DNA of 64,000 nt from Chitinivibrionales bacterium (lineage in GTDB: Bacteria > Fibrobacterota > Chitinivibrionia > Chitinivibrionales > WJKA01): the NCBI GenBank assembly GCA_014728295.1, contig WJLW01000024.1, positions 1 to 64,000 on the forward strand, in the 5' to 3' direction. The notes beneath the pieces were generated by a model. The model searched no databases and was not told the origin of the DNA. It worked only from the letters and a program-made list of their open reading frames with translations. Below are positions 1 through 64,000 of the stretch, in pieces; within the stretch, counting starts at the first letter, position 1, and every line of letters begins with the position of its first letter. A program made the translations under genes and the position numbers.

Positions 1-527
1 ATATCACCCTGACGGATATGATCGCGTTTGCGGCAACCCGCACCCTTGTCAGCTATCCCGAACTGAACAGCATTTTTCAAAATGATACGCTGTACCAGTA
101 TGATCATGTCCACCTGGCTCTTGCTGTAGATACCGAACGTGGCTTGATGGTGCCGGTGGTCAGGTTTGCCGATCTCATGTCGTTGAACGAACTGGCAATC
201 GCACTCAAAGAACTGGCTTCCCGGGCAAAAGCAGGATCGATCAATCCCGATTTGCTGAGTGGCGGTACGATCACGTTGACCAATCTGGGCTCCTTTGGCA
301 TTGATTCATTTACACCGGTGTTGAATCCGCCCCAGGTTGCAATTCTTGGTGTTGCCGGAATTCATCCCAAACCGGTGGCGAATGCCGACGGAAGCTACGA
401 CATGCTGCCACACATCGGCTTGTCATTGACAATCGACCATCAGGTTGTTGACGGGGCGCCTGCAGCGAAATTTCTGCAGGCCCTGGTGGCACAAATCGAA
501 AACATCAACCTGGCGCTTGCCCAGTAA
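1..527 (+). CDS. 2-oxoacid dehydrogenase E2 (dihydrolipoamide acyltransferase), 3' part
   Basis: This is the C-terminal catalytic domain of a dihydrolipoamide acyltransferase, the E2 core of a 2-oxoacid dehydrogenase complex, which moves the acyl group from lipoate to CoA. The reading frame is open from base 3, so the gene starts outside the window and the lipoyl and E1/E3-binding domains are not visible. The active-site signature DHQVVDG sits near bases 436-456 (family pattern HxxxDG), and TLTNLGSFG followed by NPPQVAILG is the usual E2 core strand. The stop is 14 bases before the E3 start, so the two genes are surely cotranscribed. Whether the substrate is pyruvate, a branched-chain oxoacid or acetoin cannot be told from this fragment. 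Confidence 0.93.
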   Translation, partial: ITLTDMIAFAATRTLVSYPELNSIFQNDTLYQYDHVHLALAVDTERGLMVPVVRFADLMSLNELAIALKELASRAKAGSINPDLLSGGTITLTNLGSFGIDSFTPVLNPPQVAILGVAGIHPKPVANADGSYDMLPHIGLSLTIDHQVVDGAPAAKFLQALVAQIENINLALAQ

Positions 528-541
528 GGAAAGGACGAATC

Positions 542-1897
542 ATGCATGATGTGATAATTCTGGGGGGCGGACCGGCCGGATATCTAGCCGCGGAACGGGC
601 CGGAGGGGCCGGAATGAATGTGGCGCTTGTCGAAAAAAGGAACTTGGGCGGCGTATGCCTCAATGAAGGCTGCGTGCCCTCAAAGACTATCCTGCACAGT
701 TCAAAGCTTTACAGCCATGCTTTGCACGCGCAGAAGTATGGGGTGAGCGCAAAGGAAGTGAGCTTTGATCTTGCGACGGTTATGCAGCGCAAGAATAAAA
801 TCATCCAGGCCTTGCGAAAAGGCATTGGCACGACCATGAAAAAATTCAAAGTTACGGTCGAGGGGGGTGAAGGAAGAATTTTGCCCAAAAAAGGTGATGA
901 TTTTCAGGTGCAAGTCGGTGATAAAATTCTGGCCGGCAAGAAATTGCTCATCACGACCGGATCAGAGGCTATTCGTATTCCTGTTCCCGGTGCTGATCAG
1001 GATTTTGTCTACACCAATCGGGAAATACTTGACATTGACTTTATCCCCCAAAATTTCGTTGTCATTGGCGGCGGCGTCATCGGGTTGGAGATCGCCACCT
1101 TCTTTGCCGAAGTAGGCAGCAAGGTTACCGTGGTGGAACTGCTGCCCGCGATTGCCGGTCCGATAGATTCCGAGATAAGCGGCATCCTGCAAAAAGAGCT
1201 GGCGAAAAAGGGGATCACCTTCAAGCTGAACTGCAAGGTCACTGCAATCGGGGATAAGCTCGTGACCTACGAGGCAGACGGCAAAGCCGAAAGTGTTTCC
1301 GCTGATATCGTGCTCATGTCGGTCGGTCGCCGTCCCTTGACAAAAGACATCGGGCTCGAAAACCTCAACGTATACATCGAGCGTGGGGCCATAGCTGTTG
1401 ATGAACATGGGCGTACCAGCATTCCGAATGTCTGGGCCGCCGGTGATGTCAATGGAACCTCGATGCTGGCACACACCGCCTATCGCGAAGGTGAAGTCTG
1501 CATTAATGATATGCTGGGCAAACCAGACATCATGCGCTACAATGCAATTCCCGGCGTTATCTACACCCACCCGGAAGTCGCAACGGTGGGTTATTCCGAA
1601 TCCGAGGCGATTGATAAAGGTCACCAAGTCGCTTCTGCCAAGTTACCGTTGTCGTACAACGGGCGCTATCTGGCCGAAACCGAAGGCGGACGCGGCATCT
1701 GCAAAGTGGTCATTGACAAAACGTATGGCACACTGCTGGGCGTGCACATTATCGGCTCGGCCTGTTCGGAAATGATTTACGGCGCCGCGGCAATGATTGA
1801 GGCGGAACTGCGCGTTGAGGACATCAAAGAAATCGTATTTCCGCATCCGACGGTTTCGGAAATTATAAAGGATACGCTCCGGCATGCAAAGACGTGA
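542..1897 (+). CDS. lpdA: dihydrolipoamide dehydrogenase (E3)
   Basis: FAD-dependent dihydrolipoamide dehydrogenase, 451 residues, reoxidising the E2 lipoyl group with NAD+. Visible motifs in order: N-terminal FAD dinucleotide fold GGGPAGYLAAE; redox disulfide CLNEGC (Cys39/Cys44); NAD-binding GGGVIGLEIA near residue 178; second FAD contact AAGDVNG; and C-terminal PHPTVSE, which carries the His-Glu pair that activates the disulfide across the dimer. Length is normal for the family. A strong AGGAAAGGA ribosome site precedes the ATG. It follows the E2 gene closely and precedes fused E1, so it is the E3 of this complex; such E3s often also serve other complexes. Confidence 0.96.
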   Translation: MHDVIILGGGPAGYLAAERAGGAGMNVALVEKRNLGGVCLNEGCVPSKTILHSSKLYSHALHAQKYGVSAKEVSFDLATVMQRKNKIIQALRKGIGTTMKKFKVTVEGGEGRILPKKGDDFQVQVGDKILAGKKLLITTGSEAIRIPVPGADQDFVYTNREILDIDFIPQNFVVIGGGVIGLEIATFFAEVGSKVTVVELLPAIAGPIDSEISGILQKELAKKGITFKLNCKVTAIGDKLVTYEADGKAESVSADIVLMSVGRRPLTKDIGLENLNVYIERGAIAVDEHGRTSIPNVWAAGDVNGTSMLAHTAYREGEVCINDMLGKPDIMRYNAIPGVIYTHPEVATVGYSESEAIDKGHQVASAKLPLSYNGRYLAETEGGRGICKVVIDKTYGTLLGVHIIGSACSEMIYGAAAMIEAELRVEDIKEIVFPHPTVSEIIKDTLRHAKT

Positions 1898-1924
1898 CAC
1901 TTGCCGATGCTCTGATGCTGCCGT

Positions 1925-1999
1925 GTCATTTCCGGGAAAACGGGAATCCAATTTGCCTGCAACCTGTGACCCTAACGAGTTGGGTATGACAAGAATGGG
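1925..1999. repeat. degenerate dispersed repeat (dRS3 / SFPxKRES type)
   Basis: Most of the 197-base gap between E3 and E1 is taken by a sequence resembling the small dispersed repeats found in many genomes. Bases 1928-1947 read ATTTCC-N8-GGGAAT, one mismatch from the Neisseria dRS3 core ATTCCC-N8-GGGAAT, and conceptual translation gives the familiar spurious string SFPGKRES. A second fragment typical of the other end of such units (GTATGACAAGAATGGGG) lies at about 1984-2000. No second copy is seen in this window. It is probably an old non-autonomous insertion inside the operon; the relation to dRS3 itself is inference from the core alone. Confidence 0.5.
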
Positions 2000-2094
2000 G
2001 CGAAATAAAGGGCATTTTCGCGGGTACATGAATCCATACTTCGATTGTGAAACCAGTTCAACGAATATAAACCCCTACTTACAGGAGCAACGCT

Positions 2095-4563
2095 ATGCCT
2101 AAATCTCTGTTCATCGATCCTAAAAAGGTCAGAAAACCGGGAAAACTGACCTTCAAAGATATTCCGATAAATCAATACAGCACTCCTTTCAAAGACGAAG
2201 TCAGGAATTATCCGGCCGCAGATTTGATCAATATCTACCGTGATATGTCAATCATCCGTGAATTTGAGACCATGCTAAATTCGATAAAGACGGCAGGTGA
2301 GTACAACGGGATTGCCTATAACCATCCGGGACCGGCCCACTTGTCAATCGGGCAGGAAGCATCTTCAGTCGGTCAGGCGTATATGCTCGGCGTTGACGAC
2401 TTCATCTTCGGATCGCACCGCAGTCACGGTGAAATACTCGCCAAAGGCTTGAGCGCCATTGAAAAGAGCAAAGACAAAGACCTGACGTCAATCATGGAAA
2501 CCTACCTCGACGGAGCTATCCTCAAAATTGTGGAGAAAGATCAGAAAGGCAGCGTCAAAGAACTGGCAATGGACTATCTGATCTATGGGGCTCTGGCGGA
2601 AATCTTTGCACGTGAAACCGGATTCAACAAGGGGCTTGGCGGATCCATGCATGCCTTTTTTCCTGCATTCGGCATCTATCCCAACAACGCCATCGTCGGC
2701 GGCAGCGGTGACATCTCGGTTGGTGCTGCACTGTACAAAAAGGTTAATCTCAAACCCGGTATTGTCGTATGCAACATCGGGGATGCATCCTCATCCTGCG
2801 GTCCGGTCTGGGAAGGCATTTGCTTTGCCACCATGGACCAATTCGGCAAGCTCTGGGAAGGTGAACACAAGGGCGGCCTTCCGCTGATTATTAATTTCAT
2901 GAACAATCACTACGGCATGGGCGGACAGCCGGCAGGTGAGACAATGGGCTTTGATGTCCTCGCTCGTCTGGGCGCTGGCATCAACCCCGACCAGATGCAT
3001 GCCGAGCGTATTGACGGATACGATCCACTCGCCGTCATCGACGCCTTCCGCCGCAAAAAAGACATTCTCAAAAAGAAAAAAGGACCGGTGTTGCTCGACA
3101 CAATCACCTATCGAATCTCAGGCCACTCACCGTCCGACGCCTCATCTTACCGTGATAAGGAAGAGATCGCCACCTGGCAGGAACAGGATTCCATCATCTC
3201 ATTCGGCAAAAACCTGGTGAAGAACAAAGCGTGCAGTCAGGCTGAGCTTGACGCGATCAAGTCACTGGCTACCGAGCTGGTAACCAAAGCCATGAAAAAG
3301 GCAATTGACGATTCGATCTCGCCGCACATGGATGTTACCGCAAATCCCGACGTAATTGGCGGTGTCATGTTTTCCGATACCCGCATGGAAAAGATGGATG
3401 ATCGTAAAGTCGACGTCAACATGAAAAAGCAGAACAATCCCCGCGTCAAGCAAATCGCCAAACGCAGCCGCAAAGGAGTTGATGATTCTGGACAGCCACT
3501 CCCAAAGGGTAAGGCCGTACAATTCCGCGATGCTATCTTCGAAGCGATACACGATGCGTTTTATCGTGATCCGACCGTGATTGCCTATGGTGAAGAAAAT
3601 CGTGACTGGGGCGGGGCTTTTGCCGTCTATCGCGGCTTGACCGAAGCGCTTCCCTACCACCGTCTGTTCAATTCGCCGATTTCGGAAGGATCGATTGCAG
3701 GCTCGGCCGTAGGGTATGGCTTGTGCGGCGGACGCGTCATTGCCGAGTTGATGTATTGCGATTTCCTGGGCAGAGCCGGTGACGAAGTCTTCAACCAGCT
3801 TTCTAAATGGCAATCGATGAGCGCCGGAACTTTAAAGATGCCGGTTATTCTGCGTGTCTCGGTCGGATCAAAATACGGCGCACAGCATTCGCAGGACTGG
3901 ACCAGCCTGTGCACGCATATCCCCGGACTCAAAGTGATGTTTCCGGCCACTCCCTACGATGCTAAAGGCTTGATGAACTCCGCGCTGGTCGGTACCGATC
4001 CGGTCGTTTTCTTCGAGTCTCAGCGGGCATATGATTTTGGTGAGCTCTTTAATCCCGACGGTGTACCCGAAGGCTTTTACGAAGTGCCGATTGGTGAACC
4101 CGATGTCAAACGTAGCGGCAAAGATATCACCATCGTTACCGCCGGACATACCCTCTATACCGCCGTCAAAGCAGCCGACGAGCTGAAAGACAAGTACGGT
4201 ATGCAAGCGGAATTGATCGACTTGCGCACCTTGACGCCGCTTAACTACGCAAAAATAATCGAATCGGTAAAAAAGACCGGCAAGGTCGTGCTCTCCAGCG
4301 ACGCATGTCAACGCGGCTCATATCTCAACGATGTTGCCGCCAACATTACCGATCTGGCTTTTGATTACCTCGATGCTCCTGCGGTGGTGGTCGGCTCGCG
4401 CAACTGGATCACCCCGGCATATGAGCTCGAAAAAGCATTTTTCCCGCAGCCCGCGTGGATACTTGACGCGATTCATGAGCGCATTGTTCCGTTGAAGGGG
4501 CATGTCGTGACCGCTAATTTCACCGATGTTGAAAAGATGCGGTTAAGTAAGCTGGGGATATGA
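2095..4563 (+). CDS. 2-oxoacid dehydrogenase E1, fused alpha-beta subunits
   Basis: Thiamine-diphosphate-dependent E1 in which alpha and beta subunits are one 822-residue chain. The alpha part (about residues 40-400) has the ThDP motif as GDAS near residue 228 followed some 40 residues later by FMNN; the beta part (about 470-822) starts at AVQFRDAIFEA and contains YGEENRDWGG, NSPISEGSIAG and RVSVGSKYGAQHSQ, all typical of beta subunits. A Lys/Arg-rich linker (about 430-470) joins them. E1 decarboxylates the oxoacid and acylates the E2 lipoate. An AGGAG ribosome site lies 7 bases before the ATG. Fused E1s of this size occur in Bacteroidetes/Chlorobi-type bacteria; the substrate is unassigned. 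The operon order E2-E3-E1 is less common than E1-E2-E3. Confidence 0.9.
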   Translation: MPKSLFIDPKKVRKPGKLTFKDIPINQYSTPFKDEVRNYPAADLINIYRDMSIIREFETMLNSIKTAGEYNGIAYNHPGPAHLSIGQEASSVGQAYMLGVDDFIFGSHRSHGEILAKGLSAIEKSKDKDLTSIMETYLDGAILKIVEKDQKGSVKELAMDYLIYGALAEIFARETGFNKGLGGSMHAFFPAFGIYPNNAIVGGSGDISVGAALYKKVNLKPGIVVCNIGDASSSCGPVWEGICFATMDQFGKLWEGEHKGGLPLIINFMNNHYGMGGQPAGETMGFDVLARLGAGINPDQMHAERIDGYDPLAVIDAFRRKKDILKKKKGPVLLDTITYRISGHSPSDASSYRDKEEIATWQEQDSIISFGKNLVKNKACSQAELDAIKSLATELVTKAMKKAIDDSISPHMDVTANPDVIGGVMFSDTRMEKMDDRKVDVNMKKQNNPRVKQIAKRSRKGVDDSGQPLPKGKAVQFRDAIFEAIHDAFYRDPTVIAYGEENRDWGGAFAVYRGLTEALPYHRLFNSPISEGSIAGSAVGYGLCGGRVIAELMYCDFLGRAGDEVFNQLSKWQSMSAGTLKMPVILRVSVGSKYGAQHSQDWTSLCTHIPGLKVMFPATPYDAKGLMNSALVGTDPVVFFESQRAYDFGELFNPDGVPEGFYEVPIGEPDVKRSGKDITIVTAGHTLYTAVKAADELKDKYGMQAELIDLRTLTPLNYAKIIESVKKTGKVVLSSDACQRGSYLNDVAANITDLAFDYLDAPAVVVGSRNWITPAYELEKAFFPQPAWILDAIHERIVPLKGHVVTANFTDVEKMRLSKLGI

Positions 4564-4586
4564 GTTAACCTCGCACACCTGCCGAC

Positions 4587-4614
4587 AAGGTAGCTTTTAG
4601 CTGCCTTGCTTTTT
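4587..4614 (+). terminator. rho-independent terminator after E1
   Basis: An 8-bp stem AAGGTAGC / GCTGCCTT with one G-U pair and a 5-base loop is followed by GCTTTTT. It lies 24 bases after the E1 stop and would close the E2-E3-E1 operon. Confidence 0.8.
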
Positions 4615-4619
4615 GCGTC

Positions 4620-4880
4620 ATTCAAGTTTGCTGTGTATTCTACTGTTGTGCCCCAGCGAAACCTTCCGATTTGGAGTCAGTGGTGGAAGCGCTTGTTAAA
4701 AATTCACAAACCTCTATCATTCATGTGGATCTTCAACACTGGCTTGCAGCTCTAAAGCTCAGGATAAAAACGAATGACCCTGCCGACAGGGTTGTCGCTG
4801 CAACAGCTTCTCGCCATAATTGCCCGCATGTTACGACCGACAAAAGAATTGCCCAATTTTACCATCGCATATTGAAATAG
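4620..4880 (+). pseudogene. VapC-like PIN-domain toxin, truncated
   Basis: The frame open from about 4620 encodes the C-terminal half of a PIN-domain ribonuclease toxin. It has ESVVEALVKN, then HVDLQHWLAALKLR and the signature NDPADRVVAATASRH...VTTDKRIAQF, which matches the last acidic residues and final strand of VapC proteins (family pattern hDPxDRxxxAxA...xxTxD). The N-terminal half with the first catalytic Asp is missing, and the only starts in frame are a TTG at 4671 and weak codons. No VapB antitoxin gene flanks it, and it sits directly after a terminator. It is best read as a decayed toxin-antitoxin remnant; a short expressed protein is unlikely. Confidence 0.65.
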
Positions 4881-4941
4881 CATGCTGTGTGCATTGGCTT
4901 CAAACGGCAAGAGCTGGAAAGCAAAATATCCTTTGCGTTTT

Positions 4942-7900
4942 TTACGGCAACAAGTAATCGCCATTCAACTCAACCCGAATGAGCGCGAGCTCGGTCGATC
5001 TCCAGAATACTTTGTTGCTCACCTCGGTAGGTAATGCAGCAGCATCGTAGGCCTGCCGGGCGCCATTTGCTTCTGTTACGGTAATACGCGCAGTATCGGC
5101 GCCGAAGCTGTAGATAACCGGTACGCCGCAATAGGTAAAGCCAAGTTCACCCTTCTCAAGCTTCAGCGTCTCGAACCGCCCGGCATTATTGACATAGCGG
5201 AATTCCTCGGCTTTGGTGAGTAACTCATCGGCGAGAAGCATTTTCGGTTGAAAAGTAAGTTGTCCGTCAACCACGCAGACGCCAAGCTCCCCCCAGCGGC
5301 TGATGATTTCTTCTTTGACCTGTCCGGTCATGCCGGGCTGTTTGGCGCCGCTGAAACTTGGTGTGTGCGAGTAGGGATCGATAGGGAAGGTGCCGTACTC
5401 ATCAGGTTTCTTGTTGAATGATAAGCCGCGGCGGACACGATAGTAGCCATCCTTGAGTTCTTTCAGCACGGTATCATCAGCATGATGCGCCCGCGCCTGC
5501 TGAAATTGCTCTTGCACCGCCAGCAGCAATTTGGCAACCTGGTGCCAGTAGATGCAACCCAGACCTTCATAGCAGAACATGCTGCCGCTGCGGCCGGTAA
5601 ATGCCTTGTGGTTGAAAACGTTTTCGTGGATGTCGAGAACCAGCTTCGTTTCAGCTTCGGTTGGTCTCGTGCCGGCAGGTAGCGCAGAAAGCGCTTTTTT
5701 GAGATCATCAGCATTGCGAAAATCGGGATTGAAGCGATACGTACCGTTGGGATCTGTGAGCACAATCGCTTTGCTGCCAGATGCAAGCTGCTGTTTCAGC
5801 CACGTGCAGGTGTCGATGAGATCGGCCGGGATCCGGTTCTTTTCCAGAAAAGAGGCAAGCTGACGATCAGGGTAGAGCATATAGCTGTGTTGATCTTTGC
5901 GGTAGAGCGGGCTGCGTTCCATAGCTTTGAGCATTTCAACTACCTCCCGGGCAGACAGCGCACCGGATGTCAGCACGCCGACCTGTCCTTCGAGCATGAG
6001 GTAGAGATGCTCGACTTCGGCGGTCCCGTCTCCCAGATGCAGCAAATTGTAGGCGTGGTAGAGTCCGTCGTCCCGTTTGTTGCGCCTGATACTGTGGTCG
6101 ATGCAGGTCAGGGCGCCGTCCAGCAGGGTAATGACATCGTTTTTGCTGAAAGGCGTTTTGCCGGAGAAGCCATATTCGTAGACATGGAAGCGATACTGTT
6201 CAAATGCCGTGCCGCAGGAGTCGAGGTGTGCGCGGCGCAATTGCGGGCTCACGCTGTCGTCCCCGATTTGTGATGCCGTTTCCTGATAGGTTGCACTCAC
6301 TTCATTGAGCCAGTTGCCGACCTCGCTGGTGAGATTGAAGTGGTCGATTGCTGCGTTGGCGAGCAGGTCTTTAAGAAAGGCTATATAGCGCCTCAGGCTG
6401 TAGAGCGTGACCATGGAAATGCCGTTGCCGACCAGGGCATTGTTGGCGTCATTCCATTCGGGACGCAATGTATTCATCCAGACGCCGCCTTCCAGTACCA
6501 GGTTGGAAAGCTTGGAGAGCGTTGAAACGAGCATCTTCTCAAGCAGCGAGGCATGATACACAGAGCCGTCTTTGTCAAGCACCATTTTACCGTCGGCGCC
6601 CAGCTCTTCAACCTGCCGGGCGATTTTCTCCGCACGTGCATCGTTGTAGGCGATAGTGTCCTGGCTGTTGGCGAGAATGTCGGCGTAACGCTTGACGTCA
6701 TAAGGTACATTTGCGTAAGAGAATTGCTCTTTGGTCAGCATGGTGTTGAGCAGTTCCGGATAGAAACGCTGCGCCCACTCCAGAAACTTGAGAAGGTAGA
6801 TGATTTGATGATCGCCCCAGTAGCCGATAGAACTCCACGGATCGTCGGGGTTGAGAATCTCCCAGTCGATCCCCCGGCGCGTAATGCGATACGGATTGTA
6901 ACCGTCAATGGTCGATGCGTCGGCAAATGTTGCGATGAAGCCGGGGATAAATGAGGGAAAACTCAAGCTCAGTGCTTCCCAGTTCTGGAAGATGTCGCGC
7001 CAGTTGCCTTCAAAGTTGAGACATTTTGAACCGTCGGCATTTTTAAGATGGATGGAAAATTTGTTCCACGGACGCGAGGGGTCACCGTGACGGCGGGAGA
7101 AGCTGATCGGCAGGTATTCGTTGACCAGGCGGATCAGGGAAGGGTCTTTTGCAGATTCCACTTTCGCAAGCAGGTCGGGCTGCTGGATATTGTCCGCAAG
7201 TTCGTCGAAAAATAGCTGGTGTAGAGTCAACAGCTTCTTATTGCGCACCGAAACGAAGTCGATCAGGTCGGCTTTCTTCAGTTCGTAGCGATCCGCGAAA
7301 ATACCGCCACGCGCAATGTTGAAGAGCACATTGGCAAAATGATGGCTGGTCGCCATTTTCTCACTGCTGCATTGCAGCCCGTCGGCAGTCCCGACCAGTT
7401 TGATAAGCTCTTCCGTTCCGGTATCGATTGACGCGCCTATTTCTTGAGCCAGAGGGACGCTTGAAGTGATTTGCTTTTGTCGCGCAACTACCTCAGCCTG
7501 TCCAACCGCCACATCGGCAACCAGATTGAAACAAAGCGTGTCGTGTGCGCGGAGGCTGCCGCTGCTTGACACCAGGTATGCACCTTTGCGTCCCTTCAAC
7601 TCGGTTTCGGTGGTGACGTTGCGGCCGCGTTTGAATGCGTCAATCTGATCCGGACTGAGCAACGTTGCCTGCACTTCGAGTCCTTGATGCCAGACAATCG
7701 AAGCGCGCATGGCCTCGGAAGGTTCGGCGCGATCGACGATGTTGGAGCTGAGGTAGAAAATACCTATGCCGGTTTGCGCATCAAGCTCCGTTTTTTTGTA
7801 TGCATCCGACAAGCTGCTTTTGCCCTCGGAAACGATCAACGGAATTCCATACGGCATCACGTTGAGCAGGCCGGCGAGGATACGGTAGTTGATTGCTGCG

Positions 7901-8415
7901 CCGTCGTTGTTTAAAAGCTCTGGGGTAAGTACGAAGCCATACTCATCGCTCATCGACCAGTTGGAGCGATACGTGCACTGCAGCGTTGCATTTACTTCCT
8001 CATACATCAACCGGTTGCCGATTGCGCTTTTGTAAATGTTGCGCTCGACCTGATAGCATAGCTTTGCCTCGTCGGTAAACGGTTCCCAGAGGTAGCATTT
8101 ATCGTTCTTTTCGATGTGCAATACAGTGCGTGGGCCGGTTTTGCCGGCAGCGAGATGAATCTTGTCCACCGTTTCGTAGGGGAACAGTGAAAAGTCGGGG
8201 CTGACCCTGCCGCAGGTCAGGCTGCCGGTGCTTGATGCGTACATCCACAGATTCGTGTGGCTGACGACGGTGATGAAAAACGGTGACAGTTCGTCGTAGT
8301 TTGCAATCTTATAAAAAGGCCGACCGTCGATTTCAAGAACCTGTCCGGTAATCGCGGTGTCGGGAAAAGCTAATTTCGTGTTGCCAAGCTGGACTGGTTG
8401 TGTTGACCGGGTCAT
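4942..8415 (-). CDS. large conserved protein, possible six-hairpin carbohydrate-active enzyme
   Basis: A 1157-residue protein without a signal peptide that I cannot assign firmly. The start at 8415 (MTRSTQPVQ) is chosen because GGAGATCTC lies just before it; an upstream start would add 18 residues. The N-terminal 350 residues look beta-rich (FYKIANYDE, GPRTVLHIEKND). The middle and C-terminal parts are helical with conserved-looking aromatic/acidic blocks: FEGNWRDIFQNWEAL, ADGYNPYRITRRGIDWE, DDPWSSIGYWGDHQI, FTGRSGSMFCYEGLG. A beta domain followed by a helical barrel recalls GH94-type phosphorylases and other six-hairpin enzymes, but no catalytic motif of a named family is recognised. It is divergent from a sugar-type acetyltransferase and a uronate-isomerase-like gene, which fits carbohydrate metabolism only weakly. 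Confidence 0.7.
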   Translation of the reverse strand: MTRSTQPVQLGNTKLAFPDTAITGQVLEIDGRPFYKIANYDELSPFFITVVSHTNLWMYASSTGSLTCGRVSPDFSLFPYETVDKIHLAAGKTGPRTVLHIEKNDKCYLWEPFTDEAKLCYQVERNIYKSAIGNRLMYEEVNATLQCTYRSNWSMSDEYGFVLTPELLNNDGAAINYRILAGLLNVMPYGIPLIVSEGKSSLSDAYKKTELDAQTGIGIFYLSSNIVDRAEPSEAMRASIVWHQGLEVQATLLSPDQIDAFKRGRNVTTETELKGRKGAYLVSSSGSLRAHDTLCFNLVADVAVGQAEVVARQKQITSSVPLAQEIGASIDTGTEELIKLVGTADGLQCSSEKMATSHHFANVLFNIARGGIFADRYELKKADLIDFVSVRNKKLLTLHQLFFDELADNIQQPDLLAKVESAKDPSLIRLVNEYLPISFSRRHGDPSRPWNKFSIHLKNADGSKCLNFEGNWRDIFQNWEALSLSFPSFIPGFIATFADASTIDGYNPYRITRRGIDWEILNPDDPWSSIGYWGDHQIIYLLKFLEWAQRFYPELLNTMLTKEQFSYANVPYDVKRYADILANSQDTIAYNDARAEKIARQVEELGADGKMVLDKDGSVYHASLLEKMLVSTLSKLSNLVLEGGVWMNTLRPEWNDANNALVGNGISMVTLYSLRRYIAFLKDLLANAAIDHFNLTSEVGNWLNEVSATYQETASQIGDDSVSPQLRRAHLDSCGTAFEQYRFHVYEYGFSGKTPFSKNDVITLLDGALTCIDHSIRRNKRDDGLYHAYNLLHLGDGTAEVEHLYLMLEGQVGVLTSGALSAREVVEMLKAMERSPLYRKDQHSYMLYPDRQLASFLEKNRIPADLIDTCTWLKQQLASGSKAIVLTDPNGTYRFNPDFRNADDLKKALSALPAGTRPTEAETKLVLDIHENVFNHKAFTGRSGSMFCYEGLGCIYWHQVAKLLLAVQEQFQQARAHHADDTVLKELKDGYYRVRRGLSFNKKPDEYGTFPIDPYSHTPSFSGAKQPGMTGQVKEEIISRWGELGVCVVDGQLTFQPKMLLADELLTKAEEFRYVNNAGRFETLKLEKGELGFTYCGVPVIYSFGADTARITVTEANGARQAYDAAALPTEVSNKVFWRSTELALIRVELNGDYLLP

Positions 8416-8525
8416 GTTGAGATCTCCTTCATTTAGGTGGTTGCCTGATGGGGGTGTCTTCGGGCGCAAAAGATAGAAAAAATACCATTTTGGTCAGTCG
8501 TTATAAAACCGGCTTCGCTGCAGCT

Positions 8526-8555
8526 TTGATTTTGAATACCCGTTTTTCTTATATT
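8526..8555 (+). promoter_or_regulatory. candidate sigma70-type promoter of the acetyltransferase operon
   Basis: TTGATT (8526-8531), an 18-base spacer and TATATT (8550-8555) fit a housekeeping promoter pointing at the gene at 8603. The match is fair at -35 (4 of 6) and good at -10 (5 of 6); it is read by eye only. Confidence 0.4.
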
Positions 8556-8602
8556 TGAAAGGCCGCAGTCACAGCTAATACCACTCAAGTTAAGGGGAAC
8601 TG

Positions 8603-9199
8603 ATGAGCGAAAAAACCGAAATGCAGAAACTCAAATCCGGCGAATGGTTCTGCGCCAACGATGCAGAGCTTGACGCCGCACGCATTCGGGCGTACGATTT
8701 GACAACCGAATACAATCAAACCAGCCGCAGCGAGGATACGAAGCGACGGGCGATTCTCAAGGAGTTGCTTGGTTCCACCGCGGATGATCCTGTAGTCGTG
8801 CCCCCCTTTCGTTGCGATTTCGGGTTCAATATCAGCATCGATGAAAATTTTTATTGTAATATGGGATTGACCATACTCGATGTCGGTCCGGTGAATATCG
8901 GCAAAAGTGTGGCGATAGGCCCCAATTGTCACATCTACACAGCTTCTCATCCGCTCTGCAATCCCTGGGAGCGCGCCAAAGGCATGAGCATCGGCAAGCC
9001 GGTTGTTTTGCAGGATTTCGTCTGGATGGGCGGAGGGATTATCATCAATCCGGGAGTGACCATCGGTGAATTTGCTATTATCGGCTCGGGCAGCGTTGTC
9101 ACAAAAGATATTCCACCCCGTTGCGTTGCGGTGGGCAATCCCTGCAAACCTATTCGTCAATTAACTATCGAAGAAGCAGGATCGAGGAAAATGATATGA
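8603..9199 (+). CDS. maltose/galactoside-type O-acetyltransferase (left-handed beta-helix)
   Basis: A 198-residue hexapeptide-repeat acetyltransferase of the Maa/LacA/NodL group, transferring acetyl from acetyl-CoA to a sugar hydroxyl. The N-terminal helical cap has the family start (MQKLKSGEWFCANDAEL, with ILKELLG later). The left-handed helix follows with IGKSVAIGPNCHIYTASHPL; the His in TASHPL (about residue 115) is the catalytic base. Near the end come VWMGGGIIINPGVTIG and VVTKDIPP, typical of the CoA-binding face. An AAGGGGA ribosome site lies 6 bases upstream of the ATG. Its stop overlaps the next start (ATGA), so the two genes are translationally coupled. The exact sugar is unknown, and Maa-type enzymes are often promiscuous. 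Confidence 0.9.
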   Translation: MSEKTEMQKLKSGEWFCANDAELDAARIRAYDLTTEYNQTSRSEDTKRRAILKELLGSTADDPVVVPPFRCDFGFNISIDENFYCNMGLTILDVGPVNIGKSVAIGPNCHIYTASHPLCNPWERAKGMSIGKPVVLQDFVWMGGGIIINPGVTIGEFAIIGSGSVVTKDIPPRCVAVGNPCKPIRQLTIEEAGSRKMI

Positions 9200-10470
9200 A
9201 CGAAATCCAGAAAAAAATCAGACAAAAACTTGATGAATTGCCGATCGTTGATGTGCATACGCATCTGGGCGGCGAAGGTCTGCGTCAGGCCCGCAATCTG
9301 GCGGATATTGTCTCTTATCACTGGCTGCATCTCGAACTGCAACGCGCCGGCTCTCCCGCCGAAGTCGGGGAAGGGCGATACCCTTCCGATCCGGACCGAT
9401 ACATGGAGCAGGCAGCCCCGTATTTTGAGAAGATTCGTAATACCTCAAACCATTATGTTTTCAGCGGATTGATCAGGGATCTTTACGGATTCAAAGATTC
9501 CTACGTCACGCCCGATAATTGGCGGGAGCTTGACATAAAAGTGAGGGAACACGCCGGCGATGCAAACAGAATTTCCGCCGTACTTGACAAAGCCAACATT
9601 AGAAAGATGACTGTCCCCTTTAAAGACGGCATGCCGGATAATTCGGATCGCTACATACCCTACGAATACGGCGAGTACCTGTTCGCTGCCGTAACCCACC
9701 GCCAGATGTCAAAATTGACCGGCAGCACTGACGAGAATGATTTCCCGCGCTCGGCGGCGGCCCTTCGCAAATCTGTTGACCAGCGTATGGCCTGGCTGCA
9801 CAGCGAAAAGCAGGTGAAGGTTTTGCATATCTGGATCCGCGACTCCTGGTCGTATCGGCGATGCCATGAGCGCGATGCCGACTATTTGCTCGACCGTGTC
9901 CTGCGCAACCGTAATCTGACCACAGAGCAGGAGGATCTGGCAATCAGCTTCTGTGCCGACGCGCTCGCGCAGGCTGCGGCACACTACGGCATGACGCTGC
10001 AGCTTTTTCATGGAATGGAAATTTATCGGGAGGATGCACCTGTGAGCGTTGCCGGCTTCTGGAACGAGCGGTTCATGCGCAGCATGTCGGTTTTTGCCGC
10101 TGAGCATCCCGAGGTTACCATGGATATCTTCCTGGCGACGCGTATTCCCAGCCATGAAGCGGCATCGATTGCCCGTTCGGCAGCCAATATTTCGCTGAGT
10201 GGCGGGTGGTGGCATGCGTTTACACCTTCAACTTTGGTCACGTTCTTCAAGGACCGCCTGGAGCTTCTGCCTCATACGGGCTGGAATGCATTCTTCTCCG
10301 ACGGCTATATTGTCGAATGGGTCTATGGCAAATTGTTGATGACGAAGCACTGTCTGTCCAGAGCCCTTGCCGATTACGTCGATGATCAGTTCATCAGCTT
10401 TGATGATGCGGTCGACATAGCCCGGCGGCTTCTGCACGATAATGCATATTCCTTGTATAAGCTCTCCTGA
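9196..10470 (+). CDS. glucuronate isomerase (UxaC)-like protein
   Basis: A 424-residue member of the amidohydrolase-fold uronate isomerase family, divergent from classical UxaC. The start at 9196 overlaps the preceding stop as ATGA. The N-terminus has LPIVDVHTHLGG, where His21 and His23 are the paired metal ligands (UxaC: DxHxH), then IVSYHWLHLELQRAG, equivalent to the UxaC segment around HYKWRAMR. Near the C-terminus NISLSGGWWHAFTP and LPHTGWNAFFSDGYIVEW replace the UxaC GWWF...MLTDSRSFLSY region. Overall similarity is that of a distant subfamily, so the substrate may not be glucuronate or galacturonate; a lactonase or isomerase acting on another sugar acid is equally possible. No other uronate pathway gene is nearby. 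Confidence 0.75.
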   Translation: MNEIQKKIRQKLDELPIVDVHTHLGGEGLRQARNLADIVSYHWLHLELQRAGSPAEVGEGRYPSDPDRYMEQAAPYFEKIRNTSNHYVFSGLIRDLYGFKDSYVTPDNWRELDIKVREHAGDANRISAVLDKANIRKMTVPFKDGMPDNSDRYIPYEYGEYLFAAVTHRQMSKLTGSTDENDFPRSAAALRKSVDQRMAWLHSEKQVKVLHIWIRDSWSYRRCHERDADYLLDRVLRNRNLTTEQEDLAISFCADALAQAAAHYGMTLQLFHGMEIYREDAPVSVAGFWNERFMRSMSVFAAEHPEVTMDIFLATRIPSHEAASIARSAANISLSGGWWHAFTPSTLVTFFKDRLELLPHTGWNAFFSDGYIVEWVYGKLLMTKHCLSRALADYVDDQFISFDDAVDIARRLLHDNAYSLYKLS

Positions 10471-10935
10471 TTTGACAAAAGCGCGGTGCGACATGACTGA
10501 AATCTGCAAATAATTGCAAATTCGCAAGAAAGCACTTGACATACATTGGTGCGCAACATCATTTTTATAGGTTCCCTGGGTGTGAAACGAGATTCGTCCC
10601 TGCTACCCTCACAATTGTGTCATCTATATGATATAATCCCACTGCCAAAGCGTGCTTGCACTATCATAGCTTACTGCGGGAAAAAGGGATACGGATCAGT
10701 CCGGGAAAGCATACTCGCAGCAAGTATTTCCTGATTGCCTTGAAATTTTGAAGTTGACACAGTTTGTGAAACCATGATATCCTTTGATACTGTACACTAC
10801 CAACCGCGAGAGCATATTCATTCATTCTGACAATCAGCAATAAACAGACAATGCGCAGGGCGTTGTCGCTGCAACGTGCACATAACTTAATTCCGCAATC
10901 AACTTCAGGATCACATGTAGAACAAAGGTGAATAC
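10471..10935. other. 465-base intergenic region, rho leader
   Basis: No convincing gene is seen in this gap. It contains a repeated TGCAAAT motif (10504-10520) close to TTGACA at 10536, a second better-placed TTGACA at 10754, and from there about 150 bases of probable rho leader. A long untranslated leader is usual for rho genes, many of which are autogenously attenuated; here that is inference. Confidence 0.5.
10754..10783 (+). promoter_or_regulatory. candidate rho promoter
   Basis: TTGACA (10754-10759) is separated by 18 bases from TATCCT (10778-10783). The -35 is perfect and the -10 matches at 4 of 6 positions. Transcription would start about 145 bases before the rho ATG, leaving a leader long enough for autoregulation. 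Confidence 0.45.
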
Positions 10936-12186
10936 ATGAATGTCGTAGAACTCAAGAAGAAACCGGTGGTCGATCTGAATGAACTGGCCGTATCGATGAA
11001 AATCGACGACCATCGTATGATGGATAAGCAGGAGCTCATTTTTAAAATCGCTCAGGCTCAAGCAGCCCAAAACGGACAGATGTATGCCGAAGGGGTACTC
11101 GAGATCATGCCCGACGGGTTCGGTTTTTTGCGATCACCGTCCAACAGCTATCTCAGCGGCCCGGACGACATATACGTGTCGCCTTCGCAAATCAAGCGCT
11201 TTCATCTGCGTACCGGCGATACGGTTTCCGGTCAAGTGCGTCCGCCCAAGGAATCGGAACGATACTTTGCTTTGTTGCGGGTCGAAATGGTTAACTACGA
11301 AGATCCGGAGGAGTGCAAGAAAAAAATTAATTTTGACAGTCTTACGCCTCAGTTTCCGGATGAAAGGTTTGACCTCGAGCACGATATTAAAGAGAATGCA
11401 ACCCGCATCATGAATTTGATGACGCCGATCGGCAAGGGCCAGCGCGGACTGATTGTTGCGCCGCCACGCGCCGGAAAAACGATTCTGCTCAAAAACATCG
11501 CCAACGGCATCATTAAGAATCACCCCGAAGTGTTTGTTATCGTACTGTTGATCGACGAACGCCCCGAAGAGGTTACCGATATGGCCAGATCGGTTGATAA
11601 GGCAGAAATCATCAGTTCTACCTTCGATGAGCCGGCTGAACGGCATGTGGTCGTTGCCGAAATGGTGATCGAGCGCGCCCGGCGCCTGGTGGAGCATCAG
11701 CGTGATGTGGTAATTCTGCTTGACAGTATTACCAGGCTTGCGCGTGCGCATAATACGGTTGCTCCTCATTCGGGCAGAATATTGTCCGGTGGTGTAGACT
11801 CGCAGGCACTTTACAAACCGAAACGTTTCTTCGGCGCGGCGCGCAATATCGACCGGGGCGGCAGTCTGACGATTATTGCTACAGCTTTGATTGATACCGG
11901 AAGCCGTATGGATGAGGTGATATTTGAAGAGTTCAAAGGAACCGGCAATATGGAGCTGGTGCTGGATCGCAAGATTGCAGAACGCAGAATTTTTCCGGCC
12001 ATCGATTTGATGAAATCCGGTACACGCAAAGAAGAGCTGCTCCTGAGCGCTGATGAACTCAACCGTATGTGGGTCCTGCGCAAGTTCCTGGCAACCATGA
12101 CGCCAATTGAGATGATGGAGTTTGTGAACGATAAGGTTTCCAGCACTCGCACCAATCGTGAATTCCTGGAATCAATGAGAAGTTGA
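10936..12186 (+). CDS. rho: transcription termination factor Rho
   Basis: Hexameric RNA-dependent ATPase that terminates transcription, 416 residues. Order of domains: short N-terminal helical bundle (1-45), OSB-fold RNA-binding domain with [14 protein letters not shown] and [10 protein letters not shown] (about 53-125), then the RecA-like motor with Walker [12 protein letters not shown] near residue 176 and Walker [15 protein letters not shown] near 259. The secondary RNA-binding loops near the end of the motor are also present. Length is the standard for Rho without an N-terminal insertion. The gene has its own promoter region and is followed 26 bases later by proC. Confidence 0.97.
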
Positions 12187-12212
12187 GCTGCATTGCTGAT
12201 TGAGGTTCGCAC

Positions 12213-12998
12213 ATGAATATTGCAATCCTGGGCGCCGGCAACATTGGGAAGGCGATTATCACCGGTTTAGTAACCCGCAGTACCGCACGTCATTCGGTGC
12301 ACGCATGGGATAAGCTCGAATCCGCACGTGCCGGATTGCCCGATTCGGTGGTGAAATCACCGCCGGAAACGTGGCATGATGTAGAGGTCATACTAATTGC
12401 GGTCAAGCCCCAGGATATGAACACAGCCCTGCAGGTATTTGCCCAGAAAAAATGGTCGGCATTATGGGTCTCGGTAGCGGCCGGTGTCTGTCTTGCGTCG
12501 ATGGAGCGGCTTCTTCCCGCCGGATCGAAAATATGCCGGGTTATGCCCAATACGCCGGCGCTTATTGGTCAGGGCGCGTCTGCATTTGCTCTCAATGATG
12601 CCTGCGATTCCAATGACGCAGAACGCATTTCAACAATTCTCCAAACCTGCGGCATGGCCGTTGAGGTACCCGAGCATCTTATAGATGCCGTAACCGGGCT
12701 TTCCGGAAGTGGGCCAGCGTATGTCTATCTGTTTATCGAGGCCCTCATCGAAGCCGGAATCGCCGTTGGTTTGCCTGCTGCAACGGCTAAGCAGTTGGCG
12801 GTGCAAACCGTACAAGGTGCGGCAGGAATGGTTTCCCGGTCATCCCAAAGCGCGGCTGATCTCAAGGCGAGTGTTATGTCGCCGGGTGGAACCACCGTTG
12901 CCGGACTAAAAGAGCTGGAAGCACACAAATTCAAGTTTGCCGTGATAGAAGCGGTAGCCGCGGCCGCCGGACGCTCCAAAGAGCTGGGCGTCAATTAA
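12213..12998 (+). CDS. proC: pyrroline-5-carboxylate reductase
   Basis: NADPH-dependent last step of proline synthesis, 261 residues. The N-terminal Rossmann motif is AILGAGNIGKAI, the central family block is VMPNTPALIGQGASA, and the C-terminal dimerisation/active-site signature is LSGSGPAYVYLFIEAL followed by SVMSPGGTTVAGLKELE, the segment that holds substrate. Length is normal. It lies 26 bases after rho and is probably cotranscribed with it. Confidence 0.96.
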   Translation: MNIAILGAGNIGKAIITGLVTRSTARHSVHAWDKLESARAGLPDSVVKSPPETWHDVEVILIAVKPQDMNTALQVFAQKKWSALWVSVAAGVCLASMERLLPAGSKICRVMPNTPALIGQGASAFALNDACDSNDAERISTILQTCGMAVEVPEHLIDAVTGLSGSGPAYVYLFIEALIEAGIAVGLPAATAKQLAVQTVQGAAGMVSRSSQSAADLKASVMSPGGTTVAGLKELEAHKFKFAVIEAVAAAAGRSKELGVN

Positions 12999-13075
12999 GC
13001 AGTGTTGGCGGCAGCATTAAGATATTTGATTATACCCGGTGCCTTTCACAGGTAGCCCTCAGACAAGGAGATTTC

Positions 13076-13891
13076 ATGCTTATTCGTTTGCTGGCCGGTG
13101 CAATGCTGTTTTGCGTAGTTGCGTGGGTCAATGGCGCCGACACTTCATCAATTCTCAAGGCGGGAACCAGGGCGCCGACCTTTTCGCTTCCCGGCTTAGA
13201 CGGCAAACGCATCGCATTGAGCGTCTATTGCGGAGACAAATTATCCAAACCGCATATCAATGATGTCAAGCATATCGTCGTTCTCAGCTTCTGGGCCACC
13301 TATTGCAAACCCTGCCGGAAAGAAATTCCCGAACTGATGAAGCTGGCCGGCAAATTAAGCGGTAAGCCGGTAAAAATTTTCTGCATATCGATTGATAAGG
13401 AAGGGGGCAGCAAGGTCGGTCCTTTTGTTGCCGAAAAAAAATACAGCCTGCCAATTCTGCTCGATCCATACAGCAAAACAGCCGAGAGGTATGGGGTCAC
13501 TTCTCTTCCCTCGCTTTTTGTCATCGACAAGCAAGGCGTAGTTAAATATTCCTCAGTTGGCTATGACGGGAAGCAACCTCTGGATACAAAGCTCGAAGCC
13601 ATTATTCGGGATGTGGAAGCAGGCAAAGCCCTCAGCACGGCCTCCTCGGAAGAAGGTGAAAGGGAAGCGGTGGAAGCTCCCGGTGTTGATGAGTCGGCGC
13701 CTTCCAGGATTACTCCGCGTCAAAGGTGGAAAGCCGTTGCACGGGTTGAGTATGGCGATGATCCGCAGGAAGTGGCGGATGAGCTTGATGTTCCTGTTGA
13801 AGCACTGAAAACATGGTATTCGCAACTCAAAGATGCAGCTTTGAACCTATGGCAAGAGGTGGTGCCGGTTCCTGGCGAATTGGAAGAATAG
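13076..13891 (+). CDS. secreted TlpA/ResA-like thioredoxin with C-terminal extension
   Basis: A 271-residue envelope thioredoxin. A hydrophobic N-terminal segment (about 2-20) ends in VNGADT and should be a cleaved signal. The redox motif is WATYCKPC (Cys77/Cys80), preceded by the AhpC/TSA-type APTFSLPGLDG; a typical cis-proline loop SLPSLFVIDKQG follows. Proteins of this group reduce apocytochrome or other exported disulfides. The unusual part is a tail from about residue 185: an acidic linker and then PRQRWKAVARVEYG, DDPQEVADELDVPVEALKTW, which reads like a helix-turn-helix of transposase/HTH_28 type. The ribosome site AAGGAG is 6 bases before the ATG. No cytochrome genes are nearby. Confidence 0.85.
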   Translation: MLIRLLAGAMLFCVVAWVNGADTSSILKAGTRAPTFSLPGLDGKRIALSVYCGDKLSKPHINDVKHIVVLSFWATYCKPCRKEIPELMKLAGKLSGKPVKIFCISIDKEGGSKVGPFVAEKKYSLPILLDPYSKTAERYGVTSLPSLFVIDKQGVVKYSSVGYDGKQPLDTKLEAIIRDVEAGKALSTASSEEGEREAVEAPGVDESAPSRITPRQRWKAVARVEYGDDPQEVADELDVPVEALKTWYSQLKDAALNLWQEVVPVPGELEE

Positions 13892-13897
13892 TTATCG

Positions 13898-14248
13898 TTA
13901 CGGCTGCAGGGGCATGGCCGTCGGAGCAGGCTGCTGATTGTTCTCTTCTTTTTGTTTCAGATAAGCAATATTAACCCGATCGCGCAAATCATTTGATGCT
14001 TCAAAGATCGGTTTGAAACCCGCACCAACCTGGATTTGTTCTCCAGTTCGGGGGTTGCGTGCCTGTCGCGCGTTTTTTCGCTTTATTTTGAATCTACCAA
14101 AACCCCTGATTTCTATATTTTTGCCGGTTTGCAAGGCACTCGAGACGGCCTCCAAAAAGCTTTCGACGACGATCTTGGTATCCACCTGCGTCAAGCCGGT
14201 TTTCTCCGAAATTTTCTCGACAAGATCCCGCTTGGTTACATTTCGCAT
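13898..14248 (-). CDS. HU/IHF-family DNA-binding protein
   Basis: Nucleoid-associated protein of 116 residues. The helical dimerisation half is TKRDLVEKISEKTGLTQVD, and the DNA-bending arm contains IEIRGFGRFKIKRKNARQAR followed by NPRTGE, the classic HU/IHF signature with the intercalating proline. Charge pattern is closer to IHF-like HupB/HimA proteins of non-proteobacteria than to E. coli HU. After the core (about residue 92) there is a short Gln/Pro-rich tail ending in PLQP that ordinary HU lacks. It converges on the thioredoxin gene with only 6 bases between stops. Confidence 0.93.
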   Translation of the reverse strand: MRNVTKRDLVEKISEKTGLTQVDTKIVVESFLEAVSSALQTGKNIEIRGFGRFKIKRKNARQARNPRTGEQIQVGAGFKPIFEASNDLRDRVNIAYLKQKEENNQQPAPTAMPLQP

Positions 14249-14460
14249 AGCTCACTACTCCGCTTCGTTAAACGCTGCGTACCTGCGTTGTAAATGATTG
14301 ATTTTATAACTGAATATCTCCATGAACGTAGTAGCCTGTTACTTTGTTTTAGAATACATTCATTTTTTCAGGAAATCAAGACTTTTCTTAACGGGAGCAA
14401 AAAAAAGCACGCTATTCATAACTCCTGCAAGTTGCTGAGGCACATATCGTTAGGAAGCGT

Positions 14461-15699
14461 CTAACTCCTATTTGACAAGAGCTTGATCTTCTGGCGCGCA
14501 ATTGGATTGAGGTTATCTATCTCCATAATGTCGTGATAGAGGGCAAGGGCGCGATCGGGCTGCGATGTCTTTTCGTATGCGACAGCAAGCAGCAGAAGGA
14601 TGCGTGTATTTTGTAGTGAGTTCCGGCGGGCGCGTTCGAGAAATTTAATCGCCTCCTTTGCCTGATTATTGCCCAGACAGATCAGGCCTATTTTAAAGTT
14701 TGCCTGAGGATGTTGCGGCTGCAAGGCTATGACCTGACGAAAGTTATGCAAAGCCCCGGCCGAATCATGATAGAAGGTGAATTCCAGTTCTCCCAGATTA
14801 AACCTTGCATTGAAATCATCAGGATTGAGGGTCAACGCTGTCTGAAGAGATTTCTTTGCCAGTTCGGGTTGGAGCAGATAGTAATATGTCATGCCGAGGC
14901 GGGAATGAGCTTTAGCATGGAGCGGATTCGATTCGAGCAGTTTGAACAATGAATCGCGGGCTGCCTTATAATTCTCGATGTTCATTAGATAGCGCGCCTG
15001 CTGATAGCGCGCTTCGGAGAAATACGGGTCGGCTTGAATCGCTTTTTCGAAATAGGTTTCAGCCTCGGGGGAGGGCAGATGGCGGGTGGCCTCGATTTGA
15101 GCCAGATAGGTGTATGCTTCGGGGGCATCGGGTGCTTGCGCAATGCACTTTTTCAGCTCGCTGGTGCTTCCTGCTTCATCGCCTAAATAATATTTCGTCA
15201 GGGCATAGCGGGCATGAATCGCCGGATCGTATGAATCTTTTCGCTGCAACTCCATCAATTCAGAAAAGAGGCTATATGCTTTTCGATACTTCCCGGCGCG
15301 CAAATATGCCGATGCCAGGTCGATCGCAACCTGATCGTCGGAAGCCTTGGAGAAATATATGCGCAATAGATGCTCGATTGCCTTGCGATAATTGCCCGTG
15401 TTGTAATAATGACGCGCTTGAAATTGGTGGGCCTGAACATCGATGGGCAGAATGTCGCCTCTTCGTTGTTCATAATGTGCGGCCAGATCATCTGGCGCCA
15501 GAGTCAATGCGTACGCTTGCTGTTCCCCGGTGCTCACGAATATGCGTATGCCGATAACGCTCATTATCAGCAAGCCGCTTACTGAGCAGCATCCGATCAG
15601 CACCAAGCGTATTATGTGCTTTTCGGTGTCACTGAAAGGTAATTTATCCAGGAGCTTTTTCAACATAGGCATACCTATCTTATTATTGTATGTCGGCAT
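14461..15699 (-). CDS. membrane-anchored TPR protein
   Basis: A 412-residue protein with one transmembrane segment (about residues 30-50, LVLIGCCSVSGLLIMSVIG) and an extracytoplasmic array of tetratricopeptide repeats from about residue 90 to the end. Repeats are recognisable as ARHYYNTGNYRKAIEHL, ARYLMNIENYKAARDSL, LGMTYYYLLQPELAKKSL and VAYEKTSQPDRALALYHD. TPR arrays of this kind scaffold protein complexes; no enzymatic motif is seen. Starts at residues 10 or 12 (MPMLKKLL) are possible. It is divergent from groES, with the CIRCE-controlled promoter between them. Function unknown. Confidence 0.8.
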   Translation of the reverse strand: MPTYNNKIGMPMLKKLLDKLPFSDTEKHIIRLVLIGCCSVSGLLIMSVIGIRIFVSTGEQQAYALTLAPDDLAAHYEQRRGDILPIDVQAHQFQARHYYNTGNYRKAIEHLLRIYFSKASDDQVAIDLASAYLRAGKYRKAYSLFSELMELQRKDSYDPAIHARYALTKYYLGDEAGSTSELKKCIAQAPDAPEAYTYLAQIEATRHLPSPEAETYFEKAIQADPYFSEARYQQARYLMNIENYKAARDSLFKLLESNPLHAKAHSRLGMTYYYLLQPELAKKSLQTALTLNPDDFNARFNLGELEFTFYHDSAGALHNFRQVIALQPQHPQANFKIGLICLGNNQAKEAIKFLERARRNSLQNTRILLLLAVAYEKTSQPDRALALYHDIMEIDNLNPIARQKIKLLSNRS

Positions 15700-15746
15700 C
15701 TGCCAGAAAAATCTTGATTCGTGCCGTCTTTTTTGGCATTTTACCC

Positions 15747-15775
15747 TTGACCAAATTTTTTAGTTAACGTATATT
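15747..15775 (+). promoter_or_regulatory. groESL sigma70-type promoter
   Basis: TTGACC (15747-15752), a 17-base spacer and TATATT (15770-15775) form a near-consensus housekeeping promoter. The CIRCE operator starts two bases after the -10, where HrcA binding would block RNA polymerase. Confidence 0.85.
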
Positions 15776-15776
15776 A

Positions 15777-15803
15777 CTGGCACTCATTTAAGATGAGTGC
15801 TAA
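15777..15803 (+). promoter_or_regulatory. CIRCE operator (HrcA binding site)
   Basis: CTGGCACTC-N9-GAGTGCTAA matches the CIRCE consensus TTAGCACTC-N9-GAGTGCTAA in all but two bases at the left edge. HrcA, encoded at 17928, is the known repressor for this site. It overlaps the expected transcription start of groESL. No second CIRCE is seen before grpE or dnaK. Confidence 0.95.
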
Positions 15804-15851
15804 TAACAACAAAACACCTTAACCCAATTCCATTACGAATGGAGGAGTTAT

Positions 15852-16136
15852 ATGAACGTTAAGCCTTTGGCAGACCGGGTGATTGTACGGCCTCTGGAAG
15901 CGGAAGAAAAAACCGCCGGTGGCATTATCATTCCCGACAATGCAAAAGAGAAACCTCAAAAGGGCGAAGTCGTTGCTGCAGGACCGGGTAAAATTTCAGA
16001 TTCGGGATCAAAAATTGAAATGAGCCTGAAAAAAGGCGACAAGGTTTTGTACGGGAAATATTCCGGCACCGATGTCGGCATTGACGGTACAGATTATTTG
16101 ATCATGCGCGAAAGCGATGTTCTTGCTGTTATTTAA
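15852..16136 (+). CDS. groES: co-chaperonin GroES
   Basis: The 94-residue lid of the GroEL folding chamber. It has the usual start [20 protein letters not shown], the mobile loop [18 protein letters not shown] and the C-terminal [21 protein letters not shown]-like ribosome site (ATGGAGGAG) precedes the ATG. It is the first gene of the CIRCE-controlled groESL operon, 61 bases ahead of groEL. Confidence 0.98.
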
Positions 16137-16197
16137 TACGGTGAGAAGAGTACTACTACCAGAAAATTAACCAACTTAAATAGAGGAGTCAATAATC

Positions 16198-17853
16198 ATG
16201 GCTGGAAAACAACTTGCTTTTGATATCAAGGCCAGGGATAAACTGCTCAAAGGCGTTGATACTTTGGCGAATGCGGTGAAAGTTACACTTGGCCCCCGGG
16301 GTCGCAATGTTATTCTTGACAAAAGCTTCGGTTCCCCGACCGTTACCAAAGACGGTGTTTCTGTGGCCAAAGAAATCGAGCTTGAAGACAAGTTCGAAAA
16401 CATGGGCGCTCAGATGGTCAAAGAAGTTGCGTCAAAAACATCGGATGTTGTTGGCGACGGAACCACAACGGCAACCTTGCTTGCCCAGACTATCGCCCAT
16501 CTTGGATTGAAAAATGTAACTTCCGGCTCGAATCCGATGTCGATCAAACGCGGCGTCGATAAAGCGGTCAAGGCCGTTGTCGAGCAGTTGGAAAAAGACG
16601 CCAAATCAATTTCGGGTAAGGATGAAATTGCCCGGGTCGGTGCTATCTCTGCAAATAACGATGACGAGATCGGTGATCTGATCGCCAATGCAATGGAAAA
16701 AGTCGGCAAAGACGGTGTTATCACGGTCGAAGAGGCTAAAGGAATCGAAACTGCACTCGAGGTTGTCGAAGGTATGCAGTTTGATCGCGGCTATCTTTCA
16801 CCGTACTTTGTAACCAATTCCGAAACCATGGAATGCGTTATGGATGACCCGATGATCCTCATCCACGACAAAAAGATCAGCGCCATGAAGGATCTGCTAC
16901 CGTTGCTTGAAAAAGTTGCCCAGATGGGTAAGGCATTTGTTATCATCGCCGAGGATATTGAAGGCGAAGCTCTGGCAACCCTGGTTGTTAACAAGCTGCG
17001 CGGCACGCTCAAGGTTGCAGCAGTCAAGGCCCCCGGCTTCGGTGATCGCCGTAAGGCCATGCTGGAAGACATTGCCGTACTTACCGGCGGCATTGTTATC
17101 TCAGAAGATGCGGGCTTTAAGCTGGAAAACACTACCGTTGACTCTCTGGGTACCTGCAAGCGCATCACCATCGACAAAGAAAACACGACCATTATCGAAG
17201 GCGCGGGTAAAGCCGACGATATCAAGGGTCGTGTTAATCAGATCAGAAAGCAGATCGAAGAGACCACTTCCGATTACGATCGTGAAAAACTCCAGGAACG
17301 TTTGGCCAAGCTGGCCGGCGGTGTTGCAGTCATCAATATCGGTGCGGCAACCGAAACCGAAATGAAAGAAAAGAAAGCACGGGTCGAAGATGCCCTGCAT
17401 GCAACCCGTGCCGCCGTAGAAGAAGGTATCGTAGCCGGCGGCGGTGTTGAGTTGATTCGCGCAGGTGCGGTTCTGGATAAGCTCAAATTGGAAGGCGATG
17501 AACAAATCGGTATTGCCATTCTCAAGAGAGCTGTTGAAGAGCCGTTGCGTACGATCGTGGCGAATGCCGGCCTCGAGGCTTCCGTTGTCTGCAACGAAGT
17601 TAAGAACGGTAAAGGCGGCTATGGTTTCAATGCGCAGACGCTTGTATATGAGGATCTTCTGGAAAAAGTTCCGGATCCCAAAAAAGTCACTCGTTCTGCT
17701 CTGGAAAACGCCGCAAGTATAGCCGGTCTGATTTTAACGACCGAATGTATTGTGGCTGAACTGCCAAAAGAAGAAAAAGGCGGCGGTGACATGCCTCCTG
17801 GCGGCGGTATGGGCGGCATGGGTGGTATGGGCGGCATGGGTGGTATGATGTAG
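16198..17853 (+). CDS. groEL: chaperonin GroEL
   Basis: Group I chaperonin, 551 residues. Visible landmarks: ATP-binding [10 protein letters not shown] and [11 protein letters not shown] in the equatorial domain, apical [16 protein letters not shown], and the second equatorial signature [15 protein letters not shown]. The C-terminus has the flexible GGM repeat tail (GGMGGMGGM...), present in functional housekeeping copies. It is preceded by groES and followed by a strong terminator at 17884. No other GroEL copy is in the window. Confidence 0.98.
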
Positions 17854-17883
17854 CATTTCGCCCGTAATTGTGTGATTATATGC

Positions 17884-17919
17884 GCAAGGGGCTGGAGGAA
17901 ATTTCAGCCCCTTGCTTTT
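17884..17919 (+). terminator. rho-independent terminator between groEL and hrcA
   Basis: A perfect 11-bp stem GCAAGGGGCTG / CAGCCCCTTGC with a 10-base loop is followed by TTTTG. It lies 30 bases after the groEL stop and ends 8 bases before the hrcA start, so only read-through would reach hrcA from the groESL promoter. Confidence 0.9.
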
Positions 17920-17927
17920 GTCAAGCC

Positions 17928-18968
17928 ATGGAGAAAACACCTCAACTCACTAAGCGTGAAACAACTATCCTGGAAGCGATAGTTCGCAACTATATTGTTC
18001 ATGGCACACCGGCAGGGTCGCGTTTTCTGTCAAAGAACACCGATCTCGGCCTTTCGTCGGCTTCGATTCGCAATGTGATGGGAGACCTTGAGGAACAGGG
18101 ATTCCTCACCCACCCGCACACATCGGCCGGGCGGCTCCCCACCGATAAGGGATACCGCTATTATGTTGACCAGATAATGCAGCTTATAAATTTGCCGGCC
18201 AACGTCCGAACGCAAATCAAAAGAAGCCTGAAACAATGTGATCCGACCGATATGCATTTGCTGTTGGAGGCGGCTTCGCATGCGCTCAGCAAAGCATCGC
18301 GCCAGCTTGGAGTCGTTCTGGCGCCCAGGCTCGAGCAAGGTCTTTTCCGACATGTACACATTTTTCAAATGGCAAGTAATCGCTATTTGTTTAATCTCAC
18401 GATCGATTCGGGTTTTGTTAAAACGATGGTAGCTGAAATTCAGACGGAGATTAGCGCCGAACGGCTGGAGCGTGCCTGCAACGTTATGAACAAACTCTTT
18501 GATGGAAAAGCACTCAACGAATTGAACCGCGACAGTTGCCAACTTTATACGGGGGTTGAAAAATATGATATGGGCGTGATACGTCTGTTCATACCCTCAC
18601 TTAAAAAAATGGCTGCGTCACCCAGAAAGGAAGAAGTATACGCCGATGGCGAAACCAATATCATGCTCAAGCCTGAGTTTGCAGATCCCGCACAAATGAG
18701 TTCGATCGTAGAGATCCTTGAGGAAAAAAAACTGCTGGTACATATGCTCGAAGTAAATGACGTAAGTGAAAATAAAGTGATCATTTCCATTGGTGGGGAA
18801 AACAGCGACGGACAATTACAGTCATTCAGTATCGTAAAAACAAAGTACCGTATCGGCAATCTCAACGGTGCCCTGGGAATTCTTGGCCCCAAGCGAATGC
18901 CGTACGGATACCTCGTGTCCGCGGTCGATTACACCGCCCGGGTTCTCGATGAAATGTATCGTATGTAA
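17928..18968 (+). CDS. hrcA: heat-inducible transcription repressor HrcA
   Basis: Repressor of CIRCE operators, 346 residues from the start chosen here. The winged-helix domain is at the N-terminus (TKRETTILEAIVRNYIVHG, GLSSASIRNVMGDLEEQGF, HTSAGRLPTDKGYRYYVD), followed by the GAF-like inducer domain; the C-terminal GPKRMPYGYLVSAVDY block is the family signature. GroEL is the known modulator that keeps HrcA active. ATG at 17928 matches the usual N-terminus; alternatives at 17868 (TTG) and 17880 (ATG) would translate through the terminator hairpin and add non-family residues. No ribosome-binding site and no clear promoter are visible before 17928. The order groESL-hrcA-grpE-dnaK-dnaJ puts regulator and target together. 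Confidence 0.95.
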   Translation: MEKTPQLTKRETTILEAIVRNYIVHGTPAGSRFLSKNTDLGLSSASIRNVMGDLEEQGFLTHPHTSAGRLPTDKGYRYYVDQIMQLINLPANVRTQIKRSLKQCDPTDMHLLLEAASHALSKASRQLGVVLAPRLEQGLFRHVHIFQMASNRYLFNLTIDSGFVKTMVAEIQTEISAERLERACNVMNKLFDGKALNELNRDSCQLYTGVEKYDMGVIRLFIPSLKKMAASPRKEEVYADGETNIMLKPEFADPAQMSSIVEILEEKKLLVHMLEVNDVSENKVIISIGGENSDGQLQSFSIVKTKYRIGNLNGALGILGPKRMPYGYLVSAVDYTARVLDEMYRM

Positions 18969-19052
18969 AGGTATGCCATGTGTTTCCACAATAAGCAGCC
19001 TCTGGAATTGTGATATATTGTATTTTGCCTATTCATCTTCAGGAATGAACCT

Positions 19053-19721
19053 ATGAGTAAGAAACACAAACATCAAGCAGAAAACTCAGTTGACGAGACG
19101 CAGGAGCAGGCCGTTGACGAAATTCAGAACGAAGAGCGACCTTTGCAGCCTGACAACCAGTCTATACCCCCGGAACCGGCAGAATCTGTTGAAGATGGGC
19201 TGGAAGAGCTCAACGCAAAGATAGCAGCCGCCAATGACAAATATCTCAGGCTAATGGCTGAGTTTGACAACTATAAGCGCCGTACAGCCCAGCAGTACGA
19301 ACGCATGGTTGCTTCTGCAAACGAGAAGCTGATGATCGACATTATCTCTGTGCGGGAAAATTTCGAACGTGCGCTCAAATCAAAGGATAAAGCGGCCGGC
19401 ATAGAATCGGTATACGAAGGTATGCAGCTCATTTTTAGCAGTCTCAATGATGTCCTCGCCAAAAACGGCCTCGAATCTTTTGCCGAAGTTGGGGACGAAT
19501 TCGATCCCATGATCCATGATGCAATGCTGAAGTCGCCCAGCGAGGGCATTGAAGAAGATCACATTTGTGAAATTTACGAGCGCGGCTATAAGCTGCATGG
19601 CAATGTTATCAAGCACGCCAAGGTGATCGTCTCCGCCGGCGATTCGAAACGGCAGGATGGCGATGAAGGCGGTCAAAATGCAGGCGATAGCGAACAAGAA
19701 GAAATTTCAACAGAAAAATAA
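19053..19721 (+). CDS. grpE: nucleotide exchange factor GrpE
   Basis: DnaK nucleotide exchange factor, 222 residues. An acidic, Gln-rich N-terminal 45 residues precedes the long helix (LEELNAKIAAANDKYLRLMA, EFDNYKRR), then the beta-wing with GDEFDPMIHDAML and the family C-terminal YERGYKLHGNVIKHAKVIV. An extra Gly/Asp/Glu-rich tail of about 25 residues follows the wing. It sits 24 bases before dnaK and is surely cotranscribed with it. Confidence 0.96.
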   Translation: MSKKHKHQAENSVDETQEQAVDEIQNEERPLQPDNQSIPPEPAESVEDGLEELNAKIAAANDKYLRLMAEFDNYKRRTAQQYERMVASANEKLMIDIISVRENFERALKSKDKAAGIESVYEGMQLIFSSLNDVLAKNGLESFAEVGDEFDPMIHDAMLKSPSEGIEEDHICEIYERGYKLHGNVIKHAKVIVSAGDSKRQDGDEGGQNAGDSEQEEISTEK

Positions 19722-19745
19722 CAGTTTAGTCAGAAGGAGCCATAT

Positions 19746-21713
19746 ATGAGCAAGATTATCGGTATTGACCTGGGAACAACTAATTCTTGCGTCGCGGTAA
19801 TGGAAGGCGGCAAGCCCGTTGTTATTCCCAATTCCGAAGGCGGAAGAACAACGCCTTCTATGGTAGGATTTTCGAAGAACAATGAGCGTCTGGTCGGTGC
19901 AATTGCCAAACGGCAGGCGGTAACCAATCCCGACAATACGGTGTTTTCGATAAAAAGATTCATGGGACGCCGCCACAATGAAGTGGAGTCCGAGGAAAAA
20001 ATCGTATCCTACAATGTAACCGGCAATCCGACCGACCTGGTCAAAGTTGAGGCCGGTGGAAAAGAGTTTACTCCACCTGAGATTTCTGCAATGGTACTCC
20101 AGTACCTCAAGAAAGCTGCAGAAGACTATCTTGGCGGTGAAGTCAAAGAGGCGGTCATTACTGTTCCCGCATATTTTAACGATTCTCAGCGTCAGGCTAC
20201 AAAAGACGCCGGACGAATTGCCGGACTGGATGTCAAGCGAATTGTCAACGAACCGACCGCAGCCGCACTGGCGTATGGACTTGACAAAAAGGGCAACGAG
20301 ACCATTGCCGTTTTTGACCTTGGCGGCGGGACCTTCGACATTTCGATTCTGGAGATCGGAGACGGCGTATTCGAAGTCAAGTCGACCAACGGCGATACTC
20401 ATCTTGGTGGCGATGATTTCGATCAGGTGGTCATCGATCATATTGCCGATGAGTTCAAGAAAGAAAACGGTGTAGACTTGCGCAACGACCGCATGGCTTT
20501 GCAACGACTGAAAGAGGCAGCCGAAAAAGCCAAGTGCGAATTATCATCGGCCATGCAGGCCAATATCAATTTGCCCTTTATCACGGCCGATGCGTCGGGT
20601 CCCAAGCATCTTGACTTGACCTTGACGCGGGCAAAGTTCGAGTCACTGGTCGACCACCTGGTGGAACGCACGGTTGAACCCTGTCGCAAAGCCATCATTG
20701 ATGCAAAACTATCCGTTGGAGATATCAGGGAGGTTATCCTCGTCGGTGGTTCGACGCGTATCCCGGCGGTACAAAAACGCGTGGAGGATTTTTTTGCCAA
20801 GGCACCGAATAAGGGAGTGAATCCCGACGAGGTTGTTGCCGTTGGGGCGGCAATTCAGGGGGCTATTCTCGGCGGAGATGAATCCGTCAAAGATGTTCTG
20901 CTGCTCGATGTGACACCGCTTTCGCTTGGTATCGAAACGCTGGGTGGTGTCATGACCAAGCTCATCGAGCGTAATACCACGATTCCTACCAAAAAGAGCC
21001 AGGTGTTTTCAACCGCGGCCGATAGCCAAACCGCCGTATCAATTATGGTTTACCAGGGCGAACGCGAAATGGCAGCCCATAACCGGCTGCTGGGGAAATT
21101 CGATCTGGTGGGCATTCCGCCGGCGCCGCGTGGCGTTCCGCAGGTCGAAGTGTCGTTCAATCTTGACAACAACGGCATCCTGCAGGTCAGCGCAAAGGAT
21201 CTGGGCACCGGTAAGGAACAACAGATACGGATCGAATCGTCCAGCGGGCTTTCCGAGGAAGAAATTCAAAATATGGTAAAGGACGCTGAAGCGAATGCAG
21301 AAGCCGACAAAAATGAGCGGGAAAAAGTCGATACGAAAAATCAGGCCGATCAGCTTATCTTCCAGACCGAAAAAACGCTTGGTGAAATCGGCGACAAAAT
21401 ATCCGATGAAGATAAAGGCAAGATAAAATCTGCTCTTGAAGACCTCAAAGAGAAGAATAAAGGCGATGATATCGAAGCGATAAAATCGTGCATCGATGCG
21501 CTGACGAAGGCATCCCATTCCATGGCCGAAGAGATGTACAAAAATGCTCAGGCCGCCGGTGGGGCACAGGGGGCGCCAGGCCCGGAAGCTTCAGGCGCCG
21601 ACCAGCAGTCACAGGCGCACAATCAGGATGCCTCAAGCGATAAGCCCGGCGGCGGCAAAAAGGACGACGGAGCTGTTGACGCCGACTTTGAAGTTGTCGA
21701 TGATGACAAGTAA
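19746..21713 (+). CDS. dnaK: chaperone DnaK (Hsp70)
   Basis: Hsp70 chaperone, 655 residues. ATPase signatures: [18 protein letters not shown] at the N-terminus, phosphate loop [12 protein letters not shown] near residue 198, and [14 protein letters not shown]. The interdomain linker is [19 protein letters not shown]. The C-terminal lid ends in a Gly/Gln/Ala-rich stretch and [11 protein letters not shown], the usual bacterial DnaK terminus. An AGAAGGAGC ribosome site precedes the ATG. It works with GrpE and DnaJ encoded on both sides. Confidence 0.98.
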
Positions 21714-21787
21714 GAGCCGGGCAGTTCAGATGCAGCTTGACAATTGCAGTACGCCGCAGGTGAACCAGAGTTAGAAAAGAAAGCATC

Positions 21788-22945
21788 ATGTCAAAGCGTG
21801 ACTATTACGAGATACTGGGATTGCAGAAAAACGCCGGCGATGACGAGATCAAAAAGGCGTATCGCAAGCAGGCGATAAAATTTCATCCCGATAAAAATCC
21901 CGGCGATAAAGAAGCAGAAGAGAAGTTCAGGGAAGCGACCGAGGCCTACGAAATCCTCAAGGACTCCAAGAAGCGTGCGCAGTACGATCAGTTTGGCCAC
22001 GCCGCATTTGAGAGCGGTGGTGCAGGCGGCTTTGGTGGTTTCGGCGGATTCAGCGGCGGTGCCGGATTTGACATTTCGGATGCCTTGCGAGCCTTTATGA
22101 GCGATTTTGGCGGCGACTCTTTTTTCGGGGACCTTTTTGGTTCCGGCGGACGCAGAACGCGGCGGCGAGCGGGTGGTCGCCCCGGCAACGACCTGCAGGT
22201 TCGGTTGACGCTCAAACTTGAGGAAATACTCTCCGGCGTTTCCAAAACTATGAAAATCAAGCGCAAGGAAAAATGCGAAACATGTGGAGGCACCGGCTCC
22301 AGAAGCGGGAAGAAAAGCACCTGCCAACAATGCAACGGTGCCGGTCGGGTGCAGCGCGTCTCAAATTCATTCCTTGGTCAGGTTATTCAGGAGAGTGTGT
22401 GCCCGATTTGCCATGGGGAAGGCGCTATCGTTTCCGATCCGTGCTCTACTTGCGGCGGAGATGGTCTTAATTCAACGCAGACCAAGGTTTCGGTTGACAT
22501 ACCGGTTGGAGTTGCCGAAGGAAACTATATCTCGATCCCCGGCAAGGGCGATGGCGGTCCACATGGAGGGCCGAATGGCGATCTCATCGTGTTAATTCAT
22601 GAAGAGAAGCATCCAATCTTTGAGCGCCATGGAATCGATATTTATTGTGAAATCGAAATTACGTTCTCCGAAGCGGCGTTGGGCAAGACGGAAACTATAC
22701 CGACACTGGACGGTAAAGTCAATCTCAAAATTCCACCGGGAACGCAATCCGAAAAAATATTTCGACTGCGGGGTAAAGGCCTGCCGGTTCTGCGGGGCGG
22801 ACAATTCGGGGATCTGCTTGTCAAAGTGCATGTCAAAACGCCCGAAAAACTCAGTCGTGAACAGCGGGAACTCTTTGAAAAACTCGCCGAGACGGAAGGA
22901 AGCTCAACCAGCTTTTTCGAAAAGGCAAAGGGTTTTTTCAGCTAA
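21788..22945 (+). CDS. dnaJ: chaperone DnaJ (Hsp40)
   Basis: Type I Hsp40, 385 residues. J domain with the catalytic HPD ([11 protein letters not shown]) at about residues 30-40; a Gly/Phe-rich region (about 77-125, [15 protein letters not shown]); a zinc domain with all four CxxCxGxG repeats ([32 protein letters not shown]); then two C-terminal client domains. An Arg-rich patch ([10 protein letters not shown]) lies between the G/F and zinc regions. It converges with the HAMP-protein gene, overlapping its stop by 4 bases. Confidence 0.97.
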
Positions 22946-23502
22946 AAGTCAAGTGAGCTGATAACGCTTTTTGCCTGATGCAGGTGCTGGCGGGCGGTTT
23001 CCACAGATTCAAGGTTCTGGTCCGCCTGCTCCAGATGATGGTGCAACGTTTTAAATGTTTCCCGGTAAAAATCGGCCATTGCGTTGCATTGCACCGTAAG
23101 GTCACGCAGATGTCCCTTTTCCCGGAATGCTATTTCCGTGCTTAGCTTGCCGTTTTTTAACTGCTGAACCCACTTTTCGAATTTGTACAGCGGCACCGCC
23201 ATTTTGCGCGATGAAAACATACCAATACCCAAACCGATGACAATGCTGATTGCCTGGGTAGCAATAACACTTGGAAGTATGGTCTCGAGCAGATTTCTCA
23301 GCTCAATATCTTGTCGAATATCATTGCTCATGTAAAAAAAACTGCCTTCATTGGATTTGTTGTTATAAATGAATGCAAGCAAAGCCGTCGTTACCAGCGA
23401 CGAACCAATGACAATTAAAAGCACCGTAGTGATAAGCCGGATTTGAATTGACTTTTTAATAAAGAAATTACTGATGGGACGACGTTCATTTTTTTCGATC
23501 AT
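22942..23502 (-). CDS. two-TM HAMP-domain membrane protein without an output domain
   Basis: A 186-residue inner-membrane protein with the start at 23502, supported by AAGGAA 7 bases upstream. TM1 is about residues 23-44 ([20 protein letters not shown]), a short periplasmic loop follows (about 46-73), and TM2 is about 74-96. After TM2 a HAMP-like segment begins ([20 protein letters not shown]) and runs into a His/Gln-rich coiled coil ([21 protein letters not shown]). Histidine kinase, MCP and cyclase domains are all absent, so it is either a stand-alone HAMP adaptor or a remnant of a receptor. It is divergent from guaA. I do not recognise a named family. Confidence 0.75.
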
Positions 23503-23629
23503 GGAAATTCCTTGGTGAACAGAAACAAGAGCCACGTTGATATAAAATAAATATTACGGTTGTGCCAAAGAAAAAGACCAGGGGATGAGCTGTGCAAAAT
23601 CCTGCTTTGCCGTCGAGTATTTTTTTCTT

Positions 23630-25429
23630 ATGAAAACCAGGGATGCTATTGCAATTGTAGATTTCGGCGGTCAGTATACGCATCTTATCGCCAACCGGAT
23701 TCGTCGGCTGGGTGTGTATTCCGAAATAGTTCCCAGCACTGTCTCACCACAGCAAGCCGCGCGTTTCAAGGGTATTATTCTTTCCGGCGGACCATTCAGT
23801 GTCCTCGATACCGGCAAGCCCGAATTTGATCCGCACCTGCTCGATCTGAAGGTGCCGTTTCTGGGTTTGTGTTATGGACATCAGCTTATGGCGCAGGCAC
23901 TGGGCGGCAGGGTCATGCCTAAAGAAAGCCGCGAATACGGCCGTGCTCAAATGACTATTGTTGGCAAATGCGATCTCTTTAATGAGCTGCAAGCGAGCCA
24001 GCAGATTTGGATGAGTCATGGCGATACGGTTGTTGAAGTACCCGACGGCTTTGAGGTGGTTGGCTCATCAAGCGATTGCCGTGTCACTGCTATGGCCGAT
24101 GCCCGGCGGCATCGCTATGGACTGCAGTTCCATCCCGAAGTAACCGATACCCCGCAGGGTATGAAGATACTTCAAAATTTCTTGACTGTTTGCGGTTGCG
24201 ACCGGACATGGAAGCCCGAACAGTTCATTGAGGACATTAATCGCGAGATTCGCACCAGATGTGAAGGTAAAAAGGTTTTTTTGCTGGTATCCGGCGGAGT
24301 TGACTCGACGGTCTGCTTTGCCTTGCTCAATAAGGCCCTTGGTCCAAGCAGGGTGCTGGGATTGCATATCGACAATGGTTTGATGCGTAAAGGTGAGTCT
24401 GAGGCGATTCTCAATTATCTCAAAGAACACGGGTTTAGTAATCTTATTATCGAAGATGCATCAGGGCGATTTCTCGCCGCACTCGGGGGGATTACCGATC
24501 CCGAAAAGAAGCGTGAAATAATCGGTGCCATGTTCCTCAGTGTCAAGCAACTGGCCGAGCAGCGGCTCGGACTGAATATCAATGAATGGTTGCTTGGACA
24601 AGGCACTATTTATCCCGATACCATTGAAAGTGCCGGATCAGCACATGCCGACAAAATCAAAACGCATCATAATCGGGTGAATGTCGTGCTGGAGCTGATT
24701 GAAAAAGGACTGGTAATCGAACCGTTGTCGCAACTTTACAAAGATGAGGTTCGCCTGCTGGGGGAAAAGCTGGGTTTGCCTCCACGTCTGGTCTGGCGCC
24801 ATCCGTTTCCCGGTCCCGGGTTGGGCGTGCGGGTTTTGTGCTCCGCTACTCAAAGCGATCGAGTGGACGGCTCTCTTGAAGCCGAAGTGACCAGAGCTAT
24901 TGCGGGCTCGGGATACACAGCCCGTGTGCTGCCCATTAAAAGCGTGGGCGTTCAGGGTGATGCCAGGACCTACGCACATCCGGCGCTGCTGGATGGTCCG
25001 TGCGACTGGGACACCCTTGCCCGGCTTTCAACCGCGATTACCAACAAAATCGCAGGGGTCAATCGCGTGTTACTTCGCATCAGAGGATACTCACCTTCGT
25101 ACCGGCTGGTCGAAGCGTATATGACCAAAAAACGCCTTGATACGCTGCGTGAAATCGATCACTTGGTAAAAAGCGCACTTGTCAATAACAATGAATATCA
25201 TTCCATATGGCAAATGCCGGTTGTTTTATTGCCATTGATAAACGAAGCCGGCAATGAATCGATTGTCTTGCGTCCGGTCAATTCGCAGGAGGCCATGACC
25301 GCCCGTTTCGCCAGCCTTAAACAAGAGACACTGCAGCAGGTGTGCGACGGAGTGCACTCGATTGCCGGAGCCGGCGACCTGTTTTATGATATTACCCATA
25401 AGCCGCCCGGTACCATCGAATGGGAATAG
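23630..25429 (+). CDS. guaA: GMP synthase (glutamine-hydrolysing), long type
   Basis: Converts XMP to GMP with glutamine. The N-terminal glutamine amidotransferase has LGLCYGHQLMAQ (nucleophile Cys near residue 82) and the partner LQFHPEV; the ATP pyrophosphatase has VSGGVDSTVCF near 221. At 599 residues it is 75-90 longer than the common bacterial enzyme. The extra length is in the C-terminal region: LPIKSVGVQGDARTYAHPAL is followed by a further complete dimerisation-like segment (about residues 470-585) before the terminal DITHKPPGTIEWE. That layout resembles the long human-type GMPS and the long enzymes of some other bacteria. ATG at 23630 matches the family N-terminus; an ATG at 23585 would add 15 residues. 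Confidence 0.95.
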   Translation: MKTRDAIAIVDFGGQYTHLIANRIRRLGVYSEIVPSTVSPQQAARFKGIILSGGPFSVLDTGKPEFDPHLLDLKVPFLGLCYGHQLMAQALGGRVMPKESREYGRAQMTIVGKCDLFNELQASQQIWMSHGDTVVEVPDGFEVVGSSSDCRVTAMADARRHRYGLQFHPEVTDTPQGMKILQNFLTVCGCDRTWKPEQFIEDINREIRTRCEGKKVFLLVSGGVDSTVCFALLNKALGPSRVLGLHIDNGLMRKGESEAILNYLKEHGFSNLIIEDASGRFLAALGGITDPEKKREIIGAMFLSVKQLAEQRLGLNINEWLLGQGTIYPDTIESAGSAHADKIKTHHNRVNVVLELIEKGLVIEPLSQLYKDEVRLLGEKLGLPPRLVWRHPFPGPGLGVRVLCSATQSDRVDGSLEAEVTRAIAGSGYTARVLPIKSVGVQGDARTYAHPALLDGPCDWDTLARLSTAITNKIAGVNRVLLRIRGYSPSYRLVEAYMTKKRLDTLREIDHLVKSALVNNNEYHSIWQMPVVLLPLINEAGNESIVLRPVNSQEAMTARFASLKQETLQQVCDGVHSIAGAGDLFYDITHKPPGTIEWE

Positions 25430-25430
25430 G

Positions 25431-28400
25431 CTAAAAATCTGCCCCCAGAGAAAAGTAGTTCCTCGGTTTGCCCACATATCGCTTCCAGTCGGTTTGCCAG
25501 GCCCGGTCAAAGCGCAGGATAAATATTCCTAAATTGGCGCGCAGGCCAAAGCCGACACCTCCGTAGATGTCTTGCGGCAGCGGCACGTATTCGTACTCGT
25601 CTTCGGCATTCCATGCGTTGCCTATATCGGCAAAAGCCACGCCATTGATATAGCGTATTTCAAAGGGTAGCGGCCAGGCTACCGAGATTTTGCGTATAAA
25701 AGGAAATCTGAATTCGGTGTTGAATACCGCATAGCGCGTGCCGATTTTTTCAAAGCGCTTCCAGCCTCTGAACGGAACAACGATTTCCGAATAAAAGGCA
25801 TAGTCGAGATTGCGTTGATAGTTGTCGTAGTCAATGTCTTTGGGGTCCAGAAAAAACAGCCAGTTTTCGCTTCCTCCCAGAAAGAATTTACGCGCCGGTG
25901 TTTCATCGCGCAAAGCAAGAGTTGCGCCTGCCGAAACTTTGTTGGCCCAGACGAACTTTTTTGCGAAATGAAAATACTTGCGAATGTCGAAATCTACTGA
26001 TATAAATGATGCATCTATTATGTCAAGTGGCGGTGAAAAATAGAGGTTTGCTTCGGATCTCAGACCATTAACCGGTCCGGTTATGCCCCAGAGAATGTTG
26101 TCGAATACCAGCGAAAATGAGGGGATGACAAGATTTTTGTCTTCGGCAGTACGGCTCGTATCGTTCTTGAAATCATATGAACCGGTAAGCTCTACCGGCT
26201 TGCGTTCGATACGGCTTCCGTACAGATTTAAATCTATGCGCGAGAACATATTAAACGGGTAGCTGAGCATAAGCAGACCGCCGTAATCGGTGTCGCGGTA
26301 AAGTGAATCACCGAAGAACAGACTGGTGGAAACAATGTCACGATTAAAAAATGCACCAAGTCCAACGTCGATGCGATTTTTCAAATAAATATAGGAGCCA
26401 TAAACGTGGGCGAACTGATCGATGCGTCCCTGCACATCACCGGCAAGCAGGATGCGATGATCTCCCATGATATCACTGAGCACGATTGCCCCCTGGCCGG
26501 AATAGTATAGACTGCTTATGCCTAATCCCACCGAAATCAAGTCGGGTGAAAATTTCAGTCGGTAGGGCGCCGAGGCGAGCTCGTCGTAGGAGGTAAATGC
26601 AGCAGAATCGGCAGCATCTTCTTCGGATTTTGCTGAATCGCTTGCGCCAAGATCGGCAACTTGCTCTGTTGTGTTGAGGGGCTCGTCGGCTTCGCCGATA
26701 AGTTCGATAGCCGTCGTATCCGCGACCGCAGTCGTATCGGATAATGTGGTTGCCGATGCTGTGTTTCGTTTCGTATTTTTTCCGCCGTCGCTCACCAGCG
26801 TGTCTTTGCCTGCGGCGGTATCTTTGCGGGCAAGCTCAGGATTAAAAAAGTAGGCGGTGCTGTCGCGCAGAAACACGGCCCAGTTGGTAAGTGTCAAGGC
26901 GTTGTCTTTGAGTTGCTTGAGCGGTTCTTCGATCAGACGGATATCCCAGCCCTGTTTTTGGAAATGGCAGAAAACCAGGCTGCCGTCTCCCTTGGACCAG
27001 TCTGGATCGGAGCTGCCGCCAATCATGTCGGTAAGCGGTCGGGCACTGTCGGGATGCGCAAACGGCGCAATGTAGATATTGTCAATGCCGTTAACGTCCG
27101 AGATAAAAGCGACATGATTTCCATCCGGGGAAAAACTCGGCTGCTTTTCGTGTTGCGGCGTCTGAAGAAAGGGAGTAATTGAACGCGAATTGACATCAAG
27201 CAGGTAGAGATCGTTGGATGGACGCCGGGCCGTAATATCCCGCCAACTGAATTTTCCGCTCGAATCAATCGCAGCATAGAGTAAGAACGACCCGTCGGGA
27301 GAAAACCGGGGCGATGATTCAAACGGCATCCCTTTGGTTAATTGCTCGATAGTGCCGGCCGATATGTCCCACATAAAAATATCGGTAGCAGTATCCTTGA
27401 CGCCGATAAAGGCAATCTTATCATCGCCCGGCGACCAGTCCGGGGAGAGGATTGCCTGCATATCGGGTGCAATAGTCGCGACCAGTTCCCTGGTTCCAAT
27501 GTTGACAATGCGGATTTCGTCTTTACCCTGGCGTTTGGTTATAAAGGCTATTTGATCGCTTTGGGGAGACCAGGCCAGGCCGCTGCGGAACGGTTTGAAT
27601 GATTCGAAATATCCGCCATAGCCGTATTGCTTGATTTCGTTGATCTTGCTCCCCTTGCGATCGGTGATAACGATTCTGGTGTAGTCTTTGCGGTCGGTAA
27701 AAAAGGCAATTTTCTCGCCGTCCGGAGAAATGCGGGGCTTGAGGTTGAAGTTGCTGCGATCTTCGGCTCTGTCGGTTATCGCTGTTGAGATCAAGTCGGG
27801 CTTGTCGCGCCGGCCGATTTCGGGCCAGTAAATTCGTTTGAGTTCCTGTACCCATTCTTTGCCCAGGTCTTCAAGTGGTTTTCCATAGGTAGACTTGAGC
27901 GCAGCTTCTATGGAACGGGTCTTTTTGAAATTACGCAGCAGGCGCTCGAATTTTTTCTCTCCTCTGGTATCTGCCAGAAAATGCAGGAATGATTGCCCCC
28001 CTTTGTAGGCCATGTATCCGCTCAGCTCAAAACCGGGCAGGGGAACGTAGTTGTAAACAGTGCGATCCATCAAAAACATATCTGCTTCTGCATTCCACCC
28101 GCTTGACAGGAACTCCGCACTCCCTTCGGCAAACCAGAGTGGAATCTGCATCGCCGTATTGCGCAGCAGCGCTCCACCGAAGTGGTCGTAGAGAATTCCG
28201 AATTGAAAAGCGTGTACCAGTTCGTGATGTGCCACATGCCGATATTCTTCGTACGAGCCGGTAAAAGGAACGACGACACGATTTTTAAACAGCTCGGTAA
28301 ACCCCCCTACACCTTCGGGGATAACCTCGGTGATAATATTGGTCTGCTGAAAAAGATTCGGGCTGCCGTATATAATAAAAGGTATCTTTTTGCGATGCTT

Positions 28401-28640
28401 GAATTTGAGATCCCGCTGCAGTTCCCGGTAGTATTGCTCAATCCATCCGGCCGTGAGGTGAGCAATGTTTTTTTCATTCTGATGAAAATAGATGTCAAAA
28501 TGCCTGGTTGAAATATATTCCCAGCTCAAGTCTTCGTATTGGACTTTGTTTTTGCCAAATGCTATAATAGGGGAAACAGCAACCAGAGCTAAGAATAGTG
28601 CCTGAATAAAGGTCATGACGTTGTTCAATGAAGATTTCAT
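25431..28640 (-). CDS. peptidase-MA-like / TolB propeller / outer-membrane barrel fusion protein
   Basis: A 1069-residue envelope protein with three parts. After a signal peptide (about 1-29) comes a gluzincin-like metallopeptidase domain with HELVH (139-143) and the third ligand in WFAEGSAE (Glu172). Residues about 250-560 contain repeated TolB/PD40 propeller blades (ARISPDGEKIAFFTD, PDWSPGDDKIAFIG, PRFSPDGSFLLYAA, PSFSPDGNHVAFIS). A Ser/Thr/Asp-rich low-complexity linker (about 640-710) leads to a C-terminal barrel of Omp85/surface-antigen D15 type ending YFSLGADF. The start at 28640 gives a good signal peptide; an upstream GTG/ATG would add 54 unlikely residues. Similar proteins occur in several didermic phyla, with no established function that I can name. 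Its C-terminus converges on guaA. Confidence 0.8.
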   Translation of the reverse strand: MKSSLNNVMTFIQALFLALVAVSPIIAFGKNKVQYEDLSWEYISTRHFDIYFHQNEKNIAHLTAGWIEQYYRELQRDLKFKHRKKIPFIIYGSPNLFQQTNIITEVIPEGVGGFTELFKNRVVVPFTGSYEEYRHVAHHELVHAFQFGILYDHFGGALLRNTAMQIPLWFAEGSAEFLSSGWNAEADMFLMDRTVYNYVPLPGFELSGYMAYKGGQSFLHFLADTRGEKKFERLLRNFKKTRSIEAALKSTYGKPLEDLGKEWVQELKRIYWPEIGRRDKPDLISTAITDRAEDRSNFNLKPRISPDGEKIAFFTDRKDYTRIVITDRKGSKINEIKQYGYGGYFESFKPFRSGLAWSPQSDQIAFITKRQGKDEIRIVNIGTRELVATIAPDMQAILSPDWSPGDDKIAFIGVKDTATDIFMWDISAGTIEQLTKGMPFESSPRFSPDGSFLLYAAIDSSGKFSWRDITARRPSNDLYLLDVNSRSITPFLQTPQHEKQPSFSPDGNHVAFISDVNGIDNIYIAPFAHPDSARPLTDMIGGSSDPDWSKGDGSLVFCHFQKQGWDIRLIEEPLKQLKDNALTLTNWAVFLRDSTAYFFNPELARKDTAAGKDTLVSDGGKNTKRNTASATTLSDTTAVADTTAIELIGEADEPLNTTEQVADLGASDSAKSEEDAADSAAFTSYDELASAPYRLKFSPDLISVGLGISSLYYSGQGAIVLSDIMGDHRILLAGDVQGRIDQFAHVYGSYIYLKNRIDVGLGAFFNRDIVSTSLFFGDSLYRDTDYGGLLMLSYPFNMFSRIDLNLYGSRIERKPVELTGSYDFKNDTSRTAEDKNLVIPSFSLVFDNILWGITGPVNGLRSEANLYFSPPLDIIDASFISVDFDIRKYFHFAKKFVWANKVSAGATLALRDETPARKFFLGGSENWLFFLDPKDIDYDNYQRNLDYAFYSEIVVPFRGWKRFEKIGTRYAVFNTEFRFPFIRKISVAWPLPFEIRYINGVAFADIGNAWNAEDEYEYVPLPQDIYGGVGFGLRANLGIFILRFDRAWQTDWKRYVGKPRNYFSLGADF

Positions 28641-29007
28641 GCAGAAGGCCCGTTGAGCATTTAACTTACATTTAAATTGAGACATGCATATAGTAATTAC
28701 GACTGTTTCAATTAGTTTGTTTTTGATTATATCATTAATGTTCAAGAAAGATAGTTTATGGCTTTTTCTTGCCGACGGTGGGTGCGGTGATACGCATTTC
28801 ACTAACGTAACAGTGAGTTAAAAGGCATGAAGCACTTGCAATTTGAGCGCAAAATATCTTTATAATGACAATGACGGGGGGAACACTTATATGTGCTTTT
28901 ACTTGACCTGCTGTTTTGACATAAGTATTTTGAGTAAAGCATTGTCTTTGCTTTATTTTACTTCGTTCTAGCGAGTGCAACCCTCAAAGTTTTATTCATT
29001 TAAACGG
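28641..29007. other. 367-base divergent intergenic region
   Basis: Region between the two envelope genes at 25431 (-) and 29008 (+). It is AT-rich, with one perfect TATAAT at 28861-28866 (see promoter) and TTGACA at 28916 without a convincing -10. No gene or repeat is seen. Confidence 0.5.
28836..28866 (+). promoter_or_regulatory. candidate promoter of the envelope cluster
   Basis: TTGCAA (28836-28841), a long 19-base spacer and a perfect TATAAT (28861-28866). It would start transcription about 135 bases before the beta-helix/OmpA gene. Spacer length makes it weak or activator-dependent. Confidence 0.35.
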
Positions 29008-30522
29008 ATGAGTATTGGGATGAACATCATACCTCCTAAGCAAGTTCCAATCCGGACGCTGGTAGTGATATTTCTATGTGTATTTTCCATTTTTGCAGGA
29101 CGCAAAATTGTCGTCCCGCACGATTTCCCCACCATACATACCGCCATCGGGGAGGCCGATGAAGGGGATACGGTTTATGTTCGCAAAGGAATCTATAAGG
29201 AAAATGTCGCCCTGGCCGATAATGTCGTGCTGGTCGGTCAGGATATGCTGGGAACGGTAATCCTGGGCAATCGTAAAGACCCCTGTGTTATCGGGGCGGA
29301 CGGCGCCGTCATCGCCAACTTTACAATCAGGAATGGCTCAACCGGAATTTTATGCAAAAACACACGGCCGATAATCGAGCGCAATCTTATCATTGACAAT
29401 AAGGGTACCGGTATTCACGCCGTCATTTCTTTGCCTGAAATCAACAACAATATTATTTATCGCAATGAATGGACGGGTATCTTTCTGGAATCTTCGCGCG
29501 GTACGCGCACATCAATTGACCACAACGTTATCGTAGAGAATGGCTATTCGGGAATTTTTTGCGCTCATCGAACCGAGGTTCTGATTCGCAATAATATCTT
29601 TGTGGGCAATAAGCAGTATTCGGTCTATGTCGGTCCGGGAGCTCGTAAAACCCGTATCATATACAATAATATATACCGCAACCGCCGTCCCTTTAATCCC
29701 GAAGCGGTTATCAACGAAACCAACATCTCCAAGGAGCCCCTTTTTATATCGGAAGGATATCCCGAATTCAACTATTTTGTCAAACCTGTTTCGGCCTGCA
29801 AAGGATCGGGCGAAAACGGCACCGACATCGGGCTGATAACCAAGCAGATGATCGAGGTCATGAGCACCGATAAAGATGGGGACGGCATTCTTGACGATAT
29901 AGATCAGTGTCCGGACGTTGCCGAAGACAGTGACGGCTTTGAAGATGAAGATGGGTGCCCGGATTATGACAACGATCAGGACGGTATTTATGACACCGAT
30001 GATGAGTGCCCCAATGAAGCCGAGGACCGGGATGGATTCCAGGATGTAGACGGCTGTCCGGATCTGGACAATGACAAGGACGGAATTCCGGATGTCGCCG
30101 ACGGCTGCCCGAATAATCCTGAATCAATCAACAAATACAAAGATGAGGACGGTTGCCCGGATGAAAAGCCGCAGGAAATCAGACAGAAACTGGTATTGCG
30201 GGGCGTCAACTTTAAAACCGCCAGTGCCGAATTGCTTGAAGAATCCTACTACGTGCTCGAAACTGTCTATAACAGCCTCGAGGCCTACCCGCACATCCGG
30301 GTTGAAATTGCCGGTCATACCGACAATCAGGGAAGCTCCGAATATAACATGGCGTTATCATACGACCGCGCCAAAGCTGTTCGCAATTATCTGGTCATGC
30401 GCGGCATTGCCGAAGACCGGATTATAGCCAGAGGGTACGGTGAAGAAAAACCCGAGGCTCCCAACGAAACAGCCGAGGGGCGCGCCAAGAACAGACGAGT
30501 TGAGGTTATTCCCATCAAATAA
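29008..30522 (+). CDS. beta-helix / thrombospondin type 3 / OmpA-domain protein
   Basis: A 504-residue exported protein with a hydrophobic signal (IRTLVVIFLCVFSIFAG). Residues about 30-270 form a right-handed parallel beta-helix of the NosD/DUF1565 type (IHTAIGEADEGDTVYVRKG, NGSTGILCKNTRPIIERNLI, ENGYSGIFCAHRTEVLIRNN). Residues about 285-390 are thrombospondin type 3 repeats with Ca-binding Asp runs (DKDGDGILDDIDQCPD, DNDQDGIYDTDDECPN, DNDKDGIPDVADGCPN). The C-terminal 110 residues are an OmpA peptidoglycan-binding domain (IAGHTDNQGSSEYNMALSYD, GYGEEKPEAPNETAEGRAKN). Likely anchored at peptidoglycan with the helix outside or in the periplasm. ATG at 29008 is preferred; GTG 28975 and ATG 29020 are alternatives. 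It leads the envelope cluster, 22 bases before the next gene. Confidence 0.85.
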   Translation: MSIGMNIIPPKQVPIRTLVVIFLCVFSIFAGRKIVVPHDFPTIHTAIGEADEGDTVYVRKGIYKENVALADNVVLVGQDMLGTVILGNRKDPCVIGADGAVIANFTIRNGSTGILCKNTRPIIERNLIIDNKGTGIHAVISLPEINNNIIYRNEWTGIFLESSRGTRTSIDHNVIVENGYSGIFCAHRTEVLIRNNIFVGNKQYSVYVGPGARKTRIIYNNIYRNRRPFNPEAVINETNISKEPLFISEGYPEFNYFVKPVSACKGSGENGTDIGLITKQMIEVMSTDKDGDGILDDIDQCPDVAEDSDGFEDEDGCPDYDNDQDGIYDTDDECPNEAEDRDGFQDVDGCPDLDNDKDGIPDVADGCPNNPESINKYKDEDGCPDEKPQEIRQKLVLRGVNFKTASAELLEESYYVLETVYNSLEAYPHIRVEIAGHTDNQGSSEYNMALSYDRAKAVRNYLVMRGIAEDRIIARGYGEEKPEAPNETAEGRAKNRRVEVIPIK

Positions 30523-30544
30523 TTCAGAATGAGGTCGGGTACCC

Positions 30545-32935
30545 GTGAAAATGAAACATTCTCCAAGTATCGCAAGCTCAATTAAACCGGTGTTCCTCAT
30601 TGCCGCTGTCGTCTTTTGTACTGCGTTCGTTGCACAGGGTCAACTCAAAGGCACCGGCGGCTACGATGCCCCGTATTTTCAGGCGGACTTTTATCAGGAT
30701 TTGACGGAATACAGCGCCGCACTGGTTAATCCCGCCTTGACCTATCGGGTAAACCAATATCATGTCAATATTGGTATCTATCGCTGGGAAGCCGGTGGCT
30801 GGGGATTTCAGCAATTGGCATTTCTGGCGCCAATCCGCAAAAACCACACAGCCGGCTTAACGCTTTTGTACGCCGGGGCTTCAATAGAGGAAACCCAAAT
30901 TACGGATAATTATCAGATCGTCACAACAAACGCCAAAGTTAATTATGGAGATGCGTGGATTATCGGTAATTACGGAATACGCCTCATGCCCTGGCTGATG
31001 CTGGGTACCAATATAAAATACCGTATACAAAATCAGTTTAACGACCTCAGGTTCAGCTCATTGCCGGGCTTTGACATCGGGGGCTATTTTAATCCGCTTG
31101 ATCACTATCGCTTCGGGGATCTGGGATTCAGCCTGAATCTGCAGGACATCATCCCCTCGCGTATTACCTGGGACTCCGACTCAACCTTCACATCTACAAC
31201 GCGTGGACGAGGCGGTATCCGCTATTCGGTTTTTAACGACCGGTTAATCGGCGCATTTGAAATTGTGATTGACAATGCTTTTGTGGATTTGTGGAATGCA
31301 TTCCTGGACCTTGACGGCGATGTTGATTCGCTGGGTAAAGAGGTTGACAATCTCGATCAATTGCGCAAGGAAGTACGTTACGGCGTACATGTCAAGTATC
31401 AATTCATTCCGCAGCTTTATCTCAAGGGCGGGTGGAACAATAACAATATCCCCTATCTTGGCATAAACATGAATATCATGTACCCGCTGCCTGAAATGAT
31501 CAATTATCTTGCTGCGGACATTCATCTGGGTTACAGTTTTCTGGAAAACATCGTCGATCAGACGAATGAGCGAGGTTTTACCTTCATGGGAAAATTTTCC
31601 GCTGATTTCGGTCCGACCCGCGAACAGCGTGAATCACAACGGCTGTACGACAAGCTCATTCTGGCTCCCATGAATGCGTATAACGAGGCTATGAAGCTCT
31701 ACCATGCCGGCAAGTACTGGGAAGCTGGTTTCGCATTCGGAAAGGTTATGACACTGTTCCCCAATTTTCACCTCAACGACAAAGCGTCCTATTATATGGG
31801 CAACAGCTACCGGTATCTTTACATGCACGACATTTCGCGTGAGGTCTATCAGGAAGCACTCGACAAATACTCAACTTCCGAAATGCGGCCGAGATATCTT
31901 TACGGTCTCATGAATATCGACTATCGTGAAGGTAAATACGACGATGCATTGAAGAACCATGCTTTCATTGTCAACCTTTATCCCGAAAGCGATATCAGAG
32001 CGGATGCCGATTATCTTGCCGGAGAAGTGCATTTCGCCCGCAAGAATTATCATGCGGCCGAACAGTTATTTGTACAAATCAAGCCTTCCGATCCGCCCTA
32101 TCTTTACGCTCAATATACCCTGGCGATCATTAACATAGAAAACAACAGGATTCAGGCTGCGCGTCAGAATCTGAAAACGATCGTCGAAGACACCACCCAG
32201 GATGAATCCAAGATTCTGCTGCTGGACGCCGCCAATACCAAGCTGGGCCATCTCTACTACGAAGAAGTTGAGCTTCGCCAGGCTGTAGAGTCGTATAAGC
32301 GGGTCACTCACCCAACTCCCTATGGCGATGAGGCTTTGCTTGGCATGTCCTGGTCATGGATCAAAGGTAATCAGCCGGAACAATGCATGTCGACGCTGAG
32401 ACCGCTCTTTTCGCTGTATCCTAATTCACCGCTTATTGCGGAAGCGCATCTATTGGCCGGCTATGCACAAATGCTCATGAAGAAGTACGCTCAGGCCGAA
32501 CAAAACCTGCAGAAATGCATATCCCTATGTGGCGGAGATTTTATTACCGATGAAGATTTGCAGGCCCGAACCCGGCAATTTGATGGTGTTGTCCGTGATT
32601 TTAAACCGACCGGTGATCGCATTAAAAAGAATGCCCTGCGGCGTCCGACGAATCAAACTATCGAAGAGCGGGCGGAACTAAAATCAGAGTATGATACATT
32701 TTCAGAAGAAAACACAAGCTATTTTAACTATACGTTGCTTGCCAAGTCTCACAAAAAGTTCCTGAGACGAGAAGAACAGATTCTGGAAGATGCTGAATAT
32801 GCATTGGCCAAAGTCGCAAGCATGTCCCAGGGCAAGACTGGTGCACGCGAAATCGAAAAAGAACGCAAAGAAGCAGAAGAAATAGATGAGGAAATCCAAA
32901 AGCTACAGCAGCAGTTGCAGGAATTCGAACAGTAA
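30545..32935 (+). CDS. outer-membrane barrel fused to TPR array and C-terminal coiled coil
   Basis: A 796-residue protein starting with GTG at 30545 (or ATG 30551), with a signal peptide (about 10-32, ending VAQGQ). Residues 35-350 look like a PorV/TraF-type outer-membrane barrel: alternating aromatic strands, early YSAALVNPALTYRV and a run such as AADIHLGYSFLENIVDQ. From about 365 to 690 there are TPR repeats (AMKLYHAGKYWEAGFAFGKV, LAGEVHFARKNYHAAEQLF, LAGYAQMLMKKYAQAEQNL). The last 60 residues are a Glu/Lys/Gln coiled coil. The combination suggests an outer-membrane anchor that presents TPR scaffolds to periplasmic partners such as the giant TPR protein downstream. No named family is recognised. 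Confidence 0.75.
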   Translation: MKMKHSPSIASSIKPVFLIAAVVFCTAFVAQGQLKGTGGYDAPYFQADFYQDLTEYSAALVNPALTYRVNQYHVNIGIYRWEAGGWGFQQLAFLAPIRKNHTAGLTLLYAGASIEETQITDNYQIVTTNAKVNYGDAWIIGNYGIRLMPWLMLGTNIKYRIQNQFNDLRFSSLPGFDIGGYFNPLDHYRFGDLGFSLNLQDIIPSRITWDSDSTFTSTTRGRGGIRYSVFNDRLIGAFEIVIDNAFVDLWNAFLDLDGDVDSLGKEVDNLDQLRKEVRYGVHVKYQFIPQLYLKGGWNNNNIPYLGINMNIMYPLPEMINYLAADIHLGYSFLENIVDQTNERGFTFMGKFSADFGPTREQRESQRLYDKLILAPMNAYNEAMKLYHAGKYWEAGFAFGKVMTLFPNFHLNDKASYYMGNSYRYLYMHDISREVYQEALDKYSTSEMRPRYLYGLMNIDYREGKYDDALKNHAFIVNLYPESDIRADADYLAGEVHFARKNYHAAEQLFVQIKPSDPPYLYAQYTLAIINIENNRIQAARQNLKTIVEDTTQDESKILLLDAANTKLGHLYYEEVELRQAVESYKRVTHPTPYGDEALLGMSWSWIKGNQPEQCMSTLRPLFSLYPNSPLIAEAHLLAGYAQMLMKKYAQAEQNLQKCISLCGGDFITDEDLQARTRQFDGVVRDFKPTGDRIKKNALRRPTNQTIEERAELKSEYDTFSEENTSYFNYTLLAKSHKKFLRREEQILEDAEYALAKVASMSQGKTGAREIEKERKEAEEIDEEIQKLQQQLQEFEQ

Positions 32936-33152
32936 TGTAATTTTACCGAAACAGCAATTCGGTGAGATTGCAAACAAATTGTTGATTATTTACCGCACTG
33001 GTATTTATATTTATTCCTGTTTGCCGTGTACCAACAGCATCCTACGAATAGCGATCCGGGTTTAAGCGAAAAAGAATAAGATCGCTATCCGCCCGGCAAA
33101 AACAGATTGACGTGATTAAACGAATAAACAAGCCCGAGGGAGAGGAAAATAA

Positions 33153-36100
33153 ATGCAGATACGTATTAAGTTAATCGTTTATGCTTTGTTAGCTTGTTTT
33201 GCGTTAACTGTCTCCACTCAGACAGTCTCAGCAGAAACTGCTGCAGAGCGCAAGAAAAGAGAACTTGAAGCAAAAATCAGAAAGCTTCAGGAACAAAAGC
33301 TCAAGCGACAAAAACAACAGCGTACATCGTCGGCCGCCGGTGAAGATCTAACAAAGATTCTTGCTCGCTATGAGAAACTGCTCGCCAGTTGTTCGGGTAA
33401 GAAAAGCGAACGGTGCGCCGATGTAATGTTTACGCTCGCTCAATTGTACTACGACCAGGCCCGCGATCATTTTGTTCAGGCGCGTAATTCGTACGAGAAA
33501 AAAATGGATGAATGGGAGCGGACACAGCGTGGCCCCGAGCCGATCAATCCTATTCCGGACTATTCAAAATCGCTTAATATGTACCGCCGTCTGGTTGTAG
33601 AATATCCCCAATTCAAACGCTCCGATGAGGCGAATTACCAGATCGGCAGCATTCTTTTGCTGGCAGGCGAAATGGACAGCTCTCGCATGGCATTCGAAAG
33701 TATTGTAAACAATTCTCCTGGAAGTGTCCGCGCTTCGGCGGCACATTTCCGGCTTGCCGATTTCTGCTACATGGATTTCGATCATGCCTGTGCACTCAAG
33801 CACCTCGAAAAAGTAAAGCGTGACGAAGTAAATATCGAGGTGTGGGAAATGGTCCACTACCGTAAGGCGGAATTGTACTATAACCGGGCTGAATTCGACC
33901 GGGCAATAGATTTGTTTTTCACTTACGTAGAACGATGCGACGCCGGCGAATATGTCAAACGTCAGTTCAGGGAAGAGGCGCTTGAGTTTATGGCCATCTC
34001 TTTTTCCGACATGGATGAGGGAGCAGCCGAGGCCATCAATTTTTTCAAGCGCAAAGGATCGCGCCCTTACGAAGCATACGTGATCTACACGATTGGTTTT
34101 AAAAACCGTGACCACGGTCAATTTGACGATGCGATCCTTGCCCTGACAACAGCTTTGCAAAACTATCCATTTTACAAAGATGCTCCAATCGCGCAGCATA
34201 AACTCGTAGAGTGCTATGTTGTGAAGAAAGAGCATGACAAGGCCAATGAAAACCGGATTAAGCTGGTTGACAATTACTGGGAAGGCAGTGAATGGTACTC
34301 AAAAAATTCTCAGGAACGGGCCATAATCGATCAGGCGAAAGTTTATGTAAAAAAAGCACTAAGCAACATCTGCATATTCTATCATGCTACAGCGCAGAAG
34401 AAAAAAGATCGCTCCGTTTATGAGAAAGCCCTGAAGCGCTACCTGGAATTCTTCAAAAAATTCCCCGGCGACAAGTGGAAGACCTATGAGTTCAAATACA
34501 ACGTCGCCGAAATATATAATGACCTGCAGATGTATGACAAAGCGGTTGAAAATTACTGGTTCATTGCGACTGAGGATCTTGGCAAATATCCCGACTTTCA
34601 GGTTGAAGATCCCGACAGTCTGCTCTATGACGACCCCAAAGAATACGAAGAGGCTAAGAAAAAGGCGCGCGAAAGCGGGCCCATGGCTATATCTCAGGCA
34701 GATGCAGGCTACAACGCTATTGTTGCCTTGAATAAGCTGCGCAAGAAAAGCATTGCGAAACAGGGGCTTGATGACAAGCAGGCCTACACCATGGCGGCCA
34801 CGAAGCAGATGCTTGATTACTGCAAATTGTACCGCGAGAAATTTCCCAAGCATGCGAATACGCCGGAAGTTATCTACCTTGCCGGCAATATCCACTATCT
34901 GGCGGATGCATGGGATAAAGCAGTTGCACAATTCCAGTTTATCGTCGATAACTTCCCTCAGGCTAAAATCGCCGACAATTCTTTTAGAATGCTGGCCAAG
35001 TCGTATTCCAGCGCGGGCGAATTTGACATGGCGCTGAAAAAGTATCAGGAATTGCTCTCACGCACTGATCCCAAGCTCCAGGATTATTTCGATATCCAGG
35101 ACCTTGCAGCAGGTACCATGTACAATAAGGCCGAGAAAATGCGCAAAGACGGCAATTACATGGGTGCTGCAGATGTATTCAGAAATATTCTCAGCTCGTT
35201 TCCCAAAAGCAAAATCGCCGATCGCGGCTGGTTTGAAGCGGGCGTGTGCTATGAAGATGCAAAAAGCTATGATCTGGCAGCTTCGGCATTTGAGCAATTA
35301 CCGGTCAAATTCACGAAATCGACATTGCGCGAGAAGTCTTTTGTACGCGCAGCCGAAAATTATAAGAAAATGAAAAAGTGGGAACTTGCCGCCGGCGCTT
35401 ACGCAAAAGGCGCTCAGGCGATTCCCAAAGCCGATTTTGCTATTCCCAGTCTCTCCTCCGCCGCGGACTGTTATGACTCGGCAGGCAATGCTGATATGGC
35501 CGGGAAAATGAATGAACTTATTTTCGAGCGCTATGCGGATGACTCGCGAGCACCGCAGGCATTGTATACCGCCGGCTACATCTACGAAAAAGGCAAAATT
35601 TATCACAAAGCTATCAAGGCCTATCTGCTGCTTTCCGAGAAGTATCCTAAATCCGAATTTTCGGAAGATGCAGGCTACTCAATCGGTATTTGCTATGAAA
35701 AACAGGACAAGTGGGCGGAAGCCGCCAATGCATTCATGGATTTTGCCAAGAAATTTGAAAATAAGGCGAAACAGGTTGAAGCACTTAAAAAGGCCGGCGA
35801 CGCTTACAAGAAGGTCAATGATATCAAGGGCGCTGAAAACGCGTACTTGAGTGCAACGACGTTGTACGAAAAATTTAAGAAAAAGGCCGAATTCAATATC
35901 GGCACTATTGCGAAAGCGTATGCGGAAGTTGGCGCCATTTACCAGAAAGAATATGCATCTGTCAAGTTGACCGGCCGCAGAGAAAGAGATGTAAAAAAGC
36001 AGGTAAAGGAAAAAGAAAAGGCGCTTAAGAAGGTGCTTGAGCAATATGCAAAAGCCATTGAAACCGGTGTTGAAGACGCTGTGCTAAAATCAACCTGGCT

Positions 36101-36803
36101 AATTGGTCAGGCGTATGTTGACTTTGCCGAGGCGCTGGCGAATCAAAAGCTGTTTGGTTCGCAGGAGCAGCGTATCGCATCGCGCATCAGAATCGTTTCA
36201 AGCCTTGAAAAATATTATGATAAAGCCCAGGAGAAATTTTACTGGAATATCAACAAAGCGCGCGAACAGAATCTCACGGGTGAGTATATTGATAGATCAA
36301 TAGAGTCCTTCATGGAAATGGCATATCGCAAGGGCCGTTTGTTTGAAATGGTAGGAGAAATTTTTGCGGGTGCCCCCATTCCACGCGGGCTGGCTCCGGA
36401 AGAAGAACGCGCCTATAAAGAAATTCTGGAAGAGAAGAAACTGGAAGCAATGGATAAATCTCTTCCTAAATATATCGGCGCAATGAAAGCCGCCTCAGAT
36501 TTAGGTATTGCCAAAAGCTCCTATCTCGACAGTATTCGCAGCCGGATCAGCATAATCGATCCAACCTCGGAGTGGCTGACCAAGGAGATCACTGCCTGGA
36601 CGCCGGATGCGTCGCCTGAAGCGAATGCAGCCACGGTTGAGGAAGGCGAAGTAAGCAAGTCTGTGGCTAAGGCTGAAGAGGCCCCGTCCAACGAGACGCG
36701 CGCTGATCCTACTAAAATGCATAATGAAATGAAAGATGAGCCTGACGATGATTCTGGTGAAAAAAAGAAGGAACGGCGCAAGAAAAGAAGGAAACGCAGA
36801 TAA
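33153..36803 (+). CDS. giant periplasmic TPR protein
   Basis: A 1216-residue exported protein: signal peptide about 1-27 (cleavage near VSA-ET), Lys/Gln-rich coiled coil (about 30-62), then TPR repeats along nearly the entire chain. Examples are YNRAEFDRAIDLFFTYVERC, YIGS-type starts as ANYQIGSILLLAGEMDSSRM, VAEIYNDLQMYDKAVENYW, SYSSAGEFDMALKKYQELL and AGYIYEKGKIYHKAIKAYLL. It ends in an acidic then strongly basic tail (DDDSGEKKKERRKKRRKRR). Length and architecture resemble the large TPR proteins associated with TolQ/TolR motors in Myxococcus gliding clusters (GltD/GltE-like), a comparison by architecture only. It is followed by the TolQ-TolR-TolR-TonB-like genes and probably links the motor to outer components. 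Confidence 0.8.
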   Translation: MQIRIKLIVYALLACFALTVSTQTVSAETAAERKKRELEAKIRKLQEQKLKRQKQQRTSSAAGEDLTKILARYEKLLASCSGKKSERCADVMFTLAQLYYDQARDHFVQARNSYEKKMDEWERTQRGPEPINPIPDYSKSLNMYRRLVVEYPQFKRSDEANYQIGSILLLAGEMDSSRMAFESIVNNSPGSVRASAAHFRLADFCYMDFDHACALKHLEKVKRDEVNIEVWEMVHYRKAELYYNRAEFDRAIDLFFTYVERCDAGEYVKRQFREEALEFMAISFSDMDEGAAEAINFFKRKGSRPYEAYVIYTIGFKNRDHGQFDDAILALTTALQNYPFYKDAPIAQHKLVECYVVKKEHDKANENRIKLVDNYWEGSEWYSKNSQERAIIDQAKVYVKKALSNICIFYHATAQKKKDRSVYEKALKRYLEFFKKFPGDKWKTYEFKYNVAEIYNDLQMYDKAVENYWFIATEDLGKYPDFQVEDPDSLLYDDPKEYEEAKKKARESGPMAISQADAGYNAIVALNKLRKKSIAKQGLDDKQAYTMAATKQMLDYCKLYREKFPKHANTPEVIYLAGNIHYLADAWDKAVAQFQFIVDNFPQAKIADNSFRMLAKSYSSAGEFDMALKKYQELLSRTDPKLQDYFDIQDLAAGTMYNKAEKMRKDGNYMGAADVFRNILSSFPKSKIADRGWFEAGVCYEDAKSYDLAASAFEQLPVKFTKSTLREKSFVRAAENYKKMKKWELAAGAYAKGAQAIPKADFAIPSLSSAADCYDSAGNADMAGKMNELIFERYADDSRAPQALYTAGYIYEKGKIYHKAIKAYLLLSEKYPKSEFSEDAGYSIGICYEKQDKWAEAANAFMDFAKKFENKAKQVEALKKAGDAYKKVNDIKGAENAYLSATTLYEKFKKKAEFNIGTIAKAYAEVGAIYQKEYASVKLTGRRERDVKKQVKEKEKALKKVLEQYAKAIETGVEDAVLKSTWLIGQAYVDFAEALANQKLFGSQEQRIASRIRIVSSLEKYYDKAQEKFYWNINKAREQNLTGEYIDRSIESFMEMAYRKGRLFEMVGEIFAGAPIPRGLAPEEERAYKEILEEKKLEAMDKSLPKYIGAMKAASDLGIAKSSYLDSIRSRISIIDPTSEWLTKEITAWTPDASPEANAATVEEGEVSKSVAKAEEAPSNETRADPTKMHNEMKDEPDDDSGEKKKERRKKRRKRR

Positions 36804-36990
36804 AAAGCATCTTTTTTCACATATTTCCGGTAGCAGTCACCGATAACTCGGAAAGGAGCGCGCGGACTGAGGAGCAAAAAGATATGCTTTAAGTACACAA
36901 TAAACCGTTTTGTCGCTTTAACTTTTTACTGCATGAAAAAAATTGTAACAAACACAATATTCAAACCGTTTTCCGTGAAAGGAGTTGAGG

Positions 36991-37611
36991 ATGCTAAAGT
37001 TCATCGTTGATGGTTTCAGATCACCTGGTTCATGGGTTATGTGGATCATCCTGTTACTTGCATTCGTCATCCTGGGTCTTATTATCGAGAGAGTCTGGTA
37101 CCTGTTTCTTAAGTGCGGTACCGGAACAGGAACTTTTATGTCAGGAATCGCCAAATATCTTAAAGCTGGCGATTATGAGAAAGCTATTAAGTATGCAACC
37201 TCTGTTAAGACGCCTTTGGCTAAAGGTGTAACGGCTATTCTGGAAAACCGTGGCAAAAGTGCAAAAGCGGTACAGAAGGCAATTGACGAGGTATTCTTGA
37301 CGGAAACCCCGAAGATCGGGCGTTTCATTCCGATTTTGAATACGCTTGCCAACCTTTCAACGCTCCTTGGTCTGACGGGTACCATCCTGGGCCTTATGAT
37401 CGCCTTTGACGCTGTTGCCAATGTTCCTGCAGCACAAAGAGCTCAGGCGCTTGCTACCGGTATTTCGGTTGCTATGTCAACCACGCTTTTTGGACTTATC
37501 GTAGCCGTTCCCACCATGCTGGCCCATGGTCTTATCAGTGCAAAGTCTGATTCAGTCATCGAAGAGATGGATGAGAAGACTGCGAAACTCGTTAACTTAA
37601 TAGAAGAGTAA
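36991..37611 (+). CDS. MotA/TolQ/ExbB proton channel subunit
   Basis: A 206-residue inner-membrane subunit of a proton-driven motor. TM1 is about 12-34 (MWIILLLAFVILGLIIERVW), followed by the cytoplasmic loop with FLTETPKIGRFIPILNTLAN. TM2 has STLLGLTGTILGLMIAFDAV and TM3 has ATGISVAMSTTLFGLIVAVP, the two conserved ExbB/TolQ segments with the pore-lining Thr/Ser residues. ATG at 36991 has AAAGGAG 6-7 bases upstream; a TTG two codons earlier is less likely. It is followed by two TolR/ExbD genes, which with it should make a TolQ-TolR-type stator. Whether it powers TonB-like transport, Tol-like constriction or motility cannot be told from this protein. Confidence 0.93.
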   Translation: MLKFIVDGFRSPGSWVMWIILLLAFVILGLIIERVWYLFLKCGTGTGTFMSGIAKYLKAGDYEKAIKYATSVKTPLAKGVTAILENRGKSAKAVQKAIDEVFLTETPKIGRFIPILNTLANLSTLLGLTGTILGLMIAFDAVANVPAAQRAQALATGISVAMSTTLFGLIVAVPTMLAHGLISAKSDSVIEEMDEKTAKLVNLIEE

Positions 37612-37639
37612 TAATCAAAGAATAACAAGGATTGTTGGA

Positions 37640-38431
37640 ATGGCAGCAAAGAAGAAGCTTGCAGCGGATGTAAAAGAGCTCAACCTGCAGCCGTTTATGT
37701 GTCTGATGGTTGTGCTTATTCCAATGCTTTTATTGTCGGCTGAGTTTGCTAAAATAGCGATTATCGATCTGAAATTGCCGGAAGCCCGCGGTTCGCAAAC
37801 GCAAAAGACAGTAAAGAAACGTAAGCAGGAAGAAGAAAACAAGTTGTTGCTTACTGCCATAATAACAGACTCTGTTTTAACTCTTGGCGCAAAAGGTGGT
37901 TTCCTGCCCTCGCTCTTTTACAAAGAATTCCACAAATACATTGCAAAAGATGACGGTACGGAGACCATTGTTCCTTTTGATCCTTCTTCCGAAGAAAAGC
38001 CAAAGCATCCCAAAACGGGAAGACCGCTTGATATTTACGAGCGCTATGATATTCTGCTGTATGCCTGTGATCAGGAATTTCAGAATATCAAAAAAGTGCT
38101 CTATACAAATTATGGCGAAATGTTGACCGATGCTCAGAACAAGCCTGTAGAGGAAGTATCGGTTGGCGATTCCGTATATGCTTTGAGCAATCCTCGAAGA
38201 TTGATTGTTGTTAAGGACCCTTCTGAGTTTTCGCTCAAGAGCATGTCTGTATATGATGAGCTACGCAACAGACTTATGAATGTAAAGGAACGGTTCAAAG
38301 AGGCCGACGATGGGGATGATATCATCATCGCGGCCGAGAATGAAGTCTTGTATGATAAGATTATCCAGATTATGGATGCAGCAAGACTTGCCGATTTCCC
38401 CAACATCTCAATAGCGAAGCTAAGAGGTTAA
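37640..38431 (+). CDS. ExbD/TolR-family protein lacking the membrane aspartate
   Basis: A 263-residue single-TM protein of the ExbD/TolR family. The N-terminal motif, normally NxxPLxDxxLxLLIIF, reads NLQPFMCLMVVLIPMLLL here, so the proton-carrying Asp is replaced by Cys21; a proline also lies in the TM (LIP). The periplasmic part has a long insertion compared with ExbD (about 141 residues); after it the typical final block DIIIAAENEVLYDKIIQIMD appears, equivalent to the ExbD KVxIxAD...Yxxvxxvmd segment. It should assemble with the channel protein upstream but cannot itself carry the proton. The next gene is a second TolR with the Asp. The two probably act as a heteromeric pair. Confidence 0.85.
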   Translation: MAAKKKLAADVKELNLQPFMCLMVVLIPMLLLSAEFAKIAIIDLKLPEARGSQTQKTVKKRKQEEENKLLLTAIITDSVLTLGAKGGFLPSLFYKEFHKYIAKDDGTETIVPFDPSSEEKPKHPKTGRPLDIYERYDILLYACDQEFQNIKKVLYTNYGEMLTDAQNKPVEEVSVGDSVYALSNPRRLIVVKDPSEFSLKSMSVYDELRNRLMNVKERFKEADDGDDIIIAAENEVLYDKIIQIMDAARLADFPNISIAKLRG

Positions 38432-38432
38432 T

Positions 38433-38936
38433 ATGCCTAAAAAACGTGGAAGATATGTAAAAGGTCCCAAACGCGAAGGCTTGCAAATCACTTCCATGAT
38501 GGACATGTTTACCATTATTCTAGTCTTTCTTCTCAAGCAGTTTTCTGCAGAGGGAAAAATCTTGACCAACGCGGACAATCTGGTGCTTCCCAACTCTTCT
38601 TCTAAAAAGAAGCCGAAGGATGTAACGCTCCAGATTGCGGTAACCAATGACATGATCCTGGTTGATAATGCACCGGTTGTGCCGACTCAGATTATGCGTG
38701 ATATCCCACAGGAGAACATGGACCAGTCAGATCCCAAGCTGGTTCAGACGCTTGCTGAGAATTTTGCGCAAGAAGAAGAGATGGTACGACTCGGCGCCCT
38801 TAACAAGGTTGAGGGCAAGGTCGTGATCCAGGTAGACAAGAATATGGAATTCGATGTTCTTTATAAAGTGATGAATTCATGCGGCAAAGTAGGATATAAT
38901 AATATGAACTTTGCAGTTATGGAAAGAGAAGGTTGA
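38433..38936 (+). CDS. ExbD/TolR-family protein with conserved aspartate
   Basis: A 167-residue ExbD/TolR protein, start one base after the preceding stop. The TM motif is LQITSMMDMFTIILVFLLK, in which Asp24 occupies the conserved proton-binding position; the usual Pro two residues into the motif is Ser. The periplasmic domain carries DVTLQIAVTNDMILVDN, an extra acidic insertion (about 95-125), and the closing block GKVVIQVDKNMEFDVLYKVM, the recognised end of ExbD/TolR. It follows an Asp-less paralogue and overlaps the ribosome site of the TonB-like gene. In Agl-Glt and Tol systems pairs of TolR-like subunits also occur; here the two seem to have divided their tasks. Confidence 0.9.
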   Translation: MPKKRGRYVKGPKREGLQITSMMDMFTIILVFLLKQFSAEGKILTNADNLVLPNSSSKKKPKDVTLQIAVTNDMILVDNAPVVPTQIMRDIPQENMDQSDPKLVQTLAENFAQEEEMVRLGALNKVEGKVVIQVDKNMEFDVLYKVMNSCGKVGYNNMNFAVMEREG

Positions 38937-38938
38937 GC

Positions 38939-40324
38939 GTGAAATATAAAGTTTTAATTCAAAAATGCTCAGAACCCGAACGAGCTGCGAAAATTGCCGA
39001 AGAAGTTGCCAAGCTCTCCGGAAGCAGTGTCGCTGTTGTAATAGCGGCTATTGTGCAAAAAACAGTCTGTATTAAAAAAGAGGCTGAGGAAAGCGAAGCG
39101 CAGCGACTGAAGCAACAATTCGAAGCCGTGGGCGCTGAGGTGATTTTAGAAGAACTCGATATTCCTGAAGAAAAACCTGTTGCGGCACCTGCTCCGCCAG
39201 CGGCACCGGTTGCTGCAGCAGCAACAACTGCAAGCGCGCAGCCTCCGCCACAACCGGCGGCTCCTCAGCAGCCGGCAGCAGCTTCGCCAAAATCATACGA
39301 TGATGATGAGTATGATGAAGACGAAGAACCGGGCCGCATACGCAGTCCTGAAGAATATTCTGAAATATTGAAAACGCGTAACGATATTTTTATTGTCGAT
39401 CGCAGCAAAAAGATTCATGTTATTCAGGCGATCTGTTTTGTCTGCGCCCTGGTTGCCGGGTTCGTATTGAATACCTATGAATATGCCGATGTAGCAACAG
39501 ATTTTTTCGAAAAGATCCCCGAAGAGCGTGTCGCCAAGTTGGTTAAAGATCTTCCCGAAACACTTCAGAAGAAAAAAGAAGATGAAAAGAAGGAAGATAT
39601 TAAAACCGATAAGAAAAAGCTCAAGCCGAAAAAGAAGAAAGGCGCGGGCGGTCGTACCGGTGGTGGCGGGGATCCTCGCGCTCGGGTCACGCGCAAAGGC
39701 GTGCTCGGTATTATTTCCGGTCAGATCAAAGGAAAAACCGTTGCGTCTGCAGATGTATTCGGTAAAGGCGGATTCGCTTCCGGCATCGATGCTATTTTGC
39801 AGGGTGTCGGCGGATTGAAAGCAGGCGGCAGCGGGGGTGTCGGGCGCAAAGGCGCAGCCGGTATCGGTTACGGAGCCGGCTACGGAAGCGGTTTCGGCGG
39901 TGGCGGCGGTGGTATTGACGACCTCATCGGCGGCCTGATGGGTGGCGATGACGGCAGTGCGCTTGGCTTAAAAAAGCGCGGCAGCCTGAAAATCTCCGCT
40001 CCCAAGTTTGTTAAGGGTGGAGCCTTGACAGGCGGTAGAAGTATGGCCAGCATTCGCCGTGTTGTTATGCAGAACCTGGCGGCACTGAGGTATGCGTACA
40101 ACAAGCGCTTGAGAGAAAAACCTGGACTTAAGGGAAAGATAACTGTAAAATGGGCTATTGATGAATTTGGTAAAGTCATTTTTGCCCAGGTTGTTTCATC
40201 CACAATCAAAGATTCCCAATTGGAAGCTACGGTTGTCAGCAAGATTAAACGCTGGGCATTTGGAAAAATCGATAAACCCGGAGATGTTACGGAAGTCGTT
40301 TATCCATTTGTTTTCTCTCAATAG
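38939..40324 (+). CDS. TonB-like protein with L7/L12-like N-terminus and AgmX/PglI C-terminal domain
   Basis: A 461-residue protein. Residues 2-71 resemble the C-terminal domain of ribosomal protein L7/L12 (YKVLIQKCSEPERAAKIAEE, then EAQRLKQQFEAVGAEVIL). A Pro/Ala-rich linker and an acidic patch (120-131) lead to one TM (about 159-178, HVIQAICFVCALVAGFVL). After it come Lys/Glu-rich and Gly-rich stretches that could span the periplasm. Residues about 368-458 match the AgmX/PglI C-terminal domain (SIRRVVMQNLAALRYAYNKR, GKITVKWAIDEFGKVIFAQV, KIKRWAFGKI, VVYPFVF), a TonB-C-like fold. GTG at 38939 has GAAGG upstream. It should transduce force from the TolQ/TolR stator to outer-membrane partners. 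Confidence 0.85.
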   Translation: MKYKVLIQKCSEPERAAKIAEEVAKLSGSSVAVVIAAIVQKTVCIKKEAEESEAQRLKQQFEAVGAEVILEELDIPEEKPVAAPAPPAAPVAAAATTASAQPPPQPAAPQQPAAASPKSYDDDEYDEDEEPGRIRSPEEYSEILKTRNDIFIVDRSKKIHVIQAICFVCALVAGFVLNTYEYADVATDFFEKIPEERVAKLVKDLPETLQKKKEDEKKEDIKTDKKKLKPKKKKGAGGRTGGGGDPRARVTRKGVLGIISGQIKGKTVASADVFGKGGFASGIDAILQGVGGLKAGGSGGVGRKGAAGIGYGAGYGSGFGGGGGGIDDLIGGLMGGDDGSALGLKKRGSLKISAPKFVKGGALTGGRSMASIRRVVMQNLAALRYAYNKRLREKPGLKGKITVKWAIDEFGKVIFAQVVSSTIKDSQLEATVVSKIKRWAFGKIDKPGDVTEVVYPFVFSQ

Positions 40325-40390
40325 TTTTAAGTATATTACTGAGTGCACTTAAAAACAGGTCCTTTCCAACTTTACATGGGGGAGATGTAC

Positions 40391-41632
40391 ATGAGGAGAA
40401 CCCTTGTATGCCTTGTTATTGGTTTAGTAGGATTGGTTGCTCATCTTAATGCAACTGATTCCCGTATTATTGCGCTAGGTCGGCATGATAATTTCTTCAT
40501 GGATGACTACAGCATTTTTCGTAATCCTGCTAATATCAGCATCTACCCTAATTTACTTATAGGATCGGGTGGATACTTTGCGCAGGAAGATGATCCCGAA
40601 GAGCTTCAAAATACCGCTAATCCTGCACTCAAGCGAGTAAACAGAGATCCTGTCAGCCCATATGCCGGGGGGATCATTTCTTATTCGTTCAATCAGTCAA
40701 CCGAAAGTGGCAGTCAGTATCCCATGTTCTCGATTGGCGCCGTTTTTAATCGGTATGATCGGTTTATGGACTATTTGCTGCAGGATACCGAAGAATTCGC
40801 AGAAGCCTTTAGGGAAGATAGTGCGCTGATATTGCCTACTCCGGTCGGCAAATTCGATGTCCTTGCCGGCTGGGCTTTGAAGAACGGGTCGATGTTTGGC
40901 GTAGGAGCGTACCTTGCTTTTCAAAAAGAAAGCTACGGCACCCTTCCCAAAGAAATCGAATCAAGTCTTTTCCGCTTGAATCTTGGCGCAAATATTCCCG
41001 TGGCTCAAGCTATTGATTTTGAAGCATCGCTTGGGGTGGGCGGCATGAATTTGATAGGTGTAGATACGTCTGGCGGCACTCAGCAAATAAAAACCCTGGC
41101 CGACATCGGTGAAAGCGATTTTATTTTGAATGCAGACTTGCGTCTGTTCTCTGCGCTGGCGAGTATCAATGGAGAATTTGTCCCGCATTTCGGTTTGACC
41201 TACATAGATATTACCCAGTATGATATGTTTGAAGCCGAGTTCGGGTTGGGCGCCACGATCAACATAGATAAAGGATTTGGCTGGGCCGGACTTGACATTA
41301 TCTATTTGCAGGAAGATAATGACGGTATTGGCGGCAGAATTAGCTTCGGATTGGAGAGAAATCTGCTCTGGGACTGGTTTTTGTTAAGAGCAGGTGTTTC
41401 AAAGAAGCTTATGTTTGTCGAAACAGCCGACGGCGATGGAAAATGGATCGAAAATGCCGAAGCGGATGCTTCTGATGATGACTTTCTGGGAATTGGCATT
41501 GGATTCAATGTTGAAAATCGCCTGAAGATCGATTGTGTTATCGCCGAAGATGTCTTTTATACCTTCACCAACCTGATTTCAGCACCTCAGCATCATTTGC
41601 TGACGCGATTTTCAATCTCCTACAGTTTCTAG
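40391..41632 (+). CDS. outer-membrane beta-barrel protein
   Basis: A 413-residue exported barrel. ATG at 40391 follows GGGGGAGA and gives a clean signal peptide (about 1-21, ending LNATDS). The mature part begins ALGRHDNFFMDDYSIFRNPA, a PorV/PorQ-type start in which an early NPA follows a Tyr-rich stretch, then alternating aromatic strands such as PMFSIGAVFNRYDRFM and AGWALKNGSMFGVGAYLAF. The end HHLLTRFSISYSF closes with the terminal Phe favoured by barrel insertion. It is the last gene of the motor operon before a strong terminator, so it is a candidate outer-membrane partner of the TonB-like protein; substrate unknown. Confidence 0.8.
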   Translation: MRRTLVCLVIGLVGLVAHLNATDSRIIALGRHDNFFMDDYSIFRNPANISIYPNLLIGSGGYFAQEDDPEELQNTANPALKRVNRDPVSPYAGGIISYSFNQSTESGSQYPMFSIGAVFNRYDRFMDYLLQDTEEFAEAFREDSALILPTPVGKFDVLAGWALKNGSMFGVGAYLAFQKESYGTLPKEIESSLFRLNLGANIPVAQAIDFEASLGVGGMNLIGVDTSGGTQQIKTLADIGESDFILNADLRLFSALASINGEFVPHFGLTYIDITQYDMFEAEFGLGATINIDKGFGWAGLDIIYLQEDNDGIGGRISFGLERNLLWDWFLLRAGVSKKLMFVETADGDGKWIENAEADASDDDFLGIGIGFNVENRLKIDCVIAEDVFYTFTNLISAPQHHLLTRFSISYSF

Positions 41633-41659
41633 CAGGAATCAAAAAATCATATACTATAC

Positions 41660-41689
41660 GGCGAGTGATATCGGTCACTCGCCTTTTTT
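41660..41689 (+). terminator. rho-independent terminator of the motor operon
   Basis: A perfect 9-bp stem GGCGAGTGA / TCACTCGCC with loop TATCGG is followed by six Ts, 28 bases after the barrel stop. Confidence 0.92.
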
Positions 41690-41801
41690 ATTGTGCAAAG
41701 GGATGAAAAAAGCTCAGAGAAAATAGTATCTTATAGTGTTCTTAGAGCCAAAAATGATTATAAATGCCACCCATAAAACTTAATTGTGCAGGAGGAGGAG
41801 T

Positions 41802-43262
41802 ATGAAACTCAGCAAAATGTTTGCGGCAGCAATTGCGGTAGTACTGGGCATGAGCGGGTGCGCCCGGAAGACGGATACGCCGACAATCACGATACTGCTC
41901 AGGATGATGCCCGCACAGGAAAGGTTTTTGCGCGATGAAATAGTGCCGGCCTTCGAGAAGGAGCATGATTGCAAGGTGCAAATAGCCAATTTTGATAATC
42001 AATGGGATATTGAAAGGCTCCTTAGGCTTGAAAATGAAAAGAAAAATCCCGAAATTGATATTGTAAAAACTCCCTTTGAAATGACAAGAGTACTCGTGGA
42101 TAAGGGCTACATTCAGGAATTGACAACGGTAACCGATTCTCCAACGGCAATGCAGGATCTGGCCGAGTATCATCAATTGGCGAGCGGGCTGGGATACATT
42201 GACGGAAAGCCTTTTTATATTCCCAGAAAGCTTGAATCCCGAATTCTGTTTTACCGTAAGTCAATGGTTGCCGACGCCATAGCCAAATATGCGGCGCATA
42301 AGCAGGATATCGACACACGCTTGAAAGCACTCAATGGGAAGGGGTTTCCTGCCGATTATCAGCTCGAAGCCGAACCGGGAGAATGGGATTTTTTTGACTT
42401 GTTTGCCGTGGGCCACATCTGGGCCAATGAAACATACAATGGAGTAAAAATGGGTCGCATTGCCCATCGGGGCGCCCCCTATGGGGGAACGGCGCTGTTT
42501 TTGATCGATCGTGCGTTACAACTGGGAGCATCCAAAGAAAAGATTCTCGAGTTTACTGCCGATGAGGTCTCTGAAATGTTTATGTGGGAGCATGTTTTCG
42601 TAAAAGAAGGGCTCTACAATATGAGCATGTGGCAGGACAAATGGAAAGGTTCGGATATATACAACGGAATCAAGGACGGAAAAGTTTTTCTTGCCTACCT
42701 TCAGCAAATTGACTGCTTCAATGTGCACGGGTGGGAGGACGATCTGGGAATGCCGGGTTACCTGCCGGAAAAAGGGGATATGGGGCTGGCTGTCGTGCCC
42801 CAGGCTGTTTCGCTTGATTTAAATGACGAAGGTGAGCCGCAGATCAGCGGTTCGCGTGCAATCTCTACCGGTGGATGGTGGTGGGGAATACCTCAAACGA
42901 GTTCACATAAGAGAATCGCATATAAACTGATACGCTACATAACCAACAAAGAAAATCAGGCAAATGAGTGTTCAAAGTTTGGAATGATTCCTGTACGTAA
43001 AGATCTGCTTGCCAATGTTCCAGAAGTGTTTGAGCAAGGCTGGGTTGGTGATATTTACCGGACATCCGTTGAGCAGTTGAAAATTAATGAGCTAACGACT
43101 GTGCCGCTCGTTGAAAACTATGCAGACGTAGCCAGGCGGTATGTTGACGCATGGCAGAAGCTTTGCATCGAGTATGATGAGCAAAAAGACGGAGAAATGA
43201 ACGTGTCAACCATGAAAATGCGGCTTGCCAGCGATTTCGCAAGCTCGATGGAGACCCCGTAA
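41802..43262 (+). CDS. ABC transporter carbohydrate-binding lipoprotein
   Basis: A 486-residue family 1 solute-binding protein. ATG at 41802 has GGAGGAGGA upstream and a lipobox GMSGC (Cys20), so the mature form is a lipoprotein. The start of the mature domain (TITILLRMMPAQERFLRDEI) and the pattern VPAFEKEHDC...DIVKTPFEMTRVLVDKGYIQ are those of extracellular sugar-binding proteins. Aromatic residues such as GGWWWGIPQ and KPFYIPRKLESRILFYRK are typical of carbohydrate contacts. The length is above average (about 430 in the family). It opens an operon with two permeases and an ATPase. The ligand is not predictable by eye. Confidence 0.93.
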   Translation: MKLSKMFAAAIAVVLGMSGCARKTDTPTITILLRMMPAQERFLRDEIVPAFEKEHDCKVQIANFDNQWDIERLLRLENEKKNPEIDIVKTPFEMTRVLVDKGYIQELTTVTDSPTAMQDLAEYHQLASGLGYIDGKPFYIPRKLESRILFYRKSMVADAIAKYAAHKQDIDTRLKALNGKGFPADYQLEAEPGEWDFFDLFAVGHIWANETYNGVKMGRIAHRGAPYGGTALFLIDRALQLGASKEKILEFTADEVSEMFMWEHVFVKEGLYNMSMWQDKWKGSDIYNGIKDGKVFLAYLQQIDCFNVHGWEDDLGMPGYLPEKGDMGLAVVPQAVSLDLNDEGEPQISGSRAISTGGWWWGIPQTSSHKRIAYKLIRYITNKENQANECSKFGMIPVRKDLLANVPEVFEQGWVGDIYRTSVEQLKINELTTVPLVENYADVARRYVDAWQKLCIEYDEQKDGEMNVSTMKMRLASDFASSMETP

Positions 43263-43281
43263 CCGAAAACCTTGACACCCA

Positions 43282-44175
43282 ATGATTGCTTTCGGCCGAA
43301 AGCTTAAACTGCTAAAAAAAATGTGGCCGCTCATCCCGGCGGCCCTTTATCTGATTGGTTTTCTGGTAATCGTCTCCCTGTTTTTGCTGGGTTTGAGCTT
43401 GTCGGTTACCTCACGTGGCCAGACAACTTTTCCCGCGTTGCAAACGTATCAGGCGATATTCTCGGATAGTGAATTCTGGGTTGCACTTGTCAACTCAACC
43501 ATATTCGTTATAATCGGCACACCCCTTGAATTACTTACCGGATTGATATTGGCAGTCATTTTATACAAGCGCTTTATCATGCGAAATGCCGTACGCAGCC
43601 TTTTGCTGATTCCTCTGGCGATACCGGCACTGGTAACTGCAATTTTGCTCTTGATTTTATTCGATTATCCAGGGGGCCACATCAACCATTTGCTGATGGG
43701 CAATTATTCTCTATTACCCGGAGTAATACAGCATCCGGTAAACTGGCGCGGCTCGACGCTTTTTGCGCTTGGTGTTTCTATGCTGGGCAAAATCTGGCGC
43801 GACATGCCAATATCGATGCTTATCATTATTGCCGGACTAAACGCGATCGATCCACTGCTCTTTGATGCGGCACGAACGATGGGCGCTGGATGGCGCAAAC
43901 AGCTTACCAGTGTTATCATCCCGCTGATATTGCCCTCTATCTCCGCAGTTTTACTGCTGAGATCAATTGAAATGTGGAAGGAATTCATCTTTCCTTTTGT
44001 GCTGGCGGGAAGGTTTAACCTGCTGGGAACGTTGATTGAATTGTTTTATAACGACTGGAGTAATCCGCACAAGGCTGCCGCTGTTGCCGTAGTGCTTGTG
44101 GTTTGTATTTCCTTGACTGCCGTTGTGCTGTTTGTACTGACAGAACTTACCAGACGCTTGTTGACAGGACGTTGA
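43282..44175 (+). CDS. ABC sugar transporter permease (MalF/UgpA type)
   Basis: A 297-residue inner-membrane permease with about six TM segments (first WPLIPAALYLIGFLVIVSLF). The cytoplasmic coupling motif is DAARTMGAGWRKQLTSVIIP, the EAA loop that contacts the ATPase. It follows the binding protein by 19 bases and is followed 2 bases later by the second permease. There is no long periplasmic P2 loop as in E. coli MalF. Confidence 0.93.
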   Translation: MIAFGRKLKLLKKMWPLIPAALYLIGFLVIVSLFLLGLSLSVTSRGQTTFPALQTYQAIFSDSEFWVALVNSTIFVIIGTPLELLTGLILAVILYKRFIMRNAVRSLLLIPLAIPALVTAILLLILFDYPGGHINHLLMGNYSLLPGVIQHPVNWRGSTLFALGVSMLGKIWRDMPISMLIIIAGLNAIDPLLFDAARTMGAGWRKQLTSVIIPLILPSISAVLLLRSIEMWKEFIFPFVLAGRFNLLGTLIELFYNDWSNPHKAAAVAVVLVVCISLTAVVLFVLTELTRRLLTGR

Positions 44176-44177
44176 AC

Positions 44178-45023
44178 GTGCATGCGCGTGTGTTATTCTT
44201 TAAGAATGTAAAAAAAAGCATATGGCTGCTTGCAATTCTCAGTGTGGTTCTGATGGTTGCCGTGCCGCTTTTTCTGCTTTTTAAGTATGCCGTGAGTGAT
44301 ATCAGCAGTATAAATACCGGCGGCAAGCCTATCCCGATCTGGCCGCATCAACCTACGCTGCAAAATTTTATGTATCTGTTCTCGGACGGCCAGTTTTACA
44401 AGGTTATTCTTAACAGCTTAATCATAGCAAGCTCAACGGTGGGACTTTCAATGGTTCTGGGCGTACCGGCAGCATATGTACTCAGCAGGCACAATATTCC
44501 CCTGAAGCGAGCATTGCTGCTTGGATTGATATCAGTACGATTGTTTCCGGACATAGCATCGGTAATTCCGATAACGGAATTTTTTATCCACATGAATGCT
44601 CACAACACATACTGGGGAGTGGTTATGGCGCATACGCTTCTGTCCCTTCCCTATGTCATCTTTATCGGCGTCAGCGCTTTTGAACCGATTCCCGTGGATC
44701 TTGAGCAGCAGGCAATGGTAATGGGGGCTAATCAGTTTCAAATCTTTTTTTTGATTCTACTCCCCCTGGCAATACCCGGCCTGATTGCTGCGGGCATTTA
44801 TACTTTTTTATTGTCATGGGATGAATTTATCTTTTCTTATTTTTTATTAGGATTAGGCAAGATATCTACCTTGACATTGTATTTAAAACAAAAACTTGCA
44901 TATTCACCACCTCAGAATCTGCTTGCAACTATCTCGGTTTGCCTGAGCTTGCCGGTTATCATTTTTTCGCTGTTGCTGCAAAAGTATATGCAGGCAGGCA
45001 TCACAACCGGTGCGGTAAAATAA
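44178..45023 (+). CDS. ABC sugar transporter permease (MalG/UgpE type)
   Basis: A 281-residue permease with about six TM segments (first SIWLLAILSVVLMVAVPLFL). GTG at 44178 is preferred because AGGA lies 8 bases upstream and the frame before it would overlap the previous gene by 70 bases. The coupling EAA loop is EQQAMVMGANQFQIFFLILLP. The region LSWDEFIFSYFLLG is a characteristic MalG-type segment. It pairs with the preceding permease and the ATPase that follows. Confidence 0.93.
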   Translation: MHARVLFFKNVKKSIWLLAILSVVLMVAVPLFLLFKYAVSDISSINTGGKPIPIWPHQPTLQNFMYLFSDGQFYKVILNSLIIASSTVGLSMVLGVPAAYVLSRHNIPLKRALLLGLISVRLFPDIASVIPITEFFIHMNAHNTYWGVVMAHTLLSLPYVIFIGVSAFEPIPVDLEQQAMVMGANQFQIFFLILLPLAIPGLIAAGIYTFLLSWDEFIFSYFLLGLGKISTLTLYLKQKLAYSPPQNLLATISVCLSLPVIIFSLLLQKYMQAGITTGAVK

Positions 45024-45038
45024 CAGACGTAATAAATC

Positions 45039-46163
45039 ATGGCTGACGTTCGTTTACATAATGTCACAAAGTTGTATAGCAAGCATACGGTAATTGAAAA
45101 ATTGTGCCTTGACATAAAGCACGGTGAATTTCTTACATTGCTCGGCCCATCCGGATGCGGCAAGACCACTCTTCTGAGGATGATTGCCGGGCTGGAGGAA
45201 ATCGACGGTGGGGAGCTCCTGATTGACGGAAAGAATTATACCAATGTACCGGCTCAACATCGCAAAATAGCAATGGTTTTTCAAAGCTATGCACTTTTTC
45301 CACATATGACGGTTCGGTCAAATATTCTTTTTGGCCTCAGAATCCAGAATCAGAGCCGCGCCTTAATGGAAGAAAAGCTCGATTGGGCGATGTCAATGCT
45401 GCATTTATGCGGCCTTGAGAATCGTCTACCCAGGGAAATTTCGGGAGGACAACGGCAAAGGGTGGCGCTTGCACGCGCTCTGGTACTTGATCCGGAGGTT
45501 TTGCTGCTCGATGAACCGCTGAGCAATCTCGATGCGGCACTACGTGAAACTGCCACCGATGAGCTGAAACGTATCCATCGTCAAGTCGGCAAGACCATAA
45601 TTTATGTGACGCATAATCAGGTCGAGGCAATGACCATGAGTGGACGAATTGCATTGCTGAATGCCGGCAGGCTTGAACAGTTTGGTGAGCCGCGTATCGT
45701 TTATGATCATCCCAAATCGGTTTTTGCCGCAAAGTTTATCGGCAGTCCGGCAATGAATTTTTTCAACGGCGTGATAGCGGAACAGGGAGAGTCGGTCGGC
45801 ATTGCAACAGATTTGGGATTTCTTTTACTTGACAAAGACCGAAGCACTCTGGTGCGGGCCATGATCGGCAAGGAGGTTACGGTTGGCATTCGGCCGCAAA
45901 ATGTTTCCTACACTGAGCATCGCGCGGCCAGGAGGTTCACCGATACGTGCCTGGAGGTGACGGTCGAGCTTATCGAAACAATGGGCGACCGGAGTCTGAT
46001 TGTCGGCAAAAGCGACAGAGGTATCATTCTGCGCTTTTTAATAACACGGGAAGCCAACCTGGTGCTTGATCAAAAAGTGAAAGTCTTTATCGATGGCCGG
46101 CGCCTGCATTTGTTCGATGCGGATAATCAAATGAATATTTTCCAGGCGCATAATTTTTATTGA
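45039..46163 (+). CDS. ABC transporter ATPase (MalK/UgpC type)
   Basis: A 374-residue carbohydrate-importer ATPase. Walker A LLGPSGCGKTTLLRMIAGLE, Q loop AMVFQSYALFPHMTV, signature ISGGQRQRVALARAL, Walker B VLLLDEPLSNLDAALRE and the switch His in YVTHNQVEAM are all intact. The C-terminal 130 residues are a TOBE/OB domain (VTVGIRPQNVSYTEHR) as in MalK and UgpC, the site of regulatory contacts in that family. It ends the four-gene importer operon; MalK-type ATPases can serve several importers. Confidence 0.95.
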   Translation: MADVRLHNVTKLYSKHTVIEKLCLDIKHGEFLTLLGPSGCGKTTLLRMIAGLEEIDGGELLIDGKNYTNVPAQHRKIAMVFQSYALFPHMTVRSNILFGLRIQNQSRALMEEKLDWAMSMLHLCGLENRLPREISGGQRQRVALARALVLDPEVLLLDEPLSNLDAALRETATDELKRIHRQVGKTIIYVTHNQVEAMTMSGRIALLNAGRLEQFGEPRIVYDHPKSVFAAKFIGSPAMNFFNGVIAEQGESVGIATDLGFLLLDKDRSTLVRAMIGKEVTVGIRPQNVSYTEHRAARRFTDTCLEVTVELIETMGDRSLIVGKSDRGIILRFLITREANLVLDQKVKVFIDGRRLHLFDADNQMNIFQAHNFY

Positions 46164-46295
46164 ACCGCAGAGTATCGAGAGGAAGCAATCCCCTTGTTCG
46201 AGTGGAATTTTGCGTCTTACTTTTATTGCCCCTGCAATGAACCATACTTACCGGATACTCAATTTGCATTTGCTTTTTAGAAAGGATCTGGCGCT

Positions 46296-46670
46296 ATGCG
46301 ATCGAATTACGGCTCGTTTCGAATGGTTATCGGGTTGCTGGTGGCCGGCAGCTTCATGGGCGCCGCCTGCACCGGAGATTCTGACAAGACCGTCAAAAGC
46401 AAGCTCCGCGTTATTTTGAAAGGTGATCTAAAGGAGATTACCCATAGCATAAATTCGGCAGGCTTACTTGATGAACCCCATTACAGGATAATAGAATATA
46501 AGAGATTCAGCGAGGGTAAATATACCGCGAAAGCTGTTGTCGATTTTTACTTTTTTAGAACGATCAATAAGAAAATAAGACGGAAATATCGCTATTATCG
46601 CCCGTTAGGGATGTGGGATCGATACTACAATGAGTATCAAACAATTATTGATTCGACCCTCAGCAAGTAG
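46296..46670 (+). CDS. small lipoprotein
   Basis: A 124-residue exported protein with a lipobox FMGAAC (Cys25). The mature part contains KSKLRVILKGDLKEITHSIN and RYYRPLGMWDRYYNEYQTII, Tyr/Arg-rich at the end. I recognise no family. Its 3' end overlaps the next gene start by 41 bases, indicating coexpression. It lies 132 bases after the importer operon. Confidence 0.6.
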   Translation: MRSNYGSFRMVIGLLVAGSFMGAACTGDSDKTVKSKLRVILKGDLKEITHSINSAGLLDEPHYRIIEYKRFSEGKYTAKAVVDFYFFRTINKKIRRKYRYYRPLGMWDRYYNEYQTIIDSTLSK

Positions 46671-47688
46671 AGTTGCCTGTCTCTTTGTTATAATTTCTCT
46701 CCTGATTCCCTGCTGTTTCGCGCAATCTTCCTTAAGCGGTTCAATGCATACCAATGCTCTGGGTTGCATTAATCTCGTATTTAAAGAAGATTTCAAGGAG
46801 GCAGAGAAAAAAGCGAAAAGCTTGATTCGCGAAAATCCCGATCATCCGTCCGGCTACTTTTTCTACGCTTCGGTACTGAACTACTGGATGATTTACTATC
46901 AATCGACACGCAAAGAAAATCTCTTCTACCAGCAATGCGACCGAGCGATCGAGAAGGCTAACATATTGCTCAAAAAGAATAAGCATGACTACTGGGCGCT
47001 ATTTTTCAAGGGCGGTGCGGAGGGCATCAAGGGTACCTATGAAGCAAGATTTGAGCGCTGGATTACTGCCTTTCGCAACGGCTGGAAGGGATACTCCTTG
47101 CTAAGCGAGCTTGCAGAGAAAAACAATAAGATTTTCGACGCCCATTACGGCCTGGGGAGTTACGAATACTGGCGCAGCAGCATGACCAAAAAACTCAAAT
47201 GGATGCCCGGTATTGGTGATAAGCGGGCGGAAGGGATGCAAAAAATTAAAATTGCCATGTCAAGGGGCAAGTACACCCGGCTCACCGCACATGAGGAAAT
47301 GATAAAAGTTTATCTCAATGAGAAGGCGTGGAGCAAGGCCGAGCAGCTATCGATTGACATGCTTGAAAAATATCCGGGAGCAGTGCTTTTCACCTGGTAT
47401 CTGGCCGAAGCACAGTATCATCTGGGCAAGCTGGAAAAGGCGGAAGACAGGTACAAATACCTGCTGGGCCGTGTCGAAGCCGAATCATATGACAATCATT
47501 ACAACGCAGCATTATGCCATTATTGGCTGGCAAAGATTTATTACAATCTGAAGCGATACACGCAATGCGTTGCTGAGTGCAACCGGATGCGGTACTACAA
47601 ATTCACCGTGGATATACAAAAGCGCTTGGAGTCTGAACTGGCTGAGGCTGATAAATTGCGCAAGCAAGCTGAGCAGGCACGCAAATAA
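46630..47688 (+). CDS. exported TPR protein
   Basis: A 352-residue protein with a signal peptide (about 15-31, LIPCCFAQSS). Helical TPR-like repeats run through the mature chain (NLVFKEDFKEAEKKAKSLIR, LAEAQYHLGKLEKAEDRYK, LAKIYYNLKRYTQCVAECN), with a conserved-looking central stretch GLGSYEYWRSSMTKKLKWMP that recalls other didermic proteins annotated only as TPR. The C-terminus is coiled coil. The ATG at 46630 is inside the preceding lipoprotein gene. Function unknown; scaffolding in the periplasm is likely. Confidence 0.75.
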   Translation: MSIKQLLIRPSASRVACLFVIISLLIPCCFAQSSLSGSMHTNALGCINLVFKEDFKEAEKKAKSLIRENPDHPSGYFFYASVLNYWMIYYQSTRKENLFYQQCDRAIEKANILLKKNKHDYWALFFKGGAEGIKGTYEARFERWITAFRNGWKGYSLLSELAEKNNKIFDAHYGLGSYEYWRSSMTKKLKWMPGIGDKRAEGMQKIKIAMSRGKYTRLTAHEEMIKVYLNEKAWSKAEQLSIDMLEKYPGAVLFTWYLAEAQYHLGKLEKAEDRYKYLLGRVEAESYDNHYNAALCHYWLAKIYYNLKRYTQCVAECNRMRYYKFTVDIQKRLESELAEADKLRKQAEQARK

Positions 47689-47757
47689 ACTTTTTTCCGA
47701 ACCAAACTGTAACTGGCTCCAATCGCTGCGGATAATTATTTTTTGTACACTTTTTCA

Positions 47758-47829
47758 GCCGGGATGGCTCAGTGGTAGAGCAGCTGATTCGTAATCAGCA
47801 GGTCGGCGGTTCGAATCCGCCTCTCGGCT
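47758..47829 (+). tRNA. tRNA-Thr (anticodon CGU)
   Basis: A 72-base cloverleaf: acceptor GCCGGGA / TCTCGGC with one G-U pair, D stem GCTC/GAGC, anticodon stem GCTGA/TCAGC around loop TTCGTAA, and T arm GGCGG-TTCGAAT-CCGCC, with discriminator T. The anticodon CGT reads ACG (Thr). CCA is not encoded. Its 3' half is copied in direct and inverted form just downstream. Confidence 0.95.
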
Positions 47830-48006
47830 TAAGCTATAATATGCGGGTTCGAACCGCCGACCTGCGATATAATAGATGCGGTTTGACCACGGAGCGTAGC
47901 GTAGTAGCGGGCAGTGCCCAATCCGCCTCTCGGCTTAAGTTATAATATGCGGGTTCGAACCGCCGACCTGCGATATAATAGATGCGGTTTGACCACGGAG
48001 CGTAGC
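47814..48006. repeat. two 87-base direct repeats that start in the tRNA 3' end
   Basis: Copy 1 (47814-47900) begins in the T loop of the tRNA and runs 71 bases past it; copy 2 (47920-48006) is identical except for one C/T change. They are 106 bases apart with a 19-base spacer. Each therefore carries the last 16 bases of the tRNA. Within each copy sits an inverted 23-base piece of the tRNA T-arm region (47843-47865 and its duplicate), 22 of 23 bases complementary to tRNA positions 47798-47820. This resembles both a slippage duplication and the att duplication left by tRNA-targeting elements. Confidence 0.9.
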
Positions 48007-48224
48007 AACCTGCACATGCTATAACTGTTTGGCCCCCCAAAAAATAAATCCAATTGAAAAGCGTAATTTTGTCTGGGTTGATCGCGTACGCTCCAGCATA
48101 CTCCTGAAAATCGGATTTGATGCGTGGATGCAGGTGGAATTCTGCCTTTTGCCACCGGCCGGAATGCAGAATTCCCTTACGAAATAGCTAATCGATTTCT
48201 ATTCCGTTGTGTATATTTACTGAT

Positions 48225-48776
48225 ATGAAAGAAACCTTGCTTAATCGAATGGAACACGAATTCAAACCGTTTCTGGTGGTTTCTGCAGCGGTATTGGTTG
48301 CACTGTTTGCCGCCTATCGCTATGGCATTCCGCAGTTGCATGAATACCTCGAAAATCGACAGAAACTTGTCTCATACAAGGAATTCATCTCTCAAAAAGA
48401 TAATGAAGCTTCTATACGCGAATCTCTGAAAGCGCAGAATGACCGGCTGACCGCCAAACTCGAGGACATATCCTATGGTCTGGCAAATGCCGAGGAAACA
48501 CCCGACCTGCTCCAAATGCTGATAACCAAAGCACGTAATGCCGATATCTCTTTCACGCGTATTGAACCGGAAGCAAAAACCCACGGTACGGATTTCATAC
48601 ACTATCCGGTAATTCTTGAAATGAGCACGCGATTTCATTCGCTGGGCAAATTTATCGCGTCACTTGAAGAGATGCCGCAGGTCGTGCGTGTTGATCGACT
48701 GAGCATCGGGGCGGAGGCGGCAAACAAAATCAATGTCTTGTTGAACATCACCTGCTTTTTTCAACTGGAAGCATAG
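48225..48776 (+). CDS. PilO-like type IV pilus assembly protein
   Basis: A 183-residue single-pass protein: cytoplasmic N-terminus, TM about 16-33 (FLVVSAAVLVALFAAYRYG), coiled coil (HEYLENRQKLVSYKEF) and a periplasmic ferredoxin-like domain (LLQMLITKARNADISFTRIE, SLGKFIASLEEMPQVVRVDR) as in PilO/GspM. It should form the inner-membrane alignment complex with the PilP-like protein next to it. ATG at 48225 is chosen; the frame also has an earlier start at 48207. No PilM or PilN gene is adjacent, which is unusual. Confidence 0.8.
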   Translation: MKETLLNRMEHEFKPFLVVSAAVLVALFAAYRYGIPQLHEYLENRQKLVSYKEFISQKDNEASIRESLKAQNDRLTAKLEDISYGLANAEETPDLLQMLITKARNADISFTRIEPEAKTHGTDFIHYPVILEMSTRFHSLGKFIASLEEMPQVVRVDRLSIGAEAANKINVLLNITCFFQLEA

Positions 48777-48783
48777 CACCTCT

Positions 48784-49278
48784 ATGGATAAGAAATTTTT
48801 ACGCATACTTTTTATTGCCATACTGGGAATACTGTGGCTGGCCAGTGCCAACTATATTGTCAAACTTGCCGGTTCTGCAGGCTTGCCCGGAGGAGCCCGG
48901 TCCGATATCAATGAATCCATGTCTTTTTTGTCCGACAGCAGCATAGATTTAGCGTTAAACAGCAACAAGGTAGAATCAAAAGCGGCATATGAAGGCGATT
49001 TTGGCAATCCATTTCGGAGTCTGAATAAGAAAGCGTCCGCTCGTAATCCCCGCTATCCTTTTGCGCGCAAAACCGAACCGGTGCGCGAAAAGCTGATTGC
49101 AAAGGGCATTCTTTACAAAAAAAAGAAACCGCTTGCAATTCTCGAAGATATACGGGGTAAAACGCATATTGTCGCTCGTGGAGATTCTATCGGCAACCAA
49201 CAGGTTGACGATATCAAGGATAATTCAATAGTGATCAAGGATCACCGGGGTGAATATGAAATACCGGTGGGAGAATGA
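48784..49278 (+). CDS. PilP/GspC-like protein
   Basis: A 164-residue protein with an N-terminal TM (about 5-27, ILFIAILGILWLASANYIV) and a C-terminal small beta-domain with GILYKKKKPLAILEDIRGKT and VARGDSIGNQQVDDIKDNSI, the HR-type fold of PilP and GspC that binds the secretin. It follows the PilO-like gene by 7 bases and overlaps the next gene by about 25 bases. A disordered linker joins TM and domain. Confidence 0.75.
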   Translation: MDKKFLRILFIAILGILWLASANYIVKLAGSAGLPGGARSDINESMSFLSDSSIDLALNSNKVESKAAYEGDFGNPFRSLNKKASARNPRYPFARKTEPVREKLIAKGILYKKKKPLAILEDIRGKTHIVARGDSIGNQQVDDIKDNSIVIKDHRGEYEIPVGE

Positions 49279-50893
49279 TAAACCGCAATCACTGCTGCAG
49301 TCGCTCTGTTCCACAAACGGGTCCGCACTTTACATTGTATTGATTTTTTCGGTGGTCGTATTCGTTGCCGGATCAACCTACCTCTGGCGCCAGTTTGCTT
49401 ATAGCCAGGAGTTTCAGAGGGAACCCAAGCAGCTTCAGGCGCTGCTCAATGCCCGGTCGGGCATCTGGAAAGGGCTGGAGATGCTCGAAGATACCACCCT
49501 TGAAGATACGCTGTCTACGATAGATGGATCCGAGGTTGGCTTTGGCGCCGGCCTGTTTGACGAAAGCGCAGATTCTATAAATTTTTTGGAGGGCATGCTG
49601 ACGCCCGACGGAACTCCCGTTGAGGTTCAGCCGTATCTGACGGATTCGTACGGCTATTGCGATGTCGCGCTTGTCAATCGTCGACTCAGACAGGAATTAA
49701 CATCGGTGGGCCATTATGAGGACTACACCCAGCGCGTCAAGGTAATTATCGCTGGCCTGTTACCTTTTGGACCCGATACGGTGCTGTATCATGAACATGG
49801 AACAGAACCGGCCGGTGGGATGATTGAAGGGCGGGTTGTGAGTGTGGGGCAATTGAGTACCACGATGCCGGGTACAGAGCTGGACAGTGCCTTGAAAATT
49901 CACAAAGGCGAGCTTTCCGAATATGTAAATTATCTCCAACAGGGCATAACCGATATCAGTGACACGCTGTTGCCGGACGTACCGCTTACCATACAGTATG
50001 CAGAGGATTTCGATAAGATTGTCGACGTTGTAAATGGTCCTCTCTTCATTGACGGAGGGATTTATGAGCTGGAACACAGATTCACACAGCCGGTGCTGGT
50101 GCTGGGGGATTTACAGATCACGGGCGACGTCAAACTGATCGATGCAGAATTTACCGTAACCGGTGAAGTGAAAATACTTGACGAATGCGCGTTCGAAAAC
50201 GGATCAATTTTCTCGCAGGGAACCATATTCATAGGCAATAGTGCCTCTTTTTCGGGTGCGGCATTTGCGTTATCGAAAATAATCGTATATGACGAAGCGT
50301 CGGTGCTTAATAGGAGCACATTAATATCGTATAAAAAAGCGAAGAATACCGCTACTAACAATAATGATACCGCAAATATAGCTGAAGCGGGATTTGCATC
50401 ACTGTCGGAAGCAGCATCAACCGCTCTGGATACCACCGAAAAATTTCTCTCAATTGAGCTGGCAAATTCGGTGACCATGGACGGCGTGATCGTTGCTGTC
50501 GGAAAACCGGGCGGCGTCAAAATCGACCGGGGGGTTGTTATGAGCGGCGTCGTCTGGGCTGAGGGGATGGTTTGTCTGGAAGGAGAGTTCTATGGCGTTA
50601 TGAAAGCTAAGCAGCTTTTCAATTGCCGGCCTGAGGCAATGACGGCACGCAATTCTCAACAATCATTTGCCTCGCAGGGGCAATATCAAAGCACCTTGAT
50701 TCATGAAGACGGAGCTGCGCCCGATCCCGGTGGCCGGCCCCCGCCGGTTGATTCGAGCAAAGCAGGCGGCAGCACATCGAAACAATCCCCCAGCGAGTTG
50801 CTCGGATCGATTAGAGCGCTTTACCATGTGCGTGACTACTACCTGCCGTTCTTCATGGGTACGCGTTCGATTATCGCCTGGCGGGAGCAGTGA
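49256..50893 (+). CDS. GspK/PilX-like membrane protein with beta-repeat C-terminal half
   Basis: A 545-residue protein with one N-terminal TM after a hydrophilic stretch (GSALYIVLIFSVVVFVAGST), then an Asn/Leu/Ala-rich helix (ALLNARSGIWKGLEMLEDTT) like that of PilX and GspK. From about residue 255 to 440 the chain is Val/Ile/Gly-rich with short periodic turns (DLQITGDVKLIDAEFTVTGE, VKILDECAFENGSIFSQGTI), resembling the polymer-like beta-solenoid of bactofilins. No Cys/GFxxxE prepilin site is present. Position between the PilP-like and prepilin-like genes makes a pilus or T2SS-like role likely. The start may also be GTG 49250. Confidence 0.55.
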   Translation: MKYRWENDKPQSLLQSLCSTNGSALYIVLIFSVVVFVAGSTYLWRQFAYSQEFQREPKQLQALLNARSGIWKGLEMLEDTTLEDTLSTIDGSEVGFGAGLFDESADSINFLEGMLTPDGTPVEVQPYLTDSYGYCDVALVNRRLRQELTSVGHYEDYTQRVKVIIAGLLPFGPDTVLYHEHGTEPAGGMIEGRVVSVGQLSTTMPGTELDSALKIHKGELSEYVNYLQQGITDISDTLLPDVPLTIQYAEDFDKIVDVVNGPLFIDGGIYELEHRFTQPVLVLGDLQITGDVKLIDAEFTVTGEVKILDECAFENGSIFSQGTIFIGNSASFSGAAFALSKIIVYDEASVLNRSTLISYKKAKNTATNNNDTANIAEAGFASLSEAASTALDTTEKFLSIELANSVTMDGVIVAVGKPGGVKIDRGVVMSGVVWAEGMVCLEGEFYGVMKAKQLFNCRPEAMTARNSQQSFASQGQYQSTLIHEDGAAPDPGGRPPPVDSSKAGGSTSKQSPSELLGSIRALYHVRDYYLPFFMGTRSIIAWREQ

Positions 50894-50895
50894 TT

Positions 50896-51300
50896 ATGCG
50901 AATAGCAAGACGCAGTGGCTTGAGTGTTCTGGAAGTCTTAGTTGCCATGGCGATTTTGAGCGGGCTTCTGGTTGCAATCGCCGGCTACCTGTCGTCGGGG
51001 GATCGCTTCAGAGCCATGCGCAGCCGGCATTCATATACGGTCATCGCTGCTCAAAACCAAATCGAATACATGCGCACCAATGCCGCGTATACCAAATATT
51101 TCGAAGATACGCTCTACGAAACAGCCATCAACAATCGAATCTATGAAGTCTCGCGCACGCGAATTTTATCCGAAGAAGACGCATATGGATTAGTTGATGA
51201 AGAACCCGAAACGTTGCATGAATATGAAATATCGGTTCGCCACATCGATTCAAATGCAAAACCATTGAAGGTAAGATTCATCCAGGGGTTTGGCAAATGA
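50896..51300 (+). CDS. prepilin-like protein (PilV/GspI type)
   Basis: A 134-residue pseudopilin. Near the N-terminus RRSGLSVLEVLVAMAILS is the class III signal: cleavage after Gly, with Glu at +5 of the mature protein and a long hydrophobic helix (VLVAMAILSGLLVAIAGYL). The Cys-free globular part is short. GGAG is 8 bases before ATG 50896. Its stop overlaps the next start as ATGA. Confidence 0.85.
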   Translation: MRIARRSGLSVLEVLVAMAILSGLLVAIAGYLSSGDRFRAMRSRHSYTVIAAQNQIEYMRTNAAYTKYFEDTLYETAINNRIYEVSRTRILSEEDAYGLVDEEPETLHEYEISVRHIDSNAKPLKVRFIQGFGK

Positions 51301-51890
51301 TCTGTCGGGGCGGCATCAACACACTGTGCGGGAAGCGGCTTGGTTCACAACGAGGGTTTACCATTCTCGAACTGGTTATGGCAGTGAGCATGAGCATGCT
51401 GGCCGTAGCTGTGATTTTTGCCGCATGGCGCTATTTTAGTGTGCATACCATCAGCAATCAACGGACAAGCACGTTTAATGTCGAAGTTGACAGACTGGCA
51501 AAAAGCCTGGCCGGGCGCGTGCGAAGATCACCGGAAATTCTGGCCTGGAATGAAAGCGGCATTGCCTTTATCGATCGCCATACGAATGATACGGTTGCAC
51601 TGGCTTTTTACAACGATTCGCTCTATTTCGCAGAAAAAACAGTTAAACTGGCAAGCCATGGCGCCGGGATTGTGAAATTTGAAATAGAAAAAGTGTCCGA
51701 AGACAAACTTCTTGAGACCGCTAATCTCTTGCTCAAGTTTGCGCTGGGTGTGGAGGATGGCTATTCGAATACCAGTGAAATCAGCGTGAATGTGATGGTT
51801 CTCAATCCGGGGGATGCGCTGAATTCCAGAGACGATCTGGCCTGGGATACAGAATGGTGGTACGATCTAGCTGATTCCTATTACTATTGA
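51297..51890 (+). CDS. prepilin-like protein (PilW/GspJ type)
   Basis: A 197-residue pseudopilin with a 19-residue leader and the canonical signal SQRGFTILELVMAVSMSMLA (cleavage after Gly, Glu at +5). The globular part carries LAKSLAGRVRRSPEILAWNE and IDRHTNDTVALAFYNDSLYF, typical of GspJ/PilW. It ends in Asp/Tyr-rich residues. Coupled to the preceding gene by ATGA; its end overlaps the convergent amrS gene by 24 bases. Confidence 0.85.
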   Translation: MICRGGINTLCGKRLGSQRGFTILELVMAVSMSMLAVAVIFAAWRYFSVHTISNQRTSTFNVEVDRLAKSLAGRVRRSPEILAWNESGIAFIDRHTNDTVALAFYNDSLYFAEKTVKLASHGAGIVKFEIEKVSEDKLLETANLLLKFALGVEDGYSNTSEISVNVMVLNPGDALNSRDDLAWDTEWWYDLADSYYY

Positions 51891-52886
51891 AACATCAGCC
51901 TTGCACTGTGGGCAAATTGCTTTTTCTGAATTGTGGCTTTCGCTAATTTTGCTGAATTTGCACTTTGTCACGTAGCCGTTGCGCATGATCAGCAACTCGT
52001 TGCAGGCGGGGCAGTGCGTGTTGGCCTTGTCTCCGGCAGGCATGTTGCCGATGTAGACAAAGTCAAGATGCTCGCGCGCACACGTCCAGGCGTCAAGCAG
52101 GGTTTTCTGTGCTGTTGCACGATGCGTCAGGTTGTAGCGTGGAAAATATCGTGAAATGTGCAGCGGAGTGTCACCGCCCAGGTTATGTGCAATATAGCGA
52201 GCGAGCTGCCGCACTTCATCTGCGGAATCATTTTCATCGGTGATGAGCAGGTTGGTAATTTCGAGATGACGTTTTTTTTTGATGGCTTCACAGGCCTGCA
52301 GGACCGGCCCGAGTGAGGCTTTGCACAATCGCCGGTAAAATGATTCCTGCATGGATTTGATGTCGATGTTGAATGCGTCAACTACCGACAATAAGTCGTT
52401 TAGTGGCTGCGGATTGTAGAAGCCGTTGCTGACCATGACATTTGCGAGCCCGCTTGCCTTGATGCGTGCTCCAACCGCCATGATCGTTTCGAACCAGATA
52501 AAGGGCTCCGAGTAGGTGTAGGCAATACCTGCCGAAGCGCTCTGTACGACCTGGTCGACTAGTGCATTAGGTGAAACTTCAGGGATGTGCCGGGGCTGCT
52601 GGGAGATGTCGCAGTTCTGGCAGAAAGCGCATTTGAACGTACAGCCGTTGGGGCCGGTCGAGTAGATGGATGATCCGGGCAGGAAGTGGTACAATGGTTT
52701 TTTTTCGATCGGGTCGAGTGCTGTTGATACCGGTCGGCAATAATTCAGCGAGTGTAACGTCCCCCCGCGATTGCCCCGGGTCAGGCAAATGCCGTTTTTG
52801 CCCGGCTGTATGCGACAATGGTGGGGGCATAATTCGCACAGCACAGCGTTATCGTGGGTGGCGGTGTACCAGGCGGCTTCTTTCAT
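51867..52886 (-). CDS. amrS: AmmeMemoRadiSam-type radical SAM enzyme
   Basis: A 339-residue radical SAM protein of the AmrS family. The N-terminus has CELCPHHCRIQPGKNGICLT with two CxxC-like pairs, and the radical SAM cluster is GCTFKCAFCQN (CxxxCxxC). The C-terminal part has two further Cys pairs (CPACNELL, CPQCKADV). The family pairs with AMMECR1 and MEMO proteins; neither is in the window. Substrate unknown. ATG at 52886 matches the family start (MKEA); GTG 52895 is possible. It ends the minus-strand run and overlaps the prepilin gene tail to tail. Confidence 0.9.
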   Translation of the reverse strand: MKEAAWYTATHDNAVLCELCPHHCRIQPGKNGICLTRGNRGGTLHSLNYCRPVSTALDPIEKKPLYHFLPGSSIYSTGPNGCTFKCAFCQNCDISQQPRHIPEVSPNALVDQVVQSASAGIAYTYSEPFIWFETIMAVGARIKASGLANVMVSNGFYNPQPLNDLLSVVDAFNIDIKSMQESFYRRLCKASLGPVLQACEAIKKKRHLEITNLLITDENDSADEVRQLARYIAHNLGGDTPLHISRYFPRYNLTHRATAQKTLLDAWTCAREHLDFVYIGNMPAGDKANTHCPACNELLIMRNGYVTKCKFSKISESHNSEKAICPQCKADVSIVIGIS

Positions 52887-52957
52887 GACAATCACTATCG
52901 TTTATGGAGACGGCCTTTTGGAAAAATGCTTTGTGCTCATGCGGCGTGCAATCGCCT

Positions 52958-53635
52958 CTAAGTTCGCTCGAATTTTGTCTTAACCCCAATGCGCTTGCAA
53001 CAGGCGTAAATTGGACATTCGTTGCACCGGGGATTGAGCGGCGTGCACAGGTGCTGACCAAAAGACACGAAATAGCTGTTAAACGTAATCCAGTATTTTT
53101 TGGGCATTTTCTTTCTTAGTGCCATTTCCGTTTCAAAGGGCGTGCCGGTTGAAACATACCCCAGCCGGTTTGAAATACGATGAACGTGAATGTCAACGCA
53201 CACGGCCGGCTTGCCAAATGCGACGGCAACTACCAGATTGGCCGTTTTGCGCCCGACACCGGGCAGCCTCACCAGCTCTTCGACCGTATCCGGAATTCTT
53301 CCCTGAAACCCGGTATGCAGCTCCTCAGGGAGCGCTTTGAGATATTTGGCCTTGTTTTTGTAGAAGCCGACCGGAAAAATGATTTTCTCGATCTGTGTGA
53401 GAGACAGGTCGTGCAGATCTGCCGGTATCGTGACATGCTCGAACAATCGTTGTGATGCCCGGACGGTCGTTTCATCCTTCGTGCGGGCGCTGAGGATTGT
53501 CGAAACCAGTACTTTGAAGGGATTTTTTGTCTGGAACTGGATTAAATCGACAACCGGCATTTTGTGTTTGGCGAATTCTTTTTCAAGAATATCGTGAATC
53601 CGGTCTATGCTAACGATCGGCTTTTTCCGTTTCAT
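52958..53635 (-). CDS. nth: endonuclease III
   Basis: DNA glycosylase/AP lyase for oxidised pyrimidines, 225 residues. The helix-hairpin-helix is LVRLPGVGRKTANLVV with the catalytic Lys in GRKTA, the catalytic Asp is in AVCVDIHVHRISNR, and the 4Fe-4S cluster is held by CTPLNPRCNECPIYACC (C-X6-C-X2-C-X5-C). Also VLVSTILSARTKDETT is typical. The start lies inside the end of the upstream barrel gene (26-base overlap). Confidence 0.96.
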   Translation of the reverse strand: MKRKKPIVSIDRIHDILEKEFAKHKMPVVDLIQFQTKNPFKVLVSTILSARTKDETTVRASQRLFEHVTIPADLHDLSLTQIEKIIFPVGFYKNKAKYLKALPEELHTGFQGRIPDTVEELVRLPGVGRKTANLVVAVAFGKPAVCVDIHVHRISNRLGYVSTGTPFETEMALRKKMPKKYWITFNSYFVSFGQHLCTPLNPRCNECPIYACCKRIGVKTKFERT

Positions 53636-54884
53636 CCGTTACTGGTTCCTTGCGGGGGGAGGGGGCGGTGCTGCGTGGTGATGGTGATGCTACCTCGATT
53701 TGCGGAGGTCTTTTACCTTTAAGTAGCTGAAATTCCAGTACGAACCTGTGGGAGAGAGAGGTGAGGGCTTTTGCGGAACCGGCCTGGGGATTGATATCAG
53801 ATCTGACAATTCGTTCGCCGCCATCATAGAAATAGCCAAACCACTGTCCGGCGTAATAGATACCGGCTTCGATTCCGGAAGCATTTTCAAGCCTTCTCAG
53901 GGAGGTCATCCCGATTCGCCAGCTTACACCTGCTCCAAAACCCAGAGCGTCTGAAGCATACCCGTCTGCCTGGGTACCGATTAACGTGTATACGCTTTTG
54001 TAGCCGCCCGGCATCGATCCCGGCATGTCTGCAGTAGTCTTCAATCGCACAATACTGAGCGGATGGACCCGGACACCGGCATTGATCGAGGTTACATCCG
54101 AATTGGTGATAGTGAAATATTTCGTGCTGATGTGTTGTTTGTAGGTTGCTCCCAGCGAAAACGAATAGAGCGTCAATCGCTGGCTGTATTCTACAAGCTG
54201 CTCGAAGGCGGTAGCGGTTCCCGGCAGGGTAATACTCGTGTCTACCTGTACCGAAGCGACAAAAGATTTGAGCATGAAGAAAAAGGTGGCATCAATGGAC
54301 AGTCGCTGTTTTGTTGCTGCGTATGGCGTGTACGAAACAGCAATCGGGAAATTGATCGAATAGGCATCGGGCTGCTCACGTGCCCGGTACACAAACGCTA
54401 CCGTGTCCGTCAGCGTATCCACACCCGCTATCCGGGAAAAAACAACAGAAGCCGGCAACGCAAAAGAACCCAATGAATCCGGCAGACCATCTTTCCACAA
54501 ATCGAAAAGAGGAAAGCTGCCCAGAGACCATCCCGCACCGAATCCCCAGAACGGTTTCTGCCAGAATCGATACGAGGTGTCGGCGGCATAAACCGGTCCG
54601 CTTTCGCTCACCGCATCGCCGAGCGTGTCGTGCGCCTGTTTCGGGATTATCAGCAGGGAATCTTTGCCGTGGAGGCTATCCGCTGAAATTCGTGTTCCCG
54701 GCGAGTCTTCGACCGGCAGTGAATCTGCTTCGCCTTCCGATAACGCCACGGCAGATTCGCCCGGCATGACGTTGGTTGTATCGGCATGCGGGAGGTGGTC
54801 GGTGACTCTGCCGGCATGTTGCGCCGGCGCCGCGATCGTAAAGCACATCAGTATCAACCGGCTGTACGCTATGAGTTCGGGCAT
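53610..54884 (-). CDS. putative outer-membrane protein
   Basis: A 424-residue exported protein. A weak signal peptide (ILMCFTIAAPAQH) is followed by about 90 residues of Ser/Asp/Glu-rich disordered sequence (EGEADSLPVEDSPGTR) and then a beta-rich, alternating aromatic region from about residue 115 (FWGFGAGWSLGSFPLFDLW, SIDATFFFMLKSFVASVQV, YSFSLGATYKQHISTKYFT) that reads as a barrel. The last 35 residues are Pro/Ser-rich and charged, so it does not end like a typical barrel. Family not recognised. It overlaps nth by 26 bases and starts one base after the PP2C stop, so all are cotranscribed. Confidence 0.7.
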   Translation of the reverse strand: MPELIAYSRLILMCFTIAAPAQHAGRVTDHLPHADTTNVMPGESAVALSEGEADSLPVEDSPGTRISADSLHGKDSLLIIPKQAHDTLGDAVSESGPVYAADTSYRFWQKPFWGFGAGWSLGSFPLFDLWKDGLPDSLGSFALPASVVFSRIAGVDTLTDTVAFVYRAREQPDAYSINFPIAVSYTPYAATKQRLSIDATFFFMLKSFVASVQVDTSITLPGTATAFEQLVEYSQRLTLYSFSLGATYKQHISTKYFTITNSDVTSINAGVRVHPLSIVRLKTTADMPGSMPGGYKSVYTLIGTQADGYASDALGFGAGVSWRIGMTSLRRLENASGIEAGIYYAGQWFGYFYDGGERIVRSDINPQAGSAKALTSLSHRFVLEFQLLKGKRPPQIEVASPSPRSTAPSPRKEPVTDETEKADR

Positions 54885-54885
54885 A

Positions 54886-56139
54886 TCAGTCTATCTCCAC
54901 CACCACCAGGGTATAATCGTCTTCGTAGGTAAATTGTGATAATTGTTGCTTAATAGCCGGAATCACTTTGTCAAATTCAAACCGATTGCACTCTTGCAAT
55001 ATTTTTGCGAATTGACGATATCCAAGTACTTTATAATGCTTATCCTGTTGCCCCATTATTTCATATATACCGTCGGTGAAAAAGTAGAAACGTTCTCCTT
55101 TAGTGTAACGGTACCACTGTTGCTCGTATTCCGGATTGTCAATTATACCGACAAAGGTCCCCGCAGCCTCAAGTGTCGAGACCTTGTGTTCGGCATTCAT
55201 TGCCAGAGGCTTGGGATGACCTGCCCGTGCGAAATTTATCGTTTTGTTGTGAATGTCAAAAATAGCCCAGAAGCATGTCAGATAATGATTGGTATTAATA
55301 TTTGTGTTGAGATCTTTGTTCAAAATGCTGAGCAATTCGTGTGGCGGCATGATGCTCTTCGTGTGATTAAAAAGGGCCATTTTTGAAATAGTACCGATGA
55401 ATGCCGAGGCCAGACCATGACCCGATGCATCGCCGATGAATAGGCCAATTTGGCTTTCGCTGAAACGAATAAAATCATACACATCTCCTCCAACCGCTTC
55501 AACCGGATGATACGTCGCGTCTATTTTCAAGCCGGGAACAACGGGGAGTTTTTGTGGCAGCAAGCCCAATTGTATTTGTCTGGCCAACTCCAATTCCTCT
55601 GAAGTCTTGACTTGCTCAATTTGCAGTCGTTTGGTTGTCTGTGCCAGATCAACATTTTGTTGTTCAAGCTCTATTTTCAATCGCTCGAGTTCGGTGATGT
55701 CGCGAACATTCTCTACGATTGCGTCGGATCTCACTTTTTGTTCGCTGAAAGGGTAGAACGTCAACGTTACAAAACCGGACCCGGGATTGCGCGGGTGCGG
55801 CGAGCGTTCCGCAAAACGCTTTGCTCCGGTATCCAAAACTTCGAGCATGCGACAATCTTCGCAGGGGGTTTTTCTCTCACGCAATACCTGGTAGCAACGT
55901 TTGTGCAATACCTCCCAATATGATTTTCCGACCAATTCTGTGTATGCCCGGTTGACTCGCAATATGCGGTAGTCGCTGTCGATAATTGCAAGCGGGTCGA
56001 TGATTGAGTCGAATGCCGCTTCAAGGTGAAGCTTGCTTTTGTAAATAAGGTGCAACGGATATTTGCGGTACAGGAAAACGCCCATTACGGCTGCAACCAC
56101 TAAACCCGCACACAGCGTGTAAAATAATACCACAATCAT
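54886..56139 (-). CDS. PAS-domain PP2C (SpoIIE-type) serine phosphatase
   Basis: A 417-residue membrane signalling protein. The start at 56139 is fixed by an ATGA overlap with tsaB. N-terminal TM (about 2-23), a PAS domain (about 40-150, AAFDSIIDPLAIIDSDYRIL) with a Cys motif RCYQVLRERKTPCEDCRM, then a coiled coil and an RsbU/SpoIIE-type phosphatase (ARQIQLGLLPQKLPVVPGLK, VGGDVYDFI, FIGDASGHGLASAF, YEDDYTLVVVE) with the metal Asp residues. RsbU-type enzymes activate anti-anti-sigma partner switches; no such partner is nearby. The PAS Cys pair hints at redox or metal sensing. Confidence 0.9.
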   Translation of the reverse strand: MIVVLFYTLCAGLVVAAVMGVFLYRKYPLHLIYKSKLHLEAAFDSIIDPLAIIDSDYRILRVNRAYTELVGKSYWEVLHKRCYQVLRERKTPCEDCRMLEVLDTGAKRFAERSPHPRNPGSGFVTLTFYPFSEQKVRSDAIVENVRDITELERLKIELEQQNVDLAQTTKRLQIEQVKTSEELELARQIQLGLLPQKLPVVPGLKIDATYHPVEAVGGDVYDFIRFSESQIGLFIGDASGHGLASAFIGTISKMALFNHTKSIMPPHELLSILNKDLNTNINTNHYLTCFWAIFDIHNKTINFARAGHPKPLAMNAEHKVSTLEAAGTFVGIIDNPEYEQQWYRYTKGERFYFFTDGIYEIMGQQDKHYKVLGYRQFAKILQECNRFEFDKVIPAIKQQLSQFTYEDDYTLVVVEID

Positions 56140-56828
56140 GCAAGAGACGCTTTCGACATTTTTGTAAAATTTGGCATAGCCAGGTAACACGGCTCAATTG
56201 CAGACGGGAGGAGCCAGGGTGTATTCTTGTGTTGACTTGCACGAATACACCCCCAGCCGCGCTGCAGGCCCGACGTCTCGGCCCGCAAGACGCGTGGCGA
56301 TTCGGCAAGAAAATCGAAACACGTGCTTTTGGCGTATCCCAGGATATCGATAATTATGCGGTCTTCGGGGCCGATGTGCTGTTTGAATTGGTCTCCATCG
56401 GTAAGGCGATCCGGGCTCAGGCGTTTGGTTTGCCCGTTGCTTCTCTCGAATCGGGCCCAGTAAATTGTGCCCTTGCGTGCATCAAAGGCAACGGTGAGAG
56501 GGCCATCTTCCGCAAGCGATGCGCAGGCGACACTCTGCAATGATGAAACACCCGCAACCTTCAGAGCGGTGTTGCAGGTGAAGCCCTTCACAAATGCAAT
56601 CCCTATGCGCAGACCGGTGAACGATCCAGGCCCGATTGCCAGCGCGATATGCTTTATGCGATCCGCTCCAACGCCGTGTGCATTGAGCATAAACGCCACG
56701 GCTTGCGTGATCTGTTCTGCATGTGAATTGCGAACATACCGTGAATAGGTTGCTATGAGTTGCCTCTCCGCGGCCAGGGCGATGCTTAATTCAACCGAAG
56801 ATGTATCAATTCCCAGTATCAAGCTCAT
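56136..56828 (-). CDS. tsaB: tRNA t6A biosynthesis protein TsaB
   Basis: A 230-residue TsaB, partner of TsaD in N6-threonylcarbamoyladenosine formation. Start ILGIDTSSVELSIAL and the characteristic AIGPGSFTGLRIGIAFVKGF are conserved, and the second domain has VAFDARKGTIYWARF. It lies 30 bases after ddl and overlaps the phosphatase gene by 4 bases. tsaD and tsaE are not in the window. Confidence 0.95.
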   Translation of the reverse strand: MSLILGIDTSSVELSIALAAERQLIATYSRYVRNSHAEQITQAVAFMLNAHGVGADRIKHIALAIGPGSFTGLRIGIAFVKGFTCNTALKVAGVSSLQSVACASLAEDGPLTVAFDARKGTIYWARFERSNGQTKRLSPDRLTDGDQFKQHIGPEDRIIIDILGYAKSTCFDFLAESPRVLRAETSGLQRGWGCIRASQHKNTPWLLPSAIEPCYLAMPNFTKMSKASLA

Positions 56829-56858
56829 AGAAGCAATCCTGGTAGTTGCGCAGGATGG

Positions 56859-57881
56859 TTATCCGGCAAGTGCAGTGTGTATGAGTAGGTCAAGCAGTTC
56901 ACGGTATGTCCCGCCCCGGGCCTGGAAAGCTTTGGGAACCAGGGAGTTCAGGGTCAGTCCAGGTATGGAATTTGTCTCAAGAACATAGCAGATGTTTTCG
57001 GCCACGATGATATCGGTACGCGACAGACCTGCACATTCGAGCAGAACATGGGCTCTTCGTGCCGAACACTGAATGCGTTCCAACAGCTCCGGCGAACGGG
57101 GCGCGGGTACCAGCTCTTCACATGCGCCGGAATCGTATTTGGCTTCGTAGTCAAAAAAGGCAGATTTCCGGGGGCGAATTTCCACCACCGGCAGCACGTC
57201 AAGGCTGCCGTCGGGCCTTTCCAGTACGGGACACGAAAATTCTATTCCGGAAATAGTCGACTCGATGAGGATTGCCTTGGCATGCTGCCGGTATTCGTCG
57301 AGCAAACTCTGCAGTTCGCCTCGATTCTCTGCTTTTCCCATCAGTTTGCTGGAGCCGGACTGTGGACATTTGACGAAGCAGGGATAGCCATGCCTGGCTT
57401 CCAGCGTATCGAGAGTATTTTCGGGACAACGTGGGCCGAATATTGACCAGGGGGGGGTGGCTAGTCCATTCTGCTCGTACAGGTATTTGCAGGCGATTTT
57501 ATTCAGGGCGAGGGAGCTGGCGAACACGCCGGAACCGGTATAGGGTATGCCGATGGTTTCAAGATACCCCTGGATGCTGCCGTCTTCGCCGAACTCACCA
57601 TGCAATGCCAGGAATGCAATGTCGCAGTCCTGCCAGACGTGCCTGGAATCGGCGGGGTGAAATGGTCCGCTGAAGCATGAAGAGGCATCCGGAGATGAAA
57701 ATGCATCCGATGGAGGAATTTTATCCCGGCAGTCGCAACAGTAAAATTGCTTTGCCGGTGAAACAACCACGGCGCGCACGGCGTACGAGCCTGTATTCAG
57801 ATGGGAGATGACCTGTTGCCCGGAAAGCAGTGATATGTCATGCTCGGCGGACGGTCCGCCCATCACGACTGCAACGTTCAT
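56859..57881 (-). CDS. ddl: D-alanine--D-alanine ligase
   Basis: A 340-residue ATP-grasp enzyme that makes D-Ala-D-Ala for peptidoglycan. N-terminal VVMGGPSAEHDISLLSG and ALHGEFGEDGSIQGYLE are the family signature; ATP-grasp residues appear as SLALNKIACKYLYEQ and LETNSIPGLT. AAGGAG precedes the ATG. The N-terminal lobe has a Cys-rich insertion (QFYCCDCRDK), not usual in the family. Between glyS and tsaB in a tight operon. Confidence 0.95.
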   Translation of the reverse strand: MNVAVVMGGPSAEHDISLLSGQQVISHLNTGSYAVRAVVVSPAKQFYCCDCRDKIPPSDAFSSPDASSCFSGPFHPADSRHVWQDCDIAFLALHGEFGEDGSIQGYLETIGIPYTGSGVFASSLALNKIACKYLYEQNGLATPPWSIFGPRCPENTLDTLEARHGYPCFVKCPQSGSSKLMGKAENRGELQSLLDEYRQHAKAILIESTISGIEFSCPVLERPDGSLDVLPVVEIRPRKSAFFDYEAKYDSGACEELVPAPRSPELLERIQCSARRAHVLLECAGLSRTDIIVAENICYVLETNSIPGLTLNSLVPKAFQARGGTYRELLDLLIHTALAG

Positions 57882-57893
57882 GTGCTGTTCTCC

Positions 57894-59363
57894 TTACGGG
57901 GCCAATTTATCAAGCAGGTAATTGCGCGCATTATCAAGGCCGATGCGTTCCTGTTGCATCGAATCCCGTTCTCTGACGGTTATGGTATTATCTTCAAGTG
58001 TTTGCGAGTCGATTGTCAAGCAGTAGGGCGTACCTATTTCATCCTGACGGCGATAGCGGCGCCCCACGGCCCCGCTCTCGTCGTAAAAAACCCGAAAAAA
58101 GCGTTGCAGATCTGCGGTCAGCTTTCTGGCGATGTCATCCATTCCGTCGCGTTTGACAAGGGGCAATACTGCGGCTTTCATGGGCGCCAGGCGGGGGTGG
58201 AAATGCATGACCGTACGTTTTTCTTCTTTGCCGTCGGCGGCACCAATCTGCTCTTCGGCATAGGCCGCGCAGATCGCCGCCATGCAGGTGCGACTTGCCC
58301 CGATTGAGGTTTCGATTACATAGGGGAGGTAATGTTCTTTAGATGCGTCGTCGAAATACTTCAGCGTCTTGCCGGAGAACTCCTCATGACGCGACAGGTC
58401 AAAATCGGTACGGCTGTGAATGCCTTCCACCTCGCCGAAACCGAAGGGAAAATCAAATTCTAAATCATAGGCTGCTTTTGCGTAGTGGGCCAGTTTGTCG
58501 TGTTGGTGCCACTTGAGCTTGTTTGTGCTGAAGCCGAGGTTGAGAAACCAGTTCATCCGCTGCTCACGCCAATATTCAAACCATTCGTCTTCGTCTCCTG
58601 GTTTGACGAAGAACTGCATTTCCATCTGCTCGAACTCGCGGGTGCGGAAGAGAAAGTTTTTCGTATTAATCTCATTGCGAAATGCTTTGCCGATCTGCGC
58701 AATGCCGAACGGCAGTTTTTGACGCGTGGAGTTGAGTACGTTGAAAAAATTGACGAAAATACCCTGCGCAGTTTCGGGACGAAGATAGACTACCGAAGAG
58801 GCATCTTCAAGCGGGCCAACGTGGGTTTTGAACATCAGATTGAACTGGCGTGCCGCAGTGAACGACTCGCCAGCGCCGCAGTTGGGGCAAGCGACCATGG
58901 TCGTTATGATTTTTTCAGCAATCTCATCATCTGCAATGCGCCGGGCGAATTCATCGACAACACGACTGTCCTGCTGCCGGCCTGCGAAAGCCTCCGGCTC
59001 CAGGGTGCGCAGAATTTTCTTTTTTGCCTTGAGCGCAAGCTCCTCGAGCAAAATGTCGAGGCGAAATCGCGCTTTGCACGATTTGCAGTCAACCATCGGG
59101 TCGGTAAAATTGGCTACGTGACCGGAAGCTTCCCAGACTTTGGGGTGCATGAGAATCGCGGCGTCGACGCCTTCGACATCGGCGCGCAGCGTCATGGCGC
59201 GCCACCACTCCTGTTTGAGGTTGTTAAGAAGCTCGACTCCCAGCGGGCCGTAATCCCAGCAGCCGTTCAGGCCGCCATAAATTTCACTGGATTGGAATAC
59301 GAAGCCCCGCCTCTTGCACAACGATACGATCGTTGACATAAGATCGGGCTGATGCTTGCTCAT
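57894..59363 (-). CDS. glyS: glycyl-tRNA synthetase (dimeric type)
   Basis: A 489-residue class II synthetase of the alpha2 type (eukaryote/archaea-like, also in many bacteria), not the alpha2beta2 GlyQS. N-terminal RGFVFQSSEIYGGLNGCWDY, the motif 2 region RPETAQGIFVNFFNVLNSTR and FRTREFEQMEMQFFV, and the C-terminal anticodon domain starting APMKAAVLPLVKRDG are all typical. Zn-like Cys pairs (CKSC, CPNC) occur in the insertion. AAGGAA precedes the ATG. Follows purC by 34 bases. Confidence 0.96.
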   Translation of the reverse strand: MSKHQPDLMSTIVSLCKRRGFVFQSSEIYGGLNGCWDYGPLGVELLNNLKQEWWRAMTLRADVEGVDAAILMHPKVWEASGHVANFTDPMVDCKSCKARFRLDILLEELALKAKKKILRTLEPEAFAGRQQDSRVVDEFARRIADDEIAEKIITTMVACPNCGAGESFTAARQFNLMFKTHVGPLEDASSVVYLRPETAQGIFVNFFNVLNSTRQKLPFGIAQIGKAFRNEINTKNFLFRTREFEQMEMQFFVKPGDEDEWFEYWREQRMNWFLNLGFSTNKLKWHQHDKLAHYAKAAYDLEFDFPFGFGEVEGIHSRTDFDLSRHEEFSGKTLKYFDDASKEHYLPYVIETSIGASRTCMAAICAAYAEEQIGAADGKEEKRTVMHFHPRLAPMKAAVLPLVKRDGMDDIARKLTADLQRFFRVFYDESGAVGRRYRRQDEIGTPYCLTIDSQTLEDNTITVRERDSMQQERIGLDNARNYLLDKLAP

Positions 59364-59397
59364 AGATGATTCCTTGGGTTAATGTGTTCCGGGCCGA

Positions 59398-60366
59398 TCA
59401 GGCGCGGTGCTTTGCCATATTTTGCGCCAGGCGAGTCTTGATGGGCGTATGGGAGTCAATGGCAAAATCTTTACCGGTTATCATTTCGTACAGCCTGATG
59501 TAGCGGGACGACAATTCGACCACCAGATCGTCCGGGGCCGGGGGAAGCTCGGGATCATTATACGGATCGCAATTGTCTTTGAACCATAGACGCAGAAATT
59601 CCTTGTCGATATTTTCGGGCTCTTTTCCTTCTGCGAATCTGGCTTCGTAGGATTCGGCCAGCCAGTATCGGGATGAATCGGGGGTGTGTATTTCGTCAAT
59701 CAGGATCAGGTTGTCGCTTTCGTCAATGCCCAGCTCGTATTTGGTGTCGACGAGAATTAATCCGTGCTGCGCTGCAATTTCGGTTCCGCGCCGGAACAGC
59801 GCAAACGCTATTTCAGCCGCATTCTGCCAGACATCCTTTGGAAGAATGCCGCGATCGACAATCTCCCGGGCCGAAATCGACTCGTCATGCTCTTCGTCTT
59901 TGGTGGTAGGCGTAAGAATCGGCGCATCGAAGTTCTGATTTTTCACCATGCCGTCGGGCAGCACATTGCCGCATATATTGCGGACGCCGTTGCTGTATTG
60001 CGTCCATGCCGCGGTTGAGGTCGATCCGGTCAGGTAGCCGCGCATGACAAATTCGATGGGCAGGACCGTGCATTTTTTGCCGATGGTAACATTGGGGTCG
60101 GGAATGTCAAGTACATGGTTGTTGACGATATCGGCCGTCTGTTCGAACCAGAACGCGGAAACCTGATTGAGCACCTGACCCTTGAAAGGGATGCTGGCCA
60201 GAACCCGGTCGAACGCGCTTTGCCGATCGGTAGTGATCAACGCAAGCCTGTCGCCCAGATCGTATATATCTCTGACTTTACCGACCTGGCGACCGGGCAG
60301 ATCCAGGAAATCCGTCGTGGTGAGGCAGTTATTCAGATTGGTACGAATGATGTCTTTGGGGATCAT
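59398..60366 (-). CDS. purC: SAICAR synthase, long type
   Basis: Purine biosynthesis enzyme joining CAIR and aspartate, 322 residues: the longer type of eukaryotes and many bacteria (E. coli PurC is about 237). N-terminal GRQVGKVRDIYDLGDRLALI (nucleotide loop), SAFDRVLASIPFKGQVLNQV, VIPIEFVMRGYLTGSTSTAA-like core VLPIEFVMRGYLTGS, LVDTKYELGIDESDNLILID and TPDSSRYWLAE are all present. GGAAGG precedes the ATG. It opens a run of minus-strand genes ending in amrS. Confidence 0.95.
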   Translation of the reverse strand: MIPKDIIRTNLNNCLTTTDFLDLPGRQVGKVRDIYDLGDRLALITTDRQSAFDRVLASIPFKGQVLNQVSAFWFEQTADIVNNHVLDIPDPNVTIGKKCTVLPIEFVMRGYLTGSTSTAAWTQYSNGVRNICGNVLPDGMVKNQNFDAPILTPTTKDEEHDESISAREIVDRGILPKDVWQNAAEIAFALFRRGTEIAAQHGLILVDTKYELGIDESDNLILIDEIHTPDSSRYWLAESYEARFAEGKEPENIDKEFLRLWFKDNCDPYNDPELPPAPDDLVVELSSRYIRLYEMITGKDFAIDSHTPIKTRLAQNMAKHRA

Positions 60367-60462
60367 AATTTAAACCTTCCGCATTAAAAATCTTATCAAA
60401 AATGAGCTTGTAAAATAACTTTCGGCGCACCCGATTCCACGCTTTCCGACTTTGACTGCCAA

Positions 60463-61404
60463 TCAAAATACCAGGGCGCGATTTGCAATATGCATCACTT
60501 GTGCCTTGTAGCTTCGCGCTGCTGCGGGGGAATTTTGCCTGAAATGGCGGATCGGGATATACTTTTGCAGTTCATACAGCAGGTAGAAAACCGTGCGAGT
60601 TTGAGCTGCGGCGCTATTGTCGCGGGCTGATCCGTACCCCTCCCAGAAGGCCGGTTCGGATATGCCGCAGTAATCAAGCACGGCAAATTCAATTTCGGGG
60701 TCGCCCCACACGGCCCGGTCCCAGTCGATCAGTCCGGCTACGCTGTTGTGCCTGTCAATTAGTATGTTCTCGGCCCACACGTCCATGTGCAGCAGTGAAG
60801 ATTTTACCGGTCGGTCGAAGAGATGAATGTGGGTGGCCAGCAGCGATTTCATGTGATGGCCTTCCTCCGGGGAGTAGTGCCCGCTGGCTATGACGTCATC
60901 GATGAGTTTATGCCACATCAGATAGAACGCATCGATCCAGCTCCGTTGCGGAGGGTGAGGATGATGCTGGCCGACATAGCCGTAGCTCTCGGATGTCCGG
61001 CCGTGCGCCTGTCGCAGATAATTCCCGATTTCACTGAGCACGTTCGCTTTGGATGCCGGACGCTGACTCAACGGGTCGCCGTAAATGCGCTCCATAATCA
61101 GATAATCGCTTTCAATCAGTTCATGCGATTCGTCGAATGCAAGTATGCGGGGAACCGGAATTGATGTTGTGTCGAGCAGCACCTGATGAATGCCGGGCTC
61201 CTGTTTCATCATGTTGCGCTCGTAGAACAGGCAGAATGTATCCTGGGGCGGAGCTATGCGCAGGACATATTCTGCATCCGGCGCGGTAACGAACCAGGAA
61301 GTGTTGAATCTGCCCGTCAGAATACGGCTGAAAACCAGCTCGTTTGGATCGTACGGGAGATGACGGGTGATACACTGTGTCAATATTGCGTCGCTGAAGG
61401 CCAT
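60463..61404 (-). CDS. aminoglycoside-phosphotransferase-family kinase
   Basis: A 313-residue APH/choline-kinase-fold protein. The Brenner motif is LLHMDVWAENILIDRH (HxDxxxxN) and the metal Asp follows in LIDWDRAVWGDPEIEFAVL. Substrates in this family range from aminoglycosides to homoserine, fructosamine and hydroxyurea; none can be assigned here. An N-terminal lobe with FNTSWFVTAPDAEYVLRIA is the usual start. It lies 128 bases after the metallopeptidase gene and 96 before purC. Confidence 0.85.
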   Translation of the reverse strand: MAFSDAILTQCITRHLPYDPNELVFSRILTGRFNTSWFVTAPDAEYVLRIAPPQDTFCLFYERNMMKQEPGIHQVLLDTTSIPVPRILAFDESHELIESDYLIMERIYGDPLSQRPASKANVLSEIGNYLRQAHGRTSESYGYVGQHHPHPPQRSWIDAFYLMWHKLIDDVIASGHYSPEEGHHMKSLLATHIHLFDRPVKSSLLHMDVWAENILIDRHNSVAGLIDWDRAVWGDPEIEFAVLDYCGISEPAFWEGYGSARDNSAAAQTRTVFYLLYELQKYIPIRHFRQNSPAAARSYKAQVMHIANRALVF

Positions 61405-61532
61405 GCTGTCATTTTTCTTTAGATACCGGCTGCAGCCGATATCTCACAATATAAAAAGGGATCAATTCTGCCGGGAGCGAAATTGCGGGATGCTGTTGAT
61501 CCTATGCAAAAAGCAAAGGCAAATCTGTTCGC

Positions 61533-63020
61533 CTACGGCAAGGTATCCGCAATGCCCCAAGCTCCGCTTTTCGCCATCCAGTTGAACGCCTGTTTCAAGG
61601 TGTCAAGCGGTACGGCGCCGGTTGCATCGATGAAATTGTGGTAAATATCACCGATATCCGCCCCCGATTCCCGTTCGATATGTTCGCGATACTCGCTCCA
61701 GGAGAATGCACCCCCCTCATGCTGCTGCACGAACGGGCCGATCACCTCATCGAGGGTCGAGTTTCCCGCGGTCGCCTGCATAATGCGGGTGTCAAGTAAC
61801 ATGTTGACTTGGGCGCCTTTCATGTAGATTAGCTTGCCGAAACTTGCGCCCTCTTCAAATAAATTGACGCGTGCATATTCGTCCGTCAATTTATACTTTT
61901 TGACTTCATCTCTGCCGGAATAATTTTGCGTGACCAGTTCGTCGATTACGGGAGGCAGTGCCGCAACTTCATTGCGTTTGGCAATCAGGTATCCAAGATA
62001 GGTTGCCGTGCCTTCTTTCCACCAGGGCATATCGACATCGCCGGTACGCACACCAACCCAGGCATGCGCCAGCTCGTGGGCCAGAACCATATTGAAAACG
62101 TCGAGCGAATCGATATGCGGCGGATCCAGTTGCGTGAACGCGTACATGCCTTCAAGCCCGCCCTTGTTTGCACCGCGCAGGATGACGGTTAGCGGGGCGT
62201 TGTCGATCGTGCCGAACGATGCGCTCAAATCACCGACAATCTCCGCAAAGTCGTCCGCTATCCGGCGCGCCAGGTCGCTGTCGATACTGATCGTTGGTTC
62301 GATTGACACAAAGCGAAACGCCTGCCCGTTGGCGGTGCGTTGCGAAAGGATTCGTGTATTGGCCTCACTGCGGTCGATGATTGCCGACATGGAAAAAAGC
62401 AGTTGATAAGGGTTGTCAAATGCAACTTGTTGCGGGTCACCCAGAAGCACAAGCTCGTCGGCAATATCCCAGAACACCTCCAGGTCGAAGGACGTGCGCC
62501 ATATGTCAATTAAACCGGGGCTGGTGTAAGGAACGATGAACAGGTGGGCGCCCCTGATCCAGCCGCCGGTAGCCGACACTGCCGGGATACCCATGTAATC
62601 GCGCTGGGTGGCATAATTGAGCGTGACATGGTAGCTGATACGCACCGGCACCTCACGTGCTGCAAATGCAAATGTCATGCTCGTAATGTTTCCGGTTCGT
62701 ATGCTGTCGAAGGAAACTGATACCTTTTCATTCGCGCGATTGACTATTTTGATGTTATGAAAATTTCTTCCCGTTTGGTCAAGCATCGGGTTGTCCGCAT
62801 ACAGCGGCGGCACGATAAATCGCACGGAATCCCCCGCTGGCCGGGAGCCGAGCGTTGCCATAATCGAAATACTGTCCCGCGGCAGCCCGGAAATAGAAAC
62901 TCGATAGTGGATTCCGTCAGTCGGTGCGGTCCATGGGCCCGGCTCTGTCGGTTGCTGACTGCAGCCTATTATGACAACTATCGGGAACGCACTGATCAAG
63001 CATTTATATCTAAAACGCAC
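61533..63020 (-). CDS. lipoprotein with gluzincin-type metallopeptidase domain
   Basis: A 495-residue exported protein. GTG start at 63020 with AAAGG upstream; signal and lipobox VIIGC (Cys20). After a beta-rich N-terminal domain (to about 250), HELAH (315-319) and the third ligand Glu336 in WWKEGTATYLG make a gluzincin active site (M1/M61-like). The M61 and peptidase-MA families have a similar layout. The C-terminal part is alpha-helical. Anchored in the outer or inner membrane facing the periplasm or surface; substrate unknown. Confidence 0.8.
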   Translation of the reverse strand: MRFRYKCLISAFPIVVIIGCSQQPTEPGPWTAPTDGIHYRVSISGLPRDSISIMATLGSRPAGDSVRFIVPPLYADNPMLDQTGRNFHNIKIVNRANEKVSVSFDSIRTGNITSMTFAFAAREVPVRISYHVTLNYATQRDYMGIPAVSATGGWIRGAHLFIVPYTSPGLIDIWRTSFDLEVFWDIADELVLLGDPQQVAFDNPYQLLFSMSAIIDRSEANTRILSQRTANGQAFRFVSIEPTISIDSDLARRIADDFAEIVGDLSASFGTIDNAPLTVILRGANKGGLEGMYAFTQLDPPHIDSLDVFNMVLAHELAHAWVGVRTGDVDMPWWKEGTATYLGYLIAKRNEVAALPPVIDELVTQNYSGRDEVKKYKLTDEYARVNLFEEGASFGKLIYMKGAQVNMLLDTRIMQATAGNSTLDEVIGPFVQQHEGGAFSWSEYREHIERESGADIGDIYHNFIDATGAVPLDTLKQAFNWMAKSGAWGIADTLP

Positions 63021-63120
63021 TTATGGTTGCCTTTCAAAAAAGTCAGCGTATCCGGCTTGCAATAACCCTTGAGTAATAATATAATTTCAAAGGCTATTCA
63101 CATTTCCAGCAGACTGATTC

Positions 63121-63852
63121 ATGAGATACGCCATTGTATCCGACATTCACGGGAATAAAGAAGCCCTCCTGGCAGTAGTCAAGGACACTGAAAAGCGTCT
63201 GATCGACGAGGTAATCTGTCTAGGCGATGTCGTCGGCTATTATCCGGATCCGGAAGCCTGTATCGATATCGTCCGGGAGAGCACTTCTTCCTGCCTGGCG
63301 GGAAATCATGATTATGCTGCTATCGGGAGGGTGGATACCAAAACATTTACCTACTACGCCTATACGGCTATGGAGTGGACAAAAAAGAATCTTTCCGAAA
63401 AATCAAAAGATTATCTTGCATCGTTGCCGCTGACCGTGCGGCGCGAAAATCTCTTTTTCAGCCACTCGTCTCCCTCGACCCGCGAGCCCTGGGCCTATGT
63501 TTTTCCGGACAGCGAACTGGCGGTGTATGAGGCATTCAGCGCGCTTACCTGTCAATTGAGTTTCATCGGCCACACGCATTGGCCTTCAATCATGTATCAG
63601 GAAGACGAAAAAATTATTCTGCACTCCGATCATTCGATCGACATGAAAGATAACTGTTTTTATCTTGTCAACGTAGGATCGGTCGGCCAGCCCCGTGATT
63701 TCGATCCGCGTTCCTGTTATGCAATTTTCGACAGTCGCCTCAGACGCATCGAGCTGGTAAGAGTCGAATATGATTTTACCCTCACGCAAAGGAAAATTGT
63801 CGAGAATAATCTGCCGCTGTTCCTGGCCGAGCGCCTGGAAAAAGGCCGATAA
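63121..63852 (+). CDS. calcineurin-like metallophosphatase
   Basis: A 243-residue metallophosphoesterase. All metal motifs are visible: SDIHGNKEAL, GDVVGYYPDP, LAGNHDYA and FIGHTHWPSI. Length and motifs match the YfcE-like/diadenosine-type group of bacteria; the substrate is unknown. It converges with the partial gene at the window end, stops 5 bases apart. Confidence 0.88.
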   Translation: MRYAIVSDIHGNKEALLAVVKDTEKRLIDEVICLGDVVGYYPDPEACIDIVRESTSSCLAGNHDYAAIGRVDTKTFTYYAYTAMEWTKKNLSEKSKDYLASLPLTVRRENLFFSHSSPSTREPWAYVFPDSELAVYEAFSALTCQLSFIGHTHWPSIMYQEDEKIILHSDHSIDMKDNCFYLVNVGSVGQPRDFDPRSCYAIFDSRLRRIELVRVEYDFTLTQRKIVENNLPLFLAERLEKGR

Positions 63853-63857
63853 CGAAT

Positions 63858-64000
63858 TTAGTCCGGCTGACTTACCATAACTCCGTTTTCAAATTCACTT
63901 CTGGTAACAAGCTCTCCCTCTTCATCGTAAGTTCTGGTGACACCGATTTTAAGACCGTCGCGGTACTTCATTGACGTTTGCACCTTTCCGTCGGGATAGT
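63858..64000 (-). CDS. YwqK/MORN-repeat-like protein, 3' end
   Basis: The last 143 bases encode, on the minus strand, a C-terminal fragment reading YPDGKVQTSMKYRDGLKIG then TRTYDEEGELVTRSEFENG before a stop at 63858-63860. These are MORN-like repeats of the YwqK antitoxin-type family (pattern YYxNGKxxxxxxYxxGxxxG). The start is outside the window. Despite the family name, most members have no shown antitoxin role. Confidence 0.6.
   Translation of the reverse strand, partial: YPDGKVQTSMKYRDGLKIGVTRTYDEEGELVTRSEFENGVMVSQPD

Follow-up and report, generated by a model that had tools for sequence, protein, structure and literature searches.

A candidate envelope motor of Fibrobacterota with two unequal ExbD subunits and a PopA-type barrel

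What kind of machine is encoded when an inner-membrane stator, a transducer arm, TPR proteins and an outer-membrane barrel lie in a single run of genes? The question is raised by eight co-directional + strand genes at 29008-41632 of the window, by which we mean the whole 64-kb stretch of Chitinivibrionales DNA that was analysed. Our preferred answer, to which we give a probability of about 0.42, is that the cluster builds an envelope-spanning, proton-driven motor which exerts a pull on a surface complex by which fibre-digesting enzymes are held and shed. This proposal is based on the order of the genes, the domains and folds assigned to their products, an Asp that is consistently lost, and the match to the FSU_2396-2404 cluster of Fibrobacter succinogenes.

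Parts and distribution of the cluster

The genes run in the order beta-helix/OmpA, barrel-TPR, giant TPR, TolQ, ExbD1, ExbD2, GltG/AgmX-type arm and PopA-type barrel, with the following features:

25431..28802, - strand: divergent neighbour encoding a peptidase-MA domain, a TolB-like propeller and an Omp85-type barrel (domain matches)
29008..30522, + strand: beta-helix/OmpA gene, with a right-handed beta-helix, TSP3 repeats and a C-terminal OmpA domain; FSU_2396 ortholog
30545..32935, + strand: barrel-TPR gene, with an N-terminal outer-membrane-barrel-like region followed by TPR repeats; FSU_2397 ortholog
33153..36803, + strand: giant TPR gene (1216 aa); FSU_2398 ortholog
36991..37611, + strand: TolQ/ExbB-type stator ring subunit (PF01618, MotA_ExbB, 9.3e-24); FSU_2400 ortholog
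37640..38431, + strand: ExbD1, TolR-type, lacking the membrane Asp and enlarged in its periplasmic domain (ExbD domain, 3e-11); FSU_2401 ortholog
37700..37702, + strand: codon for residue 21 of ExbD1, a Cys where the proton-carrying Asp would stand (alignment)
38433..38936, + strand: ExbD2, TolR-type, with the membrane Asp (PF02472, 3.5e-16); FSU_2402 ortholog
38502..38504, + strand: codon of the conserved ExbD2 Asp24 (sequence and alignment)
38939..40324, + strand: GltG/AgmX-like transducer, with the AgmX/PglI C-terminal domain at 40043-40318; FSU_2403 ortholog
40391..41632, + strand: PopA-type outer-membrane barrel, by fold; FSU_2404 ortholog by place and family
41660..41683, + strand: strong intrinsic-terminator-like hairpin 3' of the cluster

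The preliminary description had named the six genes from 33153 to 41632; all are present, lie on the + strand and are separated by 187, 28, 1, 2 and 66 bp, and the hairpin at 41660 follows them. Its proposal of a complete machine that reaches from the inner to the outer membrane, with a stator of the TolQ/ExbD type and an arm resembling GltG/AgmX, is borne out by the domains and the gene set. The product of 29008 matches PF13229 (2.9e-14) and PF00691 (1.1e-22), with TSP_3 slightly under its cut-off, and is probably a peptidoglycan-binding outer-membrane anchor; its gene is syntenic among relatives. The called open reading frame begins at a GTG at 28975, the ATG at 29008 being an alternative start. 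The next gene, 22 bp downstream, encodes a protein that matches TPR families and whose N-terminal region reads, as far as its sequence goes, as an outer-membrane barrel. The giant TPR protein (TPR_6, 1.7e-19; YbgF-type TPR, 125 bits) has a signal-peptide-like start and is probably periplasmic. Among 38 aligned TolQ-type sequences, T135 of the window TolQ is found in 38/38 and T169 in 97%, residues which we take to be the TolQ/ExbB channel threonines. The transducer comprises an N-terminal domain, probably cytoplasmic, a single membrane helix, a charged and Gly-rich stretch and the C-terminal AgmX/PglI domain expected from the first inspection of the locus, the match to NF033768 reaching 85 bits (cut-off 40). 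The barrel encoded at 40391 has no Pfam match and scores 34.5 bits against the PopA sequence model NF053618 (cut-off 150); structure comparison finds the PopA barrel fold in it, so it appears to fold as a PopA-type barrel without being a PopA member by sequence.

The cluster is conserved in other genomes. In 20 loci selected by their ExbD1 match, one from each of 20 Fibrobacterota genomes in eight families (f1, f2, f3, f4, f5, f8, f9 and f10), the order TPR-TolQ-ExbD1-ExbD2-GltG is kept on one strand in 20/20, a collinearity that makes the cluster more than a chance assembly. The two checks set by the preliminary description, synteny in other genomes and the AgmX/PglI match, both came out in its favour. 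ExbD1 directly precedes ExbD2 in every one of them, and the PopA-type barrel adjoins the TolQ/ExbD motor in 17/20, no barrel gene being found in the other three. The two upstream genes, suggested earlier as possible members, do belong: among 30 related loci with the core, seven end at a contig edge there, and of the 23 informative ones 18 carry both in order (L034 and L080 being the same locus) and five lack them (L032, L039, L073, L074 and L075). Membership of the 25431..28802 gene is uncertain; a gene of this type adjoins the cluster in 7/32 related loci, L034 and L080 again being one. The GltG gene of L075 and the barrel gene of L091 are each in two pieces, and no ExbD was found on the 3.9-kb contig L040, where a TolQ gene adjoins that of a PopA-like barrel.

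An ExbD1 search matched 135/150 genomes, and fewer than 135 carry a window-type cassette, since some weak matches (as in G025) are sister cassettes. When the 15 genomes without a match and six weak ones were searched again with G018 as control, only G018 exceeded 100 bits. The cassette of G088 is present and cut by a contig end, and draft gaps may account for other absences. In several Fibrobacterota genomes of fair completeness the search finds no cassette, so the cassette is not obligatory.

The cluster is not unprecedented: it is of the same type as F. succinogenes FSU_2396-2404, an identity that the preliminary description had missed. Locus L082 comes from what we take to be a close relative of F. 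succinogenes; it has the complete set of eight genes in order, and seven of its product masses lie within 0.05 kDa of the published values, the start codon being freely chosen. On account of this mass match we take family f8 to be Fibrobacteraceae. Published passages describe FSU_2396-2404 as eight highly expressed genes tied to vesicle formation, up on cellulose and present in an outer-membrane vesicle complex, and report two of the products in complex or in vesicles with cellulases. The fold changes on cellulose given in passages of PMC6851124 are modest (1.2-1.73). PMC4619616 lists FSU_2396 as cellulose-only and gives glucose counts for Fisuc_1891, possibly the same gene. These vesicle and cellulose links consist of expression and co-migration in one species.

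Two unequal ExbD subunits

The preliminary description rightly counted two TolR-type genes and overlooked that they are not equivalent. The membrane Asp is absent from ExbD1 in 33/33 aligned rows, which include the window, the own-genome paralogs L023 and L024 and the Cloacimonadota row L041, and it is present in ExbD2 in 34/34, which also include L022; as L034 and L080 are identical, these are 32 and 33 distinct rows. Asp is likewise missing at the ExbD1 site from the best 120 of 432 listed homologs (query included; one sequence incomplete) and from the best 120 of 482 homologs of the sister type, query among them. In the genome of the window, the Asp is retained by TolR, by the ExbD of the TonB type and by the two ExbDs of another cassette (C34). 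The ExbD tree separates the two groups with support of 98/94 for ExbD1 and 100/100 for ExbD2, and carries a long-branch warning; it fits a single ancient split, common to a Cloacimonadota cassette. In the sister cassette of four genomes, TolQ is fused to an Asp-less ExbD. A separate Asp-bearing ExbD2 was read in three of these, and in the fourth (L134) none was read with the narrow motif by which it was sought.

This asymmetry leads us to predict that the stator is a heterodimer with a single proton site, ExbD1 and ExbD2 presumably sharing one ring and one axle. A somewhat unlikely alternative is that two copies of ExbD2 form the axle and that ExbD1 is a separate accessory which binds the wall or the arm and is no motor subunit; its missing Asp and large periplasmic insertion agree with such a role, and ExbD1 could indeed be a non-motor anchor. 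However, it keeps the membrane helix and the TolR-like fold, lies directly before ExbD2 wherever loci were fetched, and has a sister-cassette homolog that is fused to TolQ itself.

As far as literature searches show, the non-equivalence of the two ExbDs is new, and the passages on FSU_2396-2404 at hand do not mention it. In models of 5:2 motors, MotAB among them, the two proton sites are taken to be equivalent. A motor that has spread across a phylum and has kept an Asp-bearing and an Asp-less partner in several paralogous cassettes, in one of which the Asp-less partner is fused to TolQ, offers a natural way to ask whether a single site suffices and whether AglRQS-type two-ExbD systems, whose heterodimeric state passages of a review (PMC9389320) call unknown, work as heterodimers.

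Relation to the Tol-Pal, TonB and type IX systems

That the cluster is distinct from Tol-Pal and TonB-type motors, as previously claimed, and from flagellar ones agrees with the presence of all three elsewhere in the same genome. The TolQ/TolR, OmpA and YbgF-like TPR parts and the TolB-like divergent neighbour could also belong to a second machine of the Tol-Pal kind that keeps the outer membrane stable. We consider this very improbable, as a Tol-Pal cluster (TolQ, TolR, TolA-like, TolB, Pal, YbgF-like) lies elsewhere in the genome, Tol-Pal genes were also read in G032 and G018, and no TolA family match occurs in the window cluster; the window proteins score 56.5 bits against a cut-off of 221 (TolQ) and 33 against 127 (TolR) with the Tol-Pal equivalog models. 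No more credit can be given to a TonB-like system energising cellodextrin import, which the authors of PMC6851124, in the passages at hand, propose for FSU_2400-2403 from induction on cellulose. The own genome and two f8 genomes have TonB-type clusters of their own, TonB_C scores 15.8 (cut-off 24.6), and the cluster barrel is PopA-type by fold. The window proteins reach 24.2 with TIGR01352 (cut-off 27.1), 34/135 and 28/206 bits with ExbB equivalogs and 25/123 bits with that for ExbD, cut-offs second.

The cassette is also a candidate substitute for the GldLM motor of type IX secretion. SprA is found in 100/100 Fibrobacterota genomes, in 99 of them over the cut-off, and GldM exceeds its cut-off in 0/100, a count to be read as coming from a model run without a T9SS-bearing genome as positive control. 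The own genome, the one covered by the GldL search, has GldL below cut-off and 58 matches to type IX secretion tails (55 over cut-off). In the one-contig genome G032 (f8), the remaining MotA/TolQ/ExbB genes belong to two TonB-type pairs, except for one that neighbours TolA-like, TolB and Pal genes. Some of the cellulases reported in complex with the two cassette products carry a type IX tail. We nevertheless regard the substitution as improbable. Two SprA-bearing genomes, G022 (98% complete) and G099, give no match to the window-type cassette, and five others (G082, G089, G091, G035 and G025) have sister cassettes only. In the own genome the SprA gene is on a different contig, where none of the neighbouring genes read encodes a stator, and the C34 cassette is a competitor, both of its ExbDs bearing the Asp and the cassette adjoining a protein that matches the C-terminal part of the PorZ model. 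The pattern of SprA with GldM below cut-off and the cassette as candidate substitute is new, as far as literature searches show, and raises the question of what drives type IX secretion in Fibrobacterota.

Proposed working and comparison with known systems

In the envelope-spanning motor that we favour, a TolQ ring would enclose one ExbD1 and one ExbD2, and protons would pass via ExbD2 Asp24 alone, ExbD1 serving as a fixed asymmetric partner whose periplasmic domain is enlarged. The stroke would act on the GltG-like arm, and the two TPR proteins would pass the load to the OmpA anchor and the PopA-type barrel. We infer the 1:1 ExbD stoichiometry and the direction of force, as we do the output: induction on cellulose in Fibrobacter and the finding of two products in vesicles with cellulases point to an outer membrane that is pulled, remodelled or made to bleb locally, which may place and release the enzyme complex on insoluble polysaccharide. 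A far bolder version is a new mechanical class of ring motor, in which ExbD1 and ExbD2 form an obligate heterodimer, each stator has a single proton site and steps or pulls once per proton on one side only, and the whole is coupled to a lipid-trapping PopA oligomer and replaces the missing GldLM as the drive of the type IX surface machinery in most Fibrobacterota; we think this highly unlikely.

The same parts could instead serve surface motility, carrying the cell along fibres by moving its adhesion complexes. TolQ, two ExbDs and a GltG/AgmX arm follow the AglRQS-GltG plan, and a 2011 gliding study, in the passages seen, places an AglRQS/GltC-D-E-G core in one member of the Fibrobacteres. This gliding reading is nonetheless quite unlikely. 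Window proteins score far under the Glt equivalog cut-offs (GltG 111/650, GltJ 46/450 and GltC 22/450 bits), which speaks against the previously suggested tie to the Myxococcus gliding apparatus; the own genome carries flagellar genes (L029), and a motility function finds no support in F. succinogenes, in which motility is not demonstrated according to passages of its genome paper.

Each known system thus shares part of the plan. Agl-Glt likewise has one TolQ, two TolR/ExbD proteins, an AgmX/PglI-type transducer, TPR proteins and an outer-membrane barrel, but passages on Myxococcus describe both AglQ and AglS with the Asp, which in the window-type cassette ExbD2 alone retains, and the window cluster has OmpA-helix and PopA parts instead. 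Tol-Pal and TonB-ExbBD have their stator families in common with the cluster, and differ in that it has two unequal ExbDs and equivalog scores far under the cut-offs. GldLM (PorLM) is also an inner-membrane proton motor that acts on the outer membrane, but is built from other protein families. The PopA superfamily comprises lipid-trapping outer-membrane proteins, FSU_2404 being described in passages on it as a predicted PopA-family hexamer; the window barrel is alike in fold, but its gene stands beside a TolQ/ExbD motor at most loci, which puts a PopA-type protein next to a source of energy. Neither ExbD nor AgmX turns up when the PopA paper is searched for these terms, and this arrangement is new as far as literature searches show. 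Closest of all, FSU_2396-2404 of F. succinogenes S85 has the gene content and order of the window with no difference in kind, the window GltG arm having an extra N-terminal domain that is lacking in the f8 loci read.

Gene layout and conservation of the cluster

The window lies on a 99-kb contig of a 5.29-Mb draft genome (98.8% complete, 6.4% contamination), and in one genome-contig scan the nearest named relatives of its TolQ were Chitinispirillia and Chitinivibrionales MAGs, all Fibrobacterota. Between 29008 and 41632, eight plus-strand genes form one run, with a strong terminator-like hairpin downstream at 41660; the intergenic gaps are, in order, 22, 217, 187, 28, 1, 2 and 66 bp.

Genes of the cluster
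Gene 1, starting at 29008, + strand: beta-helix plus OmpA protein
Gene 2, + strand: barrel-TPR protein
Gene 3, + strand: TPR protein, 1216 aa
Gene 4, + strand: TolQ
Gene 5, + strand: ExbD1 (TolR-type, no membrane aspartate), 263 aa
Gene 6, + strand: ExbD2 (TolR-type, membrane aspartate present), 167 aa
Gene 7, + strand: GltG-like arm with AgmX/PglI C-terminal domain
Gene 8, ending at 41632, + strand: barrel

We consider this assignment, the anatomy of an envelope-spanning machine, highly probable (about 0.9). The GltG-like arm carries an extra N-terminal domain (38939-39180) that weakly resembles the C-terminal domain of L7/L12; the near relatives read share it, and those read in families f8, f9 and f10 lack it. 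Past the terminator, at 41784-46163, sugar-type ABC transporter genes (solute-binding protein by Pfam, permeases and ATPase from sequence reading) apparently form a separate unit.

Gene order was compared, using profiles built from near relatives, in 12 named loci and in 20 loci from as many phylum genomes, the latter picked by their ExbD1 match. In all 20 of these ExbD1-selected genome loci, which span eight families, the TPR part, TolQ, ExbD1, ExbD2 and GltG lie in the same order and on a single strand; the TPR part is a mere stub at the contig start in L091, and the GltG gene is split into two pieces in L075. A barrel was read in 17 of the 20 and was not found by profile in L084, L087 and L089. 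Thirty loci bear the core (the 20 and 10 named), of which a contig end cuts seven upstream. Of the remaining 23, 18 have both the OmpA and the barrel-TPR gene and five have neither (L032, L039 and the f2 loci L073, L074 and L075). The preliminary description had named six genes, all correctly, and the two upstream genes that it offered as possible members do belong, as this joint presence shows. A protein search with ExbD1 gave matches in 135 of the 150 phylum genomes, some of the weak ones being sister cassettes, that is, related TolQ-ExbD cassettes of another type.

Variants also occur. TolQ is naturally fused to an Asp-less ExbD in four genomes:

L022:9429-10736, - strand: TolQ-ExbD fusion
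L132:2548-3864, - strand: TolQ-ExbD fusion
L133:1692-2999: TolQ-ExbD fusion
L134:1922-3214: TolQ-ExbD fusion

Five loci of genus g32, family f10 (L138, L139, L140, L143, L145), hold a sister TolQ-ExbD1-ExbD2-GltG cassette with no TPR, OmpA or barrel matches nearby and, where read in frame, Asn in ExbD1 and Asp in ExbD2. On the 3.9-kb contig L040 a PopA-like barrel directly follows TolQ, and no ExbD was found on that contig.

Other stators and the type IX secretion question

Ten MotA/TolQ/ExbB matches were found in the source genome, along with six AgmX domains above cut-off. Neighbourhood reading places elsewhere in it a Tol-Pal cluster (TolQ, TolR, a TolA-like protein, TolB, Pal and a YbgF-like protein), a TonB-type cluster and four further two-ExbD cassettes (C34, C47, C69 and C133). 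Flagellar genes with MotA/MotB lie on C22 (L029) of this draft, whose estimated contamination is 6.4%. The cluster is distinct from the Tol, Ton and flagellar motors, whose genes (Tol-Pal, TonB-type and MotA/MotB) are present separately. The C34 cassette (L021, C34:50000-69000) encodes a 1280-aa TPR protein matching the PorW/SprE model below cut-off (86 bits), a TolQ, two Asp-bearing ExbDs, and a protein whose match to the PorZ model covers the C-terminal part of that model. A lone 178-aa AgmX-domain protein on C128 (L026:8699-9235) is 58% identical to the GltG-like arm over 101 residues; the 18 kb read around its gene contain no stator match.

Another reading makes the cassette a candidate motor of a type IX secretion system. 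The source genome has SprA in a 2143-aa open frame (C12:24315-29279, L097) and 58 secretion-tail matches, 55 above cut-off; GldL gives a partial match below cut-off, and for GldM no credible match was found. The gene that immediately precedes SprA (L096:12878-14002) matches the FGE-sulfatase family at 47 bits, and such a fold is reported for PorK (PMC12421860), making this protein a PorK-like candidate. All 100 Fibrobacterota genomes searched match SprA/Sov, 99 of them above cut-off, against GldM above cut-off in 0 of 100, with a model run without a positive-control genome; one sub-cut-off GldM match (E 0.004) contains stops. At sequence level, Fibrobacterota thus appear to have a type IX translocon without a recognised motor. 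In the single-contig genome G032, the sole MotA/TolQ/ExbB matches besides a window-type cassette are two TonB-type pairs and a further match that neighbours TolA-like, TolB and Pal genes. This inventory, with SprA lacking GldM, is what makes the cassette a candidate. However, G022 and G099 have SprA but no ExbD1 match, the G022 stators reading as two TonB-type clusters plus one beside TolB, and five SprA-bearing genomes (G082, G089, G091, G035, G025) have sister cassettes only. Draft gaps may explain some absences, since in G088 the cassette, absent at first sight, is present and cut by a contig end. Because of the SprA-bearing genomes without the cassette, and of the missing GldM control, we keep the type IX motor as a rival.

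The Fibrobacter succinogenes counterpart and proposed working

In L082, from a genome taken as a near relative of F. succinogenes, seven product masses agree within 0.05 kDa, with free choice of start codon, with those published for FSU_2396, 2397, 2398, 2400, 2401, 2402 and 2403. According to PMC6851124 and PMC4619616, cellulose raises these F. succinogenes proteins 1.2-1.73 fold, FSU_2401, 2402 and 2403 are listed as detected on cellulose only, and a vesicle complex with cellulases contains FSU_2396 and 2397. FSU_2396 is also listed as cellulose-only, and Fisuc_1891, maybe the same gene, has glucose counts. PMC8092306 counts eight genes from FSU_2396 to FSU_2404, with high expression and a possible role in vesicle formation, and PMC12228718 assigns FSU_2404 to the PopA family as a predicted hexamer. 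The mass match and these reports together mean that the cluster, which is real and well conserved, has already been described in Fibrobacter as a set of clustered genes.

Our preferred model is a puller that spans the envelope, is driven by protons and has a lopsided stator; its GltG-like arm would load components of TPR, OmpA and PopA type at the outer membrane. That the stator is a single-site heterodimer has, in our judgment, even odds. The output we tentatively favor is the positioning and shedding of a fibre-degrading surface complex. Within the available portions of the cited literature, the one mechanism found described is the TonB-type import proposed for the F. succinogenes counterpart (PMC6851124). 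By the literature searches made, what would be new relative to known systems is a motor whose ExbD partners are unequal and whose outer end is of PopA type.
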